From positions 1 to 64,000 of the forward strand of contig PGXU01000015.1 in NCBI GenBank assembly GCA_002839335.1: 64,000 nt of DNA, in the 5' to 3' direction. Of this stretch, positions 1-64,000 are shown piece after piece. The notes beneath the pieces were generated by a model. That model had not been told where the DNA came from. It ran no database searches and saw only the letters and a list, made by a program, of their open reading frames with translations. The translations under genes and the position numbers were made by a program. Each line of letters starts with the position of its first letter. Within the stretch, counting starts at the first letter, position 1. Source of the stretch: Spirochaetae bacterium HGW-Spirochaetae-4 (lineage in GTDB: Bacteria; Spirochaetota; Spirochaetia; Sphaerochaetales; Sphaerochaetaceae).

Positions 1-228
1 GACCTTGGCCGCATTACGGTCCCGTTGATGTCCATACATGATTTGGGCGATTGGACGATTTCGTTCCAAAACCTCGCAGAAATACAGGATGCCGTGAACT
101 CCAGGCGTTTTATCGCCAGGACAACCGCCATGACGTCCAACCACAACCGGCACATATTGTTGATGTATCCTTCGGTCCAGACCGAGTTGACCGACGAAAT
201 ACTGGCCTTCTTCGATCGGAATGATTGA
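1..228 (+). CDS. C-terminal fragment, possible alpha/beta hydrolase
   Basis: The reading frame is open from the first base of the window and ends at a TGA at 226-228, so this is the 3' end of a gene that starts upstream. About 75 residues are visible. The tail has the spacing of the last part of many alpha/beta hydrolases: an S-N-H-N-R-H-I segment that could carry the catalytic histidine, then about 15 residues and a terminal helix (T-D-E-I-L-A-F-F). The nucleophile and acid would lie outside the window, so the family is a guess. A short gap separates it from the dCMP deaminase gene on the same strand. Confidence 0.45.
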   Translation, partial: DLGRITVPLMSIHDLGDWTISFQNLAEIQDAVNSRRFIARTTAMTSNHNRHILLMYPSVQTELTDEILAFFDRND

Positions 229-259
229 ACCATGATGTACACAAGGAGTCGAAACACAC

Positions 260-751
260 ATGAAACGAGCCGATTATATCAGTTGGGATGAATACTTCAT
301 GGGGGTCGCCTTATTATCGGCCCAGAGAAGCAAGGATCCGAATACCCAGGTGGGAGCGTGTATCGTCAATTCCGACAAGAAGATTGTGGGAGTCGGATAC
401 AATGGATTCCCCTCGGGCTGCGACGATGACGAACTCCCTTGGGAACGTGAAGGGGCATACTTGGACACCAAGTATCCTTATGTGTGCCATGCGGAGTTGA
501 ACGCGATTCTCAACAGCATTTCCCGCGACCTCAAAGGTGGGACAATCTATGTGGCACTGTTTCCCTGCAACGAGTGTGCAAAAGCGATCATTCAGTCGGG
601 AATCAAGGAAATCGTGTATCTCTCGGACAAGTACGACGGCACAGATAGTGTGGTTGCATCGAAACGGATGCTGAAGCAAGCCGGCGTGACCTTGCGCAAG
701 TTGGAGCTGAAACGACCCGACGTGCATATATCATTCAGTGTGGAAGCATAA
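260..751 (+). CDS. deoxycytidylate (dCMP) deaminase
   Basis: Converts dCMP to dUMP, feeding thymidylate synthesis in the cytoplasm. The 163-residue length is normal for the family. The zinc site is visible: His77-Ala-Glu79 (ligand and proton-shuttling glutamate) and Pro102-Cys103-x-x-Cys106 (two cysteine ligands). An AAGGAG ribosome site lies about 12 bases before the ATG. It follows the hydrolase-like gene at a short distance and meets the sugar operon on the other strand tail to tail with only 19 bases between, in which no terminator hairpin was seen. It is the only clear nucleotide-metabolism enzyme in the window. Confidence 0.93.
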
Positions 752-770
752 TGGTCTGGTCTGTAACAAC

Positions 771-1769
771 CTAACGTGAAACCTCTTCCAAATCGAAACA
801 GCTCATGGTGGCGGGAAGCTCGTGTCTTGTGTTGATATTGTAGTCGTCTGTCACCAGATCGAAGCAGGATACCACCAGCAGACCGTTCCATATACACGGC
901 TCTCCAGGCTGGTCCAGCTCACCGGCGAATCCATTGGAATCGGGACTTTGGGCAATTCTCGACACCTTCCCATCGGGTGATACCCGCGCGATTGCATTGG
1001 CGCAGAAATCGGCGATGAACAAATTCCCCTTCCCATCCATGATCATGCCGTCCGTGCTTTTCAGCTGTTGTGGATCCTGTACCCAAATCTCTTCACCGGC
1101 AACAGCACCGCGCCGGTCGAACCGGACCCTATGGATGGCACCATCACCGAAGTTCCCGACCAGGAGCTTCCCCTCATGGTCGAATTCGATACCATCCAAA
1201 CCATATTGGCAGAGCTTATTGCGGGTCAGCACCGAGTAGACGATATGTTCATCCGACAATGTATTCGAGACTTGGATCCCTTTCGCATCGAGAGGAAACC
1301 GATACACACAACTTACCAGAAGCCCGGACGGATCCTTCACCTTGGTCAACATGCTTTGGGTGACATACACATATCCGTTGTGGATACGCATACCATTGGG
1401 ATGCTCCATGCCATCGGCGACCACAGTGGTCTTGACCAGCCGATCCCCCTCTATCCGCAACCGCAAGATCCTTCCCTTGAATTGCAGCTCCGGCCTGCCG
1501 GGCCACCCCTGGTTGTCGCATATATACAGATCTCCATCGGGAGCAAAAGCAATTCCCATGGGTGATGCGAGGGCGGTATCGGGATGTACCGGAACATCGA
1601 TCCAATGTCGGGCCTGTCTGGATGTATCGAACCGGACCAGACAACCAGGTTTGGACTGGTCGGCATAATTGGGACAGGCAAGCACGAGCTCTCCCTGGGG
1701 AGAAACAGCCATACCATCTGGCGTCGTGGCATAGTTGTCGAGCAAAGCGAACAGTTCTGGTTTGATCAT
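771..1769 (-). CDS. SMP-30/gluconolactonase/LRE-family protein
   Basis: A six-bladed beta-propeller of the SMP-30/gluconolactonase family (332 residues). Repeated blade motifs are visible: H-P-N-G-M near the middle, G-L-D-G-I-E-F-D, S-T-D-G-M-I-M-D and L-F-I-A-D-F. Family members are calcium- or zinc-dependent lactonases, and the likely role is opening a sugar lactone made by one of the dehydrogenases in the same operon. No signal peptide is visible, so it should act in the cytoplasm. It is the last gene of the ROK-controlled operon. An AAGGAG site lies 10 bases before the ATG. The substrate cannot be read from sequence. Confidence 0.8.
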   Translation of the reverse strand: MIKPELFALLDNYATTPDGMAVSPQGELVLACPNYADQSKPGCLVRFDTSRQARHWIDVPVHPDTALASPMGIAFAPDGDLYICDNQGWPGRPELQFKGRILRLRIEGDRLVKTTVVADGMEHPNGMRIHNGYVYVTQSMLTKVKDPSGLLVSCVYRFPLDAKGIQVSNTLSDEHIVYSVLTRNKLCQYGLDGIEFDHEGKLLVGNFGDGAIHRVRFDRRGAVAGEEIWVQDPQQLKSTDGMIMDGKGNLFIADFCANAIARVSPDGKVSRIAQSPDSNGFAGELDQPGEPCIWNGLLVVSCFDLVTDDYNINTRHELPATMSCFDLEEVSR

Positions 1770-1799
1770 AATCGTTGTACTCCTTTTGGTATCCCGTCT

Positions 1800-3317
1800 T
1801 CAACCGGAAATCTTGGAGAACAAAGGCTCCAGGACATGATACGCTTCGTCGAACAGGACACTTGCCTCCCTGTATCGCTTCACATGTGCGGGAATCGGAT
1901 ATACCGTATCGGTGAATTGGATAAACGATTCTATGCGATCGAATGAATCCAACAGTCCCACCCCGACCCCACCGATGACAGCCGCACCCATGCTCGTGGC
2001 TTCCTCCAAATACCGTGGTACGAGGATCGGCAAGTCGAAGACATCGGCAAGAATCTGTCTCCATTGCCTGCCTTTTGCCCCACCTCCGAGCACACGCATC
2101 TCTTCGATGGGAACCTGTTTCCTCATGGTTTCGAGGATCATCCCCAGATTCAAGGTGATTCCCTCCAGGACAGACCTGAACATATCTGCTTTGGTCCGTT
2201 CGAGCGTCAATCCGAGGAAGGCTCCCTTTGCATCGGGATTCCACCGGGGGCTCCGTTCTCCCAACAAGTAGGGAAGGAACAACACTCCATTCGCTCCCAC
2301 GGGGGATGCCTCGACGAGATCATCCAACAATCGGTAAGGACTGATTCCCGCTCGCACAGCCCGTTCGGTCTCGAGCCCCCCAAGTTGGTCCTTCAGCCAT
2401 GCGTATGAAGCTCCAGCTGTCTGCATGGTGCCGCACGGTTGTACATAACCGGGCACCGGATGCGCCCATGTGAAATTGCGCATCTCAGGGTCATCGAGAA
2501 TGGTGAGGCTGGTAGTGCTGATCCAACTGCTCGAACCGATGTAATTGTAGGTGATCCCAGGCTTGACCGAACCGATACCCACCGTCGCGCAACCGCCGTC
2601 ACCCGAGCCTGCCACGACCGGAGTTCCTTTTCGCAACCCTGTGGCTTCAGCCGCCTCGGAGGTAATCTCACCCACGACATCGATCGATGAAAGGAGTTCG
2701 GGAAACTTCGACCTATCGACCCGGGCGGCTTCGATGATCTGCTCCGACCATGCGAGCTGCTGCAAATCCAAGGCGTTGGTACCGCTCGCATCGTTGTATT
2801 CAGTGGCCATCCTTCCGGTGAGCTTGAAATTGATAAAATCCTTCGCATTGAGCATCTTAGCCGTCTGCGCATAGGTTTCCGGCTCGTTGTCCCGCAACCA
2901 CATGAGCTTCTCGATGGAATACGAGGGACTGGCCCGATGCCCGGTAATCTCGAATATCCTCTTCGCATCGATCCTCTCCACGAGTTTTTCGGTTTGCCTC
3001 ACTGCCCGTTGGTCGCTGTAGATGATATGGTTCTTGAGGGGTCGCCCTTTGGCATCGACAGGAAGGCACCCCATCATCTGTCCACTGAAGGTAACGACAC
3101 CGATTTCATCCGCCTTGTGTTCCTGTAGGATTGCGCGCGTAGAAGCGCACACCGCCTCCCACCACACGAGCGGGTCCTGCTCAGCCCATGTGACGTTCGA
3201 ATAGAACGTATCGTAGGGTACGGTCTTGCTCACCAACAGATTCCCGTCGGTATCGAACAATGTCGCCTTGTTTCCGCTCGTACCAAGATCATGTGCCAAC
3301 AATAGGTTTCCGGACAT
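1800..3317 (-). CDS. FGGY-family carbohydrate kinase (xylulokinase-like)
   Basis: Phosphorylates a ketose or polyol with ATP. The N-terminal phosphate-binding motif (D-L-G-T-S-G-N-K) and the second-domain motifs (G-S-G-D-G-G, and L-G-G-G-A-K-G-R-Q-W-R) are present, and at 505 residues it is full length. The ATG at 3317 is preferred because GGGAGG sits just upstream; an in-frame TTG five codons earlier lies before that site. It is 17 bases downstream of a zinc dehydrogenase gene, so the ketose made by the dehydrogenases is the likely substrate. FGGY subfamilies are hard to separate by eye, so xylulokinase is only the nearest label. Confidence 0.85.
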   Translation of the reverse strand: MSGNLLLAHDLGTSGNKATLFDTDGNLLVSKTVPYDTFYSNVTWAEQDPLVWWEAVCASTRAILQEHKADEIGVVTFSGQMMGCLPVDAKGRPLKNHIIYSDQRAVRQTEKLVERIDAKRIFEITGHRASPSYSIEKLMWLRDNEPETYAQTAKMLNAKDFINFKLTGRMATEYNDASGTNALDLQQLAWSEQIIEAARVDRSKFPELLSSIDVVGEITSEAAEATGLRKGTPVVAGSGDGGCATVGIGSVKPGITYNYIGSSSWISTTSLTILDDPEMRNFTWAHPVPGYVQPCGTMQTAGASYAWLKDQLGGLETERAVRAGISPYRLLDDLVEASPVGANGVLFLPYLLGERSPRWNPDAKGAFLGLTLERTKADMFRSVLEGITLNLGMILETMRKQVPIEEMRVLGGGAKGRQWRQILADVFDLPILVPRYLEEATSMGAAVIGGVGVGLLDSFDRIESFIQFTDTVYPIPAHVKRYREASVLFDEAYHVLEPLFSKISG

Positions 3318-3333
3318 AGTTCCTCCCGACAAC

Positions 3334-4392
3334 TCAATTCCACGCGCTGAAATCGAGCATGGTCTTTATCGCATCCGGCTCTTGCGAAGCGGCATAGGCT
3401 GCTTCGAAGTCGTCGATGGAATACGTTCCGGTAACGAAATCCCCGGCCGACAACAGCCCCTTTCGAATCCAAGATACCAACGGATCCTGTGCGGCGGCTT
3501 CCGCTACCCGCGTTGGCCATTGGTGGATGAATAGATTGAAATTGTATGGTCCTTGTTCCTTGTTGAACGTAATGGTGGGAGATCCGATTACACCGTACAC
3601 ACAAATCGAACCACCCATACGGACCAATGGAACCGCAGATTGGATAATCTGGTTGTGTCCGACGGCGTCGACCAAGGCATCCACCCCGTGTGGGAACAGC
3701 TGCCGAATTCGTGCGAATCCCTGTTCGTCGGGAACAAGGGCTTCATCGGCTCCCATCGCCAGTGCCCGTTTCCGTTTGGAGGGAAGAGGATCTATACTGA
3801 CGATACGGCTCAATCCCTGCAACCGTGCGAACCGGATAAAGCTCAATCCGACCGGTCCCGCGCCGAATACAACAAGATCCTGCTTCGGTTTGAATCCGAA
3901 ATCGGTGAACATTCCGGCGTACACTTCACGCCAGGTGCACAATAGCCCCGCGGCCCCCAAGTCGATTCCATCGGGAACAATACGCATGATCTGGAACGAA
4001 TCGTTCCATCCATGAGCGTCGTCGTCCACATGATCGGCGACCATGGCCTGATGGTCACGGACAAGAACATACTGGGAATTTCCTCCCCACCCCGACTGGT
4101 ACCGGGAGTCGGGAGGTTCGAGTACCAGGCCGCCAACTACCCGATCCCCCTCCTTGAAGGTGGTGACCTTGGTACCGACGGCACATACTTTTCCTACATT
4201 TTCATGGCCAAGCAGCAAGGGATAGAGACTTCTATCCATTCCCGGGAAGTGGCCGTCGACCACCTTGCGGTCCGTGGCGTTGCAAATGAACGCAATTTCA
4301 CTGCGCACCAAGGCATCGTATGGTCCGAGTTCAGGTTCCGGCAATTCCACGACAGCCAGCTTTCCAGGTTCCACCACAGCAATAGATTTCAT
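3334..4392 (-). CDS. zinc-type alcohol dehydrogenase lacking the structural-zinc lobe
   Basis: An NAD(P)-dependent medium-chain dehydrogenase. The catalytic zinc ligands are visible (Cys37, and His63-Glu64 in G-H-E-N), as is a GAGPVG nucleotide-binding turn. The four-cysteine structural-zinc loop present in the next gene is absent here; that region reads G-G-L-V-L-E-P-P-D instead. This resembles glucose-dehydrogenase-like members of the superfamily. The ATG at 4392 has GGAGG nine bases upstream; an ATG two codons earlier is only three bases from that site. It sits between another dehydrogenase and the FGGY kinase of the ROK operon. Substrate unknown. Confidence 0.82.
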   Translation of the reverse strand: MKSIAVVEPGKLAVVELPEPELGPYDALVRSEIAFICNATDRKVVDGHFPGMDRSLYPLLLGHENVGKVCAVGTKVTTFKEGDRVVGGLVLEPPDSRYQSGWGGNSQYVLVRDHQAMVADHVDDDAHGWNDSFQIMRIVPDGIDLGAAGLLCTWREVYAGMFTDFGFKPKQDLVVFGAGPVGLSFIRFARLQGLSRIVSIDPLPSKRKRALAMGADEALVPDEQGFARIRQLFPHGVDALVDAVGHNQIIQSAVPLVRMGGSICVYGVIGSPTITFNKEQGPYNFNLFIHQWPTRVAEAAAQDPLVSWIRKGLLSAGDFVTGTYSIDDFEAAYAASQEPDAIKTMLDFSAWN

Positions 4393-4410
4393 CCGCATGA
4401 CCCTCCCAAC

Positions 4411-5442
4411 CTAGGATGCATGTACATGCACCAATACCTTCATCGTCGAATCGGGAGTCTTGGCAATCTTGCGATACGCTTCCAGATATTCGGGCAATTC
4501 ATAGACATCGGTAATCAAGGCTTCCAGATTGACCAGACCATCGCCGACGAGCCGGATAGCCGTCCTGAAATCGTCGAAGTTGTAACGCGCAGTACCGATG
4601 ATCCGAATCTCGCACTCGTTGATATAGGCCAGGTCGACTTGCGGAACTCCCTCATAGACCGCGACCACGACAATGTCGGATCCCTTGCGTGCTACGGAAA
4701 CCGCACTGCTTATCGCCGGCTGGACTCCAGCACAATCGAATATGATATCTGCACGCCGTTCGGCACCGAATTCGCGTTCGATGGCAGTAATCAGCTTCTC
4801 TTCCTTCACGTTCACCGCAACATCGATGCCGCAGGCGAGTGCCTTCTGCAACCTGAGCGAATTCACGTCGGAGACCATGACTTTCGAGGCGCCCATGGCC
4901 TTGACCGTCTGCGCGACCAGATTTCCGATCGGACCGGCCCCGATGATCAGAATCTGCTTGTCCTTCACATCGCCGGCTTTCTGTACTGCCCGGACTCCCA
5001 CAGCGAGCGGCTCGATCATCGCACCGAACCGATAGTCCATATCGTCGGGAAGCTTTACGATATGATGCTCGGAAATCGCGAAATAATCGGATGCTGTCCC
5101 TGTTGTCTGGAACCCCAACACTTTCAGATTGTTGCAGATATTGTAGAGACCATGGGTACAAGGATAACAGGTACCGCAAGCAACCTGCGGCTCTATGGTT
5201 ACCCGGTCGCCGATCTTGATGTTCTTCACTTCCGGTCCGATCGCAACAACCTTTCCCGATACCTCATGGCCCTGGACTACCGGATACGAGGTGTAGGGGT
5301 GCTTTCCATGATACACATGGATATCGCTCCCACAAACGCCGATATAGGCGATCTCCACGACTACCGTATCCTTCTGTGCCTCAGGTACCGGCACTTCCCG
5401 CAACTCTATGACACCTGGCGCGGTCATGACCGCTTGTCGCAT
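4411..5442 (-). CDS. zinc-dependent polyol/threonine-type dehydrogenase
   Basis: A medium-chain dehydrogenase of the sorbitol/threonine dehydrogenase type, 343 residues. Both zinc sites are visible: catalytic Cys37 and His59-Glu60, and the structural loop with Cys89, Cys92, Cys95 and Cys103. The nucleotide fold carries GAGPIG. The ATG at 5442 is chosen because it gives the normal N-terminus (M-R-Q-A-V-M) and lies 7 bases after the stop of the SDR gene; the frame stays open 51 codons further upstream but that part overlaps the SDR gene. Likely oxidises a polyol or sugar brought in by the linked ABC transporter. Confidence 0.87.
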   Translation of the reverse strand: MRQAVMTAPGVIELREVPVPEAQKDTVVVEIAYIGVCGSDIHVYHGKHPYTSYPVVQGHEVSGKVVAIGPEVKNIKIGDRVTIEPQVACGTCYPCTHGLYNICNNLKVLGFQTTGTASDYFAISEHHIVKLPDDMDYRFGAMIEPLAVGVRAVQKAGDVKDKQILIIGAGPIGNLVAQTVKAMGASKVMVSDVNSLRLQKALACGIDVAVNVKEEKLITAIEREFGAERRADIIFDCAGVQPAISSAVSVARKGSDIVVVAVYEGVPQVDLAYINECEIRIIGTARYNFDDFRTAIRLVGDGLVNLEALITDVYELPEYLEAYRKIAKTPDSTMKVLVHVHAS

Positions 5443-5449
5443 GGTAGGA

Positions 5450-6244
5450 TTAATCGATGACACGCAACCACCCCCCGTCCAAGGAATAATTCGAACCGAC
5501 ACTGTAGCTGGCCTTCTCGGATGCCATGAACACATAGAATTCGGCGATTTCCTCAGGTGATGCGAATCTGCCGATCGGGGCGTTCTCCTTCGCAATATTG
5601 TCGAGATACTCCTTGGGAGTAATACCCTCTTTCTCCGATAGGATTCCCGCGGTCTTCCACCAATCCGGGGTAAGTACCAAGCCCGGGCTGATCGTTACGA
5701 CACGAATCCCATCCTTCACGACCTCATTGGACAGGCATTTGCTGTACATTACCAACGCAGCTTTCGTAGTATTGTAGATTGGCTCATACCACAACGGCTG
5801 TTTGGCACATATGGATGCAGTCTGGATAATGACGCCACCCTTACGTTCCCTCATTGAAGGTACGACAGCCCGTGACATCCGGATCGCCGCCATGACATGC
5901 AGATCCCAATAGTATTGCCACTTCTCGTCGGTAGCTTCCATGATAGTCTCTTCACTTCCGGTACCTGCGTTGTTCACCAACACGTCGACACCGCCGAAGG
6001 TATCCAGAACCGTCTTGACCGCCCTGGAGATATCGTCGGCTTTCGACACGTCGCATGCAATTCCGATTGCCTTGACCTTGAAATCCCCGACAATTTTCTT
6101 GGCTTCCTGTTCGGCACGTTCCCCTCCGCGGGCGAGGATTGCGACATTCATCCCCTCTTGTGCGAATTTCCTCGCAACTGCCAATCCTATACCTACACTT
6201 CCGCCAGTGATCACGGCATTCTTACCTTTGACTTTCAAATCCAT
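5450..6244 (-). CDS. short-chain dehydrogenase/reductase (SDR)
   Basis: A classical SDR of 264 residues. The cofactor motif T-G-G-S-V-G-I-G is at residues 13-20, N-N-A-G near 91-94, and the catalytic Ser144, Tyr157 and Lys161 are in order. The ATG at 6244 follows a strong GGAGGT site. The gene lies between the second permease of the transporter and a zinc dehydrogenase, so it is one of three oxidoreductases in this operon. The usual substrate class would be a sugar, polyol or keto sugar. Cofactor preference was not judged. Confidence 0.87.
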   Translation of the reverse strand: MDLKVKGKNAVITGGSVGIGLAVARKFAQEGMNVAILARGGERAEQEAKKIVGDFKVKAIGIACDVSKADDISRAVKTVLDTFGGVDVLVNNAGTGSEETIMEATDEKWQYYWDLHVMAAIRMSRAVVPSMRERKGGVIIQTASICAKQPLWYEPIYNTTKAALVMYSKCLSNEVVKDGIRVVTISPGLVLTPDWWKTAGILSEKEGITPKEYLDNIAKENAPIGRFASPEEIAEFYVFMASEKASYSVGSNYSLDGGWLRVID

Positions 6245-6269
6245 ACACGTACCTCCAGAAATTATTGTT

Positions 6270-7256
6270 CTATTTGATAACCGACAACTTAGACCTGTCG
6301 AACGAAATCGCAACGGCAATTATCACCAGCACTCCAAGGAACGACTGCTGTGCATACACATCGATTCCTATGATATTCATGCCGTTGTTTATCACACTCA
6401 TTACCATGACTCCAACCAATGTATTGAGAACACCACCAGCCCCTCCGGTCATAGCAGTGCCTCCGATGACGACAGATGCGATCGAATTCAAGATATAGAC
6501 CGTCCCCAACGTCGGATACCCACTGTACAGGTTGCTCGCCAGCATGACCCCAGCCAAAGCCGCTCCGAAACCCGAGAGGGTAAAAGCAATGGTTCGTACC
6601 TTGAATATGTCGACTCCGGAAAGCCAACTCATCTTTTCGTTGCTACCCAGCAACATGATATTCCTTCCAGTTATAGTATACCGCTGGATTACGAAGAACA
6701 GCATAAAAATAAGCACACCCAACAACATGATGTTCCGAATCCCCAAGGTTGTCCCGTTGACGATATCCAGTACGCCAAACGATGATGAAGGGGCTGAAAG
6801 GGGTTTGATGCTGATCATATAGGCTATACTCATGAAAATGCCGTTTGATCCCAATGTGGTGATGAACGACGGTATCCTGAAGCGGGAGTTGATCAATCCA
6901 TTCAAGAATCCCGCGGCAATTCCGACGGCAAGACTAAGCCAATATGCCCAAAATCCCAATGGTTCGAGAGTTTTCATGAGTACGACGGAAACCAGGGACA
7001 TGATTCCACCGACAGACAGGTCTATGCCACCGGTCAGTATGGCAAAGACCTGGCCCATGGCGACCGCAAGCAGTATAGCCGCCGAATTTCCGATTGTGAG
7101 CATGTTGTAGCGCGTGAGGAAGGTGGCACTGCCAACGGCGAAAATAACAATGAACAATACCAGCATTCCCAACGCATAGGAGATCGCCGGCAGTCCCGCT
7201 ACCCTACCTTTGATACGTTTGATTGCAGGTTGTTTCCCAATTCCATCTTTTTGCAT
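6270..7256 (-). CDS. sugar ABC transporter permease (RbsC type), second of two
   Basis: An inner-membrane permease of the ribose/xylose (CUT2) family, about 328 residues, with many hydrophobic segments and the family signature near residues 80-100 (A-I-L-T-G-G-I-D-L-S-V-G). The ATG at 7256 has GGAGA eight to nine bases before it. An earlier in-frame ATG at 7271 overlaps the ATPase stop codon but has no ribosome site. It pairs with the permease at 8802-9830 to form a heterodimeric pore, with the ATPase gene lying between them. Confidence 0.88.
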   Translation of the reverse strand: MQKDGIGKQPAIKRIKGRVAGLPAISYALGMLVLFIVIFAVGSATFLTRYNMLTIGNSAAILLAVAMGQVFAILTGGIDLSVGGIMSLVSVVLMKTLEPLGFWAYWLSLAVGIAAGFLNGLINSRFRIPSFITTLGSNGIFMSIAYMISIKPLSAPSSSFGVLDIVNGTTLGIRNIMLLGVLIFMLFFVIQRYTITGRNIMLLGSNEKMSWLSGVDIFKVRTIAFTLSGFGAALAGVMLASNLYSGYPTLGTVYILNSIASVVIGGTAMTGGAGGVLNTLVGVMVMSVINNGMNIIGIDVYAQQSFLGVLVIIAVAISFDRSKLSVIK

Positions 7257-7270
7257 ATTCAAGGTCTCCA

Positions 7271-8791
7271 TTACACAATTGATTCGATGATGTCGGTAGG
7301 AGCCGGTTTTGCATCCGGCGGACAAGAAACCTCGTTGACTTTCTTTCCATCTTTCAGGATCAGCATGCGATTGCACAGCCCGATATCCTCTTCGAGCGTA
7401 TCGCACATGATGATCATACTTTTACCCTGCTTCGCCAGCTGGCGGATATGGTGGTAGATTTCGTCCTTAGCACCGACATCTATACCACGGGTCGGGTGAT
7501 CGACTATCAGGATCTCCGCGTCGGCGGAGAGCCATTTCCCAAGAACCACCTTCTGTTGGTTCCCTCCACTCAGGTTGCCACACTTCATGCGATGGCTGGT
7601 GGCCTTTACCTTGACCACACCCATCCAGTGGTTTGCATTGTCCCGTTCCTTCCTCTTATTGATGAAGCCCCGTGATTTCAGTTTTTTATATACCAGCATG
7701 TTGATGTTGTCCGCGATATCGAGATCGGTGGCCAATCCCTCGATACGACGGTCTATGGGAATGTATCCGATCGCATGGGCGATCGCGTGTTTCGGTTGCT
7801 TGATTGAAATCCTCTTGCCGTTCCGATAGATGCTGCCTTGGGTAGCTTGCATGCTGCCGCCCAGACATTTGACCAACTCTTCTTTTCCAGATCCGATCAA
7901 TCCGACCAACGCCAGGATTTCCCCTTTATGCAAGGTGAAGGAAATTGGTTCGAGAATGGATTCTATCGCCAAATCCTTGACTTCCAAAACCACCGTATCG
8001 GTTGGATCGACTTGTTCATTCCGTCGGTAATAACCTTCTACCATATCACGACCGACCATGAGTTGCTCAATCTTGAATATGTCTGCTGCCTTACCAGGCA
8101 TCTCTGTCACATAGTCGCCATCCTTGAGAACCACGATCCTGTCGCTGTTCTCGATAATCTCCTCCAGCCGGTGGGATATGAGAATGACTGTCGCATGTTC
8201 CTTTATCCTGTTGAGGATTTCAAACAGGGTCTTGATCTCCTTTTCCAACAACACGGTTGTCGGTTCGTCGAGAATCAAAATAGGATTTTCATGCCGATAT
8301 AATCGCGACAACCAGAGCAGCCTGGTTATCTCGACCATTTGCCGTTGTGCGGGACTCAAGTTTCCACAGAGAGTTGTGGGGTTGATATCCAGACCATTCT
8401 CTTCCAATGCCTTGCGGGCCTCGGCGACCATAGCTGATTCCGAGATGAACCAACCCTTTGAGAATTCCTTCTCATGGCACAGGAACAGGTTCTCGGTGAC
8501 TGTGAGGTTGGGAAGGATCGATCCTTCCTGGAACACCATTCCGATCCCATGCTCGATTGCTTCCATGGAACCACCAAGGACAATCGGCTGCCCACGTAGG
8601 AGGAACTGGCCTCCATCCGGTTGGTAATTGCCTGTCATTATTTTCATGAGCGTCGACTTGCCCGCACCATTCTCACCGACCAGTCCCAGGATTTCCTTCT
8701 CGTAGATGGCAAGGTCGAAGCCTTTCAATGCGACCACACCCGGAAAAACCTTGCGAATGCCCTTGAATTCGATAATCTTTTTCTTTTCCAT
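7271..8791 (-). CDS. sugar ABC transporter ATP-binding protein (RbsA type)
   Basis: A tandem ATPase of 506 residues energising a CUT2 sugar importer. The first half has an intact Walker A (G-E-N-G-A-G-K-S-T) and Walker B (L-I-L-D-E-P-T). The second half has a Walker-A-like G-S-G-K-E-E, the signature L-S-G-G-N-Q-Q-K, and a Walker B reading V-D-H-P-T-R-G, in which the usual catalytic glutamate is histidine. Degenerate second halves are common in this family. The gene is between two permease genes; its TAA overlaps an upstream ATG of the following permease. Confidence 0.92.
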   Translation of the reverse strand: MEKKKIIEFKGIRKVFPGVVALKGFDLAIYEKEILGLVGENGAGKSTLMKIMTGNYQPDGGQFLLRGQPIVLGGSMEAIEHGIGMVFQEGSILPNLTVTENLFLCHEKEFSKGWFISESAMVAEARKALEENGLDINPTTLCGNLSPAQRQMVEITRLLWLSRLYRHENPILILDEPTTVLLEKEIKTLFEILNRIKEHATVILISHRLEEIIENSDRIVVLKDGDYVTEMPGKAADIFKIEQLMVGRDMVEGYYRRNEQVDPTDTVVLEVKDLAIESILEPISFTLHKGEILALVGLIGSGKEELVKCLGGSMQATQGSIYRNGKRISIKQPKHAIAHAIGYIPIDRRIEGLATDLDIADNINMLVYKKLKSRGFINKRKERDNANHWMGVVKVKATSHRMKCGNLSGGNQQKVVLGKWLSADAEILIVDHPTRGIDVGAKDEIYHHIRQLAKQGKSMIIMCDTLEEDIGLCNRMLILKDGKKVNEVSCPPDAKPAPTDIIESIV

Positions 8792-8801
8792 CTGGGCCTC
8801 A

Positions 8802-9830
8802 CTATTTGATGATACCGATCTTATTTCGGTCGATGGTCAAGGCGACAGCGGAAATCAGTACGATACCATTCACGGCGCTCTGCATATAGGGATTGATCTG
8901 CATAAGGACCAATCCATTGTTCAAAGCAACGACAATGATCGTACCGATCACAGCATTCAAGGCTCCTCCGACACCACCGGACAGGGATACCCCTCCAACC
9001 GCAACTGCAGTCATAGCCGGGAACAACAGGTTGTTACCGTAGCGGGCAGCGGAGCTGTTGAGACGGGCGACCAGCAACAATCCGGCAAGACCGTATATCA
9101 TACCGGTCAGGCCAAAGATTGAAATCTTGATCCGATCCACCTTGACTCCGGCTTGCTTTGCCAGGATTTCATTTCCACCGATAGCATACATATGTTTTCC
9201 AAGTTTGGTCTTGTTTTGCATGATGTACAACACCAATCCAAGGAGTATCGCCAGGATAAATACTGTCGGAATTCCCAGGAACTCCGAAATGATGACCTTT
9301 TGGAAACGCAAATCACGCAACGGAATGCTCGAACCCTTGCTGATCATGATTGCCACACCGAACAGGGTCCAACTCATACCCAAGGTACTGATGAAACTCG
9401 GCATCCTGAGTTTGGTGTTCAGCAAGCCGTTCACCAGACCGGCTAGTCCACCGATCAGCATCACGATGGGAATTATCCAAAGCCCTACATCGTTTGCCGT
9501 AACCGAATTTTTCAATAGCAGTCCCGCCGAAACGGCAGTGATGGCCACGATTCCTTCCAACGAGAGGTCCATGGCGCCTAGGATGATCACTTGATGGACC
9601 GCAAGGCAGAGGATCATTGGGATTGCGGAAAGCCCCAATACCGTCATGATATTGGATATATGCAGGAATTGTCCGTTGGTACCAAGCGAAAAGATCAAAG
9701 CGACAATTCCCAAGGAGATGATCTGTCCGGATATCGGTATCGAGTGGTACAACTTTCCCACCGCTGAAGCCGATACCTTCGATCGCAAGGTGGAGATGTT
9801 TTCCAAACTTCTTGAGTTCTTGGTTTTCAT
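8802..9830 (-). CDS. sugar ABC transporter permease (RbsC type), first of two
   Basis: An inner-membrane permease of the CUT2 sugar family, 342 residues, with the family segment I-L-G-A-M-D-L-S-L-E-G in place of the common G-G-I-D-L-S-V-G, and a conserved glycine-rich V-G-G-V-S-L-S-G-G-V-G-G near the C-terminus. The ATG at 9830 is preferred over an upstream frame extension of 33 codons that runs through an intercistronic hairpin. Translation starts after a weak AGGA. It follows the binding-protein gene, separated by that hairpin. Confidence 0.87.
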   Translation of the reverse strand: MKTKNSRSLENISTLRSKVSASAVGKLYHSIPISGQIISLGIVALIFSLGTNGQFLHISNIMTVLGLSAIPMILCLAVHQVIILGAMDLSLEGIVAITAVSAGLLLKNSVTANDVGLWIIPIVMLIGGLAGLVNGLLNTKLRMPSFISTLGMSWTLFGVAIMISKGSSIPLRDLRFQKVIISEFLGIPTVFILAILLGLVLYIMQNKTKLGKHMYAIGGNEILAKQAGVKVDRIKISIFGLTGMIYGLAGLLLVARLNSSAARYGNNLLFPAMTAVAVGGVSLSGGVGGALNAVIGTIIVVALNNGLVLMQINPYMQSAVNGIVLISAVALTIDRNKIGIIK

Positions 9831-9865
9831 GGGATCCCATTTCCTTTTTTTACTGTCCAATGAAA

Positions 9866-9894
9866 CCAGTGTACGGCACACGGCCGTACACTGG
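9866..9894 (-). other. intercistronic hairpin after binding-protein gene
   Basis: A perfect 12-base inverted repeat (arms 9866-9877 and 9883-9894, loop of five) lies between the binding-protein stop codon and the permease start. On the transcribed strand it is followed by only TTT, so it is a poor terminator. It fits a 3' mRNA-stabilising or partial-attenuation hairpin that raises binding-protein output over the membrane genes. Confidence 0.7.
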
Positions 9895-9925
9895 AGCGTA
9901 CATACGTTAGATTTCTCCAGGACGA

Positions 9926-10963
9926 TCAATTCATCGGGCGGGAGAACGAGGCGAACAAATTCTCGAAATCGTAACTTGAAGCACCCTTCATGATCTCATC
10001 CACATTGTTGATATCGACGTTGGTGGCTTCCGCGAAGAACTGGCGCTGGTCCTTCGGCATCTTGGCGACATCGAGCTCGCCATTCTTTGCGGCAAGAGCG
10101 ATAGCCAAACCGATCCCAGCCTGATAGGTCGAATCGTTATAGACGGTTGCAGCTGCTTCACCCTTCTTGATGGCTTCATAGATTTCAGTTGTTCCATCGA
10201 CACCGGTAACCAAGACTTGTCCAGCCCTGCCTACAGCCCGAAGTGCTTCGAGGGCACCGAGTGCCATATTGTCGTTGGCAGCCCAGATACCCTTGATGTC
10301 CGGATGTGCGACCAGCATATTCCGGGTCTTTTCGTACGCGATCGTGCGGTCCCAGTCAGCGGCTTCGAAAGCGACCATTTGCACCTTCGGATGTTTCTTC
10401 AGGATATTCTGCAGACCAACAAAACGGTCTTGCGCGATGGAGTTGGAGAGCAAGCCCTGCAATGCGATGATCTTGCCTTCATACCCGAAACTCTTGAAAA
10501 GTGTCTCTGCGGTAAATTCACCTGCGCTGATACCGTCGAACGAAATGTGGCTGACCCAATTCTTATAGTCCCAGACTTTCACATCCTCGGGTTTGTTCCA
10601 CCAGGAAACCCAGTAGACACCAGCTGCATCCAATTCACGTGCCAACGGAATCACGTTCGGAGATTCGTTGGGATCGATCATGAATACTACGTTTCCATTG
10701 GTCTTCGCTACCAATGCACGGACATCGTTCAACTGCTTCTCGCTGGATCCTTCGCAAGTCAGAGTCACTACCGGCAGCCCTTCCAATTCTCCGAGCATAT
10801 CTGCTCCAACCTTATAGTTGGCTTGGTACGGATTTGTCAAAGTCCGGATCGCAATACTCAGTGTCGTCGGTGAAGCCGCAGCTTCTTTTCCACCTTGCGC
10901 AAACAATGGTGTGACCAGCACAAGCATTGCAAGAGCAATTATCAGTAAACCTCTTTTTTTCAT
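9926..10963 (-). CDS. periplasmic sugar-binding protein (RbsB-like)
   Basis: The solute receptor of the ROK-controlled importer, 345 residues. It starts with a signal peptide (M-K-K-R-G, hydrophobic core, then F-A-Q-G-G-K-E-A) without a lipobox cysteine, in the style seen in spirochaetes. The body is a type I periplasmic-binding-protein fold with V-T-G-V-D-G-T-T and A-A-N-D-N-M-A-L-G-A motifs of the ribose-binding class. The ATG at 10963 follows a strong AGGAGG; the longer upstream frame overlaps the regulator gene. It lies between the ROK regulator and the first permease gene, flanked on both sides by hairpins. Confidence 0.9.
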   Translation of the reverse strand: MKKRGLLIIALAMLVLVTPLFAQGGKEAAASPTTLSIAIRTLTNPYQANYKVGADMLGELEGLPVVTLTCEGSSEKQLNDVRALVAKTNGNVVFMIDPNESPNVIPLARELDAAGVYWVSWWNKPEDVKVWDYKNWVSHISFDGISAGEFTAETLFKSFGYEGKIIALQGLLSNSIAQDRFVGLQNILKKHPKVQMVAFEAADWDRTIAYEKTRNMLVAHPDIKGIWAANDNMALGALEALRAVGRAGQVLVTGVDGTTEIYEAIKKGEAAATVYNDSTYQAGIGLAIALAAKNGELDVAKMPKDQRQFFAEATNVDINNVDEIMKGASSYDFENLFASFSRPMN

Positions 10964-10985
10964 ACATTCCTCCTCGTATCTTTCT

Positions 10986-11000
10986 ACCTGCAACGCAGGT
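10986..11000 (-). other. short hairpin in leader of binding-protein gene
   Basis: ACCTGC-AAC-GCAGGT, a six-pair stem with a three-base loop, lies just after the ROK stop codon and about 23 bases before the binding-protein ATG, upstream of its AGGAGG site. It lacks a T-run. It may be a processing or 5'-stabilising hairpin. Confidence 0.45.
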
Positions 11001-11006
11001 CTATTT

Positions 11007-12227
11007 TCACCTGTAGAGTTCCTGTTCCTCGAAGAATTGGGATATACCGAAACAACCGGCACCGAGGGCACCGCGTTCGATTCCAAAGTCCGTATAGACG
11101 ATATCGAATTCCCGTTTCACCCTAGGGAGCGAAAGTTCTGAAAGCTTTTTCTTGATGTTTTCGATGAAATCTTGTCCCGCCTCGACATAAATACCTTGGA
11201 TTATTATCAGTTCGGGATCGCTGATCATGATCACATTGTTCAAGCCATTCGCAAAATAGGCGGCGATAAGATCCAACAGCTCGATTGCATAGGCATCACC
11301 CTGGTTCGCATGGATGAACAAGTCCCGGATGGAGACATCGGCAGGAGATTTGCCCTGGTAGATCGCAGATTCCCTATGGGTATCGTATCCTTGGCGCAAC
11401 AATCTGTTTATATGCTTGACGGATACTGCGGCTTCGAAGCACCCCTTTCCACCACAGATACAATCGGGACCATGGGGATCCACAATCACATGTCCAATTT
11501 CACCAGAGAGGTTGTTGAAACCATGCATGATCGTGCCTTGGACTATGATTCCAGCACCGACACCCTCTTCCATGGCATCGACAATCAGGAAGTCCTGCTT
11601 TCCGCGAGCCTTGCCCTTCATCCGTTCTGCACACGCCTGGAGCCTGTTGACTCCATCGAGGAAAATCGGGATATCCATATCGAACCGTTCCGCAAATTTC
11701 CGTATGAACGGGAAATTCTCCTGCCACTGCGGATAGTGGGGAGAGTAGATCGACTCTCCGGTATACGCATTGACAATACCCGGCAAGGCAATTACCACGT
11801 TGACCAACTTCTTGCCTTCCGCCCACTTGGAATTCCGGAAGCCTTTCGCTATGGAAACCAACTTGTCCACCATCTCAATATCCGAGACTGGTCGGTCCAC
11901 CACTTCATGGAACGATTGCACGTTCTGCAGTTTCAGGTCGGTCATACCAGCATAGATGAAATCAGGCCCGACATGCAGTGCAATCGCATAGCCATATTCC
12001 TGATTCAGCCGATATAGCTCGGGTCGTTTGCCACCTTCCAAGGTCGACTCGCCTTTTCCTGTCATAATGACCAGACCAAGATTCATATAGTGGTCGAGCA
12101 CCTTTTTCACAGTAGGGGTACTGACACGAACGGCCTTGGTTATTTGGGTTATGGGAACCTCTTCATGACTTCTTAAAAAATCGACGATGAATCGACGGTT
12201 GTTATGTTTTACGGATTGACGTTTCAT
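11007..12227 (-). CDS. ROK-family transcriptional regulator (XylR/NagC type)
   Basis: A 406-residue regulator: an N-terminal winged helix-turn-helix (about residues 10-60, with I-T-Q-I-T-K-A-V-R-V-S-T-P-T-V-K-K) joined to a ROK sugar-kinase-like domain. The ROK zinc motif is visible (C-I-C-G-G-K-G-C, with G-H-V ahead of it). Such proteins repress sugar operons until the sugar binds. It is the first gene of the transporter operon and so probably controls it and itself. No ribosome site precedes the ATG, and a candidate -10 box ends only six bases upstream, so the message may be leaderless. Confidence 0.88.
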   Translation of the reverse strand: MKRQSVKHNNRRFIVDFLRSHEEVPITQITKAVRVSTPTVKKVLDHYMNLGLVIMTGKGESTLEGGKRPELYRLNQEYGYAIALHVGPDFIYAGMTDLKLQNVQSFHEVVDRPVSDIEMVDKLVSIAKGFRNSKWAEGKKLVNVVIALPGIVNAYTGESIYSPHYPQWQENFPFIRKFAERFDMDIPIFLDGVNRLQACAERMKGKARGKQDFLIVDAMEEGVGAGIIVQGTIMHGFNNLSGEIGHVIVDPHGPDCICGGKGCFEAAVSVKHINRLLRQGYDTHRESAIYQGKSPADVSIRDLFIHANQGDAYAIELLDLIAAYFANGLNNVIMISDPELIIIQGIYVEAGQDFIENIKKKLSELSLPRVKREFDIVYTDFGIERGALGAGCFGISQFFEEQELYR

Positions 12228-12233
12228 ATTAGA

Positions 12234-12278
12234 AGAGTACCACGACTTTTTAGTTTGTCAACATGTTTTATAAACTAA
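12234..12278 (-). promoter_or_regulatory. promoter and XylR-like operator of the ROK operon
   Basis: Reading the minus strand, TTGACA (12256-12261), a 16-base spacer and TACTCT (12234-12239) form a candidate promoter. Overlapping the -35 is an inverted repeat, TTAGTTTGT at 12250-12258 and ATAAACTAA at 12270-12278. These arms resemble the xylose-operator arms bound by Gram-positive XylR, also a ROK protein, though the whole site is 29 bases here against about 25 there. Confidence 0.55.
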
Positions 12279-12373
12279 TTTTGTAATTGGTTTTCCAAAC
12301 ACATTTACTTTGAAGATATGGCAAAGCCTCTAAAAACCAATATCGGAAAATTTTATGTAATATACACTTTATC

Positions 12374-13219
12374 CTATTTCATAGAATACATTACACCAAT
12401 TTTTGTGAGCTCCACCTTCTGCTCGAGTCCAAACCGGTCGATCTCTTCCTGGGCCATAGCTTCATCGATCGTGTTGAAAGCGAACATGCCGAAATGGGTC
12501 CCCAACAATGGTGTGGCCACTGACTGGGAGATAATCAGGGCTTCGTGGAAATCCATATTCCCGACAATTCCACGGGATTCCTTCACCGGATCCCTCCCAT
12601 TGACCGGAAGCACGAAAAGGTCGCAAGGTCTGGCAGATGCCCACACCGACCATCGTCTGAAGATAGTGGTATCTCCCGCAAATAGTATAGTCTTGTCTGC
12701 AAAGGAAAACCGGTATGACAATGCCCAGACTTTAGCAGCGTCGAAATTCGGTTGTGGATGTGCGGCTGGAAATGATTCGATCCGAATCGAACCGTTGAAA
12801 GCAAACGGCGTTTCAGGTGAAACCGAACGAATCCTATCGTTGGATATACCACAATTTCCCAAAGATTCGATGCACCCGGGAGGCACAGCGAACACCGCCT
12901 TTGCATTGCATCGGCCCAACTGCTCCATCAAACCAGGGTCCAGATGATCCTCGTGCCCATGGGTCACCACAACCAGATCTATATCGGGCAGCAGAATATC
13001 GGCAATAGGGGCAGGTATCATGCGGTCATGCGCAAAGGGAAGGTTTCCATGGTTATGTTCGAGATAATTCGAGAGGTAGGCATCGACCAAAACCAACGTT
13101 CCATCGACAGAAAAGAGAAAGCCCGACTGCCCCAGCCACATGAAATGCACTCCGCGTGGCTGGAAAGTTTCCCTTGAGTCCACAGGGACCTGTATTTTCC
13201 GTTTTTTCAATACGTCCAT
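12374..13219 (-). CDS. metallo-beta-lactamase-fold hydrolase (UlaG/COG2220-like)
   Basis: A 281-residue MBL-fold enzyme. The metal motif H-G-H-E-D-H is at residues 87-92, and a later L-P-V-N-G-R-D motif matches the UlaG-type group, whose best-known member is the L-ascorbate-6-phosphate lactonase. A sugar-lactone or phosphodiester hydrolase role is therefore likely, cytoplasmic, no signal peptide. The ATG at 13219 follows GGAGG by five bases; the frame is open 52 codons further back but overlaps the cupin gene's end. It is the last gene of the glycyl radical operon. A related protein lies at 55660-56562. Confidence 0.82.
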   Translation of the reverse strand: MDVLKKRKIQVPVDSRETFQPRGVHFMWLGQSGFLFSVDGTLVLVDAYLSNYLEHNHGNLPFAHDRMIPAPIADILLPDIDLVVVTHGHEDHLDPGLMEQLGRCNAKAVFAVPPGCIESLGNCGISNDRIRSVSPETPFAFNGSIRIESFPAAHPQPNFDAAKVWALSYRFSFADKTILFAGDTTIFRRWSVWASARPCDLFVLPVNGRDPVKESRGIVGNMDFHEALIISQSVATPLLGTHFGMFAFNTIDEAMAQEEIDRFGLEQKVELTKIGVMYSMK

Positions 13220-13260
13220 GGGAACCTCCAATTGTCCATGGTCACCAGGATGGGACCTGT

Positions 13261-13725
13261 TCAGAGGACTACAGGAACCGTCAACTCCCGAAAATGGAGA
13301 TCGTTCGCCCCGGTACCATCCTTGAACAATACCAAGGCATGGGCATCGTACTGGTTCACCGGAAAAGGAATCCAATGCCAGGTATCGGGCTTCATCACCA
13401 CTGCCTGTCCCTGTTTTATAAGAAACGCACGTATGCGCGAATGGTCTGCCAATTCATCGTCATGCGGAGAAGCGACCAGGACCATGTCGGCATCCAAAGC
13501 CACGATCACTTCACTGGATCCATGGTGCCGCTCCATCTTTTCCACTCGTCGTTCGCGTGAGCGGCAAGACAGGATTCCTGTACAACAAAATGGTGCCAGC
13601 TTGATCATTCCCGCGGTGTCATGCCAATCGAATTCATTCTCTGCCTTCACATTCTCGATAGTGTCCATGGTGAGTATCTCACCGAATTCGGAAAAGTTCC
13701 TTTGGTTCAATGGTTGGATCTTCAT
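13261..13725 (-). CDS. ureidoglycolate-lyase-family cupin (AllA-like)
   Basis: A 154-residue protein with the AllA pattern: N-F-S-E-F-G-E near the N-terminus, M-E-R-H-H-G-S-S in the middle, R-A-F-L-I-K-Q-G, and a final W-H-W-I-P-F. Characterised AllA releases urea from ureidoglycolate to give glyoxylate. Nothing else in the operon belongs to allantoin breakdown, so a different small hydroxy-acid or sugar-acid substrate is possible. It starts two bases after the stop of the glycyl radical enzyme gene, so the two are translationally close and probably work in sequence. Confidence 0.72.
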   Translation of the reverse strand: MKIQPLNQRNFSEFGEILTMDTIENVKAENEFDWHDTAGMIKLAPFCCTGILSCRSRERRVEKMERHHGSSEVIVALDADMVLVASPHDDELADHSRIRAFLIKQGQAVVMKPDTWHWIPFPVNQYDAHALVLFKDGTGANDLHFRELTVPVVL

Positions 13726-13726
13726 A

Positions 13727-16063
13727 TTACAACTCCGTCCTTTGGATCAGTTCGTCTTGGGCCTTTTTTCCCATCTGCACAAAGTATGCGGCATATCCGA
13801 CAACCCGTACACAAAGATTCTTATATTTTTCAGGATTTTTCTGTGCCTCGATCAATTCGGCCTTGCCCACGACATTCATCTGCGCTTGCATACCACCCTT
13901 ACGCAGATATACTTCGAGAAGCGAGGCTAATTTGGCCAGCCCTTCCGGGCCTTCAACGGTCGACGGATGCAACCTGAGGTTCAAGGGACCACCGGTAATC
14001 CGGTTGAACGGCACCCGGGTGACCGAATTCAGAAGCGCGGTCATACCAGACTTGTCCGACCCGATATATGGTGACTGGTTCTCTGAAATCGGTGCTCCCG
14101 CCAATCGACCGTCGGCACTCGCCGCCAGTGCCTCTCCCATGGTTGTGAAATCCCTATCCGTCGAAATCGCCGGCATATAGGTGTACAGACCTTCCCTCTT
14201 CCGATTCATGTCAACGACGGCATCACAAAAGGCATCAACGACAATCTTGGCATATTCGTCCACACTATCCAGGTCGTTCCCGAATTTGGGCAACTTGAGC
14301 AGGTAGGTGCGCATCTCGTCGTACCCAACGAAATTCGCCTTGATTGCCTGCCTCAGTTCGGCCAATGTATACCGCTTTTCCCTGAAGACAGCGGTATCTA
14401 TCGCTGCAAGTGAATCGACGGCGGTCGCGAGACCACTACCCTGCAGGGTTACCTTATGGTATTTGGTCCCTCCAATCAGCCAAGTCGTGGCCGATTCGAT
14501 CGTCCCCTTGAGGAAAAGGTCCTCGATCCGGATGCGACCTTTGTTCCATTGGGATTCCTTTTCGTAATCCTGTTCCATCACCCGCCGATACTGGTCGAGC
14601 AGAAACGACATCTGCTGCCGATACCGGGCAATGAAGGCTTCCATGGACGGACAAGGTTCTTCCGGATCAAACTTCTTGCCTGCATACGGACCGCTCATCA
14701 ATCCGATCTGGATCCTATCACGCAGGCTGAAGTTGAGATCGGCATTGCGGCTCGGATCACCGAAAGGACGGCCACCATTGAGAGCCAATTCATATGGCCA
14801 TACCAAGTTCATCCACAGTTGTCGCAACCCTCCCTCCAGTGCCGGAATGTTGGGATCGTTGCAACCGTAGAATCCATATGAATAGACATCCTGCTCTTCG
14901 ATACCGAACTCCTTGAGGGCAGGAATCATGGTCTCATCGTTGTATATGACGACTGTAGCATTCATCCGCATGGCATCGACAACCTCTTTCCAGAAATCGG
15001 AATCGATACCATCATGCCACCTGACCACAATGAACGGATTCTTGAGTCGAAGCAACTTTGCGGCTTGTACCAGGAGAAACGAGAGCCTGTTCACACCGGA
15101 AGTTCCATTCGCCAGCTTGCCCGCAACAACAAGGTAGTTGGGATCATCGTACGAGACTTCAAGATTCTTGATGACCGAATCGTTTTCTTGCGACATGTGG
15201 TCGGTAGGGAACATGATTTCGTTATTCTTGTTATAAAACTCGACGATCAGTTCCAACGCTTCCTGTTCGGTGAGGGTTCCCGCTTCGATATCCTTGGCAA
15301 ACAGGGGTAACAGATACTGGTCCATACGGGAAAAATCAAAGACTCCGCAACCGGCTGTCTTCTGGGAAATCAACACGACCATCCACATCAATTGCAAAGC
15401 ATCGCGCAATCCCCTGGCACTTCCTGTGGCGATATGGGAGCACACTTCTGAAATTGTCTCCAAGCGATTCCGCTCCTGGAGATTCCCAGTCATCCGAGCC
15501 GCTTCGGCCGCATGCTTCGCGTATCGGGCGATGAATGCCGAATGCGCTTCATAGGCGATTTGGGCTCCTTGCAGGAACTGCATCTTCTCGGGGTCATCGT
15601 TGAATTCTCCACTTGCGAGCAATTCCGATACCCGGTTCGCATACCAACCCAACCCCTTGGTGACTATCGTTTCCCAATCGTATGCAAGGTGTCCGAGGGA
15701 AAAGAACACCGGGTTCCGCCGTTTGACCCAACCTGGGGAAAAATAAAAGTTCACCTGCCGCTGACGTTCCTCTTCGGATACCTGGGGCCCCCACCATTTT
15801 ACGCTCAAGCTTTCGGCATACTCCCGTTGCTCCGCAGTTGGAATTATCTCAAGCACCGAGCCCACTATCCGTTCGCCTTCATTGACGATAACCGTCATGT
15901 TGGCAAGGATATGTCCGAGGATGTGGGCGAACCGAACCGCATACGGTTCTCCGGTGTATTTCTTGACTGCTTCCTCTTGCAAGACGATCCGCTCGTAGAA
16001 GGTTGCCTCATCGCTTTTATCAAACCATTTCCCGATTGATTTCTGAACATGTTTCGGAATCAT
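13727..16063 (-). CDS. glycyl radical enzyme (PFL/dehydratase superfamily), substrate unknown
   Basis: An oxygen-sensitive radical enzyme of 778 residues, normal for the dehydratase/lyase branch. The glycyl radical motif R-V-V-G-Y-A-A-Y-F lies near the C-terminus (Gly756). The active-site cysteine is Cys401 in F-Y-G-C-N-D-P, where most dehydratase-type members have C-V-E-P; the base after the cysteine is thus Asp403, not Glu. This makes transfer of a known activity (glycerol, propanediol, choline, hydroxyproline, isethionate) unsafe. GGAGG precedes the ATG by six bases. Its activase gene is immediately upstream, and transporters and an SDR precede that. It may split or dehydrate a sugar-derived diol or acid. 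Confidence 0.92.
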   Translation of the reverse strand: MIPKHVQKSIGKWFDKSDEATFYERIVLQEEAVKKYTGEPYAVRFAHILGHILANMTVIVNEGERIVGSVLEIIPTAEQREYAESLSVKWWGPQVSEEERQRQVNFYFSPGWVKRRNPVFFSLGHLAYDWETIVTKGLGWYANRVSELLASGEFNDDPEKMQFLQGAQIAYEAHSAFIARYAKHAAEAARMTGNLQERNRLETISEVCSHIATGSARGLRDALQLMWMVVLISQKTAGCGVFDFSRMDQYLLPLFAKDIEAGTLTEQEALELIVEFYNKNNEIMFPTDHMSQENDSVIKNLEVSYDDPNYLVVAGKLANGTSGVNRLSFLLVQAAKLLRLKNPFIVVRWHDGIDSDFWKEVVDAMRMNATVVIYNDETMIPALKEFGIEEQDVYSYGFYGCNDPNIPALEGGLRQLWMNLVWPYELALNGGRPFGDPSRNADLNFSLRDRIQIGLMSGPYAGKKFDPEEPCPSMEAFIARYRQQMSFLLDQYRRVMEQDYEKESQWNKGRIRIEDLFLKGTIESATTWLIGGTKYHKVTLQGSGLATAVDSLAAIDTAVFREKRYTLAELRQAIKANFVGYDEMRTYLLKLPKFGNDLDSVDEYAKIVVDAFCDAVVDMNRKREGLYTYMPAISTDRDFTTMGEALAASADGRLAGAPISENQSPYIGSDKSGMTALLNSVTRVPFNRITGGPLNLRLHPSTVEGPEGLAKLASLLEVYLRKGGMQAQMNVVGKAELIEAQKNPEKYKNLCVRVVGYAAYFVQMGKKAQDELIQRTEL

Positions 16064-16075
16064 AGTATACCTCCG

Positions 16076-16978
16076 CTAGTATCCGATTACAGCAATAGCG
16101 TTTGCCCTGAAGCGTTGCGCAATAGTTTCCATGGCATTTCTGTCCGGTGCACGGAACGCTTCCTGTTCTCCTATCGCCCCATGGTACGAAGTGGCCTTCT
16201 CAAGGCCCAGATCATGATAAGCCAACAACTCCACCCCCAGCAGGGAGTCCCAACCGGAAAGAAACGCTATCGCATCCGCTATCTCCCGGTCGGAATCGTT
16301 GATCCCGGCAATGAGGGGCATCCTCACCAGCACCTGCTTGTCCATAGTACGTAACCGCCCGATATTCTCCCAGATCAAATCGGGATATACACCTGTACAA
16401 TCGTAATGGGTCTCGCGATCCATACTCTTGATATCCAGGAGGACCAAATCTATTTCGGGCAATACGGGAGCAATGACGTCCCATTCGAGGTTGAAGGCGG
16501 TATCCAATGCAACCGCAATACCCTCGTTGTGCAATCTACCAGCGACAACACGGACAAATTCAGCTTGTAATAAAGGTTCTCCACCGGAGAATGTGACACC
16601 CCCCCGAGAGTTCCGGTAATACTCGGCATCACGCATAAGTAGATCGAACAAGTCGGAATCACGAATATCTGTACCGGTTATCGCCAACGCATCCTGCATG
16701 CACACCGGGACGCAAAGTCCACAAGCTGTACACAAATGGAAATCGAACGTTCTCTGCCCCTGGTACATCGTGGTGGCTCCAGTAGGACACACACGTGCAC
16801 ATGCTCCACAATGCACACAAGCACTTTCCGAGTAATGCAATAATTTCGCATAGGGAATGGTCTCGGGATTATGGCACCACCGGCATCGCAGGTTGCATCC
16901 CTTGAGGAATACCGTGGTACGGATACCAGGGCCATCCTTTGTGCTGAACCGCTGTATGTGTGAATATCGACCCATCAT
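16076..16978 (-). CDS. glycyl radical enzyme activating protein (radical SAM)
   Basis: Installs the glycyl radical on the enzyme encoded next to it, using S-adenosylmethionine. The radical SAM cluster is Cys28-x3-Cys32-x2-Cys35 (C-N-L-R-C-R-W-C). Two further ferredoxin-like cluster motifs follow, Cys54/57/60/64 and Cys83/86/89/93, as in activases of the dehydratase type and unlike the short pyruvate formate-lyase activase. The F-S-G-G-E-P-L-L motif is near residue 150. Length is 300. It lies 12 bases before the enzyme gene and directly after the MFS gene. Confidence 0.95.
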   Translation of the reverse strand: MMGRYSHIQRFSTKDGPGIRTTVFLKGCNLRCRWCHNPETIPYAKLLHYSESACVHCGACARVCPTGATTMYQGQRTFDFHLCTACGLCVPVCMQDALAITGTDIRDSDLFDLLMRDAEYYRNSRGGVTFSGGEPLLQAEFVRVVAGRLHNEGIAVALDTAFNLEWDVIAPVLPEIDLVLLDIKSMDRETHYDCTGVYPDLIWENIGRLRTMDKQVLVRMPLIAGINDSDREIADAIAFLSGWDSLLGVELLAYHDLGLEKATSYHGAIGEQEAFRAPDRNAMETIAQRFRANAIAVIGY

Positions 16979-16979
16979 G

Positions 16980-18149
16980 TCAGACCACCTTCCTCTTCAC
17001 CCGATAGATCAATGTCAGACAAAGGAAACATGTGGCAAAGATTGCCAACAATCCGAATCCGAACCGTAAGGAGAACGCGCGGGAAACCATGCCGATTATC
17101 CAAGGTCCGAACAATCCGCCCAACCCTGCGATCGAGAAGAAGATTCCCGTCGTTCTCAATCCCACGGTTCCCAACTCGTTCACCAATAAGGCAACCGTCG
17201 TTGGAAACAACGGTGCCATAAGGAATCCTGACAAGGGTAGCAGTATGTGGGCGCGTGGAAACAGTGCCGAGACCGTGGTAATGACCAGTAGTGCGACCAC
17301 ATGGATGACGATGGTCCTCAACAGTCCCACCTTATCGACGTACCAACTGCCGAGGAATCTTCCGATGGTAAGCATGATGAAGAACAACGAGAGGTACGAG
17401 GTTGCCACCCGATCGGACAAGCCGACAGCTTGACGGGCATAGGCGACCAACCATCCGGCGATCCCTGTCTCCAAGGTCATATACCAAAAGAGGAATCCTC
17501 CCAACAAGACGACTTGCAGGTTCAAGACCAGCCGGTCATCCTTTTCATATGGTATTCGCGTCGATATGTTGCTGGAGGAAACTCCTTTGGAGACGGCGAA
17601 TGTAGCGGCTACCAACAGGATTGCGGCAACCCTATAGATCATATGCCAATCGGAATACAGGTTCAGCACCATCGCAGCAAACAACGGAGAGACGATCGAT
17701 CCGAATCCATGGAAGAATGCGAGTCGGTTGAGCTCCCGTCCCACCTGTTCGGGTCGGGCTGCCAATCGTACCGTAAGATTTGCCGACACATCGATCAGGC
17801 CACACCCGCCACCAGTCAGGAAGGTAGCGAAAAGGATTACCGAAACATGATTCGCAAAACCAAATAGGATGACTCCCAGAGCAGTAGTGGCTACCGCAAT
17901 CACCAATAGGCGTGCAACCGCGAACCGTTTCAAAAGGGATACCGAGGAAAGTGTGCCGGCGAAGAATCCGAAATAGGTGATGCCAAGTATCGAACCACCC
18001 AAGGCATAGTCCACTCCGAGTGTGCCCACCATTTCAGCAACCGCAGACCCCTTGAGCACATCGGAAAAACCCATGAAAAAAAACGCCAACGAGGCGACAG
18101 CCAGCATTACCGCAGAAGATGAAATCTGTTTCCCCGTTTTGATCCCCAC
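16980..18149 (-). CDS. MFS transporter (FucP-like sugar permease)
   Basis: A 12-helix-type major facilitator with about 389 residues from the proposed start. Long hydrophobic segments alternate with basic loops, and R-T-R-F-like charged turns are absent, as in FucP-type sugar symporters. The GTG at 18149 is preferred: GAAGG lies six bases upstream and the gene then begins 17 bases after the SDR stop. A GTG at 18215 and an ATG at 18197 are in frame but overlap the SDR gene and have no ribosome site. Its presence beside a full ABC importer means the operon has two uptake or export routes. Confidence 0.82.
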   Translation of the reverse strand: MGIKTGKQISSSAVMLAVASLAFFFMGFSDVLKGSAVAEMVGTLGVDYALGGSILGITYFGFFAGTLSSVSLLKRFAVARLLVIAVATTALGVILFGFANHVSVILFATFLTGGGCGLIDVSANLTVRLAARPEQVGRELNRLAFFHGFGSIVSPLFAAMVLNLYSDWHMIYRVAAILLVAATFAVSKGVSSSNISTRIPYEKDDRLVLNLQVVLLGGFLFWYMTLETGIAGWLVAYARQAVGLSDRVATSYLSLFFIMLTIGRFLGSWYVDKVGLLRTIVIHVVALLVITTVSALFPRAHILLPLSGFLMAPLFPTTVALLVNELGTVGLRTTGIFFSIAGLGGLFGPWIIGMVSRAFSLRFGFGLLAIFATCFLCLTLIYRVKRKVV

Positions 18150-18165
18150 ACCATCCACCTTCTTC

Positions 18166-18945
18166 TCAGATCCCTTTCCCAGCCATGTACCCGCCATCGA
18201 CCAGCAGGAATTCACCCGATATCATCGATGCGGCACTGGAAAGCAGGAACATCACCACTGGAGAGACATCGTCACATTCCAGGAACCGTCCGAGCGGTAT
18301 GAAACTCTCCATCCTCTCGCGTTTCACCGGATCGGAATCCCAAGCCGCCTTCCCCATTTCTGTAAGCACGACTGTCGGACCGACTGCATTGATTCGGATC
18401 CCGCAGCGCCCCAATTCCATCGCGGCGACCTTCACATATCCCAACAGACCCTCTTTGGAGGCGCAATAGGCACTGTGCCGGTCGAATGCGGTCACACTGG
18501 AAAGACTCGCGATATCCACGATACTACCGCATCCCTGTTCCTTCATATATGGGACAACCGCATTGGTCACCAGCATTGGCGCTATGAGATTCACATCCAT
18601 AACATGCTTGAGAGCGGTTGCCGAGAGGGAACCCATCGGCTCCAATATATTGACACCTGCACAATTGACCAACCCGTCGATCCTGCCGAACAATTCGGCA
18701 AAATACTTGACCATGGGACCGATTGATTCCACTTGGGCGAGATCCACAGTGTAGGTGTCACACCGCCAGCCATTGGAAACGGCTTCTTTGTGCAACATTC
18801 GTAGGGCATCCGTATCTCGGCCGGTTATACCCACCCGGGCACCCCTGGCCATCAACTGGAAAGCGATATCCTTTCCTATGCCTTTGGATGAACCCGTGAC
18901 AATCATACAGGTTTCGGAGAAATCGAATGAAACGGTTCCATTCAT
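18166..18945 (-). CDS. short-chain dehydrogenase/reductase (SDR)
   Basis: A classical SDR of 259 residues with T-G-S-S-K-G-I-G at 17-24, N-C-A-G near 94-97, and catalytic Ser147 or 149, Tyr160 and Lys164. Its ATG overlaps the stop codon of the upstream permease by four bases, so it is translationally coupled to the transporter. Likely oxidises or reduces the imported sugar before the glycyl radical step. Confidence 0.88.
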   Translation of the reverse strand: MNGTVSFDFSETCMIVTGSSKGIGKDIAFQLMARGARVGITGRDTDALRMLHKEAVSNGWRCDTYTVDLAQVESIGPMVKYFAELFGRIDGLVNCAGVNILEPMGSLSATALKHVMDVNLIAPMLVTNAVVPYMKEQGCGSIVDIASLSSVTAFDRHSAYCASKEGLLGYVKVAAMELGRCGIRINAVGPTVVLTEMGKAAWDSDPVKRERMESFIPLGRFLECDDVSPVVMFLLSSAASMISGEFLLVDGGYMAGKGI

Positions 18946-19928
18946 CGCTTTTTCCTCCGGGATTTGGTTCCATACACAAAAATCTTTTGCAATAGGATGA
19001 ATCCCAGCAACATGCCTCCGGTAAACAGCTTGATCCAGAAGACACTGAATTGTCCGTTGAACGCTATGATGGATTTGATCAACCCCTGGATGAGCGTGCC
19101 CAGCAGCGTACCCAGAATTGTCCCGTAGCCGCCGGTCATCAAGGTTCCGCCGATAACCGCCGACGCGATCGCCTCCATTTCCAAACCCATGGCGGCCAAG
19201 CCATACCCGGACAACGTGTAGAAGGTATAGATGAAACCTGCGACTGCCGAGCAGAAACCACTGAAGGTATAGACGGCGATCTTTGTCTGGGTGACCGGAA
19301 GCCCCATGAGTATGGCCGACTGCTCGTTACCCCCCACTGCGAAAACATTTCTTCCGAAGCGGGTTCGCCGGGAAATGAACCAACCGATCAGGATCATAGC
19401 CAACAGGGCCATTGCGGGCATGCTGAGTTTGCCATTCCCGATCCTAATTCCAATCGACGAGGCATTGGTATAGAAGGGATGCGTGATCGGCACCGACCCC
19501 AAACTCAACACATACCCCAACCCACGGGCAAAGAACATACCCGCCAAGGTAACAATAAACGGAGGTGTCTTGAAGTACTGGATCATGCCACCCATCAGAA
19601 ACCCGAGTGTCGTACCAAAAAGCAACGCTATGGTAATGACAAATACGTTGTTCATACCGGCTTTGGTCAACACGGCGACGATCATGGCAGTGGTGGAGAT
19701 CACCGCCCCGACCGACAAGTCGATTCCACCCGAGATGATGACGAAGGTCATGCCGACCGCAGTGATACCCAATACTGCGTTGTCCGTCAACAAATTGAGA
19801 AAAACACGTGGAGTCATGAAATTGCGGTAACTGAAACCACCAAAGGCATACAACAGGAGGAATACAATGAATGTAGCCACCAAAGGCATGTCACGACGGG
19901 AAATCTGGAACAATCGTTTGCGGCTCAT
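18942..19928 (-). CDS. ABC transporter permease, YjfF-like
   Basis: A CUT2-family permease of 328 residues. The order of motifs matches E. coli YjfF from the galactofuranose importer: N-L-L-T-D-N-A near residue 46, V-G-M-T-F-V-I-I-S-G-G-I-D-L-S-V-G, then P-P-F-I-V-T-L-A-G-M-F-F-A-R-G and S-V-P-I-T-H-P. It overlaps both neighbours by four bases. With the preceding permease it forms the pore of a YtfQRT/YjfF-type importer, which suggests a furanose-form sugar as substrate; the exact sugar is not known. Confidence 0.87.
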   Translation of the reverse strand: MSRKRLFQISRRDMPLVATFIVFLLLYAFGGFSYRNFMTPRVFLNLLTDNAVLGITAVGMTFVIISGGIDLSVGAVISTTAMIVAVLTKAGMNNVFVITIALLFGTTLGFLMGGMIQYFKTPPFIVTLAGMFFARGLGYVLSLGSVPITHPFYTNASSIGIRIGNGKLSMPAMALLAMILIGWFISRRTRFGRNVFAVGGNEQSAILMGLPVTQTKIAVYTFSGFCSAVAGFIYTFYTLSGYGLAAMGLEMEAIASAVIGGTLMTGGYGTILGTLLGTLIQGLIKSIIAFNGQFSVFWIKLFTGGMLLGFILLQKIFVYGTKSRRKKR

Positions 19929-20974
19929 ATTGCAGATCCCCCCTTGACCATCATCTTGCCTTGTCGTTTACCCATCACTTCCCGCATCTTGTTCGATTGG
20001 ATGATAAGCACGACCACCACTACGATTGCCTTTACCAGGAGCGTGTATTCTGTCGGAATACCCTTGGTCAGGATCGTTGTGGTCAAAGTCTGTATGATGA
20101 GTACTCCGATCACCGTTCCGCCGACATTGTATTTGCCGCCCTCCATCGGTGTCCCACCGATAACGACTGCAAGAATTGCGTCGAGCTCCATATACAATCC
20201 CATGAATCCGGCATCGGCTCCCGTAATGTCGCTTGTCATGACCAGGCCGGACAACCCGGCGGCAAAACCACTGAAGATATAGACGAACAGCAGTACGAGA
20301 CGGGTATTCACACCTGAGAAGTTGCTGGCACTCCTATTGCCACCTACGGCTTGGATATACAGTCCCATAGGAGTCAGCCGGGTGATGGCGGTCCCCAACA
20401 CGATGACCCCCAAGGCGAGCAGGAACGGGAAAGGAAGCCCGAACAGGTATCCCCTACCCACAAACTCGAATCCGGCATGCCTGAAATTGAGTACCTTGCC
20501 CCCGGTCAACAGTTGGGCGAGTCCTCTTCCAGCGGTCATGAGGATGAGCGTTGCGATAAACGGCTGCAATCCGATAAACGATACCATGACGCCGTTGAAT
20601 GCTCCCAATAGGATAGAGGCGACCAACGGAATCAGAATGATCGAGAGCATCGGCGCATAATACTGGGAACCAGCCGAGGTGAGATACTGGGTATTTCCTC
20701 CCCAGACCACCAACGATGCGATCGACCCCGATATGGCGAGCACCGATCCCACGGATATGTCGATCCCACCCGTCGCGATCACATAGGTCATCGCAACTGC
20801 CATGATCAACGTGGGAGCACTCCGTCGCAAGATGTCGATCAATGAACCGAACAAGTGCCCATCCTTGATTGTGATGGCGAAGAACGAATCCGTGAACATC
20901 AGATTGAACAACAGTATCAAGCCCAGGGCGAACAACGGCCATGCTATTCGCGGTATTTGTCGTCCTTTCATCAT
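19925..20974 (-). CDS. ABC transporter permease, YtfT-like
   Basis: A CUT2-family permease of 349 residues with the signature A-T-G-G-I-D-I-S-V-G and the C-terminal V-I-G-G-T-P-M-E-G-G motif. It is the first of two permease genes, in the place of ytfT in the E. coli galactofuranose operon, and its start overlaps the ATPase stop by four bases. Confidence 0.87.
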   Translation of the reverse strand: MMKGRQIPRIAWPLFALGLILLFNLMFTDSFFAITIKDGHLFGSLIDILRRSAPTLIMAVAMTYVIATGGIDISVGSVLAISGSIASLVVWGGNTQYLTSAGSQYYAPMLSIILIPLVASILLGAFNGVMVSFIGLQPFIATLILMTAGRGLAQLLTGGKVLNFRHAGFEFVGRGYLFGLPFPFLLALGVIVLGTAITRLTPMGLYIQAVGGNRSASNFSGVNTRLVLLFVYIFSGFAAGLSGLVMTSDITGADAGFMGLYMELDAILAVVIGGTPMEGGKYNVGGTVIGVLIIQTLTTTILTKGIPTEYTLLVKAIVVVVVLIIQSNKMREVMGKRQGKMMVKGGSAI

Positions 20975-22488
20975 ACTTTCCTATCCCCTTTTGCCGCAAT
21001 CCTGACCATGATTTCCTGCTCCGAGATTTCCTCTCCCAGCAATTCTCCGACGATATTTCGGTTTTGCAGGATATATACACGGTTTGAACAGCGCACCACT
21101 TCTTCGATTTCCGATGATACGAAGACGATCCCCATACCTTGCTTGCTCAATTCGACCAGCAACCGCTGTATTTCCATCTTTGCACCGACATCGATACCAC
21201 GTGTCGGTTCGTCGACAATCAATAGTTCCGGATTGGTGGCAAGCCAACGGGCCAAGATCACCTTCTGCTGGTTACCCCCCGAGAGGGTCTCGATCGGTTG
21301 GTTCACACCGGAGGTCTTGATGGAAAGCATACCGATGTACTTCTCCGCCAATTCGGTCTGTTTGCGGATACTGATATTGTGCAGCCACCCCTTCTTCACC
21401 TGTAGTGCGAGAACGATATTTTCCCGTACCGACAAACCGGAAATGATTCCTTCCTGCTTGCGGTCCTCCGGACTCAGGGCCAGATGATGGGCGATTGCCT
21501 TCCGTGGGGAATTGAGGTTGACCCGTTTTCCCTTGATATGGAGTTCTCCCCCTTCCGGTTTTTGCGTGCCGAACAACAGGTTGGTGATTTCTGTCCTACC
21601 CGAACCGAGCAATCCTGCCAACCCGACAATATCTCCCTTGCGTACCTTCAGATCGAAAGGATTCATGTAATTGGTCTTTTCCATTCCCTTCACATCGATC
21701 AGGTTGGCATCGTCACCGGTTTCCACATGGTTCGAGATACTGTCGAAATTCTTCAGATCATCGAGGGATTTTCCCATCAACTTCGACACCAGGTCCAGCT
21801 TGGTCATTGACGGGGTCGCATACTCGCCGACATATTTGCCGTTGCGCAGTACGGTGATCCGATCAGTGATCTCAAATACCTGATCAAGAAAGTGGGTCAC
21901 AAAAATTATCGCATGGCCTTGCTCTTTCAACCGACGCATCTGCTTGAAGAGCTTCTCGACCTCATCGGCATTGAGGCTCGATGTAGGTTCATCCAGAATC
22001 AACAGTTTCGAGTCCAGTTCCAAAGCCCTGGCAATTGCAACCATCTGCTGGATGGCGATCGAATAATTCCCCAGCAATTCGGTGACATCGATATCGATAT
22101 CGAATTTCTCAAGGATCCCTGCGGCCCGCCGATTCATTGTTTTCCAATCGATTCCAACGGTACCGGTGGGTTGTCGGCCGATCGCGAGATTCTCGGCGAC
22201 CGACAGATTGGTCAACAAGTTGACCTCTTGGTACACCGTACTGATTCCCAATGCTTCGGCGTGCAAAGGAGAGGTCGGATGTATTTCCTGACCGTCGAGC
22301 ACAATCGTACCGGCGTCCTTCTGGTATACGCCAGTGATGACTTTGATCAGAGTCGACTTCCCAGCCCCGTTCTCTCCCATCAAACCGTGGATTTCGCCCC
22401 TTTCGAGGGCGAAATCCACATCTGCGAGAGCGGTGACACCTGGGAAAACCTTATAGACGTTGTGAACCTCTAGGAGTTTTCCACCCAT
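20971..22488 (-). CDS. ABC transporter tandem ATPase, YtfR-like
   Basis: Energises the YtfQRT/YjfF-type importer. Of 505 residues, the first half has Walker A G-E-N-G-A-G-K-S-T and Walker B L-I-L-D-E-P-T; the second has L-L-G-S-G-R-T-E (no lysine, as usual), L-S-G-G-N-Q-Q-K and an intact V-D-E-P-T-R-G. It starts 17 bases after the binding-protein stop, and unlike some other binding-protein genes here there is no hairpin in that gap. Confidence 0.93.
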   Translation of the reverse strand: MGGKLLEVHNVYKVFPGVTALADVDFALERGEIHGLMGENGAGKSTLIKVITGVYQKDAGTIVLDGQEIHPTSPLHAEALGISTVYQEVNLLTNLSVAENLAIGRQPTGTVGIDWKTMNRRAAGILEKFDIDIDVTELLGNYSIAIQQMVAIARALELDSKLLILDEPTSSLNADEVEKLFKQMRRLKEQGHAIIFVTHFLDQVFEITDRITVLRNGKYVGEYATPSMTKLDLVSKLMGKSLDDLKNFDSISNHVETGDDANLIDVKGMEKTNYMNPFDLKVRKGDIVGLAGLLGSGRTEITNLLFGTQKPEGGELHIKGKRVNLNSPRKAIAHHLALSPEDRKQEGIISGLSVRENIVLALQVKKGWLHNISIRKQTELAEKYIGMLSIKTSGVNQPIETLSGGNQQKVILARWLATNPELLIVDEPTRGIDVGAKMEIQRLLVELSKQGMGIVFVSSEIEEVVRCSNRVYILQNRNIVGELLGEEISEQEIMVRIAAKGDRKV

Positions 22489-22505
22489 TGCACACTCCTC
22501 TTGTT

Positions 22506-23471
22506 CTAGAACTTTCTTCCACCGATGAGGGCTGCCGCATCTGCCATGCGGAAAATGCCGTCTTCAGATTTTACCCACTTGGGTACAGACTCGCCGCGCC
22601 ATGCTGCCTCGAGGGCATCGAAACCTTGGGGTCCGAGCAACGGGGTGCATTCTACAAGTGCGTTCAAATCCCCATCGACCATGGCTTGGAATCCGTCCCT
22701 GACACCATCGATCGAGTAGACGAGAATGTCTTTGCCCGGATCCATTCCGTATTCCTTGATAGCCTGGATGGCACCGATCGCCATGTCGTCATTATGTGCA
22801 TACACGACATCGATGTTCTTTCCTTCAGCCTTCAGGAACGCTTCCATGACTTCCTTACCCTTGGTCCTGTTGAAATCGCCAGTCTGGGAAAGGATAATCT
22901 TCATTCCGGGGTTCGCATTCACGACTTTCTCGAAACCAGCTTTCCGTTCGATCGCCGGATCGGCACCGGGAGTTCCCTGTAGTTCGACGATATTGGCTTT
23001 TCCCTTGGTGTCTGCCAAAACTAGCTTTCCAACCTCTTCGCCTTCCCACACGAAATCGGAACCGATGAAGGTCACGAACAGGTCTTCGCTTTCATCGACT
23101 TTCCGGTCGAGCAGGACGACTGGGATTCCGGCTTCCTTCGCTTCACGAAGCACAGGACCGAAACCAGTGGTAACCTGCGGAGCGAGCAGAATGCCATCCA
23201 CGCCCTGGGCGATGAAAGAGCGGACTGCAGCGATCTGGTTGGCTTGGCTGGACTGCGCGTCGTTGTACTGGAGTACGTAGCCACGGTTGGCGGCCTCTTC
23301 CTTCACCGACTCGGTCTCAGCCCATCTCCATGCCTGTTGGCTGTCACATTGCGAGAACCCGATAACCTTCGGGGCATCGGCTGCCGCTTCGGTTTGACCA
23401 GCGCCAAAGATGCTTCCTGCGGAAAGCACCAGCAGGGCAACCATCATAAGAACCATGATGTTCCTTTTCAT
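22506..23471 (-). CDS. periplasmic furanose-binding protein, YtfQ-like
   Basis: The receptor of the importer, 321 residues. The signal peptide ends in A-G-Q-T-E-A-A without a lipobox. Several stretches closely follow E. coli YtfQ (galactofuranose receptor): V-I-G-F-S-Q near the N-terminus, S-F-I-A-Q-G-V-D, T-K-G-K-E-V-M-E-A-F, and V-Y-A-H-N-D-D-M-A-I-G-A-I-Q-A-I. It is the first gene of an 11-kb operon that ends with the glycyl radical enzyme, the cupin and the hydrolase. A related lipoprotein sensor is encoded on the other strand. Confidence 0.92.
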   Translation of the reverse strand: MKRNIMVLMMVALLVLSAGSIFGAGQTEAAADAPKVIGFSQCDSQQAWRWAETESVKEEAANRGYVLQYNDAQSSQANQIAAVRSFIAQGVDGILLAPQVTTGFGPVLREAKEAGIPVVLLDRKVDESEDLFVTFIGSDFVWEGEEVGKLVLADTKGKANIVELQGTPGADPAIERKAGFEKVVNANPGMKIILSQTGDFNRTKGKEVMEAFLKAEGKNIDVVYAHNDDMAIGAIQAIKEYGMDPGKDILVYSIDGVRDGFQAMVDGDLNALVECTPLLGPQGFDALEAAWRGESVPKWVKSEDGIFRMADAAALIGGRKF

Positions 23472-23502
23472 AACATAATCCTCCTCTTGGAATTGTATGT
23501 TT

Positions 23503-23532
23503 ATTGTATGGCGCCTTCCTTCGTGCTGTAAA
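23503..23532 (-). promoter_or_regulatory. candidate promoter of the glycyl radical operon
   Basis: On the minus strand TTTACA (23527-23532) and TACAAT (23503-23508) are 18 bases apart, about 30 bases upstream of the first ATG. The response regulator encoded nearby is the likely activator, but no clear AraC-type direct repeat was picked out. Confidence 0.45.
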
Positions 23533-23583
23533 TTTCACTTTCTTGTCTTATCGTATCAATATTATGTCCTGCCCTTATTCTCC

Positions 23584-23612
23584 TTGACGGGGGTAGACTC
23601 CCATTATACCAT
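23584..23612 (+). promoter_or_regulatory. candidate promoter of the sensor operon
   Basis: TTGACG (23584-23589) and TACCAT (23607-23612) are 17 bases apart, with the ATG of the lipoprotein gene 17 bases further on. The same 158-base divergent gap holds the promoter of the transporter operon. Confidence 0.4.
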
Positions 23613-23629
23613 TACGAAGTTGGAAAACC

Positions 23630-24616
23630 ATGAAGAAATATATTACACTCGCACTCCTTGTCGTTATTCTCTTTTCCAGTTGCTCCCCAGTGAAGGACGA
23701 CCAGTCTCCACGCACATCGGAGACTGCGAAGGTGCAGGTTTCGGATACCCGGTTGATCGTGGGATTCTCCCAGATGAACCATATAAATCCGTGGCGCGTA
23801 GCTGAAACCAATGATATGCGACAAGTAGCCGAGGAACGGGAAATCAACTTGTTGGTCGCGGATGCCGACAGCTCGATCGAGAAACAGACCCAGGATATCA
23901 GGGACTTCATCGCTCAAGGTGCCCAATATATCGTCTGTACTCCATTCACGTATGATGGATATCAGGAAGTTGTGGATATCTGCAAAGAGGCTGGAGTTCC
24001 CCTGATCATGCTGGACAGGGAAATCGCCGGAACCGGTGGAGTCGATTTCCTCACGTTCATCGGGTCCGATTTCTATCAGGAGGGAGTTCGTGCCGCCAAG
24101 TGGCTAGCCGAAGTCATGGGAAACAATGCCAAGATTGTCGAACTCCATGGGAACGAGGGTTCCTCCTGTGGAATCGATCGTGCCAACGGGTTCCATGATG
24201 GTATCCGAACGATCGAGGGTATGGAAGTTGTGGCCTTCGGCTATGCGGACTTTGAACGGATAAAAGGCCAGGATGTGATGGAAGATATCATCCTCTCCTT
24301 TGGGAAGGAGTTCAATGCCGTCTACGCGCATAACGATGAAATGGCAATCGGCGCGATACAGGCACTCAAGGCAGCCAATATCAGGCCGAATACCGACGTG
24401 ACGATCATAAGCATAGACGGTAGCAAGGATGCATTGAAATCCATAATCGCCGGAGAACTTGGCGCAACGATCGAATGTACTCCCCGGCTCGCCAAGACGG
24501 TGTTCGACACGATCGCGGACCATCTGCTCGGTAAAGAGATACCGCCAAAGATCATAATCGAAGACCGTCTCTTCGATTCTTCAAATGCGATAGAGCTGTT
24601 CGATGAAGGTTTTTAA
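23630..24616 (+). CDS. YtfQ-like sugar-binding lipoprotein (sensor component)
   Basis: A 328-residue periplasmic-binding-protein homologue with a lipoprotein signal (L-F-S-S-C, Cys18). It resembles the transport receptor across the gap: V-G-F-S-Q-M, D-F-I-A-Q-G-A-Q, F-I-G-S-D-F, and Y-A-H-N-D-E-M-A-I-G-A-I-Q-A-L. Its gene overlaps the histidine kinase gene by 14 bases, and there is no transporter gene beside it on this strand. The best reading is a membrane-anchored receptor that presents the bound sugar to the kinase, as in three-component sugar sensing systems. It could instead feed the transporter as a second receptor. Confidence 0.82.
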   Translation: MKKYITLALLVVILFSSCSPVKDDQSPRTSETAKVQVSDTRLIVGFSQMNHINPWRVAETNDMRQVAEEREINLLVADADSSIEKQTQDIRDFIAQGAQYIVCTPFTYDGYQEVVDICKEAGVPLIMLDREIAGTGGVDFLTFIGSDFYQEGVRAAKWLAEVMGNNAKIVELHGNEGSSCGIDRANGFHDGIRTIEGMEVVAFGYADFERIKGQDVMEDIILSFGKEFNAVYAHNDEMAIGAIQALKAANIRPNTDVTIISIDGSKDALKSIIAGELGATIECTPRLAKTVFDTIADHLLGKEIPPKIIIEDRLFDSSNAIELFDEGF

Positions 24617-26294
24617 ATGGTTTCCGCCTAAGAAGAATTCCTTGGGCAACAGGATATTCGTTCTCACCATGACCATCACCTTGAGTATGGTGGCGTTGCT
24701 TGGATTCACGTTCAGCTACCTTTCCACCAACATTATCAAGGACCACCTGCAGACAGTCCTGGTCGCAATTGTCGACAGCAATGCCATAGAGATCGAAAAT
24801 CTGTTGGACAATGCATTGAAAAATGCCTTGAGGATAACGAACGATCCGAAGATCCAAGCGGTCTTACGGAATCCCCGTCCTGTTTCCATTGCGGAAGCAT
24901 ATTCCCTGGAGTTGGAGATGGACAACCAGCTATCGTTTGTCCAGAACTATGTCGACCACCTGTTCGGCTTTTATATCATCGGAGCCAACGGGATGCAATT
25001 CAAGTCGAACTTCTCCTCGCCCATTTACCAGGATTGGAAGGATTTCGATTGGTACCAACGCATTATTGCAAGTGACAGTCCGGTCTGGTTCGACCCGCAT
25101 GAGGGTTCATTTACCGTCAACACTATCGGTCAACCGTTGGTAACCATGGGATTGCGGATCATGGACAAATCCACGGGAAACATCCTCGGGGCTTTGTTGA
25201 CCGATATCGAGGTTTCAACCTTATCATCGATTGTCCGGAAAGGGATGGGTGAGACCGGGCATTTCATACTGACAAGTTCGGACAAGTCGATCATCTCCCA
25301 ATCGGCGAATGAAACCAACAATTCGGAATACAGCTTCTCCTACACGAAGGATATTTCCTTGGCGGGATGGGAACTCACCGGCTATCTGCATCCATCCCTC
25401 ATCGAAAACTCCGTGTTGTCCATGATCACCCCCATACTGATCCTCATTGCGATCATCGCTATCATCGTATTGTTCGCATCCAGCTCCATATCGTACCGGA
25501 TAACAGCGCAACTGCGAGAATTGGCGTCTCTGATGGAGGTCGTGCAGTCGGGAAACTTCCGTGTCACCATGGATACGTCAGGCGATGACGAAGTCGCCCT
25601 ATTGGGATCGACCTTCAACGTCATGGTCTCGCAGATCAACAATCTCCTGCGGGATTTGCATGATGAGCATGAAAAACTCCGCATTGCGGAAATGAAGACA
25701 CTCGAAGCCCAGATCAATCCGCATTTCCTGTACAACACACTGGATTCGATCATTTGGCTTGCACGAAAGGGAAAGATGGATGATGTGACCCGGCTGGTGT
25801 ATTCCCTGTCCAAACTATTGCGTATCGGCCTCAATAGGGGCAGGACCATGGTCACCATCGAAGAGGAGATCGAACATATCACCAACTATCTGATAATACA
25901 AGAAGTCCGTTATGCCGATGACTTCATCTATGAAATCATCATTCCCGACTCGATACTCAAGAACAAGACACTCAAGCTGATCCTGCAACCGCTGGTTGAA
26001 AACGCAATCATCCATGGTGTGCAGCAATCGGATACATCGGAAAAAATCACCATTGTAGGAGAAGAATCCGGTACGGATATACTCATACGTGTCACGAATT
26101 CAGGTCCACAGGTTCCGCAAGACCGCCTTGATGAGATAAACCTGTTGCTCGAAGAGGGAAGCGAATCGGATTTTGGACTGGGGTTGCGGAATGTGAATGA
26201 GCGGATTAAACTTTATTTCGGCCAACAGTATGGGTTGCACTTCTCGTCGAATTCAGAAGGGACAACCGTGATTGTCCATATACCAAGGATTTAA
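24603..26294 (+). CDS. sensor histidine kinase (YesM/LytS type)
   Basis: A 563-residue membrane kinase. One membrane segment is at about residues 18-40, an extracytoplasmic Cache-like domain follows to about 265, and a second segment is at about 272-297. Then come a HAMP region (about 298-350), the phosphoacceptor helix Q-I-N-P-H-F-L-Y-N-T-L with His374, and an ATPase domain with V-E-N-A-I-I-H-G and G-L-G-L-R-N-V. It probably senses the lipoprotein from the overlapping upstream gene. The response regulator gene begins three bases after its stop. Confidence 0.93.
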   Translation: MKVFKWFPPKKNSLGNRIFVLTMTITLSMVALLGFTFSYLSTNIIKDHLQTVLVAIVDSNAIEIENLLDNALKNALRITNDPKIQAVLRNPRPVSIAEAYSLELEMDNQLSFVQNYVDHLFGFYIIGANGMQFKSNFSSPIYQDWKDFDWYQRIIASDSPVWFDPHEGSFTVNTIGQPLVTMGLRIMDKSTGNILGALLTDIEVSTLSSIVRKGMGETGHFILTSSDKSIISQSANETNNSEYSFSYTKDISLAGWELTGYLHPSLIENSVLSMITPILILIAIIAIIVLFASSSISYRITAQLRELASLMEVVQSGNFRVTMDTSGDDEVALLGSTFNVMVSQINNLLRDLHDEHEKLRIAEMKTLEAQINPHFLYNTLDSIIWLARKGKMDDVTRLVYSLSKLLRIGLNRGRTMVTIEEEIEHITNYLIIQEVRYADDFIYEIIIPDSILKNKTLKLILQPLVENAIIHGVQQSDTSEKITIVGEESGTDILIRVTNSGPQVPQDRLDEINLLLEEGSESDFGLGLRNVNERIKLYFGQQYGLHFSSNSEGTTVIVHIPRI

Positions 26295-26297
26295 AGT

Positions 26298-27905
26298 ATG
26301 GGAACGTATTCCGTAGTTATTGCAGAAGACGAAAAACTGATTCGAAATGGTATTGCGGAATCGATAGCTTGGGACAAGCTCGATGCCGAGGTCGTCGGCT
26401 TGGCAAAGAATGGACAAGAAGCGCTCGTTGCCATCCAAACGCATAACCCGGATATCCTGTTGACCGACATCCAAATGGCAGGAGGTGATGGTCTCGAACT
26501 GATAAAGGCTGCCAACCGCACGAATCCGGACATCAAGATTATCATTATCAGTGGGTACAACAACTTCTCCTATGCGCAACAAGCGATTCAATTGGGTGTA
26601 AAGGAATATATTCTCAAACCCGTCAACATCGATGAATTGCAAGGCATACTTGCCCGATTGATCGATTCGATCAAGGAAGAGCAGCTGTTGAAAAACGATT
26701 TTGACCGCTACTCGGCATTTTACGACGAGTATCGCCAAACCCTGTTGGACGATTTCTTCAGGGACCTGCTGTTCGGCACCCTGTCCGATGAGGATATCGA
26801 GCGGGGACTGCAGCTCCACGAGTATTCGAAAAAGGCATCGCCACATGTTCCTGTTGTCCTCTATTCCGAAATCCGGACTCCGATTGAAAGCAACAATCTG
26901 TATGTGACCTTGAAAAAAGTGCTCAGCCCCTACCTTGACAAACATGCTTTGCAGCTTGAAAGTCTCTTCTTCTTTCCCAATGAAATATTCTATACCGACA
27001 TTACTATCGTCTTGTCCGCCGACAAGCCTTCGTTCAACACCCTCGATTTCATGACGGATTTGAAGATCGCCATGGATTCCCTGTCAGAGTTTTCCCTGTT
27101 GGGCATCGGTGTCGGAGAACTTGTCCATTCTTTGGGTGACCTCTCGTTCTCGTACCGCAAGGCCAAGACCCATGCGTTGTTCTCGATGATCTCGGGATTC
27201 AACGTACGCCAGAAAATCAGCAATTCGGAATCGAACACCATGCCGCTTCCGATCCACGACACCACCAAACAACTCTACGACCTGCTTTCCCAGAGCGACC
27301 GGGCTCCCTTGGATGCCTACTTGAGATCGCTGGAAAAGGAGATCTCCCGCGAAGACAAGAGTATCGAGTACAAGCAGGGACTATTGCGGAACGTGTTGAT
27401 TTGCGTACTCTCCGCAGGTGACGAACTGGGTATTCCGGTCCGAAAGTTCTTCCCGGATCTCATGACATTGTACCGCTACAGCAACCTCAAGAGCATCGAA
27501 GAGTTGTTCACCAAGATTTCGTGGGCCTGCAGGACAATCACCAGCCAGTTCGCGACACGCGATGACCATACCGGGATCGACCTCATGGAAAAGGCCAAGG
27601 CCTATATCATGGCACATTTCGATGATCCATTGCTTTCGCTGGAGGTAGTATCCGAATATTTGGGATTGACTCCCGCATATTTCAGCAGGCTATGCAAGAA
27701 AGCCTATGGCAGGACCTATATCGATTACATCACCCAATTACGTTTGGATAAGGCCAAGACAATCCTGCAAGAAAACCATCAGATGAAAATTTCCGCGATT
27801 GCGGCCGATGTGGGGTATAACTCCTCATCGTATTTCAATTATATTTTCAAGAAGGCCGTGGGAAAGACTCCCAAGGAATACCAGAACGAATTTCACCACG
27901 AATAA
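26298..27905 (+). CDS. response regulator, YesN type (REC plus AraC DNA-binding)
   Basis: A 535-residue regulator. The receiver domain carries the acidic pair Glu10-Asp11 and the phosphoacceptor Asp57 (L-L-T-D-I-Q-M). A long middle part without clear motifs follows, then a C-terminal AraC-type double helix-turn-helix over about the last 100 residues (I-A-A-D-V-G-Y-N-S-S-S-Y-F). It is the partner of the kinase next to it and very likely activates the divergent importer and glycyl radical operon. Confidence 0.93.
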   Translation: MGTYSVVIAEDEKLIRNGIAESIAWDKLDAEVVGLAKNGQEALVAIQTHNPDILLTDIQMAGGDGLELIKAANRTNPDIKIIIISGYNNFSYAQQAIQLGVKEYILKPVNIDELQGILARLIDSIKEEQLLKNDFDRYSAFYDEYRQTLLDDFFRDLLFGTLSDEDIERGLQLHEYSKKASPHVPVVLYSEIRTPIESNNLYVTLKKVLSPYLDKHALQLESLFFFPNEIFYTDITIVLSADKPSFNTLDFMTDLKIAMDSLSEFSLLGIGVGELVHSLGDLSFSYRKAKTHALFSMISGFNVRQKISNSESNTMPLPIHDTTKQLYDLLSQSDRAPLDAYLRSLEKEISREDKSIEYKQGLLRNVLICVLSAGDELGIPVRKFFPDLMTLYRYSNLKSIEELFTKISWACRTITSQFATRDDHTGIDLMEKAKAYIMAHFDDPLLSLEVVSEYLGLTPAYFSRLCKKAYGRTYIDYITQLRLDKAKTILQENHQMKISAIAADVGYNSSSYFNYIFKKAVGKTPKEYQNEFHHE

Positions 27906-27914
27906 GGGTCCATC

Positions 27915-28856
27915 ATGTTACAAAAGATATTGGCTGTAGGCTTGAATCCTGTCATGCAAAAGACAATCGTCCTCGAACATCTTTGGGAGAATGAGGTCAA
28001 CCGTAGCGGAAATTATCTGTTCAGCGTTGCAGGGAAGGGAGCCAATACCGCTCGGGTCCTCACCGAACTGGGAGCCCGGACCATCCACCTTACCCACGGG
28101 GGCGGACTGTTCAGGAATACCTTCGCCTCCATGCTGGCCGATGATGGCGTGCAGGTACATATCGTCGACTCCAAGAGTGAGATCAGGCTTTGCTACACCC
28201 TGATAAACCAGGAACACCACACGGTGACGGAAATTGTCGAGGAGGCGGTACCCGTGTGCGGGGAAACCGACAGCCTGTTGCGGGAACAGTACGCCGAGCT
28301 GGTGAAGGATGTGGGAATCGTGACCATAAGCGGTACCAAGGCATCGGGGTATTCCGACGATATCATCCCTTGGATGGTCCGGACAGCGGCGGCACTAGGG
28401 AAGAAGATTGTCCTGGATGTCCGGGGAGCTGATCTGCTGAACTCGCTGGCGTACCGCCCGGCTGTGATCAAACCGAATTTGAAGGAGTTTTCCGAAACCC
28501 TATTTCCAAAGGAAACGTTCAAGGAACACGCAACCGAATCCAGCATCCTGGATGCCGTGAAAGAACGGATGTTGGAGCTTGAGCAGACGTATGGGGTCAC
28601 CACTGTCCTTACCCAAGGAGCACGCTCGGTATTTACCTGTCATGGAGGGAAAATCGATGAAAGGAGAGTCGACGCGGTGGTTCCGGTCAATACCATCGGC
28701 TGCGGAGACTCATTCACCGCCGGTTTGGCCTATGGCATCAGCGAAGGCCTTCCCATGGAAGCTTGCGTCTCCATGGGAATTGCCTGCGGAAGGGCGAATG
28801 CCCTCAACCTGAAACCAGGAACGGTCAAAGGCGAGCACTTTCCACGATTCAAGTGA
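27915..28856 (+). CDS. PfkB-family hexose-phosphate kinase (1-phosphofructokinase/LacC-like)
   Basis: A 313-residue kinase of the 1-phosphofructokinase/tagatose-6-phosphate kinase group: V-A-G-K-G-A-N-T-A-R near residue 40 and the catalytic G-C-G-D-S-F-T-A-G near residue 260. It would phosphorylate a sugar phosphate to a bisphosphate before aldol cleavage. It starts nine bases after the response regulator stop, so it is made together with the sensory genes, an unusual place for a catabolic enzyme and a sign that it serves the same pathway. Confidence 0.85.
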   Translation: MLQKILAVGLNPVMQKTIVLEHLWENEVNRSGNYLFSVAGKGANTARVLTELGARTIHLTHGGGLFRNTFASMLADDGVQVHIVDSKSEIRLCYTLINQEHHTVTEIVEEAVPVCGETDSLLREQYAELVKDVGIVTISGTKASGYSDDIIPWMVRTAAALGKKIVLDVRGADLLNSLAYRPAVIKPNLKEFSETLFPKETFKEHATESSILDAVKERMLELEQTYGVTTVLTQGARSVFTCHGGKIDERRVDAVVPVNTIGCGDSFTAGLAYGISEGLPMEACVSMGIACGRANALNLKPGTVKGEHFPRFK

Positions 28857-28857
28857 C

Positions 28858-28903
28858 CTGTACCATCCGAGCCAACCTCGGCGACAAGGGTATACCGGTA
28901 CAG
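28858..28903. terminator. weak hairpin between convergent genes
   Basis: CTGTACC (28858-28864) pairs with GGTACAG (28897-28903), with an inner CCGAG/CTCGG stem. No T-run follows on either strand, so any terminator role is uncertain. Confidence 0.25.
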
Positions 28904-28907
28904 ACCA

Positions 28908-30461
28908 CTAGACGCTGAACGGGAAGCGTGTGGTGAAATGCTCCATCGAATCGAGCAACCCCCGGTACGCTTCCAACCGTTTTGCGAAGAACGGATATCG
29001 TGATGGTTCACAGGTGATCTTCTCGCCCGTTGTGATCCAGTCACTGGCGATTTCAGGAAAACCTCCGTACAAGCCCACAGCCACAGCCGCGACCATGGCG
29101 ATTCCCATCGGTGCGCCTTGATTTTGCTTGATCCGTACCACTGGTGTTTGCAGGACACCCGATTTCATGGTGTTCCACAAAAGGCTCCGCTCTCCTCCCC
29201 CGGTGACCCGGACCTCCTTGATCCGCAAGTCCGGTTGCAGCGCAGTTGCGGCATCCTTGTACAAGCCATATTCCAACGCCACGCTCTCCAGGATAGCCCT
29301 GAAGAGTTCCGGTTTCCCATGGTCCCAATTCATACCTACGAAGGCACCCCGCAAATCGGGTCGTCCGGGCATCACCCTACCCGCCATGTGGGGAACAAAC
29401 AACGGAAATGTCTGGGAATCCTCCATGGTCGAGATTTCCGCCTCGATATCCTTGAACCGCAGGGAACCCTCGGCACCGCCGAATTTCTTCACAAACCATT
29501 CGGGATTCATGCCACCACCGTTGATATAGGCATACGAATACCAAAGGTCGGGGACAACCGATGCACAACAACCGAGGATACCGCTTCTATGGTCGGGAAC
29601 AAATCGTTTCTGTGTACAGGCGAATACGCTTGCCGTGCCAGCGACATCCACGCACATGCCCTCCTCGACAGCCCCACTGGACAAGAAGCTTGCGACCGTA
29701 TCGCCACACCCCGCGGCAACGGGAATCCCTTCCCTGAGACCGCAAGCCTTGGAGGCTTCCTTGGAAACAGTGCCCACGATAGCCGTCGACTCGACGATAT
29801 TCGGCAGTTTCTCCATTGGCATGTCGAACAGTGCGCACAATTCGCTGTCCCACCGGCCATGGGCTGTATCGGAAAAACCCGAGAAATGAAGATAAGTCCT
29901 GTCTATGAAACTTTCATCCCCTCTCAAACCGCACAACCGTGCCGCGGCGTATCCACCCGGCTGCACGAATCTTGAGATTTTGGAGAAGGTCTCGGGATGT
30001 TCATGTTTCCACCAGAGCTTTTTCGGTCCATGGTTGATGCTCGGTGCCGTGCCTGCCTTTTCAAGGATCAGGTCATTCGCTTCGGACCTCATCCGTTCAA
30101 GATAAGGAGCACACCGGGAGTCGAGCCAAGAATCGTAGGGAGTCACAGCCATACCATCAGATCCGACACCGATGACACCAGCCATCTGGCCGTCAATGGC
30201 GAGACAGGCCACCTTCGTGGCAATCGAGGCGATCCCCTGTGCCTCAGCCTTATCCAGGCATGCGCGGATAATCCTCAGGACCGAACCATACTGGAACTCG
30301 GCATCTTCTGTGATCGCACCCGGCTGGGGATGTTCCAATCGCGAGGCTTCGCCATGTTCAGCCACACAATACCCATCCGATCTGAACAAGGCACCTTTGA
30401 CACCCTGAGTTCCAATATCGATTCCGATTACATAGGTCTCTTGTGATTTTCCGAGTACCAT
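28908..30461 (-). CDS. FGGY-family carbohydrate kinase
   Basis: A 517-residue sugar kinase with the phosphate motif G-I-D-I-G-T-Q-G-V-K and the C-terminal V-T-G-G-G-E-R-S. G-C-G-D-T-V-A-S marks the second domain. GGGGAG precedes the ATG by six bases. It is the third gene of a minus-strand operon after a Gfo/Idh dehydrogenase and a zinc dehydrogenase, so it probably phosphorylates their product. Xylulokinase, gluconate kinase and related labels cannot be told apart here. Confidence 0.85.
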   Translation of the reverse strand: MVLGKSQETYVIGIDIGTQGVKGALFRSDGYCVAEHGEASRLEHPQPGAITEDAEFQYGSVLRIIRACLDKAEAQGIASIATKVACLAIDGQMAGVIGVGSDGMAVTPYDSWLDSRCAPYLERMRSEANDLILEKAGTAPSINHGPKKLWWKHEHPETFSKISRFVQPGGYAAARLCGLRGDESFIDRTYLHFSGFSDTAHGRWDSELCALFDMPMEKLPNIVESTAIVGTVSKEASKACGLREGIPVAAGCGDTVASFLSSGAVEEGMCVDVAGTASVFACTQKRFVPDHRSGILGCCASVVPDLWYSYAYINGGGMNPEWFVKKFGGAEGSLRFKDIEAEISTMEDSQTFPLFVPHMAGRVMPGRPDLRGAFVGMNWDHGKPELFRAILESVALEYGLYKDAATALQPDLRIKEVRVTGGGERSLLWNTMKSGVLQTPVVRIKQNQGAPMGIAMVAAVAVGLYGGFPEIASDWITTGEKITCEPSRYPFFAKRLEAYRGLLDSMEHFTTRFPFSV

Positions 30462-30478
30462 GACCTGCTCCCCCTAGC

Positions 30479-31525
30479 TCAACTGAAGTTGATCGCGCGT
30501 TTCAGTCCGACACCGCCTCTCGCTTCCAGGATTGCCTGGACGATATCGTCCAAGGAACCTTCGGAGGTGATGATCGGTCGGATATCGATGGCACGACTGG
30601 CAATCAGTTCGAGACACTTGCGGTATTGAGCCAGACTCTGCCGGGTAGTGCCACCGACGAGCAGTTGCTTGTAGTGGATCTCGTTGGTATCGAGCTTCAC
30701 AACGGATTTACCCGAGGGAAGTCCACCGAAGAACATGACTCGTCCGTTCTGCCCGGCAAGGGCAAACGCCTGTTCCTGTATCGCTCCGACAGAGGCTGCC
30801 GTTATGACCAGGTTCGCCAGCTTCCCATTGGTAAGCCGCTTGAACTCCTGCAACTGTGAATCACCTGCAACCAATTTTCGGATCCGGCTGTCGATCGAAC
30901 GGGCAAGATCCATCCGCTGCTCGGAAATATCGCTGATATACACATTGGAAGCCCCGGCCATGAGTGCCACGAGACAATGCATGATACCGATAGGTCCGCT
31001 TCCGATAACCAGGACCGTATCACCGGGGAATATCCCGATTTTCTCGTAGGCATTGAATACACAGGAAAGGGGTTCGGCCAGGGCTGCCTCGGCAAAGGAC
31101 AATCCTTCAGGTATTTGGGAAATGTTTCCTTGCCGTACGGCTGCTTCGGGAATGCGGACATACTCGGCGAATCCGCCGTCGATCGATACTCCCAGCGCCT
31201 CCGAGGCCGCACACATCTCGCTATGGCCACTGACACACAAGTCGCAGATTCCACATCCATAATTGGGGGCGATCGCAACGTTCATTCCGACGGTATAGCC
31301 TGCGACATGAGCTCCGACACGCTCGATCACTCCGGCGAACTCATGTCCAAGGACCCGCGGGTTCGCATCGTCCACACCGGCCTTGCCATTGAGGAAGAAC
31401 CTGACATCGGTTCCACAGACAAAGGCACTCTTTACCTTGACCAGGACATCGCCAGGTCCGATTTCCGGAACCGGAACGTCCCGTATGACAATCGATTCTT
31501 TACCAGTAAGACACGCAGCCTTCAT
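30479..31525 (-). CDS. zinc-dependent polyol/threonine-type dehydrogenase
   Basis: A 348-residue medium-chain dehydrogenase. Catalytic zinc ligands are Cys37 and His61-Glu62; the structural zinc loop has Cys91, Cys94, Cys97 and Cys105; G-S-G-P-I-G marks the cofactor fold. A strong AGGAGG precedes the ATG. It is ten bases downstream of the Gfo/Idh gene and 17 upstream of the kinase gene. Confidence 0.88.
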   Translation of the reverse strand: MKAACLTGKESIVIRDVPVPEIGPGDVLVKVKSAFVCGTDVRFFLNGKAGVDDANPRVLGHEFAGVIERVGAHVAGYTVGMNVAIAPNYGCGICDLCVSGHSEMCAASEALGVSIDGGFAEYVRIPEAAVRQGNISQIPEGLSFAEAALAEPLSCVFNAYEKIGIFPGDTVLVIGSGPIGIMHCLVALMAGASNVYISDISEQRMDLARSIDSRIRKLVAGDSQLQEFKRLTNGKLANLVITAASVGAIQEQAFALAGQNGRVMFFGGLPSGKSVVKLDTNEIHYKQLLVGGTTRQSLAQYRKCLELIASRAIDIRPIITSEGSLDDIVQAILEARGGVGLKRAINFS

Positions 31526-31534
31526 AATTCCCTC

Positions 31535-32545
31535 CTAGCGCCGGATCACTACCGGACGTTTTTCAATAATCGATGTGTTTCCCGCGTTCACGACCCGAAC
31601 AGCCTCCAAGCCATCAAGACCAGTCACAAGTGGCATCGTATCCTCGGCAATGGAGGCGACAAAGGCCTTGTCCTCCTCGTAGTAAGCATCGAGGAACAAG
31701 GTTCGCCAACTTTGCACATAGGGAGCATGGATCCCCTCCGGACTCACTGTCAACACCGAATGTTCCTGATTCCTTCCCACATGGATGATGCCTTTCGTCC
31801 CTAGGATCTCCACCCGGGAATCATATCCATACCGGACGCCCTGCGCTCCGTCGAGAAGGCCTTGGACACCGGACAGGAAACGGGCCGTCATGATCACGTT
31901 ATCATAGAAATCAGGATAATCCGCAACCGCATCCGGACTTCGATAGTTGCCTGCAATCGCATAGACCTCGGAAATATAGCTTCCTGTGTACCAATGCAGG
32001 GCATCGATATCATGGCTGGACACTTCGGCCAACGGCCCGTTGCTCTTCTTGATATCATACATCCAGGGCTGTGGGATACTCGGCCCATGGGTCACCGATT
32101 TGACCAATACGACATCTCCGATCGCGCCACTTTCAATCTGTTTCTTCGCATAGCGGAAGCTTTCGTCGAAGCGCCGCATAAAGCCGATTTGAAGTTTGAT
32201 GCCATGCTTGTCCGCCGCCGCGTTCATCTCCAGGCATTCCGTTTCGTTCATCGCCATGGGCTTCTCACAGAGCACATGCTTTCCCGCCTCCGCGGCCGCG
32301 CACACGATATCGCGATGGAATACCGTAGGGGTAACTACCACAACGGCATGGATCGACGGATCCTCTAGCACTTGACGATAGTCCGTGTATGTCTTTTCAA
32401 TCCCAAGTTCCTTTGCTGCCGATTCCAATGCTTCGGGGACGGGGTCACACAACGCGACCAATTTTGCACCGGCGACCCGACTGGCAAAATTGCGGGCATG
32501 GATCATTCCAGCCCTGCCGGAACCTATCACACAAACATTGATCAT
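31535..32545 (-). CDS. Gfo/Idh/MocA-family oxidoreductase (inositol-dehydrogenase-like)
   Basis: A 336-residue NAD(P)-dependent dehydrogenase with the cofactor motif G-S-G-R-A-G at the N-terminus and the catalytic-lysine motif C-E-K-P-M-A. The E-V-S-S-H-D-I-D-A-L-H-W segment carries the conserved histidine. Typical substrates are cyclitols or sugars. It is the first gene of an operon whose promoter shares an operator with the shikimate-dehydrogenase-like operon at 54.9-59.7 kb. Confidence 0.88.
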   Translation of the reverse strand: MINVCVIGSGRAGMIHARNFASRVAGAKLVALCDPVPEALESAAKELGIEKTYTDYRQVLEDPSIHAVVVVTPTVFHRDIVCAAAEAGKHVLCEKPMAMNETECLEMNAAADKHGIKLQIGFMRRFDESFRYAKKQIESGAIGDVVLVKSVTHGPSIPQPWMYDIKKSNGPLAEVSSHDIDALHWYTGSYISEVYAIAGNYRSPDAVADYPDFYDNVIMTARFLSGVQGLLDGAQGVRYGYDSRVEILGTKGIIHVGRNQEHSVLTVSPEGIHAPYVQSWRTLFLDAYYEEDKAFVASIAEDTMPLVTGLDGLEAVRVVNAGNTSIIEKRPVVIRR

Positions 32546-32587
32546 ATCGACTCCTTCTGTTCACAACACTCGAAAATGGTGTGCATA

Positions 32588-32651
32588 CCCCATAATGTAT
32601 GGTTATGTATGCTTGTTATTATATAACTACATATCTCCGATGGATTGTCAA
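32588..32651 (-). promoter_or_regulatory. promoter region with operator shared with the 59.8-kb promoter
   Basis: On the minus strand TTGACA (32646-32651) precedes an AT-rich -10 zone (TTATATAAT), though the spacing to a perfect TATAAT is long. Downstream, 32588-32617 holds CCCCATAA, TGTAT, TTATGTATG and TTGTT in order (plus-strand reading). The same blocks, with two extra bases, occur at 59790-59821 in front of another operon. Confidence 0.6.
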
Positions 32652-32680
32652 CCTATGCCGTATCCAGTTTATCACCAGCC

Positions 32681-32709
32681 TTGACAATTTAAATAGAGTA
32701 ACGAATACT
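32681..32709 (+). promoter_or_regulatory. promoter of the LacI-family gene
   Basis: TTGACA (32681-32686) and AATACT (32704-32709) are 17 bases apart, 24 bases before the ATG of the regulator. It is back to back with the Gfo/Idh promoter. Confidence 0.5.
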
Positions 32710-32733
32710 TCTTCATGATCAAATTCAAGGTGG

Positions 32734-33759
32734 ATGCACGTGGCTAATCTTAAAGACGTTGCACAAATGGCCGGGGTATCAGTTGCAACTGCATCCTTAG
32801 CGCTCAACGGAAAAGGAGTCAACGAAAAAACCCGGGAGAGGGTGCTTGAGTGTGCCCGGAAGCTACATTATGTGCCCAATCGTGGGGGCAGGACACTCAT
32901 CACGGGAAAAAGCAACACCATCCTCATGGTCATCATTAACAGTACAAGGTATCCAAATCTTATCGAGAAAAGTACATTCTTCTATCATTTCATGCAAGAA
33001 ATCCTACATGTTGCGAACTTGCATAATTACAACTTCCATCTAGCTGTCGTCGAATGGGAAAACCCACTGTTACTTGAGTTCTTCCGACGAAAGGTCCAGG
33101 ACAAGTCAAATGATGGCATGATAATAATTCCCCAGTATCGTCGCGAATATTCGTTTCTATCGGATTTGCGCGATTTTCCAACTGTCATGCTCAATCCATG
33201 GCAAGAGTGCGGTGGAATTCCTTCCGTACTCGTAAACCACGGGTTGGGGGCAAAGTCGGTAGCATTACACCTTATTGAAAACGGATACAGGGAAATTGCG
33301 GTCATACATGGTCCAAATGATCACCACGACGGCTTTTGTAGAAAAACTGCCTTCCTCGAAACCTTGGCTCGAGCCGGAATCTCGATTCCCGAAGAATTCC
33401 AATTCGAAAGTGACTTTACAACGCAGAGTGGATATGAAGGTGCTAAGCAGATTCTCTCAGGTCCGACCAGTCCCGACGTGATTTTCTGTGCCAATGATTA
33501 TGTTGCTGCAGGCGCCATGAGATTTCTTCACGAACAAGGCTTGCGGATTCCGCAGGATATCGCCCTTGTCGGATATGACAATACCGATGTGGCTGAAGCT
33601 CTCCATCCACGTTTGACAACGGTTGGCGGGGTACTTAAAGAAGTCGGTAGAGCGCTTGGCACACTCCTTTTCGACGTTATGGGAAAGGTTGAACCTGTCG
33701 GTATACAGAAGGAAATTGTACCGCAACTTGTTGAACGGGAGTCTTGCCCACCCAAATAG
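32734..33759 (+). CDS. LacI-family transcriptional regulator
   Basis: A 341-residue repressor: N-terminal LacI helix-turn-helix (K-D-V-A-Q-M-A-G-V-S-V-A-T-A-S) and a periplasmic-binding-protein-like effector domain with F-C-A-N-D-Y-V-A-A-G and V-G-Y-D-N-T-D. The ATG at 32734 is close to AAGG; a GTG two codons later has better spacing and is an alternative start. The perfect TAAAACGTTTTA palindrome just past its stop, in front of the isomerase gene, is a likely binding site. Confidence 0.92.
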   Translation: MHVANLKDVAQMAGVSVATASLALNGKGVNEKTRERVLECARKLHYVPNRGGRTLITGKSNTILMVIINSTRYPNLIEKSTFFYHFMQEILHVANLHNYNFHLAVVEWENPLLLEFFRRKVQDKSNDGMIIIPQYRREYSFLSDLRDFPTVMLNPWQECGGIPSVLVNHGLGAKSVALHLIENGYREIAVIHGPNDHHDGFCRKTAFLETLARAGISIPEEFQFESDFTTQSGYEGAKQILSGPTSPDVIFCANDYVAAGAMRFLHEQGLRIPQDIALVGYDNTDVAEALHPRLTTVGGVLKEVGRALGTLLFDVMGKVEPVGIQKEIVPQLVERESCPPK

Positions 33760-33810
33760 TCACCCTTCCCATTACGATGTAAAGGTCACTCCAATAAACC
33801 GTAGTCTACC

Positions 33811-33842
33811 TTACGTTCCCGGAACTCGCTTCGTTTGGGAAT
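33811..33842 (+). repeat. palindromic intergenic repeat, short copy
   Basis: A 32-base unit starting TTACGTTCCC and ending CTTCGTTTGGGAAT. The end blocks contain TTCCC and GGGAA as inverted arms. It is the minimal form of the element at 33858-33928 and 42985-43052. Confidence 0.6.
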
Positions 33843-33857
33843 GAATTGCTCGCAACA

Positions 33858-33928
33858 TTACGTTCCCTGCACTCGCTCGGAAGAGCAATCGGCAAGCCGC
33901 CTCCTTTTCGCTCGCTTCGTTTGGGAAT
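33858..33928 (+). repeat. palindromic intergenic repeat, long copy
   Basis: A 71-base unit with the same ends as the short copy (TTACGTTCCC ... CTCGCTTCGTTTGGGAAT) and an insert of about 40 bases that can pair with itself imperfectly (CGGAAGAG with CTCCTTTTCG). It lies between the LacI gene and the isomerase promoter. Confidence 0.6.
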
Positions 33929-33934
33929 AAAAAC

Positions 33935-33979
33935 TTGACAATTGGAAGCACTATGGTAAAGTATATCTAAAACGTTTTA
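33935..33979 (+). promoter_or_regulatory. promoter and LacI-type operator of the isomerase gene
   Basis: TTGACA (33935-33940), 16 bases, TAAAGT (33957-33962), then a perfect palindrome TAAAACGTTTTA at 33968-33979, where it would block initiation. The layout, including ACTATGGTA before the -10, recurs at 54722-54768. Confidence 0.65.
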
Positions 33980-34011
33980 TATGCAGTTGGGTGACCTTTG
34001 GGAGGTAATAG

Positions 34012-35337
34012 ATGAAGGCAATACTTGTTCCTGTATTTTTCCAGAGGGATAAAACAGATAAATTCGAACGCCAGTTGGCGCATATCTCGAATGAACTGCG
34101 GGATTTTACTGAGATTCTAGCCCCAATCGGTTTGGGTGAACCGGTTCCAAAGGAAGCCGATGCGGTTGTATTTCCCGAAATCTTGGGTGAAGCATATGAA
34201 TACGCCGATTTGTTTGCCTCCTATCAGGTCCCGATTCTTATCCTGACCAGTGAATTCATGACCATTTCCATGTGGGACTGGGAAATTATGAATTTCCTGA
34301 AGGGGAAAGGAGTACAAGTCCTCTCCCCTTACAACAAGGATCAAAGCCAAGTCATTTGTAAAAGCCTTGCATTGAAGCGAAAGATGAAACAGACAAAGTT
34401 TGTTATTTTCCAAGACAACCCAGGAGAAGGGTTTCAACCGGATATCTTCAAATGCTTCTATTGGTGGGGGACCGAATGTACGAACTTGCTGCACCAAAAG
34501 TTCGGCGTAACGGTCGAGCGGACAAGTCTGGAGAAATTGGGCAAGGTCGAGAAATCCATTTCGAAGGAGGAAGCCCTCGAGGAAATTGCATCTTGGAATT
34601 TCCCAATGCACGAATCGTTATCGGAACAAGCTAAAATTGGGGCAGCCAAATATTATCTTGCAGTAAAGAAGTATATGGATGGAGAGGGAAATATTGGAGG
34701 AATTGGATCAAATTGTCTGAACGAATCACGATTTTCCTCATCGACTCCGTGCATCGCATGGAATCTGCTCTATGAACGGGAACGGATATTATGGGCTTGC
34801 GAAGGCGATACATTGTCATTGACCACCAAATACTTGTTGCACAATGCCCTTGGTACTCCAGTGATGATGACGAACATCTATCCGGTCCTCATGGGGATGG
34901 CGGCGCTCAAGCATGAGGGAATTCCATCATTTCCTGAATTACTCGATGAGCCGGAAAACCATATCCTTTTGGCGCACTGTGGATACTTCGGACTACTTCC
35001 GCAAAGTTTTGCCGAATCTTGGGAGGCAACAGCTCCAGTATTGAAAATAGTCGACAAGAATGCCCACATGCTCAATGGACGGTATCCTGTCGGTCCGATC
35101 ACAATGGTCAAGATCGATGCGGCTATGGAACATATCATGGTGATTGAAGGTGAACTGAAGGGGTATGTGCAGTATCCGGGCTCGGATTGTCGCAATGGTG
35201 CGATTGTAAAGGTTCCCGATGGTCACAGACTCATGAAAGACATCTATTCACATCACCAAATACTTCTTACAGGACATCAATTGGCAAGAATTGAATTTAT
35301 TGCCGAAGTCCTGGATCTGAAAGTGGAGAAATTGTAG
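34012..35337 (+). CDS. L-fucose/L-arabinose isomerase-like protein
   Basis: A 441-residue protein of the FucI/AraA superfamily, shorter than E. coli FucI. The C-terminal half has the family's expected acidic and histidine segments: N-E-S-R-F-S-S-S, C-E-G-D-T-L-S-L, and S-H-H-Q-I-L-L-T-G-H near the end, which may supply the manganese ligands. Members interconvert aldoses and ketoses, though divergent ones act on other sugars. GGGAGG lies six bases before the ATG. The adjacent LacI repressor probably controls it. The true substrate is unknown. Confidence 0.72.
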   Translation: MKAILVPVFFQRDKTDKFERQLAHISNELRDFTEILAPIGLGEPVPKEADAVVFPEILGEAYEYADLFASYQVPILILTSEFMTISMWDWEIMNFLKGKGVQVLSPYNKDQSQVICKSLALKRKMKQTKFVIFQDNPGEGFQPDIFKCFYWWGTECTNLLHQKFGVTVERTSLEKLGKVEKSISKEEALEEIASWNFPMHESLSEQAKIGAAKYYLAVKKYMDGEGNIGGIGSNCLNESRFSSSTPCIAWNLLYERERILWACEGDTLSLTTKYLLHNALGTPVMMTNIYPVLMGMAALKHEGIPSFPELLDEPENHILLAHCGYFGLLPQSFAESWEATAPVLKIVDKNAHMLNGRYPVGPITMVKIDAAMEHIMVIEGELKGYVQYPGSDCRNGAIVKVPDGHRLMKDIYSHHQILLTGHQLARIEFIAEVLDLKVEKL

Positions 35338-35394
35338 CTACAAGTGGTTATATACCAAATCCAGCGCTGGAAACAGACGAGAAAAACGTAAGCT

Positions 35395-36702
35395 TCACCA
35401 TCCACAAGCCTGAGTGTATGTATCTAGAACGCGTTGGATATGCCTAATTACCAAGGTTTCCGCTTTTGCCTCCAATGAACCTTCTCCAACTTCGACATAC
35501 TCGGCTGGGAAAAATTGACTGAGTAGAGAATGGGGAATCACAGCCGAATTGAGATTGTGCAAAAGTGTCCGAACAGAATCTTCAATTGTGTGGTGAGTCC
35601 AGTAATACCGAATCCGATCGCTATAACTATATGCCAACGTAAAGGACAACCCGGGACCTTTACTATAATAACCTTCCCAATATCCTGGATTCTCGAGCAT
35701 TGTCCGTTCGATGTTTTCCCGCAAGAAGGAACACCTCTTGAAGTTGTATTGTCTATGCAACTCCTTCTCTATCGATTCAAGCGCAAACAACGCTTCACGA
35801 TACGCAAAGGTCAACCATGGTCCGACTTTAAGAATACAGCAATGATCCTTCACCAATGAACCGAGTGCAGATAGAGGTTGATAATCAGTAGAATGGGCTT
35901 CACAAACAATCGAATCGTAGGAAGCCAATGCAGCATGCAGATCTTTTGCCTTGACAGGGTCGTACGACACCACTTCGTGGTCACCAAATTCTACTCCAGG
36001 TTGCACTACCAATCCGACAACCCTCTCCCATACCTCCGAAAGGCCGTGCGCTACAAAGACTTCCTGAGAAATTCGCAAAGTCTCCAGAGCCGCAGAGGGA
36101 ATCGTGGGTTCCACAACATGATGCTTTGTTGTCATACCACCAGGGATGGGGACTTCTGTTCCAACAACGTACAGGGGTTTTTCCCCTATCCGTCCGGAAT
36201 TCTCCCACGCCCGTTCCGCAACTTGGCAAAGTTTCGCTGCACGGGTAGCGACAATCCTATCATCAAGGGGTTTGTTCACATCTCCCTTGTCATCGGAACA
36301 ATACATGCTTGCATCCAGATGAATTTTCCTAAATCCAGCATGCACATAGTGTTCAATCATCACACAAGCTTTCTGCATCGCAGAATCCGCCGTCTCAGAT
36401 TTCCATAGGTTCGGACCCAAATGATCACCACCGAGTAGAATCCGATCAAAAGGATATCCAATCCTATCGGCAAGACGTTTGATATAGTCCACGAATCCCT
36501 TTGGAGTCATCCCCGTATATCCACCGAATTGGTTGACCTGGTTGGAGGTGGCTTCTATCACAAGCAGATACTTTCGAGACAATGCATGTCGCATGGAAGC
36601 TTCCAACACAATTGGATGGGCACTACAAATACTAAAGACTCCAATAGGTCTTCCCGCTTGTTTGTTGGAACGAACCAAATCCAAAAACTCCCTGCAAACC
36701 AT
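35395..36702 (-). CDS. GatZ/KbaZ-like protein (tagatose-bisphosphate aldolase non-catalytic-subunit family)
   Basis: A 435-residue TIM-barrel protein of the GatZ/KbaZ family. Motifs include G-G-D-H-L-G-P-N and H-L-D-A-S-M near residues 95-140 and V-G-T-E-V-P-I-P-G-G. Classical GatZ supports the class II aldolase GatY; some family members have been reported as ketose or ketose-phosphate 4-epimerases. No GatY or KbaY is encoded in this window, which favours an independent enzyme. The ATG at 36702 has GGAGG five bases upstream; another ATG four codons earlier overlaps that site. Confidence 0.82.
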   Translation of the reverse strand: MVCREFLDLVRSNKQAGRPIGVFSICSAHPIVLEASMRHALSRKYLLVIEATSNQVNQFGGYTGMTPKGFVDYIKRLADRIGYPFDRILLGGDHLGPNLWKSETADSAMQKACVMIEHYVHAGFRKIHLDASMYCSDDKGDVNKPLDDRIVATRAAKLCQVAERAWENSGRIGEKPLYVVGTEVPIPGGMTTKHHVVEPTIPSAALETLRISQEVFVAHGLSEVWERVVGLVVQPGVEFGDHEVVSYDPVKAKDLHAALASYDSIVCEAHSTDYQPLSALGSLVKDHCCILKVGPWLTFAYREALFALESIEKELHRQYNFKRCSFLRENIERTMLENPGYWEGYYSKGPGLSFTLAYSYSDRIRYYWTHHTIEDSVRTLLHNLNSAVIPHSLLSQFFPAEYVEVGEGSLEAKAETLVIRHIQRVLDTYTQACGW

Positions 36703-36768
36703 ACATTCCTCCATTCCAGTTATCTGCGCACTCTTGCATCAAAGTCTTGACTTGGCGATAATCAGAAG

Positions 36769-37383
36769 ATGAGCAAGCTATTTATTATGAGACATGCGGA
36801 GAGTGAAGCAAACCAAAAAAACCTGCTGGCTGGTCATCAGGATTTTCCTTTAAGTGCCAAAGGTATCGCAGATGCCGAATCCCTAGCCCAACTTTTCCTG
36901 CAAAACCACGCCCCCCCCATTGCCTACTGTTCACCACTTGTACGAGCATTGCAAACAGCCCGACCGTTTGTAATACCTCGACCGGTTCCATTGATTATTG
37001 ATCGACGGCTTATCGAACAAGATATCGGAATATTTGCCGGCAAAAGTTATGAAGATGTCGAAGGCGATCCACTGTACGAGAAAGACCGCACAAAACGGTG
37101 GGACTGGCTTCCTCCGCAAGGAGAATCGTACAGAATGATTGCAGTCAGACTCACTTCGTTCTTCAAATCGTTACCTGCCGACGGCCCCGATTGCCTAGTG
37201 ATCACCCACGCCGTCACTATGAGGGTCATGTCCGGCTTGCTCAACAACACACTCCCCGAATATCCTTCATCAATCCCAAAAAACGGGGAAATCTGGGAAG
37301 TCGATTTCCATGGTCTTGAAAATATACCAAGTATCAAGTCACTGCAATTCGATTCGTTTGCGTATATGAATTCGCGAGCTTAA
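36769..37383 (+). CDS. histidine phosphatase family protein (GpmB-like)
   Basis: A 204-residue branch of the phosphoglycerate-mutase-like phosphatases: M-R-H-A-E-S-E-A-N with catalytic His9, and the second histidine in V-I-T-H-A-V-T-M-R. The proton-donor glutamate is probably in the I-D-R-R-L-I-E segment. No clear ribosome site is present beyond AGAAG directly before the ATG. It is divergent from the GatZ-like gene and convergent with the GntR gene, so it may dephosphorylate a sugar phosphate from the same pathway. Confidence 0.85.
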   Translation: MSKLFIMRHAESEANQKNLLAGHQDFPLSAKGIADAESLAQLFLQNHAPPIAYCSPLVRALQTARPFVIPRPVPLIIDRRLIEQDIGIFAGKSYEDVEGDPLYEKDRTKRWDWLPPQGESYRMIAVRLTSFFKSLPADGPDCLVITHAVTMRVMSGLLNNTLPEYPSSIPKNGEIWEVDFHGLENIPSIKSLQFDSFAYMNSRA

Positions 37384-37394
37384 GAATACACAGG

Positions 37395-38138
37395 TCAACT
37401 ATTGTCCTTTTGACGATCTCTAAGAAATACCGTATACGAATGCATATCTCCTCGAATTACAGATGTAACATATTCAAATATCTTACCATCCGCGGTTCGG
37501 GTAACCCTCTTGCTCAGAAACAAGGCCACGGGTTTGTCGAGCTGCAATATCTCCATTTCCATGGGACCACTGATATATGTGTGGATAGTTTCGACGCAAC
37601 TGTCAATTTGGATGTTATACTGTTCCTCAAGTACACTATAGAGACCATGGACTTCCAATAATTTGGTCTTCTGTTCCAAATTGGGAACTATCCCCGCCAT
37701 GATATAGTTGTTAACGTACGCTATCGGAATACCGTCGGCGATTCGCGTCCTCTGGAGCCAGTACACTTTCTGTTCTGCTCCTATTCCCATTTCTTCCCGC
37801 ACTTTCTGGGGGGGTGTTGTCTTGGTAATCGACAGCATTCCTGTAGTAACCGCCACACCACGTTGTTCAAGTGATTCTGTGAGCGAACTGAGATAATTCA
37901 AATCTTGGGAAAGTTTGATATCTTTGACGATAGAACCCTTCCCTTGTTTTCTCCATAGATACCCGGCCTTTTCCAAATTGGAAAGTGCATTTCTCACCGT
38001 AGTTCGACTGGCATTGAACATTCTGGCCAACTCTTCTTCGGTTGGCAACAATTCTCCCGATTTATATTTTTCCTCTAGGATCCAATCTTTCAATGCTTTT
38101 TCTATCTTAGAGTATAATGGGGCGGTTCCTTTCGACAT
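37395..38138 (-). CDS. GntR-family regulator (HutC/UTRA type)
   Basis: About 247 residues: N-terminal winged helix-turn-helix (L-P-T-E-E-E-L-A-R-M-F-N-A-S-R-T-T-V-R) and a C-terminal UTRA ligand-binding domain. The ATG at 38138 gives a normal N-terminus (M-S-K-G-T-A-P-L-Y) with AAGGG nine bases upstream; an earlier ATG ten codons before is less likely. It is the last gene of the deoC operon and probably controls it; the palindrome at 41761-41776 is a candidate site. Confidence 0.9.
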   Translation of the reverse strand: MSKGTAPLYSKIEKALKDWILEEKYKSGELLPTEEELARMFNASRTTVRNALSNLEKAGYLWRKQGKGSIVKDIKLSQDLNYLSSLTESLEQRGVAVTTGMLSITKTTPPQKVREEMGIGAEQKVYWLQRTRIADGIPIAYVNNYIMAGIVPNLEQKTKLLEVHGLYSVLEEQYNIQIDSCVETIHTYISGPMEMEILQLDKPVALFLSKRVTRTADGKIFEYVTSVIRGDMHSYTVFLRDRQKDNS

Positions 38139-38158
38139 ATCGACATTCCCTTGACAAC

Positions 38159-38186
38159 AAGGGTTCACAGACTACCATGAACCCTT
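38159..38186 (-). other. intercistronic hairpin before the GntR gene
   Basis: AAGGGTTCA (38159-38167) and TGAACCCTT (38178-38186), a perfect nine-base inverted repeat between the OYE stop and the GntR start. On the transcribed strand it is followed by TTGTTGT, a weak U-rich tail. Could be a leaky terminator or an operator. Confidence 0.45.
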
Positions 38187-38199
38187 GCAATCGTTAGTA

Positions 38200-39441
38200 T
38201 CAGGTGTGTGCGACCCGTAATTTACCTTTCACTTTCCGTGTCTTCACCAATTCTTCGGTGTATCTTTTATTGTACGTAGCACACCCGACCTTGCTCTGTT
38301 GAATCAACAGTTCAAGACAATTGTCACATACTGTACACCAATTGATTTCAGATTCTCTACCCTCAAGCAATTTTTTGGGCAACGCAGGGTCTGCAAACGA
38401 TTGTCTTCCCAAAGCGATCATATCCACCACACCACGCTCGATGCATTGGGCTCCATAATTGAAAAGACTGCTTTGATCTTCCGATATGGCACAAAGTCCA
38501 TTTTTCCCATTCCTGAACAAACTGAAATTTGATCCAATCATTACTGTTTCAGGACGAAGCTGCTTTTTCATGGTTTTCGCGAAATACTGGTGCAAATACG
38601 CGTAATATGGAGAATATTTATCCTGTTGAGTCAAGTTAATGGTAATCGATGGACTTCCCGCCGACTGAATGAAATACTGCGCACCCCGTTCTTCCAAGCC
38701 TTTGAGCAGAGCTATCGGTTCCGTGAAATCAATAATTGGTGAATCGGGACCATCTGTTCCGAATCCACCCGGGAACCCCTCCCAAATCGAAACTTTTGAC
38801 CCAATCAGGAAATTCGGATCATTTACCTCTTTCGCTATCCGTTCATACAATTCAAACGCAAAACGACTCCTGTTCTGCCAATCACCACCATACTTCCATT
38901 TGCGATCATTGTACGGGCGGAGAATTTGCGATCCCAGGTATCCATGGCAGAGCTTCATGTCAATTCCATCAGCACCTGCATCATAAGCAATTCGGGCAGA
39001 AAGAACGAACTGATCCATAATCTTTTCGAGCTCATCTTCGCTCAGCAAATCGCCACCATATCCATGCAAAGGTTTTACGGTGACTCTTCGAGAGAATTCA
39101 GGATTGGACAACTCTCCCGAATGAGTCAATTGAAATACAAACAGCATGTTTGGATTGTGTGCTTTCACATCGCCCACAAACTTCCCCAGTGCTTTGGCAT
39201 TCTCAGGAAGTATTGTCAGTTGGTTGCTACGACTTCGACTTTCCCGTGTCACGGTTATCGCTTCCAACGATACGAAACCGGCTCCACCTTGAGCAAGTTT
39301 TTGGTACCGTTCAAGCGTTTCCTGGGATGGATTCCCATTCACATCTTCATCATTACATTCCATTGCTTGGATGAAGAACCGGTTTGAAGCCTCCCGCTTC
39401 CCAATTCGTATAGGTTGCAACAACGTTTCTCGATAACCCAT
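38200..39441 (-). CDS. NADH:flavin oxidoreductase, Old Yellow Enzyme family
   Basis: A 413-residue flavin-dependent TIM-barrel reductase. It has the OYE active-site pattern (C-H-G-Y-L-G-S-Q, with R-P-Y-N-D-R-K-W nearby) and a C-terminal cysteine group C-T-V-C-D-N-C plus a later Cys, like the iron-sulfur site of dienoyl-CoA-reductase-type members. The second, NADH-binding half of those larger enzymes is missing. GGAGGGG precedes the ATG. Sitting in a sugar operon with deoC and a kinase, it may reduce an unsaturated sugar-derived ketone; that role is inference. Confidence 0.82.
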   Translation of the reverse strand: MGYRETLLQPIRIGKREASNRFFIQAMECNDEDVNGNPSQETLERYQKLAQGGAGFVSLEAITVTRESRSRSNQLTILPENAKALGKFVGDVKAHNPNMLFVFQLTHSGELSNPEFSRRVTVKPLHGYGGDLLSEDELEKIMDQFVLSARIAYDAGADGIDMKLCHGYLGSQILRPYNDRKWKYGGDWQNRSRFAFELYERIAKEVNDPNFLIGSKVSIWEGFPGGFGTDGPDSPIIDFTEPIALLKGLEERGAQYFIQSAGSPSITINLTQQDKYSPYYAYLHQYFAKTMKKQLRPETVMIGSNFSLFRNGKNGLCAISEDQSSLFNYGAQCIERGVVDMIALGRQSFADPALPKKLLEGRESEINWCTVCDNCLELLIQQSKVGCATYNKRYTEELVKTRKVKGKLRVAHT

Positions 39442-39542
39442 ACAGCCCCTCCTTATTTTTACATATAGTATACAAATTTCCATTAACAGAGCTGTTGAAA
39501 TCCTTCAAAGCACCGTCAATCGAAGAATTCTCAATCTACACT

Positions 39543-41060
39543 TCATGCATCAAAAAACTCAATTTCAGAAAGCTTATAGCGAGTTTTCCGATAGGTTTCA
39601 AAAGCTTGCCTGTACCGATCTGTTCGTGACTTATCGGGTACAACGATACCGATTTCCTGCACAAGGTCATCAATATGTTCAAAGCTGGACCAAAAACCGG
39701 CTCCAACGGCAGCTGTCGCAGCAGCACCTAGAGCCGCCGCATCTTGATCAGCACTCAGCTGACTTACCTGGACATCGAACACATCCGCAAACATTTGTCT
39801 CCAGAAGGGGCTCTTGCTTCCACCTCCTACCAACACCAGATTTCCTGATAGAGATGTCAATTTCTGCAATTTTCGATACATATCATACAGTTCAAAAGTC
39901 ACGCCCTCCAATACAGAGCGGGCGATATCGGAAAATGTCGTCCCCAGCGTCACATTCAATAGCGCCCCAGTAATATTCGGGTAATCGCTTGATGCAGGAG
40001 CACCCGCCAAAGTTGGATTGAAAATGACGCCATTCGATCCAATCCTGCTCATCTCGGCAGCTTGGTCGATCACAACATACGGGTCGACTTTTCGCAGACC
40101 TCCCTCTGTCACTGCGTTTCCGGCGAGGGTATCGCGAAACCAGCGAAGAGAATTCCCGGCGCTAAAAATCGAAGTCGCCGATGTGTACATATTTGGAATC
40201 ACATGATCGAATACGAAAGGTTTTATCTTGGAATCCACCAATGGTTTCTCAGACGAAACAGCAATCCAAGCCGAAGAACCTAAGGATAGGTACTGTCGCC
40301 CATCTACTACATTCCTTGAACCCAGAGCCATGCAGGAGTTGTCGACACCACCACAATAGACATCGACATCACGGGAAAGCCCAAGTGCCGTTGCAGCTTC
40401 AGGACACAGGCACCCGATTCTTTCTGTCGAGGCTATAGGCTCTGGCAATAATGTGCGGGAGATATCGGCCGCACAGAGATATTCATCAATGTATTCGCGT
40501 TTTTCCAAAGAATAAGAACCTAAACCGGAAGCATAGGAATAGTCAGTGGCGAATTCTCCGGTAAGCAAAAAGTTGATATAATCCTTTGACCCCAGGATTC
40601 TGTCGACAGAAGAAAACATATCGGGATAGGTATCCTTGTACCACATCATTTTGAAGAGAGAATAACATTCGGGCGTGAATCCGTTCCCGGTCGATGTATA
40701 CCACTCCTCCTGATCTATTACGCTGAAGAAGCGTGCTGTTTGTTCGATAGGTCGGGTGTCGGACCATATTGGAATATCATCGAAAACTATTCGTCCCTTC
40801 CGATCCAAGGGAATCACGGTAAGGCTCTGCCCAGATATCGCGATAGCTTTGATTGCTTTTGCCCGGTCGGGATGCTCCCTACACAAGAGACGCGTCCCTT
40901 CTACAATTGCGTACCACCAATCCTGTGGATCTTGTACATGAAATCGACTGGAAGGATACGAGGTTGCGTAGGGCATAAAGGCCTTGTCGACCAGTCTTCC
41001 CGAGTCCTCGAACAAACAGACTTTCGCCCCACCAGTTCCCAAATCGAAGGCAAGTATCAT
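39543..41060 (-). CDS. FGGY-family carbohydrate kinase (xylulokinase-like)
   Basis: A 505-residue sugar kinase with A-F-D-L-G-T-G-G-A-K at the N-terminus, C-G-G-V-D-N-S-C in the middle and L-V-G-G-G-S-K-S-P-F-W-R in the C-terminal domain. The ATG at 41060 follows AGAGG; the frame's upstream extension overlaps the deoC end. The gene starts just inside the last codons of deoC, so the two are translationally coupled. It could phosphorylate a deoxy or branched ketose whose phosphate deoC then cleaves. Confidence 0.86.
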   Translation of the reverse strand: MILAFDLGTGGAKVCLFEDSGRLVDKAFMPYATSYPSSRFHVQDPQDWWYAIVEGTRLLCREHPDRAKAIKAIAISGQSLTVIPLDRKGRIVFDDIPIWSDTRPIEQTARFFSVIDQEEWYTSTGNGFTPECYSLFKMMWYKDTYPDMFSSVDRILGSKDYINFLLTGEFATDYSYASGLGSYSLEKREYIDEYLCAADISRTLLPEPIASTERIGCLCPEAATALGLSRDVDVYCGGVDNSCMALGSRNVVDGRQYLSLGSSAWIAVSSEKPLVDSKIKPFVFDHVIPNMYTSATSIFSAGNSLRWFRDTLAGNAVTEGGLRKVDPYVVIDQAAEMSRIGSNGVIFNPTLAGAPASSDYPNITGALLNVTLGTTFSDIARSVLEGVTFELYDMYRKLQKLTSLSGNLVLVGGGSKSPFWRQMFADVFDVQVSQLSADQDAAALGAAATAAVGAGFWSSFEHIDDLVQEIGIVVPDKSRTDRYRQAFETYRKTRYKLSEIEFFDA

Positions 41061-41070
41061 GCGACAACCT

Positions 41071-41739
41071 CTACTTGTCAAAGCTTTGTACTATTTCGAT
41101 CGAAGTGAGTACATTCATGCCAAACCGATCGACACCCAGATCAAGCATCTGCCTGAAGGTATCAATGTCCCGGATTCCACCAGATGCCTTCACCTTGATA
41201 CGGTGCCCGACAATCTCCTTGATCATCCGTATCGTATCCACTGTGGTTCCACCCAAAGCCCAGCCTGTACCGGTCTTCACAAAATCGGCTCCCGCTTCGA
41301 TACAAATCTCACAACCGGCCTTGATTTCTTCAGGTGACAAATAATTGGTCTCCAGGATCACTTTCAACGGCAACCCTTTGCCAACAGCACGAACCTGTCG
41401 TATTTCTTCAAGAACATATGCATAATCCCCAGACTTCAATTTACCAATATTTAGCACCATATCCATTTCCTGAACACCATCTTCAATCAGCTGTCCAGCT
41501 TCAAAAACCTTGGTTTTGATATGCGCTCCTCCAGAAGGAAAACCAACTGGTGCACCTACCAAAATATCTGGAGAATCGGAAAGCGCTTTGCTCAGATATC
41601 GAGTCCAGGATGGTAGTGTGTGCACCGAGATGAATCGATACTTCTTTGCGAAGGATACAAGCTCATCTATTTCCTTTTTTCCATGATATGCCTGTACCGC
41701 ACTGATATCGATTAGTCGAGCAGCATCATTCGCAGTCAT
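41071..41739 (-). CDS. deoC: deoxyribose-phosphate aldolase family
   Basis: A 222-residue class I aldolase. The catalytic set is present: Asp93 (M-D-M-V-L-N-I-G), the Schiff-base Lys155 (F-V-K-T-G-T-G-W) and Lys184 (V-K-A-S-G-G-I-R). The ATG at 41739 follows GTGAGGG by six bases; an ATG nine codons earlier is less well placed. Known members cleave 2-deoxyribose 5-phosphate to acetaldehyde and glyceraldehyde 3-phosphate. Here it leads an operon with an FGGY kinase and an OYE reductase rather than nucleoside enzymes, so a different deoxy-sugar phosphate is possible. Confidence 0.9.
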   Translation of the reverse strand: MTANDAARLIDISAVQAYHGKKEIDELVSFAKKYRFISVHTLPSWTRYLSKALSDSPDILVGAPVGFPSGGAHIKTKVFEAGQLIEDGVQEMDMVLNIGKLKSGDYAYVLEEIRQVRAVGKGLPLKVILETNYLSPEEIKAGCEICIEAGADFVKTGTGWALGGTTVDTIRMIKEIVGHRIKVKASGGIRDIDTFRQMLDLGVDRFGMNVLTSIEIVQSFDK

Positions 41740-41760
41740 TTTTGCCCTCACTTTATACTC

Positions 41761-41818
41761 ATACAATTGCTTGTATATTTGTTACTACAATTTAAGCCCA
41801 ATGAATCATACATGTCAA
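41761..41818 (-). promoter_or_regulatory. promoter and candidate GntR site of the deoC operon
   Basis: On the minus strand TTGACA (41813-41818), 17 bases, TTAAAT (41790-41795). Downstream, ATACAA-TTGC-TTGTAT (41761-41776) is a palindrome in the position of an operator. A related TTGTATAC occurs before the OYE gene near 39470. Confidence 0.5.
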
Positions 41819-41888
41819 GTTTTATTTATAAATAAAATTTTTATTTTATTGTTTTGTATAAACTAAACTTGCTTTCCACTCCTATAAA

Positions 41889-41933
41889 TTTGTTGATATT
41901 TTTATTGACACATCAACAAACACATCTTATCCT
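41889..41933 (+). promoter_or_regulatory. promoter with overlapping inverted repeat, epimerase gene
   Basis: TTGACA (41905-41910), 17 bases, TATCCT (41928-41933). The -35 is bracketed by TTTGTTGAT (41889-41897) and ATCAACAAA (41912-41920), nine-base perfect inverted arms, which looks like an operator. Confidence 0.55.
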
Positions 41934-41973
41934 TTCTGTATGATTCCAAAGAATCCATTAAGGAGCACGTAAT

Positions 41974-42948
41974 ATGAAAATTGGATTATTTACCGCTACA
42001 TACCTAGATTTGTCTTTCAGGGAAGTGTGTAGGAAGGCGGCGGACTATGGGTACGAAGCTGTCGAAATTCCAGCATTCAAAGACGGAAATCCGCACCTCG
42101 ATATCGATGCGATGATTGAAAACAAGACAGCCAAGGAGATTAAGAAAGTCGTCAAGGACCATGGACTGATGATATCTGCGTTGAGCAATCATACCGAATC
42201 GCTGCTGGTACTCGGCCCGTACGGCGATGATACTGCATGGATCCATCCGGGAACCAAGGAAGAACGCATCAAATATGGATCGGAACGTATCATAAAGGCA
42301 GCCCAGGCAGCTAATGAACTGGAAGTTCCGGTTGTTTGTGGTTTCATAGGTTGTGAAAATTTCGGACGCTTCTTTCCGTTCCCCTACTCGAAGGGATGGG
42401 AAGTCATGGAAATGGAGTTCGTGGAACGCTGGGGGAAAATACTTGATAAGTTCAAGGAATACGGAATCAAGTTTGCACACGAACCACACCCGAACCAATT
42501 GGTCTATGATATCGATACGGCGTTGCGAAGTGTGGAACTAATGGAAGGACGTCCCGAATGGGGATTCAATTTCGATCCTGCAAACCTAATTTATCTCGGT
42601 ATCGATGTGGAGAACTTCATCGACAAACTCGGAAAGCACATTTACCACGTCCATGCGAAGGATGGTCAGGTTGTCAGCCATAATGTTCGGAATTCCGGAG
42701 TCATCCCGCAAGGTAATTGGCAGAATCTGAACCGTGGGTTCCGATTTAGGATCCCAGGTTGGGGTTCGGTACCATGGAAAAATGTAATAACAGAACTTTC
42801 TATGATCGGATATGATTATGTTATGAGTTATGAACATGAAGATGTTACGATGAGCAGGGAGGATGGAATCGCAAAAACAATTGAATTCCTTAAGCCTCTT
42901 GTAATCAATAGTCCGTACGAAGGTCGAAACGACGCTTTGTTCAAATGA
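41974..42948 (+). CDS. sugar phosphate isomerase/epimerase (TIM barrel, AP-endonuclease-2 type)
   Basis: A 324-residue metal-dependent TIM barrel. Visible ligand-bearing motifs: E-I-P-A-F, H-E-P-H-P-N-Q, N-F-D-P-A-N-L, H-V-H-A-K-D and Y-E-H-E-D-V-T-M. AAGGAG precedes the ATG. It is a close paralogue of the protein at 44207-45184 (same motifs throughout, about half the residues alike by eye), though the two are in separate operons. Family members isomerise or epimerise sugars, inosose or sugar acids. It is followed, after a palindromic repeat, by a zinc dehydrogenase. Confidence 0.82.
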   Translation: MKIGLFTATYLDLSFREVCRKAADYGYEAVEIPAFKDGNPHLDIDAMIENKTAKEIKKVVKDHGLMISALSNHTESLLVLGPYGDDTAWIHPGTKEERIKYGSERIIKAAQAANELEVPVVCGFIGCENFGRFFPFPYSKGWEVMEMEFVERWGKILDKFKEYGIKFAHEPHPNQLVYDIDTALRSVELMEGRPEWGFNFDPANLIYLGIDVENFIDKLGKHIYHVHAKDGQVVSHNVRNSGVIPQGNWQNLNRGFRFRIPGWGSVPWKNVITELSMIGYDYVMSYEHEDVTMSREDGIAKTIEFLKPLVINSPYEGRNDALFK

Positions 42949-42984
42949 ATGGTATCAATACCCAAGAGCCCGGGTAATGGACCG

Positions 42985-43052
42985 TACATTCCCGGCACTC
43001 GTTCAGGAGAGAAAGCTGTATGACGATTCTCTCCTCTCGCTTCGTTTAGAAA
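42985..43052 (+). repeat. palindromic intergenic repeat, long copy
   Basis: A 68-base unit with ends like those at 33811-33928 (TACATTCCCGGCACTCG ... TCTCGCTTCGTTTAGAAAT). Its insert forms its own perfect stem, GGAGAGAA (43006-43013) with TTCTCTCC (43027-43034). It lies between the epimerase and the dehydrogenase genes. Confidence 0.55.
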
Positions 43053-43074
43053 TATGAATATCGAGGTAAAGATT

Positions 43075-44136
43075 ATGTCAAAAACTATGAGAGCTGCAGT
43101 TTATGAAAACCCGGGAGTGATTACCGTCAAAGATGTACCGATCCCAGAAATCAATGATTCTGAGGTCTTGATCAAGATCGCCTACACTGGCATTTGCGGT
43201 ACCGATTGGAGCATCTACACAGGCAAATATTCAGCCGACAAGTTGCCTCTTATCGCAGGTCACGAATTCTCTGGTACAATCGTTGAAGTTGGTTCCGAAG
43301 TGATCGGGCTTTCTGTCGGAGACCGTGTGACTGCGGATATCAACATGGGATGTGGCCATTGCTTCTATTGCAGAAAAGGCCAGACCCTGCTCTGTTCCGA
43401 ATTCAGGCAATTGGGTATCCACATGGATGGAGCCTTTGCGGAGTACGTCAAGGCACCATGGAAACTCATCCACAAGATACCCGAATCCATGGATATGCTG
43501 AAAGCCGCTTTTGTGGAACCGACATCTTGCGTCATCCACTCGTTGAAAGCACTGAACATGCCAATCGGATCAAGTATCGCTATCTTGGGAAGTGGATTGG
43601 GTAGCTTGCATGCAGCCGCCGCAAAAGAGCGGGGTGCCGCACCTATCATTGTGATTGGAAGGAACAAGGACCGTTTGGAAATCGCAAAAAAAATGGGAGC
43701 GGATATCGTAATCAGCACTGAAGATTACCCGGATCCCGTTGAGCGGGTGAGGGAACTCACTGGCGGCCGAGGTGCCGACTACGTAATCGAATCGGTCGGA
43801 ACTCCAGAAACATATGAACAAGCTCTCGATATGCTACGTCCAGGCGGTACATTGGCTGCTTTTGGAATAACTGCCGATGATGATGTCATGCGAATCAATC
43901 CTGCAAAACTGGTATTGAGTGAAAAAAAGATAACAAGTTCATGTGCAGGGGTAGGCGAAGACTGGACTGATGCCATCACCCTTTTGTCCAACAATCGAAT
44001 CGACCCAACACCACTTTTTTCAAAAATCATGCCACTCGATAAAATGGAAGAGGCTCTTCTGCTACTCCAAAAAAATAGAAACCTCGTAAAGATTTTCATC
44101 ACACCTGTCGAAGGATCGGAAACTATCAATCTCTGA
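43075..44136 (+). CDS. zinc-dependent polyol/threonine-type dehydrogenase
   Basis: A 353-residue medium-chain dehydrogenase with catalytic Cys41 and His63-Glu64, structural zinc Cys93, Cys96, Cys99 and Cys107, and the G-S-G-L-G-S cofactor turn. The ATG at 43075 has GAGG eight bases upstream; an ATG seven codons earlier lies at the end of the repeat. It is co-oriented with the epimerase gene and is followed by a strong terminator. Confidence 0.88.
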   Translation: MSKTMRAAVYENPGVITVKDVPIPEINDSEVLIKIAYTGICGTDWSIYTGKYSADKLPLIAGHEFSGTIVEVGSEVIGLSVGDRVTADINMGCGHCFYCRKGQTLLCSEFRQLGIHMDGAFAEYVKAPWKLIHKIPESMDMLKAAFVEPTSCVIHSLKALNMPIGSSIAILGSGLGSLHAAAAKERGAAPIIVIGRNKDRLEIAKKMGADIVISTEDYPDPVERVRELTGGRGADYVIESVGTPETYEQALDMLRPGGTLAAFGITADDDVMRINPAKLVLSEKKITSSCAGVGEDWTDAITLLSNNRIDPTPLFSKIMPLDKMEEALLLLQKNRNLVKIFITPVEGSETINL

Positions 44137-44160
44137 ATCTAATCCATCCGTAAATATAAA

Positions 44161-44184
44161 AAGGCGGCTCTTCGGCCGCCTTTT
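44161..44184. terminator. bidirectional rho-independent terminator
   Basis: AAGGCGGC (44161-44168) and GCCGCCTT (44175-44182) with a TCTTCG loop, followed by TT on the plus strand and by TTTTTATATTTA on the minus strand reading. It serves both the dehydrogenase gene and the convergent epimerase operon. Confidence 0.9.
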
Positions 44185-44206
44185 CAACATACTCGGAGTC
44201 TATTGC

Positions 44207-45184
44207 TCAAGTCTCACTGAACAATTTGTCCGATCTCCCCTCATACGACGCTTCGATGATGAGAGGCTTCAAGTATGCGGCTGTTTTCTTGACACCATCC
44301 ATGCGACTCATCGTCACATCTTCATGTTCATAACTCAATACTCCCTTGTAACCAACCATAGACAATTCTGTAATCACTTTCTTCCAAGGCACATCACCCC
44401 ATCCGGGGATCCTGAAACGGAAAGATCTGTCTATTCTCCTCATATCCCCTTGCATAAGGGTTCCTCCGACTGCAAGATTATGCTCAACCAGCTCGGCATC
44501 CTTGGCATGGACATGGAAAATCCTTTCTCCCAGTCGATCGATGAAAATTTGCGGTGATATCGAGAGATAGAGGATATTCGCTGGATCGAAATTGTATCCC
44601 AAGCATGGATGCTTATCGACAAGTTCAATTGCGCGTTCTGCGGTGTATATGTCATAGACGAAGCTATTCGGATGTGGCTCAATCGCAAACTTCACGCCAT
44701 ACTTCTTGAACTCATCAAGAATCGGAACAAACCGATCCGCAAATTGTTGTTCATATTCCGCCCATCCTTGTCCGTATGGGAAGAAGAAAAAACGACCCCA
44801 GTTCTCTACACCAGGATACCCCACGACAGTATCGACACCCAAGGCATTGGCTGCCTGTGCCGTTCTTACCAGTCGTTCCGACCCGTGTCTAATTTTTTCC
44901 TCAGCTGTGCCTTTCATGATGAAATCGGTTTCAATTCCGGTAGGGCCCATTATCAAGAAGGATTCAGGGTGATTGCTTAATGCTGAAATCTCAAGGCCAA
45001 GACCCTTCGTCATCTCCAGTACCTTTTTCGCAGCCCCCGGCTTCAAGATATCCTCAATCTCCAATTGGCCATTTCCTTCATATACGGGGATCTCTATCGC
45101 TTCATAGCCATATTCAACAACCATACGTGCTACTTCTTCCAGAGGCCGTTCAGTAAAATTGGCCGTAAAAAATCCCATCTTCAT
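44207..45184 (-). CDS. sugar phosphate isomerase/epimerase (TIM barrel)
   Basis: A 325-residue paralogue of the 41974-42948 protein. Shared motifs include A-L-S-N-H, I-E-P-H-P-N, N-F-D-P-A-N-I, H-V-H-A-K-D, F-R-I-P-G-W-G and Y-E-H-E-D-V-T-M-S-R. The ATG at 45184 is preferred to one two codons earlier because AGGGGG is then eight bases away and the N-terminus aligns with the paralogue. It is the last gene of the importer/kinase/epimerase operon. Confidence 0.82.
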   Translation of the reverse strand: MKMGFFTANFTERPLEEVARMVVEYGYEAIEIPVYEGNGQLEIEDILKPGAAKKVLEMTKGLGLEISALSNHPESFLIMGPTGIETDFIMKGTAEEKIRHGSERLVRTAQAANALGVDTVVGYPGVENWGRFFFFPYGQGWAEYEQQFADRFVPILDEFKKYGVKFAIEPHPNSFVYDIYTAERAIELVDKHPCLGYNFDPANILYLSISPQIFIDRLGERIFHVHAKDAELVEHNLAVGGTLMQGDMRRIDRSFRFRIPGWGDVPWKKVITELSMVGYKGVLSYEHEDVTMSRMDGVKKTAAYLKPLIIEASYEGRSDKLFSET

Positions 45185-45198
45185 ACGCATTACCCCCT

Positions 45199-46059
45199 TT
45201 ATTTCAGCATTGACCGTACAAAAGCCAATGACTGCCTCAAATCATTCTCATAATCCGAGAGATCCATCATGTCCCTATATAGACTGATAGCAGATCCAAC
45301 CTCACCACCGGGTCTAACAAATGGCTCCATAGATATCGGCCGAGTATAACCAGCAATTTTCAGGGTATCGAAGATTGTCTTCCAAGGAAGCATACCCAAT
45401 CCAGGCATCTTCCGGTTGTTTTCCCCAATATGGAAGTATCGCATCTTAGGAACAGCTTTCAAGATCGGAGTAACGAATGATTCTTCTTCAATGTTCATAT
45501 GGAAGGTATCCAAGTGGATCCCAACATGATCCGATCCGACATCTGAGACATAGGCAAGAGCTTCATCGCATGTGTTGATCAAATAATTCTCAAACCGGTT
45601 GGCAACCTCGACATTCACAAAGACTCCATTGTCCTCAAATACCTTGGCAACTTCTTTCATCGACTCAACACTATATTTCCATCGGGAAGGCTTTTCAGCA
45701 TATGACGAGATCTTTCCATTCCAAGCACAGTAGAGTATTCCGCTGACATCGGATATTCCTGTCTTTGCCATTGCTACGGATACACGCTTGAGTATATCCT
45801 TCCCTGCTTTTCTCTCTGCGGCAACAGGAGAGGCTATATCTTGTGCGGGAGTCAGACCGAGACTGATAGTCAAATCCACGCCAACCTCTTCCGCCTCGTC
45901 ACGCAACCGTTTCAATCCTTCATCATCCTGGGAAAGCAAGTAGTCACTCCCGAACTCCAATAAATCGAAGCCCAGTTTCTTGACTTTCCTGATCAGTGGC
46001 AATTGGTCGTCCATCCAATTGCTGATAAAACTCCCATAATGTATCCCAATCTTATTCAT
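45199..46059 (-). CDS. D-tagatose/D-psicose 3-epimerase family enzyme
   Basis: A 286-residue ketose 3-epimerase. All four metal ligands of the characterised enzymes are in place: Glu151 (V-E-V-A-N-R-F-E-N), Asp184 (L-D-T-F-H-M-N-I-E-E), His210 (F-H-I-G-E-N-N-R) and Glu245 (M-E-P-F-V). It would interconvert ketohexoses such as psicose and fructose, or tagatose and sorbose, at carbon 3 in the cytoplasm. It lies 15 bases before the second epimerase gene and 17 after the PfkB kinase gene, so the kinase may phosphorylate its product. Confidence 0.9.
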   Translation of the reverse strand: MNKIGIHYGSFISNWMDDQLPLIRKVKKLGFDLLEFGSDYLLSQDDEGLKRLRDEAEEVGVDLTISLGLTPAQDIASPVAAERKAGKDILKRVSVAMAKTGISDVSGILYCAWNGKISSYAEKPSRWKYSVESMKEVAKVFEDNGVFVNVEVANRFENYLINTCDEALAYVSDVGSDHVGIHLDTFHMNIEEESFVTPILKAVPKMRYFHIGENNRKMPGLGMLPWKTIFDTLKIAGYTRPISMEPFVRPGGEVGSAISLYRDMMDLSDYENDLRQSLAFVRSMLK

Positions 46060-46076
46060 ATGTTTCTCCTCCTTTG

Positions 46077-47018
46077 TTATTCATATATCGACGCAATGAC
46101 ACAGGCAATGTTTTGCCTGTTGATATCCCCCTCCATCGGACCAAAAGCATGTACGTTGAGAGCTCCTGCTGCAGCTCCTGTCAAAGCCGCCTCTTCCAGT
46201 GTTCCTCCATCCAAGAGGACACTCAAGAAACCTGCGTCAAAACAATCGCCGGCTCCAGTGGGGTCGATCTCCTCAATTTTTACAGCCATGAACGATTCGC
46301 TATGCTCTCGTGTTATGACCTGACATCCCTCCTTTCCAAGCTTAACTGCAATGATGGACAGATTCTCATGCTTATTGAACAAGTATTCAGCGGCAGCTTC
46401 GACTGTTTCCTTTCCCGAAAGAGCCAACAACTCGCCCTTGCCGGGAAGTAGTACAGAACAATTTTCAAGAACAGGCGCTACGACCTTCTCGATAGCATTT
46501 CCTTTCAGAAGTTCAGTCCGAATATTTGGATCAAACGAAACGCGATACCCTTTGGCGACAAAGGCCTTCATCGTTGCAAGAATCTCTTTTGTAAAATCCG
46601 GGTCCATAAAAAGGGAGCACCCCATGAGATGAAAAAAACCTGAATCACCTACTTCAAGATTTTCCGGCATCTTGACACCAACTGCCGGGGTTTTAGCCAA
46701 ATGGAAAATATATTCACGCGATCCATCAGAGCTGTAGGTGATAAAGGCCACTCCAGTCGTCCCTTCAAGTGTCTGTATATATCGACAGTCCACCCCGTCT
46801 TCCTTCAACCGCCGTGTAACATTCAAACCGAACCCATCATCTCCCACCCCACCAATCATTCCTGACTTCATACCCAATTTGGCTGCGGTATCAATAAAAA
46901 TTGCCGGAGCTCCACTTGGAAACGGGCCGAGAAATCTATCGGTTCTATCAAACGGTATATCAGCTTCAGGACGCATAATTTCTACCAACAACTCTCCCAT
47001 AGTCCAAATCTCTGCCAT
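46077..47018 (-). CDS. PfkB-family sugar kinase (tagatose-kinase-like)
   Basis: A 313-residue ribokinase-family enzyme. The N-terminal M-G-E-L-L-V-E-I-M, then F-P-S-G-A-P-A-I-F-I-D, resembles proteins annotated as tagatose kinase; the catalytic D-P-T-G-A-G-D-C-F-D-A-G is near residue 250. AAGGAG lies eight bases before the ATG at 47018. It would phosphorylate the ketose supplied by the 3-epimerase next to it. The exact sugar is not determined. Confidence 0.87.
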   Translation of the reverse strand: MAEIWTMGELLVEIMRPEADIPFDRTDRFLGPFPSGAPAIFIDTAAKLGMKSGMIGGVGDDGFGLNVTRRLKEDGVDCRYIQTLEGTTGVAFITYSSDGSREYIFHLAKTPAVGVKMPENLEVGDSGFFHLMGCSLFMDPDFTKEILATMKAFVAKGYRVSFDPNIRTELLKGNAIEKVVAPVLENCSVLLPGKGELLALSGKETVEAAAEYLFNKHENLSIIAVKLGKEGCQVITREHSESFMAVKIEEIDPTGAGDCFDAGFLSVLLDGGTLEEAALTGAAAGALNVHAFGPMEGDINRQNIACVIASIYE

Positions 47019-47067
47019 AAGAACGATCTCCTTCCAATCGGCACTTTTAAAAACCGTGCTCGTACAC

Positions 47068-47096
47068 AGTATAAAACAAAAATATGCATCCTGCAA
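47068..47096 (-). promoter_or_regulatory. candidate internal promoter before the kinase gene
   Basis: On the minus strand TTGCAG (47091-47096), 17 bases, TATACT (47068-47073), in the 87-base gap after the LacI gene. A partial palindrome GTGTACGAGCAC follows. It could let the kinase and epimerases be made separately from the importer. Confidence 0.4.
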
Positions 47097-47105
47097 GAAA
47101 TCTAT

Positions 47106-48152
47106 TTAAACCAAATTCAGGGATGAAGTGTTTTCGCTCGTAAATATCTCAATATTCGTATAGATACACTCGTTTGTAGGTTTTTTAGCCATAAACAGAT
47201 AATCAAATAGTATCCGTATGGGTAGACACCCTTGGTTGTAGGGATCCTGTCCAATCACCGCATCGATCCTATCGGTATATAAAAGTTGTCGACTCTCCGG
47301 AATCAAGTCATGGCATAGAACCCGCACAAATTTTCCAGTGTTCTTCCTTTCCAACGCCCGAGCTACTCCAGCGATTCCTCCACCAGTTAGATATATCAAT
47401 GAAAGATCCGGGAAAGTCTCTAAATATTTTGATGTCAATGTAAAGGCAACATCGTCCATATCGAAGTTTTCCTCGCAAGCAACTACCTGGAAATTCGTAC
47501 ATTCCGACAATTTTTTTTGAAAACCATCAACCCTTTCCTTATGGCAGGCCAAATGCAGAGTACTTGTTATTATCGCAATCTTCGGTTCGGATATTTCCCT
47601 AAGTAGGATATGCGCCAACGCTCCCTGCGTTCGACCAGCACGGAAGTTGTCCTGTCCGACAAAACATAATCTTCTGGATCCAGGCAAATCGGAATTGAAT
47701 GTGACGACGGGAATTCCCCCCCCCACTATTTCGTTGATCCGGATTCTTATCGACTCGTCATCAACGGGAACAATCGCTATCGCAGAAACATCTTTCTCAC
47801 AGAGTGTCTCCAATACAGCAAGTTGTTCGGAACTGTCAAATGCCCTAATAACTTCAATATCCAACTCGACACCGAAAGCACTTATTTTCTCGGCTTCATC
47901 GGCAATGCCCTTCTTCATCTCCTCGACAAAGGGGTTGAAATCAGGGGAAAGTACTACTCCAATCTTTATGTTTCGTCGAGACTGCACCAACGCCTTTCCA
48001 GCCAAATTTGGTTGATAATTGAAATCCTTGAGAATGGCAAGGACCTTTTTGCGGATATCCGGTTTGACTCCTGGTCTTCCGTGGATAACCCGGTCTACAG
48101 TTCCTCGTGATACATCCGCGAGTTTGGCAATCTCTTTTATGGTAATATTCAT
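47106..48152 (-). CDS. LacI-family transcriptional regulator
   Basis: A 348-residue regulator with a LacI helix-turn-helix (I-K-E-I-A-K-L-A-D-V-S-R-G-T-V-D-R-V) and a sugar-binding effector domain of the ribose-binding type (V-V-L-S-P-D-F-N-P-F, I-A-I-V-P-V-D-D). It starts five bases after the GntR stop, so two different regulators are made in tandem from inside the operon they probably control. Confidence 0.92.
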   Translation of the reverse strand: MNITIKEIAKLADVSRGTVDRVIHGRPGVKPDIRKKVLAILKDFNYQPNLAGKALVQSRRNIKIGVVLSPDFNPFVEEMKKGIADEAEKISAFGVELDIEVIRAFDSSEQLAVLETLCEKDVSAIAIVPVDDESIRIRINEIVGGGIPVVTFNSDLPGSRRLCFVGQDNFRAGRTQGALAHILLREISEPKIAIITSTLHLACHKERVDGFQKKLSECTNFQVVACEENFDMDDVAFTLTSKYLETFPDLSLIYLTGGGIAGVARALERKNTGKFVRVLCHDLIPESRQLLYTDRIDAVIGQDPYNQGCLPIRILFDYLFMAKKPTNECIYTNIEIFTSENTSSLNLV

Positions 48153-48157
48153 ACGTT

Positions 48158-48889
48158 TTATAATTTTGGGGGACGTTCTTTGGTGTGAACGAAATATTCA
48201 TATTTATTGCCGATTATCCGAAGAAGCACAAACTCTACCGGTCGCGTCTTGATAAATGAAATTCTTCTAACCTGAAGCAACGGATAACCGTCCGGAACCC
48301 CTAGTATACTGGACTCATCCTTGGGTGCAGGTTTGGCAGTGATGAAGTCATTGGCTGAATCAAACACCAGGTTATACTCCGACTCCAAAAACTCATACAA
48401 GGATTTCATCTTCTTGATAGTGTTGACAAAATTGGGAACCATATCTTCCAAAAGATAATTGGTAAGTAAAGCAAGTGGTTTGTCATGTACGATAGCAACA
48501 CGGTCCAAACGGACGACAGGTTTCCCCGGCTGGATCTGCAACATTTCGGCCACATCGATGGGGGATGGAATCAGAACCGCCTCTATATCCCGATAATGAA
48601 CCTGAAAGCCTTGTTCCTTAAGGGTTTCAGAAAACGATGTGACATATTGCAATTTCTGTGTAGGTGTTACATTCAGAACTTCGGTGCCCCGTCCCTGCTG
48701 GATATATACCAAACCTTCCTGGGAAAGCATTTCCACTGCTTTTCGGACAGTAGTCCTACTGACATGGAAAATCTTCTCCAATTCCGGTTCGGGTGGTAGG
48801 AATTCACCGACCTTATATGAATGGGACTCTATCTGTTTTTTCAGCCGCGCATATACCTGAACATACCGTGGCAGTTTCTGATTTATCAT
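48158..48889 (-). CDS. GntR-family regulator (HutC/UTRA type)
   Basis: A 243-residue regulator: winged helix-turn-helix (L-P-P-E-P-E-L-E-K-I-F-H-V-S-R-T-T-V-R-K) followed by a UTRA domain. It lies between the binding-protein gene and the LacI gene. The perfect hairpin at 48985-49016 separates it from the transporter genes. Confidence 0.9.
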   Translation of the reverse strand: MINQKLPRYVQVYARLKKQIESHSYKVGEFLPPEPELEKIFHVSRTTVRKAVEMLSQEGLVYIQQGRGTEVLNVTPTQKLQYVTSFSETLKEQGFQVHYRDIEAVLIPSPIDVAEMLQIQPGKPVVRLDRVAIVHDKPLALLTNYLLEDMVPNFVNTIKKMKSLYEFLESEYNLVFDSANDFITAKPAPKDESSILGVPDGYPLLQVRRISFIKTRPVEFVLLRIIGNKYEYFVHTKERPPKL

Positions 48890-48984
48890 TACTGTCCTTC
48901 ATGCAGCTACTTTTTCAGCGAATTGGGACCGCAAGAAGATAGCTTCATTCGCTTCCATCTTATCGAATTTTTGGCACTTGTTAC

Positions 48985-49016
48985 TAGGAGGTGCGCAAGA
49001 ATATGCGCACCTCCTA
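48985..49016 (-). terminator. perfect hairpin after binding-protein gene (leaky terminator or stabiliser)
   Basis: TAGGAGGTGCGCA (48985-48997) pairs with TGCGCACCTCCTA (49004-49016) across a six-base loop: 13 perfect pairs, 11 bases after the binding-protein stop. No T-run follows on the transcribed strand. It probably protects the binding-protein message and limits read-through into the regulators. Confidence 0.6.
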
Positions 49017-49027
49017 TAGTCAATTGA

Positions 49028-49981
49028 TCAATAGGCTTCCTTCATGTACTGGGCAACATTCTCCGAAGTCACTATGTAACTTGGTGAAAGGTTGTCTTTC
49101 TTGAAAGTGGCACCCCTAAGAATCTCTTTGGCCAATCTGACACCATCGCCTCCCATTGAGGGGAAGTATGACATCGATGCACCGTAGCGAGGATCCTTTG
49201 CGGTCATGCGATCGTAGGCATTCTTCGCACCGCCCATGCCTGTCACAAACTGGATATCAGTGCGTTTGGCACTTTCAATCGCAGTAAGGGCCCCAATAGC
49301 TGTCTCGTCATCCTGACAGAAGACCGCATCAATTTTTGGGTAGGCAGGAAGGATATTCGACATAGCCTTCAGACCAGCTTCCTGGTTGAATTCTCCATCA
49401 CCTTCGACAAGAACCTTGATTCCAGGATACTCTTTCTTAAGAGTATTCATGAAACCATTATAACGTTCCAAGTCGATTGGGATTCCAACATAGCTTCTCA
49501 ACACAGCAATCTGTCCTTTTCCACCAAGTCGTGCCCCAAGATACTTAGCTCCATTCACACCAGCACCGTAGTTGTCACCAGCAAGAAGAACAGTATACTT
49601 GGAACTTTCGATCGGTCGGTCAAGAACCATCACCTTGATGCCGGCATCGTAAATCTCTTCACAGATCGGGGTCATAAGTGTCCCATTTCCGGGAAGAACG
49701 ATGATCATGTCATAACCGCCATCCTTGAACGTTTGCAGCATGTTGTACTGATCTGCATCATCAACAGCGTTTTTCACTGTGAATTCAAATTCATCAGTAT
49801 CTTTCGCTGTCTCTGCCAGGACAGTATCAAGCAATCTTGCCTGCCATGCATTGTTTGCAGGTGGAAGAGAAACTGCAACCCGCATTTTTCCTTCAGCGCT
49901 TTCAGTCTGCCCTGCTGCAAACAGTCCCATACCTGAGACTACCAACAAGAGAACCAGAGCCAGTAGTAACGTCTTTTTCAT
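49028..49981 (-). CDS. periplasmic sugar-binding protein (RbsB-like)
   Basis: A 317-residue receptor of a CUT2 sugar importer. The signal peptide (M-K-K-T-L, hydrophobic run, F-A-A-G-Q-T-E-S) has no lipobox. The fold shows R-V-A-V-S-L-P-P, V-M-D-R-P-I-E-like loops (V-L-D-R-P-I-E) and C-Q-D-D-E-T-A-I-G-A-L. The ATG at 49981 follows GGAGG. Unusually, it is the third transporter gene, after ATPase and permease, and it is bracketed by hairpins on both sides. Confidence 0.92.
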   Translation of the reverse strand: MKKTLLLALVLLLVVSGMGLFAAGQTESAEGKMRVAVSLPPANNAWQARLLDTVLAETAKDTDEFEFTVKNAVDDADQYNMLQTFKDGGYDMIIVLPGNGTLMTPICEEIYDAGIKVMVLDRPIESSKYTVLLAGDNYGAGVNGAKYLGARLGGKGQIAVLRSYVGIPIDLERYNGFMNTLKKEYPGIKVLVEGDGEFNQEAGLKAMSNILPAYPKIDAVFCQDDETAIGALTAIESAKRTDIQFVTGMGGAKNAYDRMTAKDPRYGASMSYFPSMGGDGVRLAKEILRGATFKKDNLSPSYIVTSENVAQYMKEAY

Positions 49982-49999
49982 ATAGACCTCCATTTTTTT

Positions 50000-50028
50000 C
50001 GACCTTCCGCTCACATGCGGGAGGGTCG
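50000..50028 (-). other. intercistronic hairpin before binding-protein gene
   Basis: CGACCTTCCGC (50000-50010) pairs with GCGGGAGGGTCG (50017-50028) with one bulge, between the permease stop and the binding-protein ribosome site. Its 5' position could mark an RNA processing site that frees a stable binding-protein message. Confidence 0.5.
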
Positions 50029-50035
50029 TTTCAAC

Positions 50036-51016
50036 TCAATCTTTTCTTTGCATCAATACCGCAAAGAGAATCACCGATCCTTTGACAGCTCCGGAAAGAT
50101 ACGGAGAAATGTTCAACATGATCATCATGTTGTTGACAATTCCAAGGATGACAAACCCAACAATTGTGCCCAGAATCCTTCCTCGTCCTCCAGAAAGCGC
50201 TGTCCCACCTACAATCACCGCTGTAATTGCTTCGAATTCATATTGGCTTCCACTGGTTGTCACCGCAACCGCTGCCATTCGGGACATCTCGATAGTGGCG
50301 GCGATACCAGCACAAAGACCTACGATCATATACGTGTAGATCTTGATCCTATCAACCTTGATACCTGAATATCTCGAAGCATTTTCGTTACCGCCTACTG
50401 CGAATACATACGTTCCGAACTTGGTCTTTGTCAGAATGAAATGAAAGAGGAATGCAAGCAATGCCGCTATGATGAAAGGGGTAGGTATACCAAATATCGA
50501 ACCACTTCCTATACGGGTAAACTCGATGATTCGGTTTCCCATTATGGTGGCACCGCGACCAAAGTACATGACCAACGATCGGGCAATGATACCAACTGCC
50601 AGAGTCACAATGAATGGGGGCAATTTTGCCTTGGTGATAATCAAACCATTCAACAACCCAAATGCCGTACCGATCAAACAACAGACCAAGATAGCAAACC
50701 AAAGGGGATAAACAGGGGTCCCAGCTTCAGTGACCATTCTTTGCATAAAGATGAGGGCTGCTCCGGAGGTTGCCATTACAGGACCACTTGAAAGGTCTAT
50801 CCCTCCACCAATTATCACGAAGGTCATTCCCAATGCAATTACACCCACGATCGAGGTATTTCGAAGAATATTCAGCAAATTGTTGGGCTGGAGAAATCGC
50901 GGTGCCAAGATTCCGCAAATCGCGATAATAATGAAGAACACCACTACAATGCTATAATTCTTCCAGATCCTAACCAATATTTCTCCAACCGACTGTTGTT
51001 TTTTTATCCCTACCAT
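50036..51016 (-). CDS. sugar ABC transporter permease (RbsC type)
   Basis: A 326-residue CUT2 permease with many membrane segments, V-I-I-G-G-G-I-D-L-S-S-G near residue 65, P-P-F-I-V-T-L-A-V-G-I-I-A-R and V-G-G-T-A-L-S-G-G-R-G-R-I-L-G-T. It is the only permease gene in this operon, so the pore should be a homodimer. It lies between the ATPase and binding-protein genes. Confidence 0.9.
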   Translation of the reverse strand: MVGIKKQQSVGEILVRIWKNYSIVVVFFIIIAICGILAPRFLQPNNLLNILRNTSIVGVIALGMTFVIIGGGIDLSSGPVMATSGAALIFMQRMVTEAGTPVYPLWFAILVCCLIGTAFGLLNGLIITKAKLPPFIVTLAVGIIARSLVMYFGRGATIMGNRIIEFTRIGSGSIFGIPTPFIIAALLAFLFHFILTKTKFGTYVFAVGGNENASRYSGIKVDRIKIYTYMIVGLCAGIAATIEMSRMAAVAVTTSGSQYEFEAITAVIVGGTALSGGRGRILGTIVGFVILGIVNNMMIMLNISPYLSGAVKGSVILFAVLMQRKD

Positions 51017-51033
51017 TTCATTGATTCTCCAGT

Positions 51034-52515
51034 TTATACATTGGTTGCATAGTACATTATTTTGGATTCGGACATTTCCGAATTGTTCAAGACCCCGGTC
51101 AACCTACCCTCATGCATCACTGCAGTACGCTGACAAATACCCATGATCTCGGGCAGGTCGGACGATACGATAATAATTGAGACGCCATTATTCGCGAGAT
51201 TCTGAATAATCCTATAGATCTCTTGTCTCGCTCCTACGTCGACGCCTCTTGTCGGTTCATCCAGAATCAGAATTTTCGCATTTGCGATTAGCCATTTGCC
51301 AAGAACAACCTTCTGTTGATTGCCTCCGGACAAGTTGCTCACCAATTGGTCTTCCCCCGTGCATCGAATGGACATCTCTTTTATCGCATCTTGCGTGCGT
51401 TTGGAAGAATCGCGCCTCCGGCGCATACCCCCGCGATTCTTCAACCAAAATTCATAATTGATATTGTCAAGGATCGACCGTCCCAAAACCAGGCCTGTGT
51501 CCTTACGATCTTCTGTAACAAATCCGATATTTGCTTTAATTGCATCAATTGCACTTTTTACAGTAATCGGTTTCCCCTCTAAGATAATTTCGCCATGATG
51601 CGGTTTTCGTATGCCAAAAATGACTTCCATCAACTCACTTCGTCCGGCACCTACCAACCCACTGAATCCGAGAATCTCACCTCTTCTCAACGTAAAGGAA
51701 ATATCCTTTAACATGGTATCGGAAACATCCTTGACTTCAAGCACTATTTCACCATTCCCATTATAGTCGGAAGCCATCGATTCTTTGACTTCCCTTCCCA
51801 CCATAAGGGTAGCGATATCCTTTACGGTTACATCTGCGACATTTTTCTTTGTTACGAATGTCCCATCCCGTAAAATAGAGACAGTTTGACACAGGTCGAC
51901 GATTTCTTTCAGCCTATGGGAAATGTAGACTGTCGCAACACCCTCTTTGCTTAGATTTCTAATGAGATTGAATAGTATCTCGGTCTCTTTACCTGTTAAC
52001 ACGGATGTCGGTTCGTCCATCACCAACAGTTCCACATTGAAGGAAATGGCTTTTGCGATCTCCACCATCTGTTTCTGTGCAATCTTCAGTTCGTGGACTT
52101 TCCTCGTAGGGTCAATCTTCTCACCCAATCTAGCAAGTAGGGTTTTTGCATCGCTATTCATTTTCTTATAGTCGATAGCTCCGATCCTATTTCGCGGTTC
52201 GCGACAAAGAAAAATGTTTTGTGCAACCGTCAAATCTTCCAGTAGGTTCAATTCCTGGTGAATCATTGAGATTCCACGACGTTGGACATCCATTGGAGTA
52301 ATATTTGGTCCCAGCTTCTCACCCTTATATTCGATTTCACCACTATCACAGGTATATACACCGGCAAGGATTTTCATGAGTGTCGATTTACCCGCACCAT
52401 TCTCACCACATAGAGCCGCAATTTCTCCCTTCGAAATTTCGAAATCCTGACCATGGAGCACTTCAACACCAAAAAAGCTTTTTCTAATGCCTCTCATCTT
52501 CAGAATACTTTCCAT
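51034..52515 (-). CDS. sugar ABC transporter tandem ATPase (RbsA type)
   Basis: A 493-residue double ATPase. First half: G-E-N-G-A-G-K-S-T and L-V-M-D-E-P-T-S-V-L. Second half: L-V-G-A-G-R-S-E (no lysine), L-S-G-G-N-Q-Q-K and L-I-L-D-E-P-T-R-G. It is the first gene of the operon; the inverted repeat at 52561-52586 lies upstream and is a candidate operator. Confidence 0.93.
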   Translation of the reverse strand: MESILKMRGIRKSFFGVEVLHGQDFEISKGEIAALCGENGAGKSTLMKILAGVYTCDSGEIEYKGEKLGPNITPMDVQRRGISMIHQELNLLEDLTVAQNIFLCREPRNRIGAIDYKKMNSDAKTLLARLGEKIDPTRKVHELKIAQKQMVEIAKAISFNVELLVMDEPTSVLTGKETEILFNLIRNLSKEGVATVYISHRLKEIVDLCQTVSILRDGTFVTKKNVADVTVKDIATLMVGREVKESMASDYNGNGEIVLEVKDVSDTMLKDISFTLRRGEILGFSGLVGAGRSELMEVIFGIRKPHHGEIILEGKPITVKSAIDAIKANIGFVTEDRKDTGLVLGRSILDNINYEFWLKNRGGMRRRRDSSKRTQDAIKEMSIRCTGEDQLVSNLSGGNQQKVVLGKWLIANAKILILDEPTRGVDVGARQEIYRIIQNLANNGVSIIIVSSDLPEIMGICQRTAVMHEGRLTGVLNNSEMSESKIMYYATNV

Positions 52516-52560
52516 TTAGCTCCCTCGATCCACTTTGTGATTCAATCCTATTCTATACTC

Positions 52561-52586
52561 AAAACATAAGAACGTCATTATGTTTT
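52561..52586. promoter_or_regulatory. inverted repeat upstream of importer operon, candidate operator
   Basis: AAAACATAA (52561-52569) and TTATGTTTT (52578-52586) surround GAACGTCA; the centre ACGT is typical of LacI-family sites. It is 46 bases before the ATPase ATG. On the plus strand the T-run after it could also terminate stray transcripts. Confidence 0.5.
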
Positions 52587-52648
52587 TTAAAAAGTTGCTA
52601 TTCCCTTGTATTCAAGAAGATCATTGATGCAATCGGAGTACTTGGGTT

Positions 52649-53809
52649 TTATACCCTGATTTCCTTTCGTTCCTTTGCAGAGAGCAACCCGGCGCTCAGA
52701 ATCTCCAATCCACGAAGCCCATCGTGGAAATTGGGGAAAATCTGAGTTTTCGACTCTATTGCCTTCATAAAATCAACCACAGCATGAACAAACTCGTGCT
52801 CGTAACCAATGATATGCCCAGGTGGCCACCAGCCGGAAATATACGCGTGCTCGCCCTCAGTCACCATAATGGTCTTGAAGCCTTGTGCGTATGATGGATC
52901 CTCCAGACTGAAGAACTGCAGCTCGTTCATCCGTTCGAGATTGAAGACAAGACTGCCCTTGCTTCCATATATCTCAAAGTAGTTGTAGTTTTTTCTACCC
53001 GGTGCAAATCTGGTGGTCTCAAACGATCCGAGAGCGCCGTTGGTAAAACGGACATGCATGAAGGCGGCATCCTCAACGGTGACTTTTCCCTTTCCTGCGG
53101 TAGTATCGGCAGTACCATTGAAAGTTCCTGAAGCCGCTTCATCGGGCAAGACCCTTTCCGTAATAAAATTGGCAGTCATACAAGATACACTCTCAATTTC
53201 TCCAATCAAGAAACGAGCTAAATCGACACTATGCGAATTCAGATCTCCCTGGGGACCCATTCCTGCCTTATCTGCCTGCAAATGCCAGGTCAAGGGGAAA
53301 TTGGGGTCAACAATCCAATCTTGGAGATACGCTCCGCGCCAATGGAAAATGCGTCCAATCTTCCCCTCATCAATCAATTGCTTTGCCAACATCACAGCTG
53401 GACATCTGCGATAGTTATGGTTTACATAATGGATCAATCCAGCATGCATGTCCGCCTCTTCACACAGAAGACGTGCCTCTTCTACATTCATCGCCAATGG
53501 CTTTTCACAGAATACATGCTTGCCCGCTTTCAACGCAGCCATAGCAATATCAAAATGCAAGTATTGTGGTACACAGATATCGATGATATCTATATCAGGT
53601 CGTGACACCACCTTCTTCCAGTCCGTCTCGATTTCTTCCCAGCCCCAATTGTCGGCGAATTCTCTCAGAGCATCCGGGTGACGTCCGCATGCTACCTTCA
53701 TGACAGGTTTGATTCCCATATCAAAGAATTGGTGTGCCCTGGACCAGGCATTGCTATGGGCTTTACCCATGAACTTATAACCGATTATTCCCACATTCAT
53801 TGTTTTCAT
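52649..53809 (-). CDS. Gfo/Idh/MocA-family oxidoreductase
   Basis: A 386-residue NAD(P)-dependent dehydrogenase. The cofactor motif is G-Y-K-F-M-G-K-A-H-S-N near the N-terminus, followed by C-E-K-P-L-A-M-N and the active-site region G-D-L-N-S-H-S-V-D-L-A. The ATG at 53809 has GGGAG eight bases upstream; a GTG/ATG start a few codons earlier is less likely. It forms a two-gene unit with the epimerase gene, 19 bases apart, a pairing common in cyclitol and rare-sugar breakdown. Confidence 0.87.
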   Translation of the reverse strand: MKTMNVGIIGYKFMGKAHSNAWSRAHQFFDMGIKPVMKVACGRHPDALREFADNWGWEEIETDWKKVVSRPDIDIIDICVPQYLHFDIAMAALKAGKHVFCEKPLAMNVEEARLLCEEADMHAGLIHYVNHNYRRCPAVMLAKQLIDEGKIGRIFHWRGAYLQDWIVDPNFPLTWHLQADKAGMGPQGDLNSHSVDLARFLIGEIESVSCMTANFITERVLPDEAASGTFNGTADTTAGKGKVTVEDAAFMHVRFTNGALGSFETTRFAPGRKNYNYFEIYGSKGSLVFNLERMNELQFFSLEDPSYAQGFKTIMVTEGEHAYISGWWPPGHIIGYEHEFVHAVVDFMKAIESKTQIFPNFHDGLRGLEILSAGLLSAKERKEIRV

Positions 53810-53828
53810 TGCTAGTACTCCCAATCAG

Positions 53829-54704
53829 TCAACCGACCAGATTTGCGATCCTCTTCAGTTCCTTGACGCTCTGGGCAACAGCCTTGTCTTCGTCGTCATC
53901 AGCCCAATTGTTGCGGAACTCTTCATGGAGATAATCTATCTCCATTGCAAGGAAGCCCTTGTAGCCGGCGGCCTTGAGAATCTTGGCCAACTCCAAGTTG
54001 TTCACCAACCCTTCTCCGGTAGGAGTACAGGCGAAGAAGTGCCAATTGTCGACAGATAGGCCCGCTTGGGGCTTCAAGTCCTTCACATGCGTCGAGAAGG
54101 TGTGCTTCGCCAATTTTTTCATCCCTTCGACCGGGTCGTCCAAAACTCTCATGAAATTCCCGGTATCGAAATTTATTCCAAAATTGGGAGAATCTACTTG
54201 ATGGATCAATCTGAGCATTTCTGTCGAATTGAAGTCGATATGGTTCTCGTTCGCAATCCGGATGCCCTTCTTCACCGCATGAGGCATTGCATTGGAAAAC
54301 ATCCTTGTCAGGGTATCGATCATCCATTCATGGTCGCGGAACCTAAACAGCAGACTTGCTCCGCATACCCGCATCACATCGGCGCCTATCGCCTCGGCAA
54401 ATTCCATATGCTCCAACATATCGTCATATGCGGCTTCGTTGTATCCACCCTCAAGTCCATCGGGATGTCCCCACGCGTATACCCTATCAAGCTTGTACTC
54501 GTCCAACATACCTTTTATTTCACTTAGGTATGAAGCGTCGAACCGTGGAATGAAACATGACTCCAATGATACACCGTCCACACCCAATTCATGGGCCCTC
54601 TGTATAAACCATTCGAGTGTAATATTCTTGGATGGAGCTTTCTGGTCATCGTAGGCTTCCCCAAACAACCTGTGATAACAATAACTATCAATTCCGACTT
54701 TCAT
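53829..54704 (-). CDS. sugar phosphate isomerase/epimerase (TIM barrel)
   Basis: A 291-residue AP-endonuclease-2-type TIM barrel. Possible metal-ligand motifs: I-A-N-E-N-H-I, N-F-D-T-G-N-F, T-H-V-K-D-L and A-M-E-I-D-Y. It is first in a two-gene operon with a Gfo/Idh dehydrogenase and is preceded by a promoter-operator that matches the one of the isomerase gene at 34 kb. Epimerase or isomerase activity on the dehydrogenase product is likely; the sugar is unknown. Confidence 0.85.
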   Translation of the reverse strand: MKVGIDSYCYHRLFGEAYDDQKAPSKNITLEWFIQRAHELGVDGVSLESCFIPRFDASYLSEIKGMLDEYKLDRVYAWGHPDGLEGGYNEAAYDDMLEHMEFAEAIGADVMRVCGASLLFRFRDHEWMIDTLTRMFSNAMPHAVKKGIRIANENHIDFNSTEMLRLIHQVDSPNFGINFDTGNFMRVLDDPVEGMKKLAKHTFSTHVKDLKPQAGLSVDNWHFFACTPTGEGLVNNLELAKILKAAGYKGFLAMEIDYLHEEFRNNWADDDEDKAVAQSVKELKRIANLVG

Positions 54705-54721
54705 ACGTCTCCTCCCTTTTT

Positions 54722-54768
54722 CTAAAACGTTTCAGTAATAATCGTACCATAGTTTCTATAGATGTCAA
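54722..54768 (-). promoter_or_regulatory. promoter and LacI-type operator of the epimerase-Gfo/Idh operon
   Basis: On the minus strand TTGACA (54763-54768), 16 bases, TACGAT (54741-54746), then CTGAAACGTTTTAG (54722-54735), palindromic but for one mismatched pair. The same arrangement and nearly the same operator precede the isomerase gene at 34012. Confidence 0.62.
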
Positions 54769-54887
54769 TAGTTTTCTTAACTGGAAAAGCAGGGATAATA
54801 GTGTGTATTTTATATTGCTATTTTAATTTTTTAGGCAATTAAATTTAATCTGTAAGGATAACAGGACGAAAATCACATTAATCCGAT

Positions 54888-55652
54888 TCAAATCTTCTTC
54901 TTCCTGATCTCAATGACAAACCTGCTGATATCCCCACGGTACGAAGCCTTGGAGAACTCGACGGGAATGTTGTCCGTGGTGGTGGAAATCGTCTCGATGT
55001 ATTGCAGCGGGGCATGGGGAGCCACCTTGAGGTGCGACGCCTCGAAGTCACCCGCCAACCGGATCTCTATGACGCGTCTGCTCGATTCGATGGGGACATG
55101 GTAGGTGTCCTCCATTATCCGGTAGAGGGAATTGTTCACCAGATCCTCTGTGACCAAGGAACCCAAACCATGGAATGCGGCTGGCAGGTAGGACGAAACC
55201 AGAACCATGGGAACCGAATTCGCTCCTCGCAAGCGCACCAGATTCACAACTGGATCCCCTTTGGCGATCTTCAAGGCCTTGGCGACCGAGGGGGATGCCT
55301 CTTGAACGGTGAGGCTCAACACCTCGGTATGGGGAGTGTAGCCCTTCTCGTGCATCTCGTCGTTGAAACTCTCGAGTACAACAAGGAAATCCTGATCTAT
55401 CTTTCGTGGAAGGATCATGGTCCCCTTGCCCTTGTGGCGCACGAGGAACCCATCGCTGGTCAACTCCCCGAGGGTCTGGCGGACGGTGGACCGGGAAACC
55501 TGGAAATGTTCACACAGCTGCGATTCTGTCGGAAGCGGCGTGTTTTCGTCACTGACCGAAATATACTCCATCAGCAGCTCTTTCAACTGATAGTACAGGG
55601 GAATGGGAATATTCTTGTTCAACTTCTTTTCAAGTAGAAAGCCATCTATCAT
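54888..55652 (-). CDS. GntR-family regulator (HutC/UTRA type)
   Basis: About 254 residues: winged helix-turn-helix (L-P-T-E-S-Q-L-C-E-H-F-Q-V-S-R-S-T-V-R-Q) and UTRA domain. The ATG at 55652 has AAGGA about ten bases upstream; the frame is open 13 codons further, overlapping the MBL gene. It closes the shikimate-dehydrogenase-like operon and is the best candidate for the shared operator at 59790-59821 and 32588-32617. Confidence 0.9.
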   Translation of the reverse strand: MIDGFLLEKKLNKNIPIPLYYQLKELLMEYISVSDENTPLPTESQLCEHFQVSRSTVRQTLGELTSDGFLVRHKGKGTMILPRKIDQDFLVVLESFNDEMHEKGYTPHTEVLSLTVQEASPSVAKALKIAKGDPVVNLVRLRGANSVPMVLVSSYLPAAFHGLGSLVTEDLVNNSLYRIMEDTYHVPIESSRRVIEIRLAGDFEASHLKVAPHAPLQYIETISTTTDNIPVEFSKASYRGDISRFVIEIRKKKI

Positions 55653-55659
55653 CTTGTGC

Positions 55660-56562
55660 TCATCCTTTGGACCTGCATGAGTATACCACACCAGGTTCGG
55701 GTATCAGACAATCTTTTCCCACAATCAGGTCGGCATCACCCATTTTCCTTGCTATCTCTTCTATAGACACGGTGTTGAAGTCGAACAGGCTGAAGTGGTG
55801 CGGAACTAGGAGCGGTATTCCTGCTTCGGCTTTCAATCGTATTGCCTCGTCGATGGAGAAGTTTCCCGGGACACCATGTGAAGAGCGGGTCTCGTCCCTC
55901 CCATTCACGGGAAGCAGTGCGATATCGATTCCCATGGTACGCAGGTTCTTTCCCAAATCGGGATACGGAATGCAATCTCCGCTATGGTAGATACGGTACC
56001 CCGCGATATCCATGATATACCCCAGATACAGGTGGTTCCCCGACGAATCCTGGCTCAATCCCTCATGGGCGGCCGGCAGTGCGGTAAATGCATACCCATT
56101 CTTGCCCTTCGAGGACCGGGTGAAGGTTTCGTACGCATCCAAACCGAGGATCCGGTTTGCGGGAACACCCCGTTCCATCGCCTTCGCCGTTTCGGCACGT
56201 GGACAGATGAACAGCGGACCCCGTTCCTCCATGTCACGGTATATAGGACCGATCGTACCGGGATCCATGTGGTCGGTGTGTCCATGGGTGCTTGCCAGTA
56301 CTGCCAGCGGCATCGCTTGTTGAGGGGATATGGGAGGAGCCATCATGCGCTTGTGGGGGAAGTGCCCATTGCGATATTTCTCAGCCAACGAATCGGACAG
56401 GTATAGGTCTATTCCCACCAGCAGTGTACCTGCTTTGAACACGAACCCCGCTTGCCCCATCCAGGCAAACTCCAAGTCACCTGTTGCATCGCCCTGCAAT
56501 TTCGCGGATGCGAGCCACATGGGGAGGTCCACATGCCTGGTGGAACAACGTGGTGTTTCCAT
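55660..56562 (-). CDS. metallo-beta-lactamase-fold hydrolase (UlaG/COG2220-like)
   Basis: A 300-residue MBL-fold enzyme with H-G-H-T-D-H at residues 93-98 and L-P-V-N-G-R-D later, as in the protein at 12374-13219. The two share F-x-W-x-G-Q-x-G-F near the start and H-F-x-x-F-x-F-N-T near the end, so they are paralogues in unrelated operons. Lactonase or phospho-lactonase action on a sugar acid is plausible beside a KDPG-type aldolase. It starts one base after the aldolase stop. Confidence 0.82.
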   Translation of the reverse strand: METPRCSTRHVDLPMWLASAKLQGDATGDLEFAWMGQAGFVFKAGTLLVGIDLYLSDSLAEKYRNGHFPHKRMMAPPISPQQAMPLAVLASTHGHTDHMDPGTIGPIYRDMEERGPLFICPRAETAKAMERGVPANRILGLDAYETFTRSSKGKNGYAFTALPAAHEGLSQDSSGNHLYLGYIMDIAGYRIYHSGDCIPYPDLGKNLRTMGIDIALLPVNGRDETRSSHGVPGNFSIDEAIRLKAEAGIPLLVPHHFSLFDFNTVSIEEIARKMGDADLIVGKDCLIPEPGVVYSCRSKG

Positions 56563-56563
56563 G

Positions 56564-57196
56564 CTACAGGCTTTTCACCAGTTCAACCGCCTGACGGGTT
56601 ATCTTGGCAATCTCATCGAATTTGCCGGCATCGACCAGCTCCGGCTTGACCATCCAGGAACCGCCGCACGCCAATACATTCTTCAAACCAAGGTACGACA
56701 GGACATTCTTCTCTGTGATACCACCGGTCGGCATGAATCGCATGTCATACACCGCACCCATCGCCTTGAGCATCGCCACACCACCGGCAGCCTCGGCCGG
56801 AAAGAATTTCAATACTTTCAAACCACGGGCAAGCCCCATCTCGACTTCGGTCGGGGATGTCACCCCCGGGAAGACCGGCATGTTCTTGCCGATGCAAAAA
56901 TCCACCACCGCCGGATTGAATCCCGGGGCAACCACGAACGACGCTCCGGCATCGATCGCCTGTTGGGCTTGGTCCACTGTCAGCACAGTGCCGGCCCCGA
57001 CGAGAACGTCCGGCCTTTGCCTACGGATTGTCTCTATCGATTTGGCGGCAGCCGCGGTCCTGAAGGTTATCTCGGCCACAGGCAGTCCTCCGGCAACCAA
57101 TGCGTCCACAAGGGGAAGGGCATCCTCCACCTTGGTGAGTTTGATAACCGGAACCAGTTTGACCTGTGCGATCGCTTCAGTAAGATTTCTTTCCAT
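56564..57196 (-). CDS. eda: 2-keto-3-deoxy-phosphogluconate/4-hydroxy-2-oxoglutarate aldolase
   Basis: A 210-residue class I aldolase. The catalytic Glu42 (V-A-E-I-T-F-R-T) and the Schiff-base Lys130 (L-K-F-F-P-A-E-A-A-G-G) are in the family positions. It splits a 2-keto-3-deoxy sugar-acid phosphate to pyruvate and a triose phosphate. The ATG at 57196 has GGGGAG eight bases upstream. Its neighbours are a D-2-hydroxyacid dehydrogenase and an MBL hydrolase; no 6-phosphogluconate dehydratase or KDG kinase is present in the same operon. Confidence 0.93.
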   Translation of the reverse strand: MERNLTEAIAQVKLVPVIKLTKVEDALPLVDALVAGGLPVAEITFRTAAAAKSIETIRRQRPDVLVGAGTVLTVDQAQQAIDAGASFVVAPGFNPAVVDFCIGKNMPVFPGVTSPTEVEMGLARGLKVLKFFPAEAAGGVAMLKAMGAVYDMRFMPTGGITEKNVLSYLGLKNVLACGGSWMVKPELVDAGKFDEIAKITRQAVELVKSL

Positions 57197-57231
57197 TCTA
57201 CTTCTCCCCATGGATATCCATGTGCGTATGA

Positions 57232-58161
57232 CTATCCCAAATACTGCACTATATTGTCGACTGCGGCAACCGTGGCACGCTCGACACTCTCCTTGGTGAA
57301 CCCACCGAGATGCGGGGTGAGGACAACACGCTCGTGGTTGAACAAGGCGTCGATCTCCGGCGGCTCTTTCGCAAAGGCATCGGTGGCGTATGCCAAGACC
57401 TGGCCCCGTTCCAACGCCTCGAACATGGCACCATGATCCACCAGGGAATCCCTTGCGGTATTGACCACCACCACGCCATGCTTGACCATCGCGAGTGCAC
57501 GTGTATCCAACAGAGGGGCATCACCAGGCGGACAATGGAGTGAAATGACATCGGAATCGGTGAGAACGGAATCCAAGTCCACATACCCGAAACCTTCCAA
57601 CTTTGAAAATTCCTCGTTTCTGTAGAGGTCGTACCCGATTACGCGCATACCTATGCCGATCGCCATCTTGGCGAACCGTTGCCCGATATTTCCACACCCG
57701 ACGAGGCCAAGTGTCTTCCCCTGGACCTCGCTGCCGAGCTTTCTGGTCCACTGGCCGCTTTTCAGCACCGCGTTGCTCAAAGCGATTGCGCGCAAGGAAT
57801 CGAACATCAGACCGAGCGCCAGCTCGGCCACACCCTGCGAGTTGGCTCCAGGGGTTCCCTCGACCGCAATTGCATGAAGTTTTGCAGCCTCAAGGTCGAT
57901 ATTGTCGATACCGACTCCATTGCGACTGATGATCTTGAGACGTGTCGCAGCCTCAAGGACGTTCCGGGAAATAGGCTCGACACCGGCAAGGTAGCCGACA
58001 CAGTGGGGAACCACCTCCAGCAATTGCTCTTCGGAAGGTTGCTTGCCCGGCCACGGCATAAGGACCGTGAACCCGGCCTGTTCCAGTTTGCTCAGGGCGG
58101 GGTGCCCTTCCTTTGACAAGGATCGGGGTGTCACCAGGACATTGCCTCTCGAATTCTCCAT
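57232..58161 (-). CDS. D-2-hydroxyacid dehydrogenase (phosphoglycerate-dehydrogenase-like)
   Basis: A 309-residue NAD-dependent dehydrogenase with V-G-C-G-N-I-G-Q, the catalytic arginine in S-R-N-G-V-G-I-D-N-I and the catalytic histidine in L-T-P-H-L-G-G-F-T. The ATG at 58161 follows GGAGGAG; the frame's upstream extension overlaps the isomerase gene end. It may reduce a 2-keto acid or oxidise a 2-hydroxy acid made in this pathway, and need not be serine biosynthesis. Confidence 0.88.
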   Translation of the reverse strand: MENSRGNVLVTPRSLSKEGHPALSKLEQAGFTVLMPWPGKQPSEEQLLEVVPHCVGYLAGVEPISRNVLEAATRLKIISRNGVGIDNIDLEAAKLHAIAVEGTPGANSQGVAELALGLMFDSLRAIALSNAVLKSGQWTRKLGSEVQGKTLGLVGCGNIGQRFAKMAIGIGMRVIGYDLYRNEEFSKLEGFGYVDLDSVLTDSDVISLHCPPGDAPLLDTRALAMVKHGVVVVNTARDSLVDHGAMFEALERGQVLAYATDAFAKEPPEIDALFNHERVVLTPHLGGFTKESVERATVAAVDNIVQYLG

Positions 58162-58172
58162 GGACTCCTCCG

Positions 58173-58757
58173 TCATGCTTCGGCCCAACTGGGATTGTCG
58201 ACCACAGCATAGCCGTCGCCTTCGGCCACCACAAGCTTCCTGAATCCCCGCTCCTCGATCGTCCCGTAATCGTGTCCGGCATCCGCTCGGAACACGAAGA
58301 AGGTCACAAGGGTTTCGGTATGCGACAGGTTGATGCTCCTGTGCGCATAGCGGCCAGGGACATAGACGGCTTGACCCGGCCTCATCTCCTGGTATTCGAT
58401 GTCGCCTTCGGGACTCTCCATCATCATCATGCCATATCCATTCAGGCAGTAGTAGACCTCGGCGGTATCGATGATCGTATGGAAGTGTCCCTTGGTCATA
58501 TGGAATTCCTTGCCGACGGTGCCCGGGTAGACGATACTGCTACCGAAAGCCAAATCACCTTCCCTCTCCGGCATGTGCAGGTCGTAGAATTCGTAGACCA
58601 GGGGATCACCGTTGGCCAGGATGGCATCGGCAGCCTGCTGGTCGGAAAAAATCTTCTTGAGGGCCGATAGCGGACGTTTGAGCGAAACGGCATCGGAGGC
58701 GGGAGCCTTGCCGGTCTTCATGTCGAAAGAAAATACTTTGGATACCATATCCTTCAT
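58173..58757 (-). CDS. cupin-type phosphoglucose isomerase family
   Basis: A 194-residue cupin like the archaeal-type glucose-6-phosphate isomerase. The metal motif T-K-G-H-F-H followed by E-V-Y-Y and a later Y-A-H-R-S gives the expected His-His-Glu-His set, and V-P-G-R-Y-A-H matches the family. Known members interconvert glucose 6-phosphate and fructose 6-phosphate. Here a related sugar phosphate is possible. It lies 15 bases after the shikimate-dehydrogenase-like gene. Confidence 0.85.
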   Translation of the reverse strand: MKDMVSKVFSFDMKTGKAPASDAVSLKRPLSALKKIFSDQQAADAILANGDPLVYEFYDLHMPEREGDLAFGSSIVYPGTVGKEFHMTKGHFHTIIDTAEVYYCLNGYGMMMMESPEGDIEYQEMRPGQAVYVPGRYAHRSINLSHTETLVTFFVFRADAGHDYGTIEERGFRKLVVAEGDGYAVVDNPSWAEA

Positions 58758-58772
58758 GATCTCATCTCCTAT

Positions 58773-59720
58773 TCAGCGTGTATTGCGTGCGATTTCACTA
58801 ATGGTATCGAATTCGGGCCCTTCGGTCGGAATATCGATGTGGAATACCTCTGCTATGACCCTGGTCCACCCATGGATGAAATACACCCATCCGTCCTCCA
58901 CCACCAGGTTGCGGGCCTGCTCTTGGGCTCGAGCCTGGTCAAGGTACACCAGGTCTCCCCGGTAATTGAACTCCCACACATATCCGTTCATGGGGAATAC
59001 CGCGGCATCGGTCACAGGAGAACCGGGACCATCCTTACCCAGGCCCGTCGCATTGATAACCAGGGAACCTGGCCGAAGAGAGGATACCCATACATCATTC
59101 TCCGCCGCTGTCGGACAAAGGTGGTATTCGATGGCGAAGGGAAATTGCAGCGATCCATGGATATGCCGCATCTCGTTGAGCCGTGCTTCGCTGCGGTTGG
59201 TGACGATGATCTTCTTGGGAACATCGCTGCTCTCCTTCGCCTTGTTGACCAGATACAAGGTCAAGGCAAGGGAACTGCCACCGGCGCCCAGGATAAGCAT
59301 CTCTGCATCCGATTTTTCCCAGTACCCTTTCGGCATGAATGCCTCGAGGGCGAGACCGCTGGTGATGGGGTCTTTCGCATGGGCCCACAGTTGCTTTCCC
59401 CGCTTGCTGATCGAACTCGCCTCCCCCAACAGCTGGGCATATTCACCCGATCCCTCGAAGAGGTCCTTGCAGGCCCGATAGCAATCTATCTTATGGGTCG
59501 TCACCAATGCGCCGAGGGACAGGGGATCGGACTTGATGAAGGAAACAGCCTCCCGATACCGTTCGCCCGTGTCGTGGGGAACGAAATCCATCCCCTTGAT
59601 TTGGGCATCGATACCAAAATGCTCCATCCACTTGGGAAACACCTTCATGATGGAAGACTTCCCGGTGGTTACCCCAATGAAATACATGGTCTCTTTTTCT
59701 GCAGGCGTATAGGTGCTCAT
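58773..59720 (-). CDS. shikimate-dehydrogenase-like protein
   Basis: A 315-residue AroE-superfamily protein. The substrate loop A-L-V-T-T-H-K carries the lysine conserved in AroE, G-A-G-G-S-S-L-A marks the Rossmann turn, and N-A-T-G-L-G-K-D-G-P-G-S-P matches the family's second domain. It is first in a sugar-acid operon with no aromatic-pathway gene, so quinate-like or another cyclic or keto-acid substrate is likely. GGGAGG precedes the ATG at 59720; the frame is open 29 codons further upstream into the operator. Confidence 0.82.
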   Translation of the reverse strand: MSTYTPAEKETMYFIGVTTGKSSIMKVFPKWMEHFGIDAQIKGMDFVPHDTGERYREAVSFIKSDPLSLGALVTTHKIDCYRACKDLFEGSGEYAQLLGEASSISKRGKQLWAHAKDPITSGLALEAFMPKGYWEKSDAEMLILGAGGSSLALTLYLVNKAKESSDVPKKIIVTNRSEARLNEMRHIHGSLQFPFAIEYHLCPTAAENDVWVSSLRPGSLVINATGLGKDGPGSPVTDAAVFPMNGYVWEFNYRGDLVYLDQARAQEQARNLVVEDGWVYFIHGWTRVIAEVFHIDIPTEGPEFDTISEIARNTR

Positions 59721-59789
59721 ATTCCTCCCTTCCGGATCAGGTGGGCTGCCGGGAATTGCCGCTTTGTACAGTGCCGGCCCGCATTTCCA

Positions 59790-59853
59790 CCCCATAATAT
59801 GTATCATTATGTATGGTTGTTCGTATATTATTACTCTAATCGCCAGATGTCAA
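59790..59853 (-). promoter_or_regulatory. promoter and shared operator of the shikimate-dehydrogenase-like operon
   Basis: On the minus strand TTGACA (59848-59853), 17 bases, TAATAT (59825-59830). Just downstream, 59790-59821 holds CCCCATAA, TGTAT, TTATGTATG and TTGTT in order (plus-strand reading), almost the same as 32588-32617. Confidence 0.68.
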
Positions 59854-59936
59854 TATACAAGTCCATGAAGTTCTTCTTCAGGACGACAGTGAAAAACAGA
59901 TACGTCTTTACAAGAAACCCCGTACTTGACGTCAAT

Positions 59937-59952
59937 TTGTTGCAATTTGTTT
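59937..59952 (+). repeat. direct repeat, upstream copy
   Basis: TTGTTGCAATTTGTTT, matching the copy at 60127-60142 at 15 of 16 bases, in front of the BMP gene. Confidence 0.55.
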
Positions 59953-60073
59953 ACTCTTGAATATTAAGTAATTTACTATCGATATATTGCGGTATCATTA
60001 ATTTTAAAGCCATCGTCATGCGGAATGTCACAATTTCGCCGATTCGATTTCGATATATTCCGAGCGATTGTCT

Positions 60074-60103
60074 TTGACAATTGTCCGAATCGCCCTGTAT
60101 AAT
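60074..60103 (+). promoter_or_regulatory. promoter of the BMP transporter operon
   Basis: Consensus TTGACA (60074-60079) and TATAAT (60098-60103), 18 bases apart. A perfect palindrome GACAATTGTC (60076-60085) overlaps the -35, and the leader to the ATG is about 70 bases. Confidence 0.72.
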
Positions 60104-60126
60104 TGCCCCAACATGCCTGGAAGAAC

Positions 60127-60142
60127 TTGTTGCAGTTTGTTT
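60127..60142 (+). repeat. direct repeat, leader copy
   Basis: TTGTTGCAGTTTGTTT, the second copy of the 59937-59952 repeat, about 20 bases after the expected transcription start. Confidence 0.55.
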
Positions 60143-60176
60143 CAGACATGATCACACTACACAAGGAGATTTGATC

Positions 60177-61202
60177 ATGAAGAAGTTTCTGATCCTCGTC
60201 TTGATGCTCTCGTTGGTCGCGGGCATGGTTTTTGCCCAAGGTGCTGCCGAAAAGGAAGCCGACAGCGATGTCATCAAGATTGCACTCATCATCGAAAACA
60301 CTATCGATGACAAAGGCTGGTGCCAGGCTATGCACGACGGAATCACTCTTGCAATGGAGCAGAATCCTGGTCGCATCGAATACAGCTATAGTGAAAAGAT
60401 GAAGCCTGTCGATGCCGGTTCGGCTGTCTTGCAGTATGCCGGGCAAGGCTATGACATCATCATTGGACACGGAGCGCAGTACAAGAACCTCATCACCGAA
60501 ATGGCAGCGGAGTATCCCGACATTTCCTTCGCATTCGGAACCAGTTCCGAGATCGTCGGCCCCAACGTCTTCTCCTATATGCCCGAAAGTGAAGAAACCG
60601 GTTACCTCAACGGTTTGATCGCCGGTATGCTCACCAAGACCAACACGATCGGACTCATCGGTCCTGTCGATGGTGGTGACGCAGCCCGTTACAACCGCGG
60701 TTTCGTACTTGGCGTCAAGGCTGTGAATTCCGCCGCCAACGTCATGGTCGCCCACACCGGAAGCTTCTCCGACTTCGTGAAAGCAACCGAAGTGGCACAA
60801 TCCCAGATCCGCAGTGGTGCAGACATCCTCACCGGTTCTTCCCAGCAGGCACTCGGCGGTTTGCGCGCTGTCGCCGACTACCGTGACAAGGACATCTGGT
60901 GGGTCGGTCAAGACCTCGCCCAGATCGGAATCCCCGAAGGCTACAAGGTCCTTTCGGCTTCCTCCTACAATTATGCGGCAGTGATCAACACGTTGGTCAA
61001 GAAAATGGACGCAGGCATTGTCGGTGGAGAGAACATTCCCATGAACTTCAACAACGACGGATTCGTGTTCAAATTCAATGAAGCGACAAAGTCCAAGATC
61101 ACCCCTGCAATCGAAGCGAAGGTCAACGAAGCTTTGGCTGCATTCAAAGGTCAAGCAGGCCACGCATCGGTCGTGAACTGGAGCAGCGTCAAATACAACT
61201 GA
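60177..61202 (+). CDS. BMP-family periplasmic nucleoside-binding protein
   Basis: A 341-residue basic-membrane-protein-family receptor (PnrA/TmpC-like). The signal peptide M-K-K-F-L, hydrophobic run, F-A-Q-G-A-A-E has no lipobox cysteine. Family motifs are I-D-D-K-G-W, G-Y-D-I-I-I-G-H-G-A-Q, F-A-F-G-T-S, and E-T-G-Y-L-N-G-L-I-A-G. AAGGAG lies eight bases before the ATG. The four-gene set with a tandem ATPase and two permeases is that of purine-nucleoside importers. An alternative ligand such as another small metabolite is possible. Confidence 0.9.
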   Translation: MKKFLILVLMLSLVAGMVFAQGAAEKEADSDVIKIALIIENTIDDKGWCQAMHDGITLAMEQNPGRIEYSYSEKMKPVDAGSAVLQYAGQGYDIIIGHGAQYKNLITEMAAEYPDISFAFGTSSEIVGPNVFSYMPESEETGYLNGLIAGMLTKTNTIGLIGPVDGGDAARYNRGFVLGVKAVNSAANVMVAHTGSFSDFVKATEVAQSQIRSGADILTGSSQQALGGLRAVADYRDKDIWWVGQDLAQIGIPEGYKVLSASSYNYAAVINTLVKKMDAGIVGGENIPMNFNNDGFVFKFNEATKSKITPAIEAKVNEALAAFKGQAGHASVVNWSSVKYN

Positions 61203-61235
61203 GACGCTTCAGGATCATAACGTAACGGACGACAT

Positions 61236-61278
61236 ATTCCTGCATGGCGGTGAAACCATCGGCGTGCAGGAATTTTTT
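61236..61278 (+). terminator. hairpin with T-run between binding protein and ATPase genes
   Basis: ATTCCTGCA (61236-61244) and TGCAGGAAT (61265-61273) followed by TTTTT. A rho-independent structure 33 bases after the BMP stop, likely leaky so that the receptor is made in excess of the membrane genes. Confidence 0.72.
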
Positions 61279-61313
61279 AAGTGTTGTATTTTGGTTCGGA
61301 TTGGAGGCCTTTC

Positions 61314-62852
61314 ATGGAATTAACGACGAAAGCCATCGACAGCTTGCGAATCGAGCACATAACCAAGCGCTTTCCCGGTGTCTTGGCTTGTGACGACATC
61401 TCCCTGGATATCGGAAAGGGCGAAGTCCTTGCTCTCGTGGGTGAGAACGGTGCTGGAAAGACCACACTGATGAATGTCTTGATGGGCTTGTATCACCCCG
61501 ACGAGGGTCGGATACTCATCAATGGCGAGGAGGTCAATTTCCGGTCCCCCAACGACGCGTTCGCCTATGGGATCGGTATGGTGCACCAACAGTACATGCT
61601 GGTTCCGAATATGACTGTCCTGGAAAACATTGCCTTGGGATTCAAACAGGCATGGAAACCCTGGAAACTTGATTTGAATATGGTTCGCGACCGCATTGAT
61701 GCAGTCGCCAGACAATATGGACTCGCTGTCGACCCCGATGCCTTCATTTGGCAACTCTCCGTTGGTGAACAGCAACGGGTCGAACTGGTCAAGACGCTGT
61801 GTCTCGGAGCCCGGTTCCTGATCCTCGACGAACCGACCAGCGCATTGACCCCACAGGAGACGGACGACCTGATAGCCCTGCTCAAACGGATGTCGGGGGA
61901 ACTGTCGATCATCTTCATCAGCCACAAGCTGCAGGAGGTCAAGGACCTTTCCAGCAAGGTCGCCATACTCCGGCACGGACGTGTGGTGTTCCAAGGAAAT
62001 ACCATAGACCACTCGTCCAGCGATATCGCCGCCCTCATGACGGGCCACGAGGTTGTCCTCCCCCACAACGATGCTCCGGCATGCACCATGGGGCCCATGT
62101 TGCAGCTGCGCAACCTCAAGGTCCGCAGCGACCGCGGTTTCCTTGCCTTGGACGACTTGTCGCTGTATATCTGCAAGGGTGAGATTGTCGGTCTGGCGGG
62201 TGTCTCGGGTAATGGACAACGCGAGTTGGCTGAAGCGATCAACGGTCTGCGTAAAGTCGAATCGGGCCAAATCCTGTTCGACGGGAAGGATATTGCCAAC
62301 TGCAGCCCGGTCCAGGTCATACAAGCGGGAATGGGATACATTCCGGAAGAGCGGAATACCGAGGGAATCGTCCCCTCCTTCTCCATGAAGGAGAACTTTA
62401 TCCTCAAGGATACCGATTCCGAGAAATACAGCTCCCACTCGTTTTTGAAAAACAAGGTCGTGGATGTGGAAGCGGAGCAATTGCGCCAGCAATTCGATAT
62501 CAGAAGCCCCAACATTGAAGTCGCAGCAGGATCGCTTTCGGGAGGAAACATCCAGAAGGTCATCCTGGCCAGGGAAATTTCCCGGAGTCCGAAATTCCTT
62601 ATCGCCGTATACCCGACCCGGGGACTCGATATGGGCGCTGCCGAATTCATCCACAAGCAATTGCTGCAGAAACGCAACGAAGGCGTCGGAATCCTTTTGA
62701 TTTCGGAAGAACTCGAGGAGATAACGAACCTCTCCGACCAAGTTGCCGTAATCTTCAAGGGCAAGATCCAAAAGGTCCTGCCCAGCAGCGAAGCGAGTCG
62801 TCGCCGGCTCGGTATCCTTATGGCAGGAGTCAAAGATGACGAAGAGATTTAA
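61314..62852 (+). CDS. BMP-type ABC transporter tandem ATPase (YufO-like)
   Basis: A 512-residue double ATPase. First half: G-E-N-G-A-G-K-T-T and L-I-L-D-E-P-T-S-A-L. Second half: V-S-G-N-G-Q-R-E, L-S-G-G-N-I-Q-K and a degenerate Walker B I-A-V-Y-P-T-R-G, as is usual in nucleoside-importer ATPases of this branch. GGAGG lies six bases before the ATG at 61314. It overlaps the permease gene by 17 bases. Confidence 0.93.
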   Translation: MELTTKAIDSLRIEHITKRFPGVLACDDISLDIGKGEVLALVGENGAGKTTLMNVLMGLYHPDEGRILINGEEVNFRSPNDAFAYGIGMVHQQYMLVPNMTVLENIALGFKQAWKPWKLDLNMVRDRIDAVARQYGLAVDPDAFIWQLSVGEQQRVELVKTLCLGARFLILDEPTSALTPQETDDLIALLKRMSGELSIIFISHKLQEVKDLSSKVAILRHGRVVFQGNTIDHSSSDIAALMTGHEVVLPHNDAPACTMGPMLQLRNLKVRSDRGFLALDDLSLYICKGEIVGLAGVSGNGQRELAEAINGLRKVESGQILFDGKDIANCSPVQVIQAGMGYIPEERNTEGIVPSFSMKENFILKDTDSEKYSSHSFLKNKVVDVEAEQLRQQFDIRSPNIEVAAGSLSGGNIQKVILAREISRSPKFLIAVYPTRGLDMGAAEFIHKQLLQKRNEGVGILLISEELEEITNLSDQVAVIFKGKIQKVLPSSEASRRRLGILMAGVKDDEEI

Positions 62853-63945
62853 GACAGGCTACAGGATCGGGGTTATCCTCCTGGCTATCATCATAACCAT
62901 GTTGTTGGGAGCGGTGATCCTTTGGGCTATCGGAGCCGATGTGTTCAAGACCTATATGGTCATCTTGACCGAACCGTTGAAGAACAAGATCGGCGTAACC
63001 GAGGTGTTGCTACGCATGGTACCCCTTACGATAATCGCATTGGGCATTACCGTAGCCTACCGGAGCGGGATCATCAATATCGGGGCCGAGGGCCAGATGG
63101 CCATGGGCATCCTTGCGACCACAGCGATCGCATTGGCCTTCCCCAACCTTCCCAGCGGAGTGCTCATACCGTTTGCGATCCTTGCCGGGATGGTGGGAGG
63201 GGCGGCCTGGGGGTTCATTCCGGGATTCCTGAAGGCCAAGCTTGAGGTGAGCGAGTTGCTTTCGACTGTCATGCTGAACTATATAGCGGCACAGTTGTAC
63301 ACGTTCTTCCTGCGTGGTCCGATGCTCGACCCGGCGGAACTCACCATGGGAAGCGGTACTCCGCAATCCATGCGACTGACACGCAACCTCGACCTCACCC
63401 GATTCATACCGGGAACCCGCATCCACAGCGGACTATTCATTGCCATCGGCTTGGCCGTGCTCATTTTCCTGTTGTTGTGGAAAACGTCATACGGCTATAA
63501 GATGCGGGCTGCGGGAGCCTCCGAACGGGCCGCACGCTATGGTGGCATCAACGTACCGAAATACCTGATTATCGCCATGATGATCAGTGGCGGTTTCGCA
63601 GGAATCGCCGGATCGATCGAAATCGCCGGCGTCCACAGACGGGCAATCGAAGGGGTCACCTCGGGGTACGGATTCTCGGGAATCGTCGTTGCCCTGTTCG
63701 GAGGATTGCATCCGGCGGGAATCCTCCCAGCCGCCTTCTTCTTCGGACTGTTGATCTATGGAGCGGATATGACCCAACGATTGGTGGGAGTACCTGCGAA
63801 CATGGTACAGGTTCTGCAAGGCATCATCATCCTTGTCATCGTGGCAACGAAGATGGTGTTGGCGAACCCCTATCTCATGCAACGTGTCGAGTCCAAATTT
63901 GCTGCGATAGCCGCGAAACGTTCGAACCTGGAGGTGCAGGCATGA
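62836..63945 (+). CDS. BMP-type ABC transporter permease, first of two (YufP-like)
   Basis: A 369-residue permease with many membrane segments, G-I-I-N-I-G-A-E-G-Q-M near residue 77 (the family signature for nucleoside importers), L-S-T-V-M-L-N-Y-I-A, and the cytoplasmic loop G-A-S-E-R-A-A-R-Y-G-G-I. It overlaps both the ATPase gene and the next permease gene (ATGA). Confidence 0.92.
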   Translation: MTKRFKTGYRIGVILLAIIITMLLGAVILWAIGADVFKTYMVILTEPLKNKIGVTEVLLRMVPLTIIALGITVAYRSGIINIGAEGQMAMGILATTAIALAFPNLPSGVLIPFAILAGMVGGAAWGFIPGFLKAKLEVSELLSTVMLNYIAAQLYTFFLRGPMLDPAELTMGSGTPQSMRLTRNLDLTRFIPGTRIHSGLFIAIGLAVLIFLLLWKTSYGYKMRAAGASERAARYGGINVPKYLIIAMMISGGFAGIAGSIEIAGVHRRAIEGVTSGYGFSGIVVALFGGLHPAGILPAAFFFGLLIYGADMTQRLVGVPANMVQVLQGIIILVIVATKMVLANPYLMQRVESKFAAIAAKRSNLEVQA

Positions 63946-64000
63946 CATTCATCGTCAATATCCTTTCATTGGGAATCCCCTTCTCCGTCGCACTGCTCAT
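63942..64000 (+). CDS. BMP-type ABC transporter permease, second of two (5' part only)
   Basis: The ATG overlaps the stop of the preceding permease in an ATGA. Nineteen hydrophobic-rich codons are visible (M-T-F-I-V-N-I-L-S-L-G-I-P-F) before the window ends. Position and character fit the second permease of the importer. Confidence 0.8.
   Translation, partial: MTFIVNILSLGIPFSVALL

Follow-up and report, generated by a model that had tools for sequence, protein, structure and literature searches.

Introduction

Eliminases of the glycyl radical enzyme (GRE) superfamily share a CXE motif in the Cys loop, and its glutamate binds the substrate hydroxyl; the E470Q variant of the isethionate enzyme IslA has no detectable activity (PMC8473560). 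Given this role, some replacement would be expected where the glutamate is lost. Substrate contact in IslA, CutC, and HypD is made at a shared strand-1 site, and IslA binds its charged substrate through arginines, the Arg189/Gln193/Arg678 set being specific to that enzyme (PMC8473560). Among solved GREs, all those with a displayed Cys loop have C-x-E (glycerol and propanediol dehydratases, CutC, YbiW, PflD, IseG, and HypD, and likewise hydroxyphenylacetate decarboxylase, methyl-hydroxyproline dehydratases, and an Archaeoglobus enzyme), a comparison that leaves aside benzylsuccinate and methylalkylsuccinate synthases, HpsG, and HplG. Judging by structure titles, YbiW and PflD have been solved with 1,5-anhydrohexitol 6-phosphates, and in E. 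coli pflD is located near fsaB and gldA. Here we describe a spirochaetal GRE, encoded in a sugar operon, with Cys-Asn-Asp (C-N-D) in this loop, and the family to which it belongs.

Results

The C-N-D gene and its operon

The window, a stretch of 64,000 nucleotides, corresponds to positions 1 to 64,000 of contig PGXU01000015.1 of Spirochaetae bacterium HGW-Spirochaetae-4 (GCA_002839335.1), a nearly complete 3.6 Mb draft genome in 143 contigs that encodes its own pyruvate formate-lyase (PFL) on another contig. The GRE gene is intact, with its ATG at 16063, its stop at 13727, and a clear ribosome-binding site, GCGGAGGTATACTATG. A sequence-only reading of this DNA had located Cys401-Asn402-Asp403 and Gly756 correctly, and only the strand had to be corrected to minus (Table 1). 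The three codons (14863-14855) lie within DVYSYGFYGCNDPNIPALEGGLRQLW, the protein reading G-C401-N402-D403-P, and Gly756 lies within CVRVVGYAAYF. Both Pfam profiles, PFL-like (PF02901, 352.5 bits) and Gly_radical (PF01228, 85.2 bits), were passed, and the protein thus combines the barrel domain and the C-terminal glycyl motif of the PFL-like superfamily. Cys401 is invariant and aligns with Cys433 of glycerol dehydratase, which identifies it as the catalytic cysteine; it is single and preceded by Gly, so that the Cys-Cys pair of PFL is absent.

The GRE gene belongs to an operon of ten successive minus-strand genes, with gaps of at most 38 bp and several overlaps, in the order binding protein, ATPase, two permeases, SDR, MFS, activase, GRE, PF04115 protein, and metallo-beta-lactamase-fold hydrolase. 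The activase gene precedes that of the GRE by 12 bp; as an adjoining gene that passes TIGR02494 and is a conserved neighbor, it codes for the cognate radical-SAM activase. The PF04115 family elsewhere acts on a hemiaminal. Galactofuranose is not claimed as the substrate because the binding protein scores under the YtfQ cut-off (Table 1). The ROK-family regulator probably controls the surrounding sugar genes. Divergent from the operon, on the plus strand (23630-27905), are a second YtfQ-like binding protein and two further genes, which may together sense the sugar handled by the operon; homologs of the first two of these genes are likewise divergent in loci L033, L034, and L049.

Table 1. Coordinates of the GRE, its residues of interest, and neighboring genes in the window (L numbers denote related loci in other genomes).
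Feature	Position	Strand	Basis
Sugar-binding protein, nearest YtfQ (galactofuranose), below cut-off	22506..23471	minus	NF041827 365 vs 510 bits; PDB 5ocp, 2vk2
Sugar ABC ATPase	20971..22488	minus	ORF; homologous neighbors in C-N-D loci
Sugar ABC permease 2	19925..20974	minus	Homologous neighbors
Sugar ABC permease 1	18942..19928	minus	Homologous neighbors in L034, L035, L037, L039, L040
SDR dehydrogenase; nearest solved: L-xylulose reductase, sorbitol dehydrogenase	18166..18945	minus	Conserved in L033, L034, L049
MFS transporter	16980..18215	minus	Pfam MFS_1; homolog in same place in L033, L034, L035, L049
GRE activase, radical SAM with extra ferredoxin clusters	16076..16978	minus	TIGR02494 298.5 vs cut-off 174.35 bits
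GRE, C-N-D subfamily, 778 aa	13727..16063	minus	ORF, Pfam PFL-like and Gly_radical, family alignment, tree
His125 codon, aligned with His164 of glycerol dehydratase	15689..15691	minus	Kept in C-N-D, C-N-W, C-N-N members
Cys401-Asn402-Asp403 codons (Cys loop)	14855..14863	minus	Invariant in C-N-D family
Arg414 codon, invariant in C-N-D family	14822..14824	minus	Alignment; with Gln415 at glycerol dehydratase Asp447 position, register +/- one residue
Glycyl radical motif R753-V-V-G756-Y	13793..13807	minus	Pfam PF01228
Ureidoglycolate-lyase-like cupin (PF04115), 1 bp past GRE	13261..13725	minus	Homologs beside GRE in L034, L035, L043, L036, L096
Metallo-beta-lactamase-fold hydrolase, last gene of operon; distant to NAPE-PLD, UPF0173, UlaG	12374..13222	minus	
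ROK-family regulator	11007..12227	minus	
FGGY sugar kinase, outside GRE operon	1800..3332	minus	About 50% identical homologs beside C-N-D GREs in L044, L094, L097

Comparison with characterized GREs

None of the NCBIfam equivalog cut-offs (994-1150 bits) for HypD, CutC, HpfG, HpsG, HPAD, indoleacetate decarboxylase, PFL, and PRK09983 was reached, scores being 94-348 bits (HpfG 348/1000, HpsG 288/1000, HypD 295/1100, and CutC 260/1050), nor was that of TIGR01774, the PFL2/glycerol dehydratase subfamily (377.2 vs 678.2 bits). By structural alignment, identity to solved GREs is about 20-28%. The AlphaFold model (pLDDT 78.6, pTM 0.84) has the GRE fold, with pLDDT below 50 in the Cys loop (397-413). 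The predicted fold resembles those of C–O/C–N lyases: Z values are 29-31 to CutC, dehydratases, HypD, and HplG over 665-702 residues (rmsd about 4), with 31.3 for CutC, 30.9 for propanediol dehydratase and HplG, 30.3 for glycerol dehydratase, and 30.2 for YbiW with anhydroglucitol-6-phosphate; the first two dozen rows of this ranking are nearly tied, so it selects no nearest lyase and absence from it carries no meaning. PFL, which shares with the window enzyme the superfamily, an activase, and the glycyl motif, differs in its Cys-Cys-Val-Ser loop and gives a model Z of only 20.2, against about 30 for lyases.

Glycerol dehydratase of Clostridium butyricum (PDB 1r8w) and propanediol dehydratase gave the best phmmer score among solved GREs (278 bits). 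The former has in common with the window enzyme the fold, the Cys and Gly loops, and His164/His125, but its C-V-E is replaced by C-N-D (E435 by D403), His281/Ser282 by Gly240/Val241, and Asp447 by Arg414 or Gln415, depending on where a one-residue gap is placed; no claim made here depends on that choice. We read His125 from the alignment as probably the common strand-1 substrate-contact site. Moreover, the Asn that follows the GGxxY motif in most GREs is H536 in C-N-D proteins, and R512, D515, and G691 are, like H536, changes at near-invariant columns. Taken together, the pocket changes suggest a larger, possibly anionic substrate. YbiW and PflD resemble the window enzyme in having a GRE and activase in a sugar locus and, for some C-N-D members, an Fe-ADH and an aldolase nearby as at pflD; however, their loops read C-I-E and C-V-E, they are about 25-26% identical by structural alignment, trees group the window GRE with neither, and pflD has PTS genes alongside where the window has ABC import. 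Hence the window enzyme is not placed among anhydrohexitol-phosphate lyases. The isethionate and sulfopropanediol GREs (IslA/IseG, HpsG, and HpfG) are lyases that bind a negatively charged substrate, but the arginine set of IslA is its own and the HpfG and HpsG cut-offs are far off.

A C-N-D subfamily in four phyla

A relative with 96% protein identity in another spirochaete MAG (HGW-Spirochaetae-2) and one with 65% from another spirochaete family both keep G-C-N-D-P. By a scan of species genomes and whole-genome searches, the latter adding L094 (genome G204) and L096 (G913), C-N-D GREs were found in 18 genomes of four phyla, all of them with G-C-N-D-P; the exact duplicate L040/L041 was counted once, and fragments L043 and L049, from one MAG, as one. 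Hosts are Spirochaetota, Clostridia (including Lachnospiraceae, Epulonipiscium, and Christensenella), one Synergistaceae, and one Anaerolineae. This conservation rules out chance or sequencing error as the origin of the motif, which is genuine as the sequence-only reading had it. EGGLRQ(L/V)W, C239, R414, and H536 show no variation among members whose sequences reach these positions. Against the family profile, sufficiently complete C-N-D genes exceed 1000 bits, and the next GREs of the same genomes reach at most 240. We define the C-N-D subfamily, a name coined here, by G-C-N-D-P plus EGGLRQ(L/V)W and a score above 1000 bits; the window enzyme falls within it with 1265 bits, its own sequence being one row of that alignment. 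The subfamily is rare, occurring in 3 of 397 Lachnospiraceae genomes (the search center included), 2 of 393 Spirochaetota, 1 of 53 in the Synergistaceae group, and 2 of 58 in the order of L036. A search of viral contigs for relatives found none, and we found nothing relevant in the open literature tying GREs to galactonate, galactosylglycerol, floridoside, anhydrosugars, or inositol, although a study elsewhere is possible. C-N-D proteins are thus a real, coherent, and apparently uncharacterized GRE subfamily with an altered Cys loop.

Loss of the CXE glutamate

Glu fills the same alignment column in all 21 lyase-type GREs compared from outside the C-N-x clade, and in a second sample it occupies position +2 in 31 of 31 non-PFL GREs; the 12 family members in the tree set all read C-N-D. 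In the tree these 12 form one clade (support 100/100). Its sister group (100/98) consists of three C-N-W proteins, all of them from Clostridia of the rumen and gut; a C-N-N protein branches off outside both (96/95), on a long branch that makes its placement unsure. When long branches and most PFLs were removed, C-N-D and C-N-W remained together on one side of a branch (100/99). The uncharacterized C-N-W GREs (L050:9914-12106, L053:9971-12127, L054, and L055:5926-7795) share Cys-Asn with C-N-D but have Trp at +2, and therefore no carboxylate at the catalytic Glu position, are about 30% identical to it, and carry other residues at R414, G240, and V241. From the C-N-W sister and the less certain C-N-N group, the loss of Glu and the gain of Asn at +1 probably preceded Asp. 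The shared novelty is C-N with Glu lost; Asp is specific to the C-N-D branch.

These results sustain part of what had been proposed from the sequence. The C-x-E rule for lyases was obeyed by all 52 lyase-type GREs sampled outside the C-N-x clade; among GREs of known function, C-x-D occurs neither in the displayed Cys loops nor in IslA (PMC8473560); and the predicted separate subfamily is seen in the 100/100 clade and the wide score gap, lying in the trees outside any characterized C-x-E cluster. The idea that replacement of Glu by Asp itself signals a different substrate geometry is not supported: Asp is one pocket change among several, and Glu was probably lost earlier.

Gene context of C-N-D GREs

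An activase is present at all C-N-D loci with enough flanking sequence, and a sugar ABC importer in nine loci/genomes (L033, L034, L035, L037, L039, L040/L041, L048, L049, and L097, the last near the GRE of G913). L039 contains a zinc dehydrogenase, KDPGal aldolase, activase, GRE, PTE-type lactonase, 2-keto-3-deoxygalactonate kinase, and galactonate dehydratase (629 bits vs cut-off 311); galactonate dehydratase is also found at L038 and L040. L037 and L040 have a relative of N-acylglucosamine/cellobiose 2-epimerase and a GH2 protein. L044 encodes a zinc dehydrogenase, an FGGY kinase, two Fe-ADHs, and an aldolase related to the DeoC-like protein of the window, and L094 a glycerol-dehydrogenase-type Fe-ADH (398 bits, cut-off 336), GRE, cupin-type GPI, lactonase, KDPG aldolase, 2-hydroxyacid dehydrogenase, zinc dehydrogenase, and divergent FGGY kinase. 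Fe-ADH accompanies PF04115 at L036 and L096. The C-N-W locus L055 has a zinc dehydrogenase, FGGY kinase, SMP-30 lactonase, and DeoC/LacD aldolase. Inositol, raised as a substrate by zinc dehydrogenases near IolM, was rejected on their scores (229-231 vs cut-off 450). The C-N-D loci point to carbohydrate catabolism with several possible substrates, and their comparison suggests that only the GRE–activase pair is constant in this sugar route.

Elsewhere in the window, the FGGY kinase, barely over the xylulokinase cut-off (381.0 vs 380.25), may take part in the GRE pathway, judging by its homologs (Table 1). An SMP-30-type lactonase (771-1769) adjoins it, both genes (771-3332, minus) lying downstream of a second ribose-type ABC operon. 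At 57232-58757 (minus) a 2-hydroxyacid dehydrogenase adjoins a cupin-type glucose-6-phosphate isomerase; since homologs of the pair (36-38% and 55-58%) occur near C-N-D GREs in L094 and L096, it may belong to the same pathway. A search of the source genome for glycerol dehydrogenase (GldA) and an Fsa-type aldolase gave none over family cut-off, which leaves a YbiW/PflD-style route incomplete at that threshold, and such a route was rejected for this organism.

Discussion

We give slightly better than even chances to the proposal that C-N-D GREs are C–O lyases whose substrate is derived from a sugar and carries no phosphate, Asp403 serving as carboxylate/base. The reaction would be a dehydration, or loss of an O-linked group, through C–O cleavage. 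From operon and family, the ABC importer would take the substrate in, and the adjacent activase would set a radical on Gly756. By analogy with the superfamily, the radical would pass to Cys401, whose thiyl would abstract hydrogen from a hydroxyl-bearing carbon. Asp403 may hold or deprotonate the hydroxyl as the CXE Glu does, with Arg414/Gln415 and His125 orienting the remainder of the molecule; with its roomier wall at G240/V241, and with Arg414, the pocket would suit a bigger substrate that may be anionic, for example a sugar acid. The neighboring C–O bond would then break to yield a carbonyl product, and products would proceed to an SDR or zinc dehydrogenase, lactonase, FGGY kinase, and aldolase, as neighbors in related loci suggest. 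The C–O lyase reading draws on both GRE domains with the adjacent activase, the model superposing best, all tied, on C–O/C–N lyases, the retained His125, the sugar-catabolic context in several lineages, and the Fe-ADH and aldolase beside the GRE in L044 and L094, which resemble E. coli pflD with fsaB and gldA. Against it, Trp in the C-N-W sister means that not all relatives need a carboxylate, neighboring enzymes vary by lineage so that one substrate may not account for all loci, the source genome lacks GldA and Fsa over cut-off, and confidence in the modeled Cys loop is low.

In the main rival view, unlikely though worth weighing, the C-N-x clade converts a sugar or sugar acid by radical chemistry other than 1,2-elimination (such as C–C cleavage, isomerization, or epimerization), Asn402 being the shared key residue and Asp403 merely tuning the C-N-D branch. 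The single C-N-D plus C-N-W clade, perhaps with C-N-N outside, would agree with this, as would a +2 residue that is D, W, or N and hence no fixed base, and the changes at R512, D515, H536, and G691; yet fold, His125, and sugar-catabolic neighbors are those of lyases, and the kinase, lactonase, and DeoC/LacD aldolase of L055 would fit a deoxysugar product. Within the C–O lyase reading, a narrower version that we find quite improbable is that the radical opens the ring of an unphosphorylated anhydro-sugar or frees an aldose from a glycosyl-polyol, and that the resulting deoxyketose or hydroxyacetone is then reduced by Fe-ADH, in a YbiW/PflD-like manner where ABC import and FGGY kinase replace the PTS. 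The glycerol-dehydrogenase-type Fe-ADH of L036, L044, L094, and L096, the FGGY kinase of L044, L094, and L097, and the precedents of pflD beside fsaB/gldA and of the YbiW and PflD anhydrohexitol phosphate structures speak for it; nevertheless, these genes are not in all lineages and are missing from the source genome at family cut-off, and the sequence is no closer to YbiW/PflD than to other lyases.

Asp is a conservative replacement within the same fold, and harmless drift in a lyase of known type, acting on the substrate of a characterized GRE, could account for it; this is very improbable, as all 18 genomes, from four phyla, keep Asp, identity to solved GREs is low, no equivalog cut-off was reached, and the D447 and H281/S282 positions differ too. 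That loss of a catalytic residue marks a degenerate GRE unable to form the radical is hardly credible, with Cys401, Gly756, and the radical motif kept and an activase at every locus with enough flank.

More broadly, it is possible but doubtful that the C-N-x clade (C-N-D, C-N-W, and possibly C-N-N) has given up the CXE Glu and converts unphosphorylated sugars or sugar acids by a type of radical reaction not yet known among GREs. If true, the clade would represent a route by which bacteria living in guts, rumens, algae-eating fish, and other anoxic habitats use sugars anaerobically. In either case, a natural, widespread family without this Glu makes it testable whether Asp, or no carboxylate (C-N-W), serves radical elimination, and it opens the question of the sugar chemistry of these anaerobes; intact C-N-D operons include a binding protein that could reveal the substrate.

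Additional observations on C-N-D loci

L040 and L041 (JAQVCW010000004.1) constitute an exact 22,310-base repeat with the whole GRE locus, the copies about 37 kb apart, which may be a recent duplication or an assembly error. The split gene of L048 is due to a run of N, not to a frameshift. At this locus, in genome G070, a single YtfQ-type sugar ABC operon has a GRE–activase pair on either side, one of them C-N-D and the second of another kind. G070 has 16 matches to the GRE profile. The G-C-N-N GRE (L083, G070:C148:1579-3795) is encoded in a Christensenella genome that also holds a C-N-D GRE.
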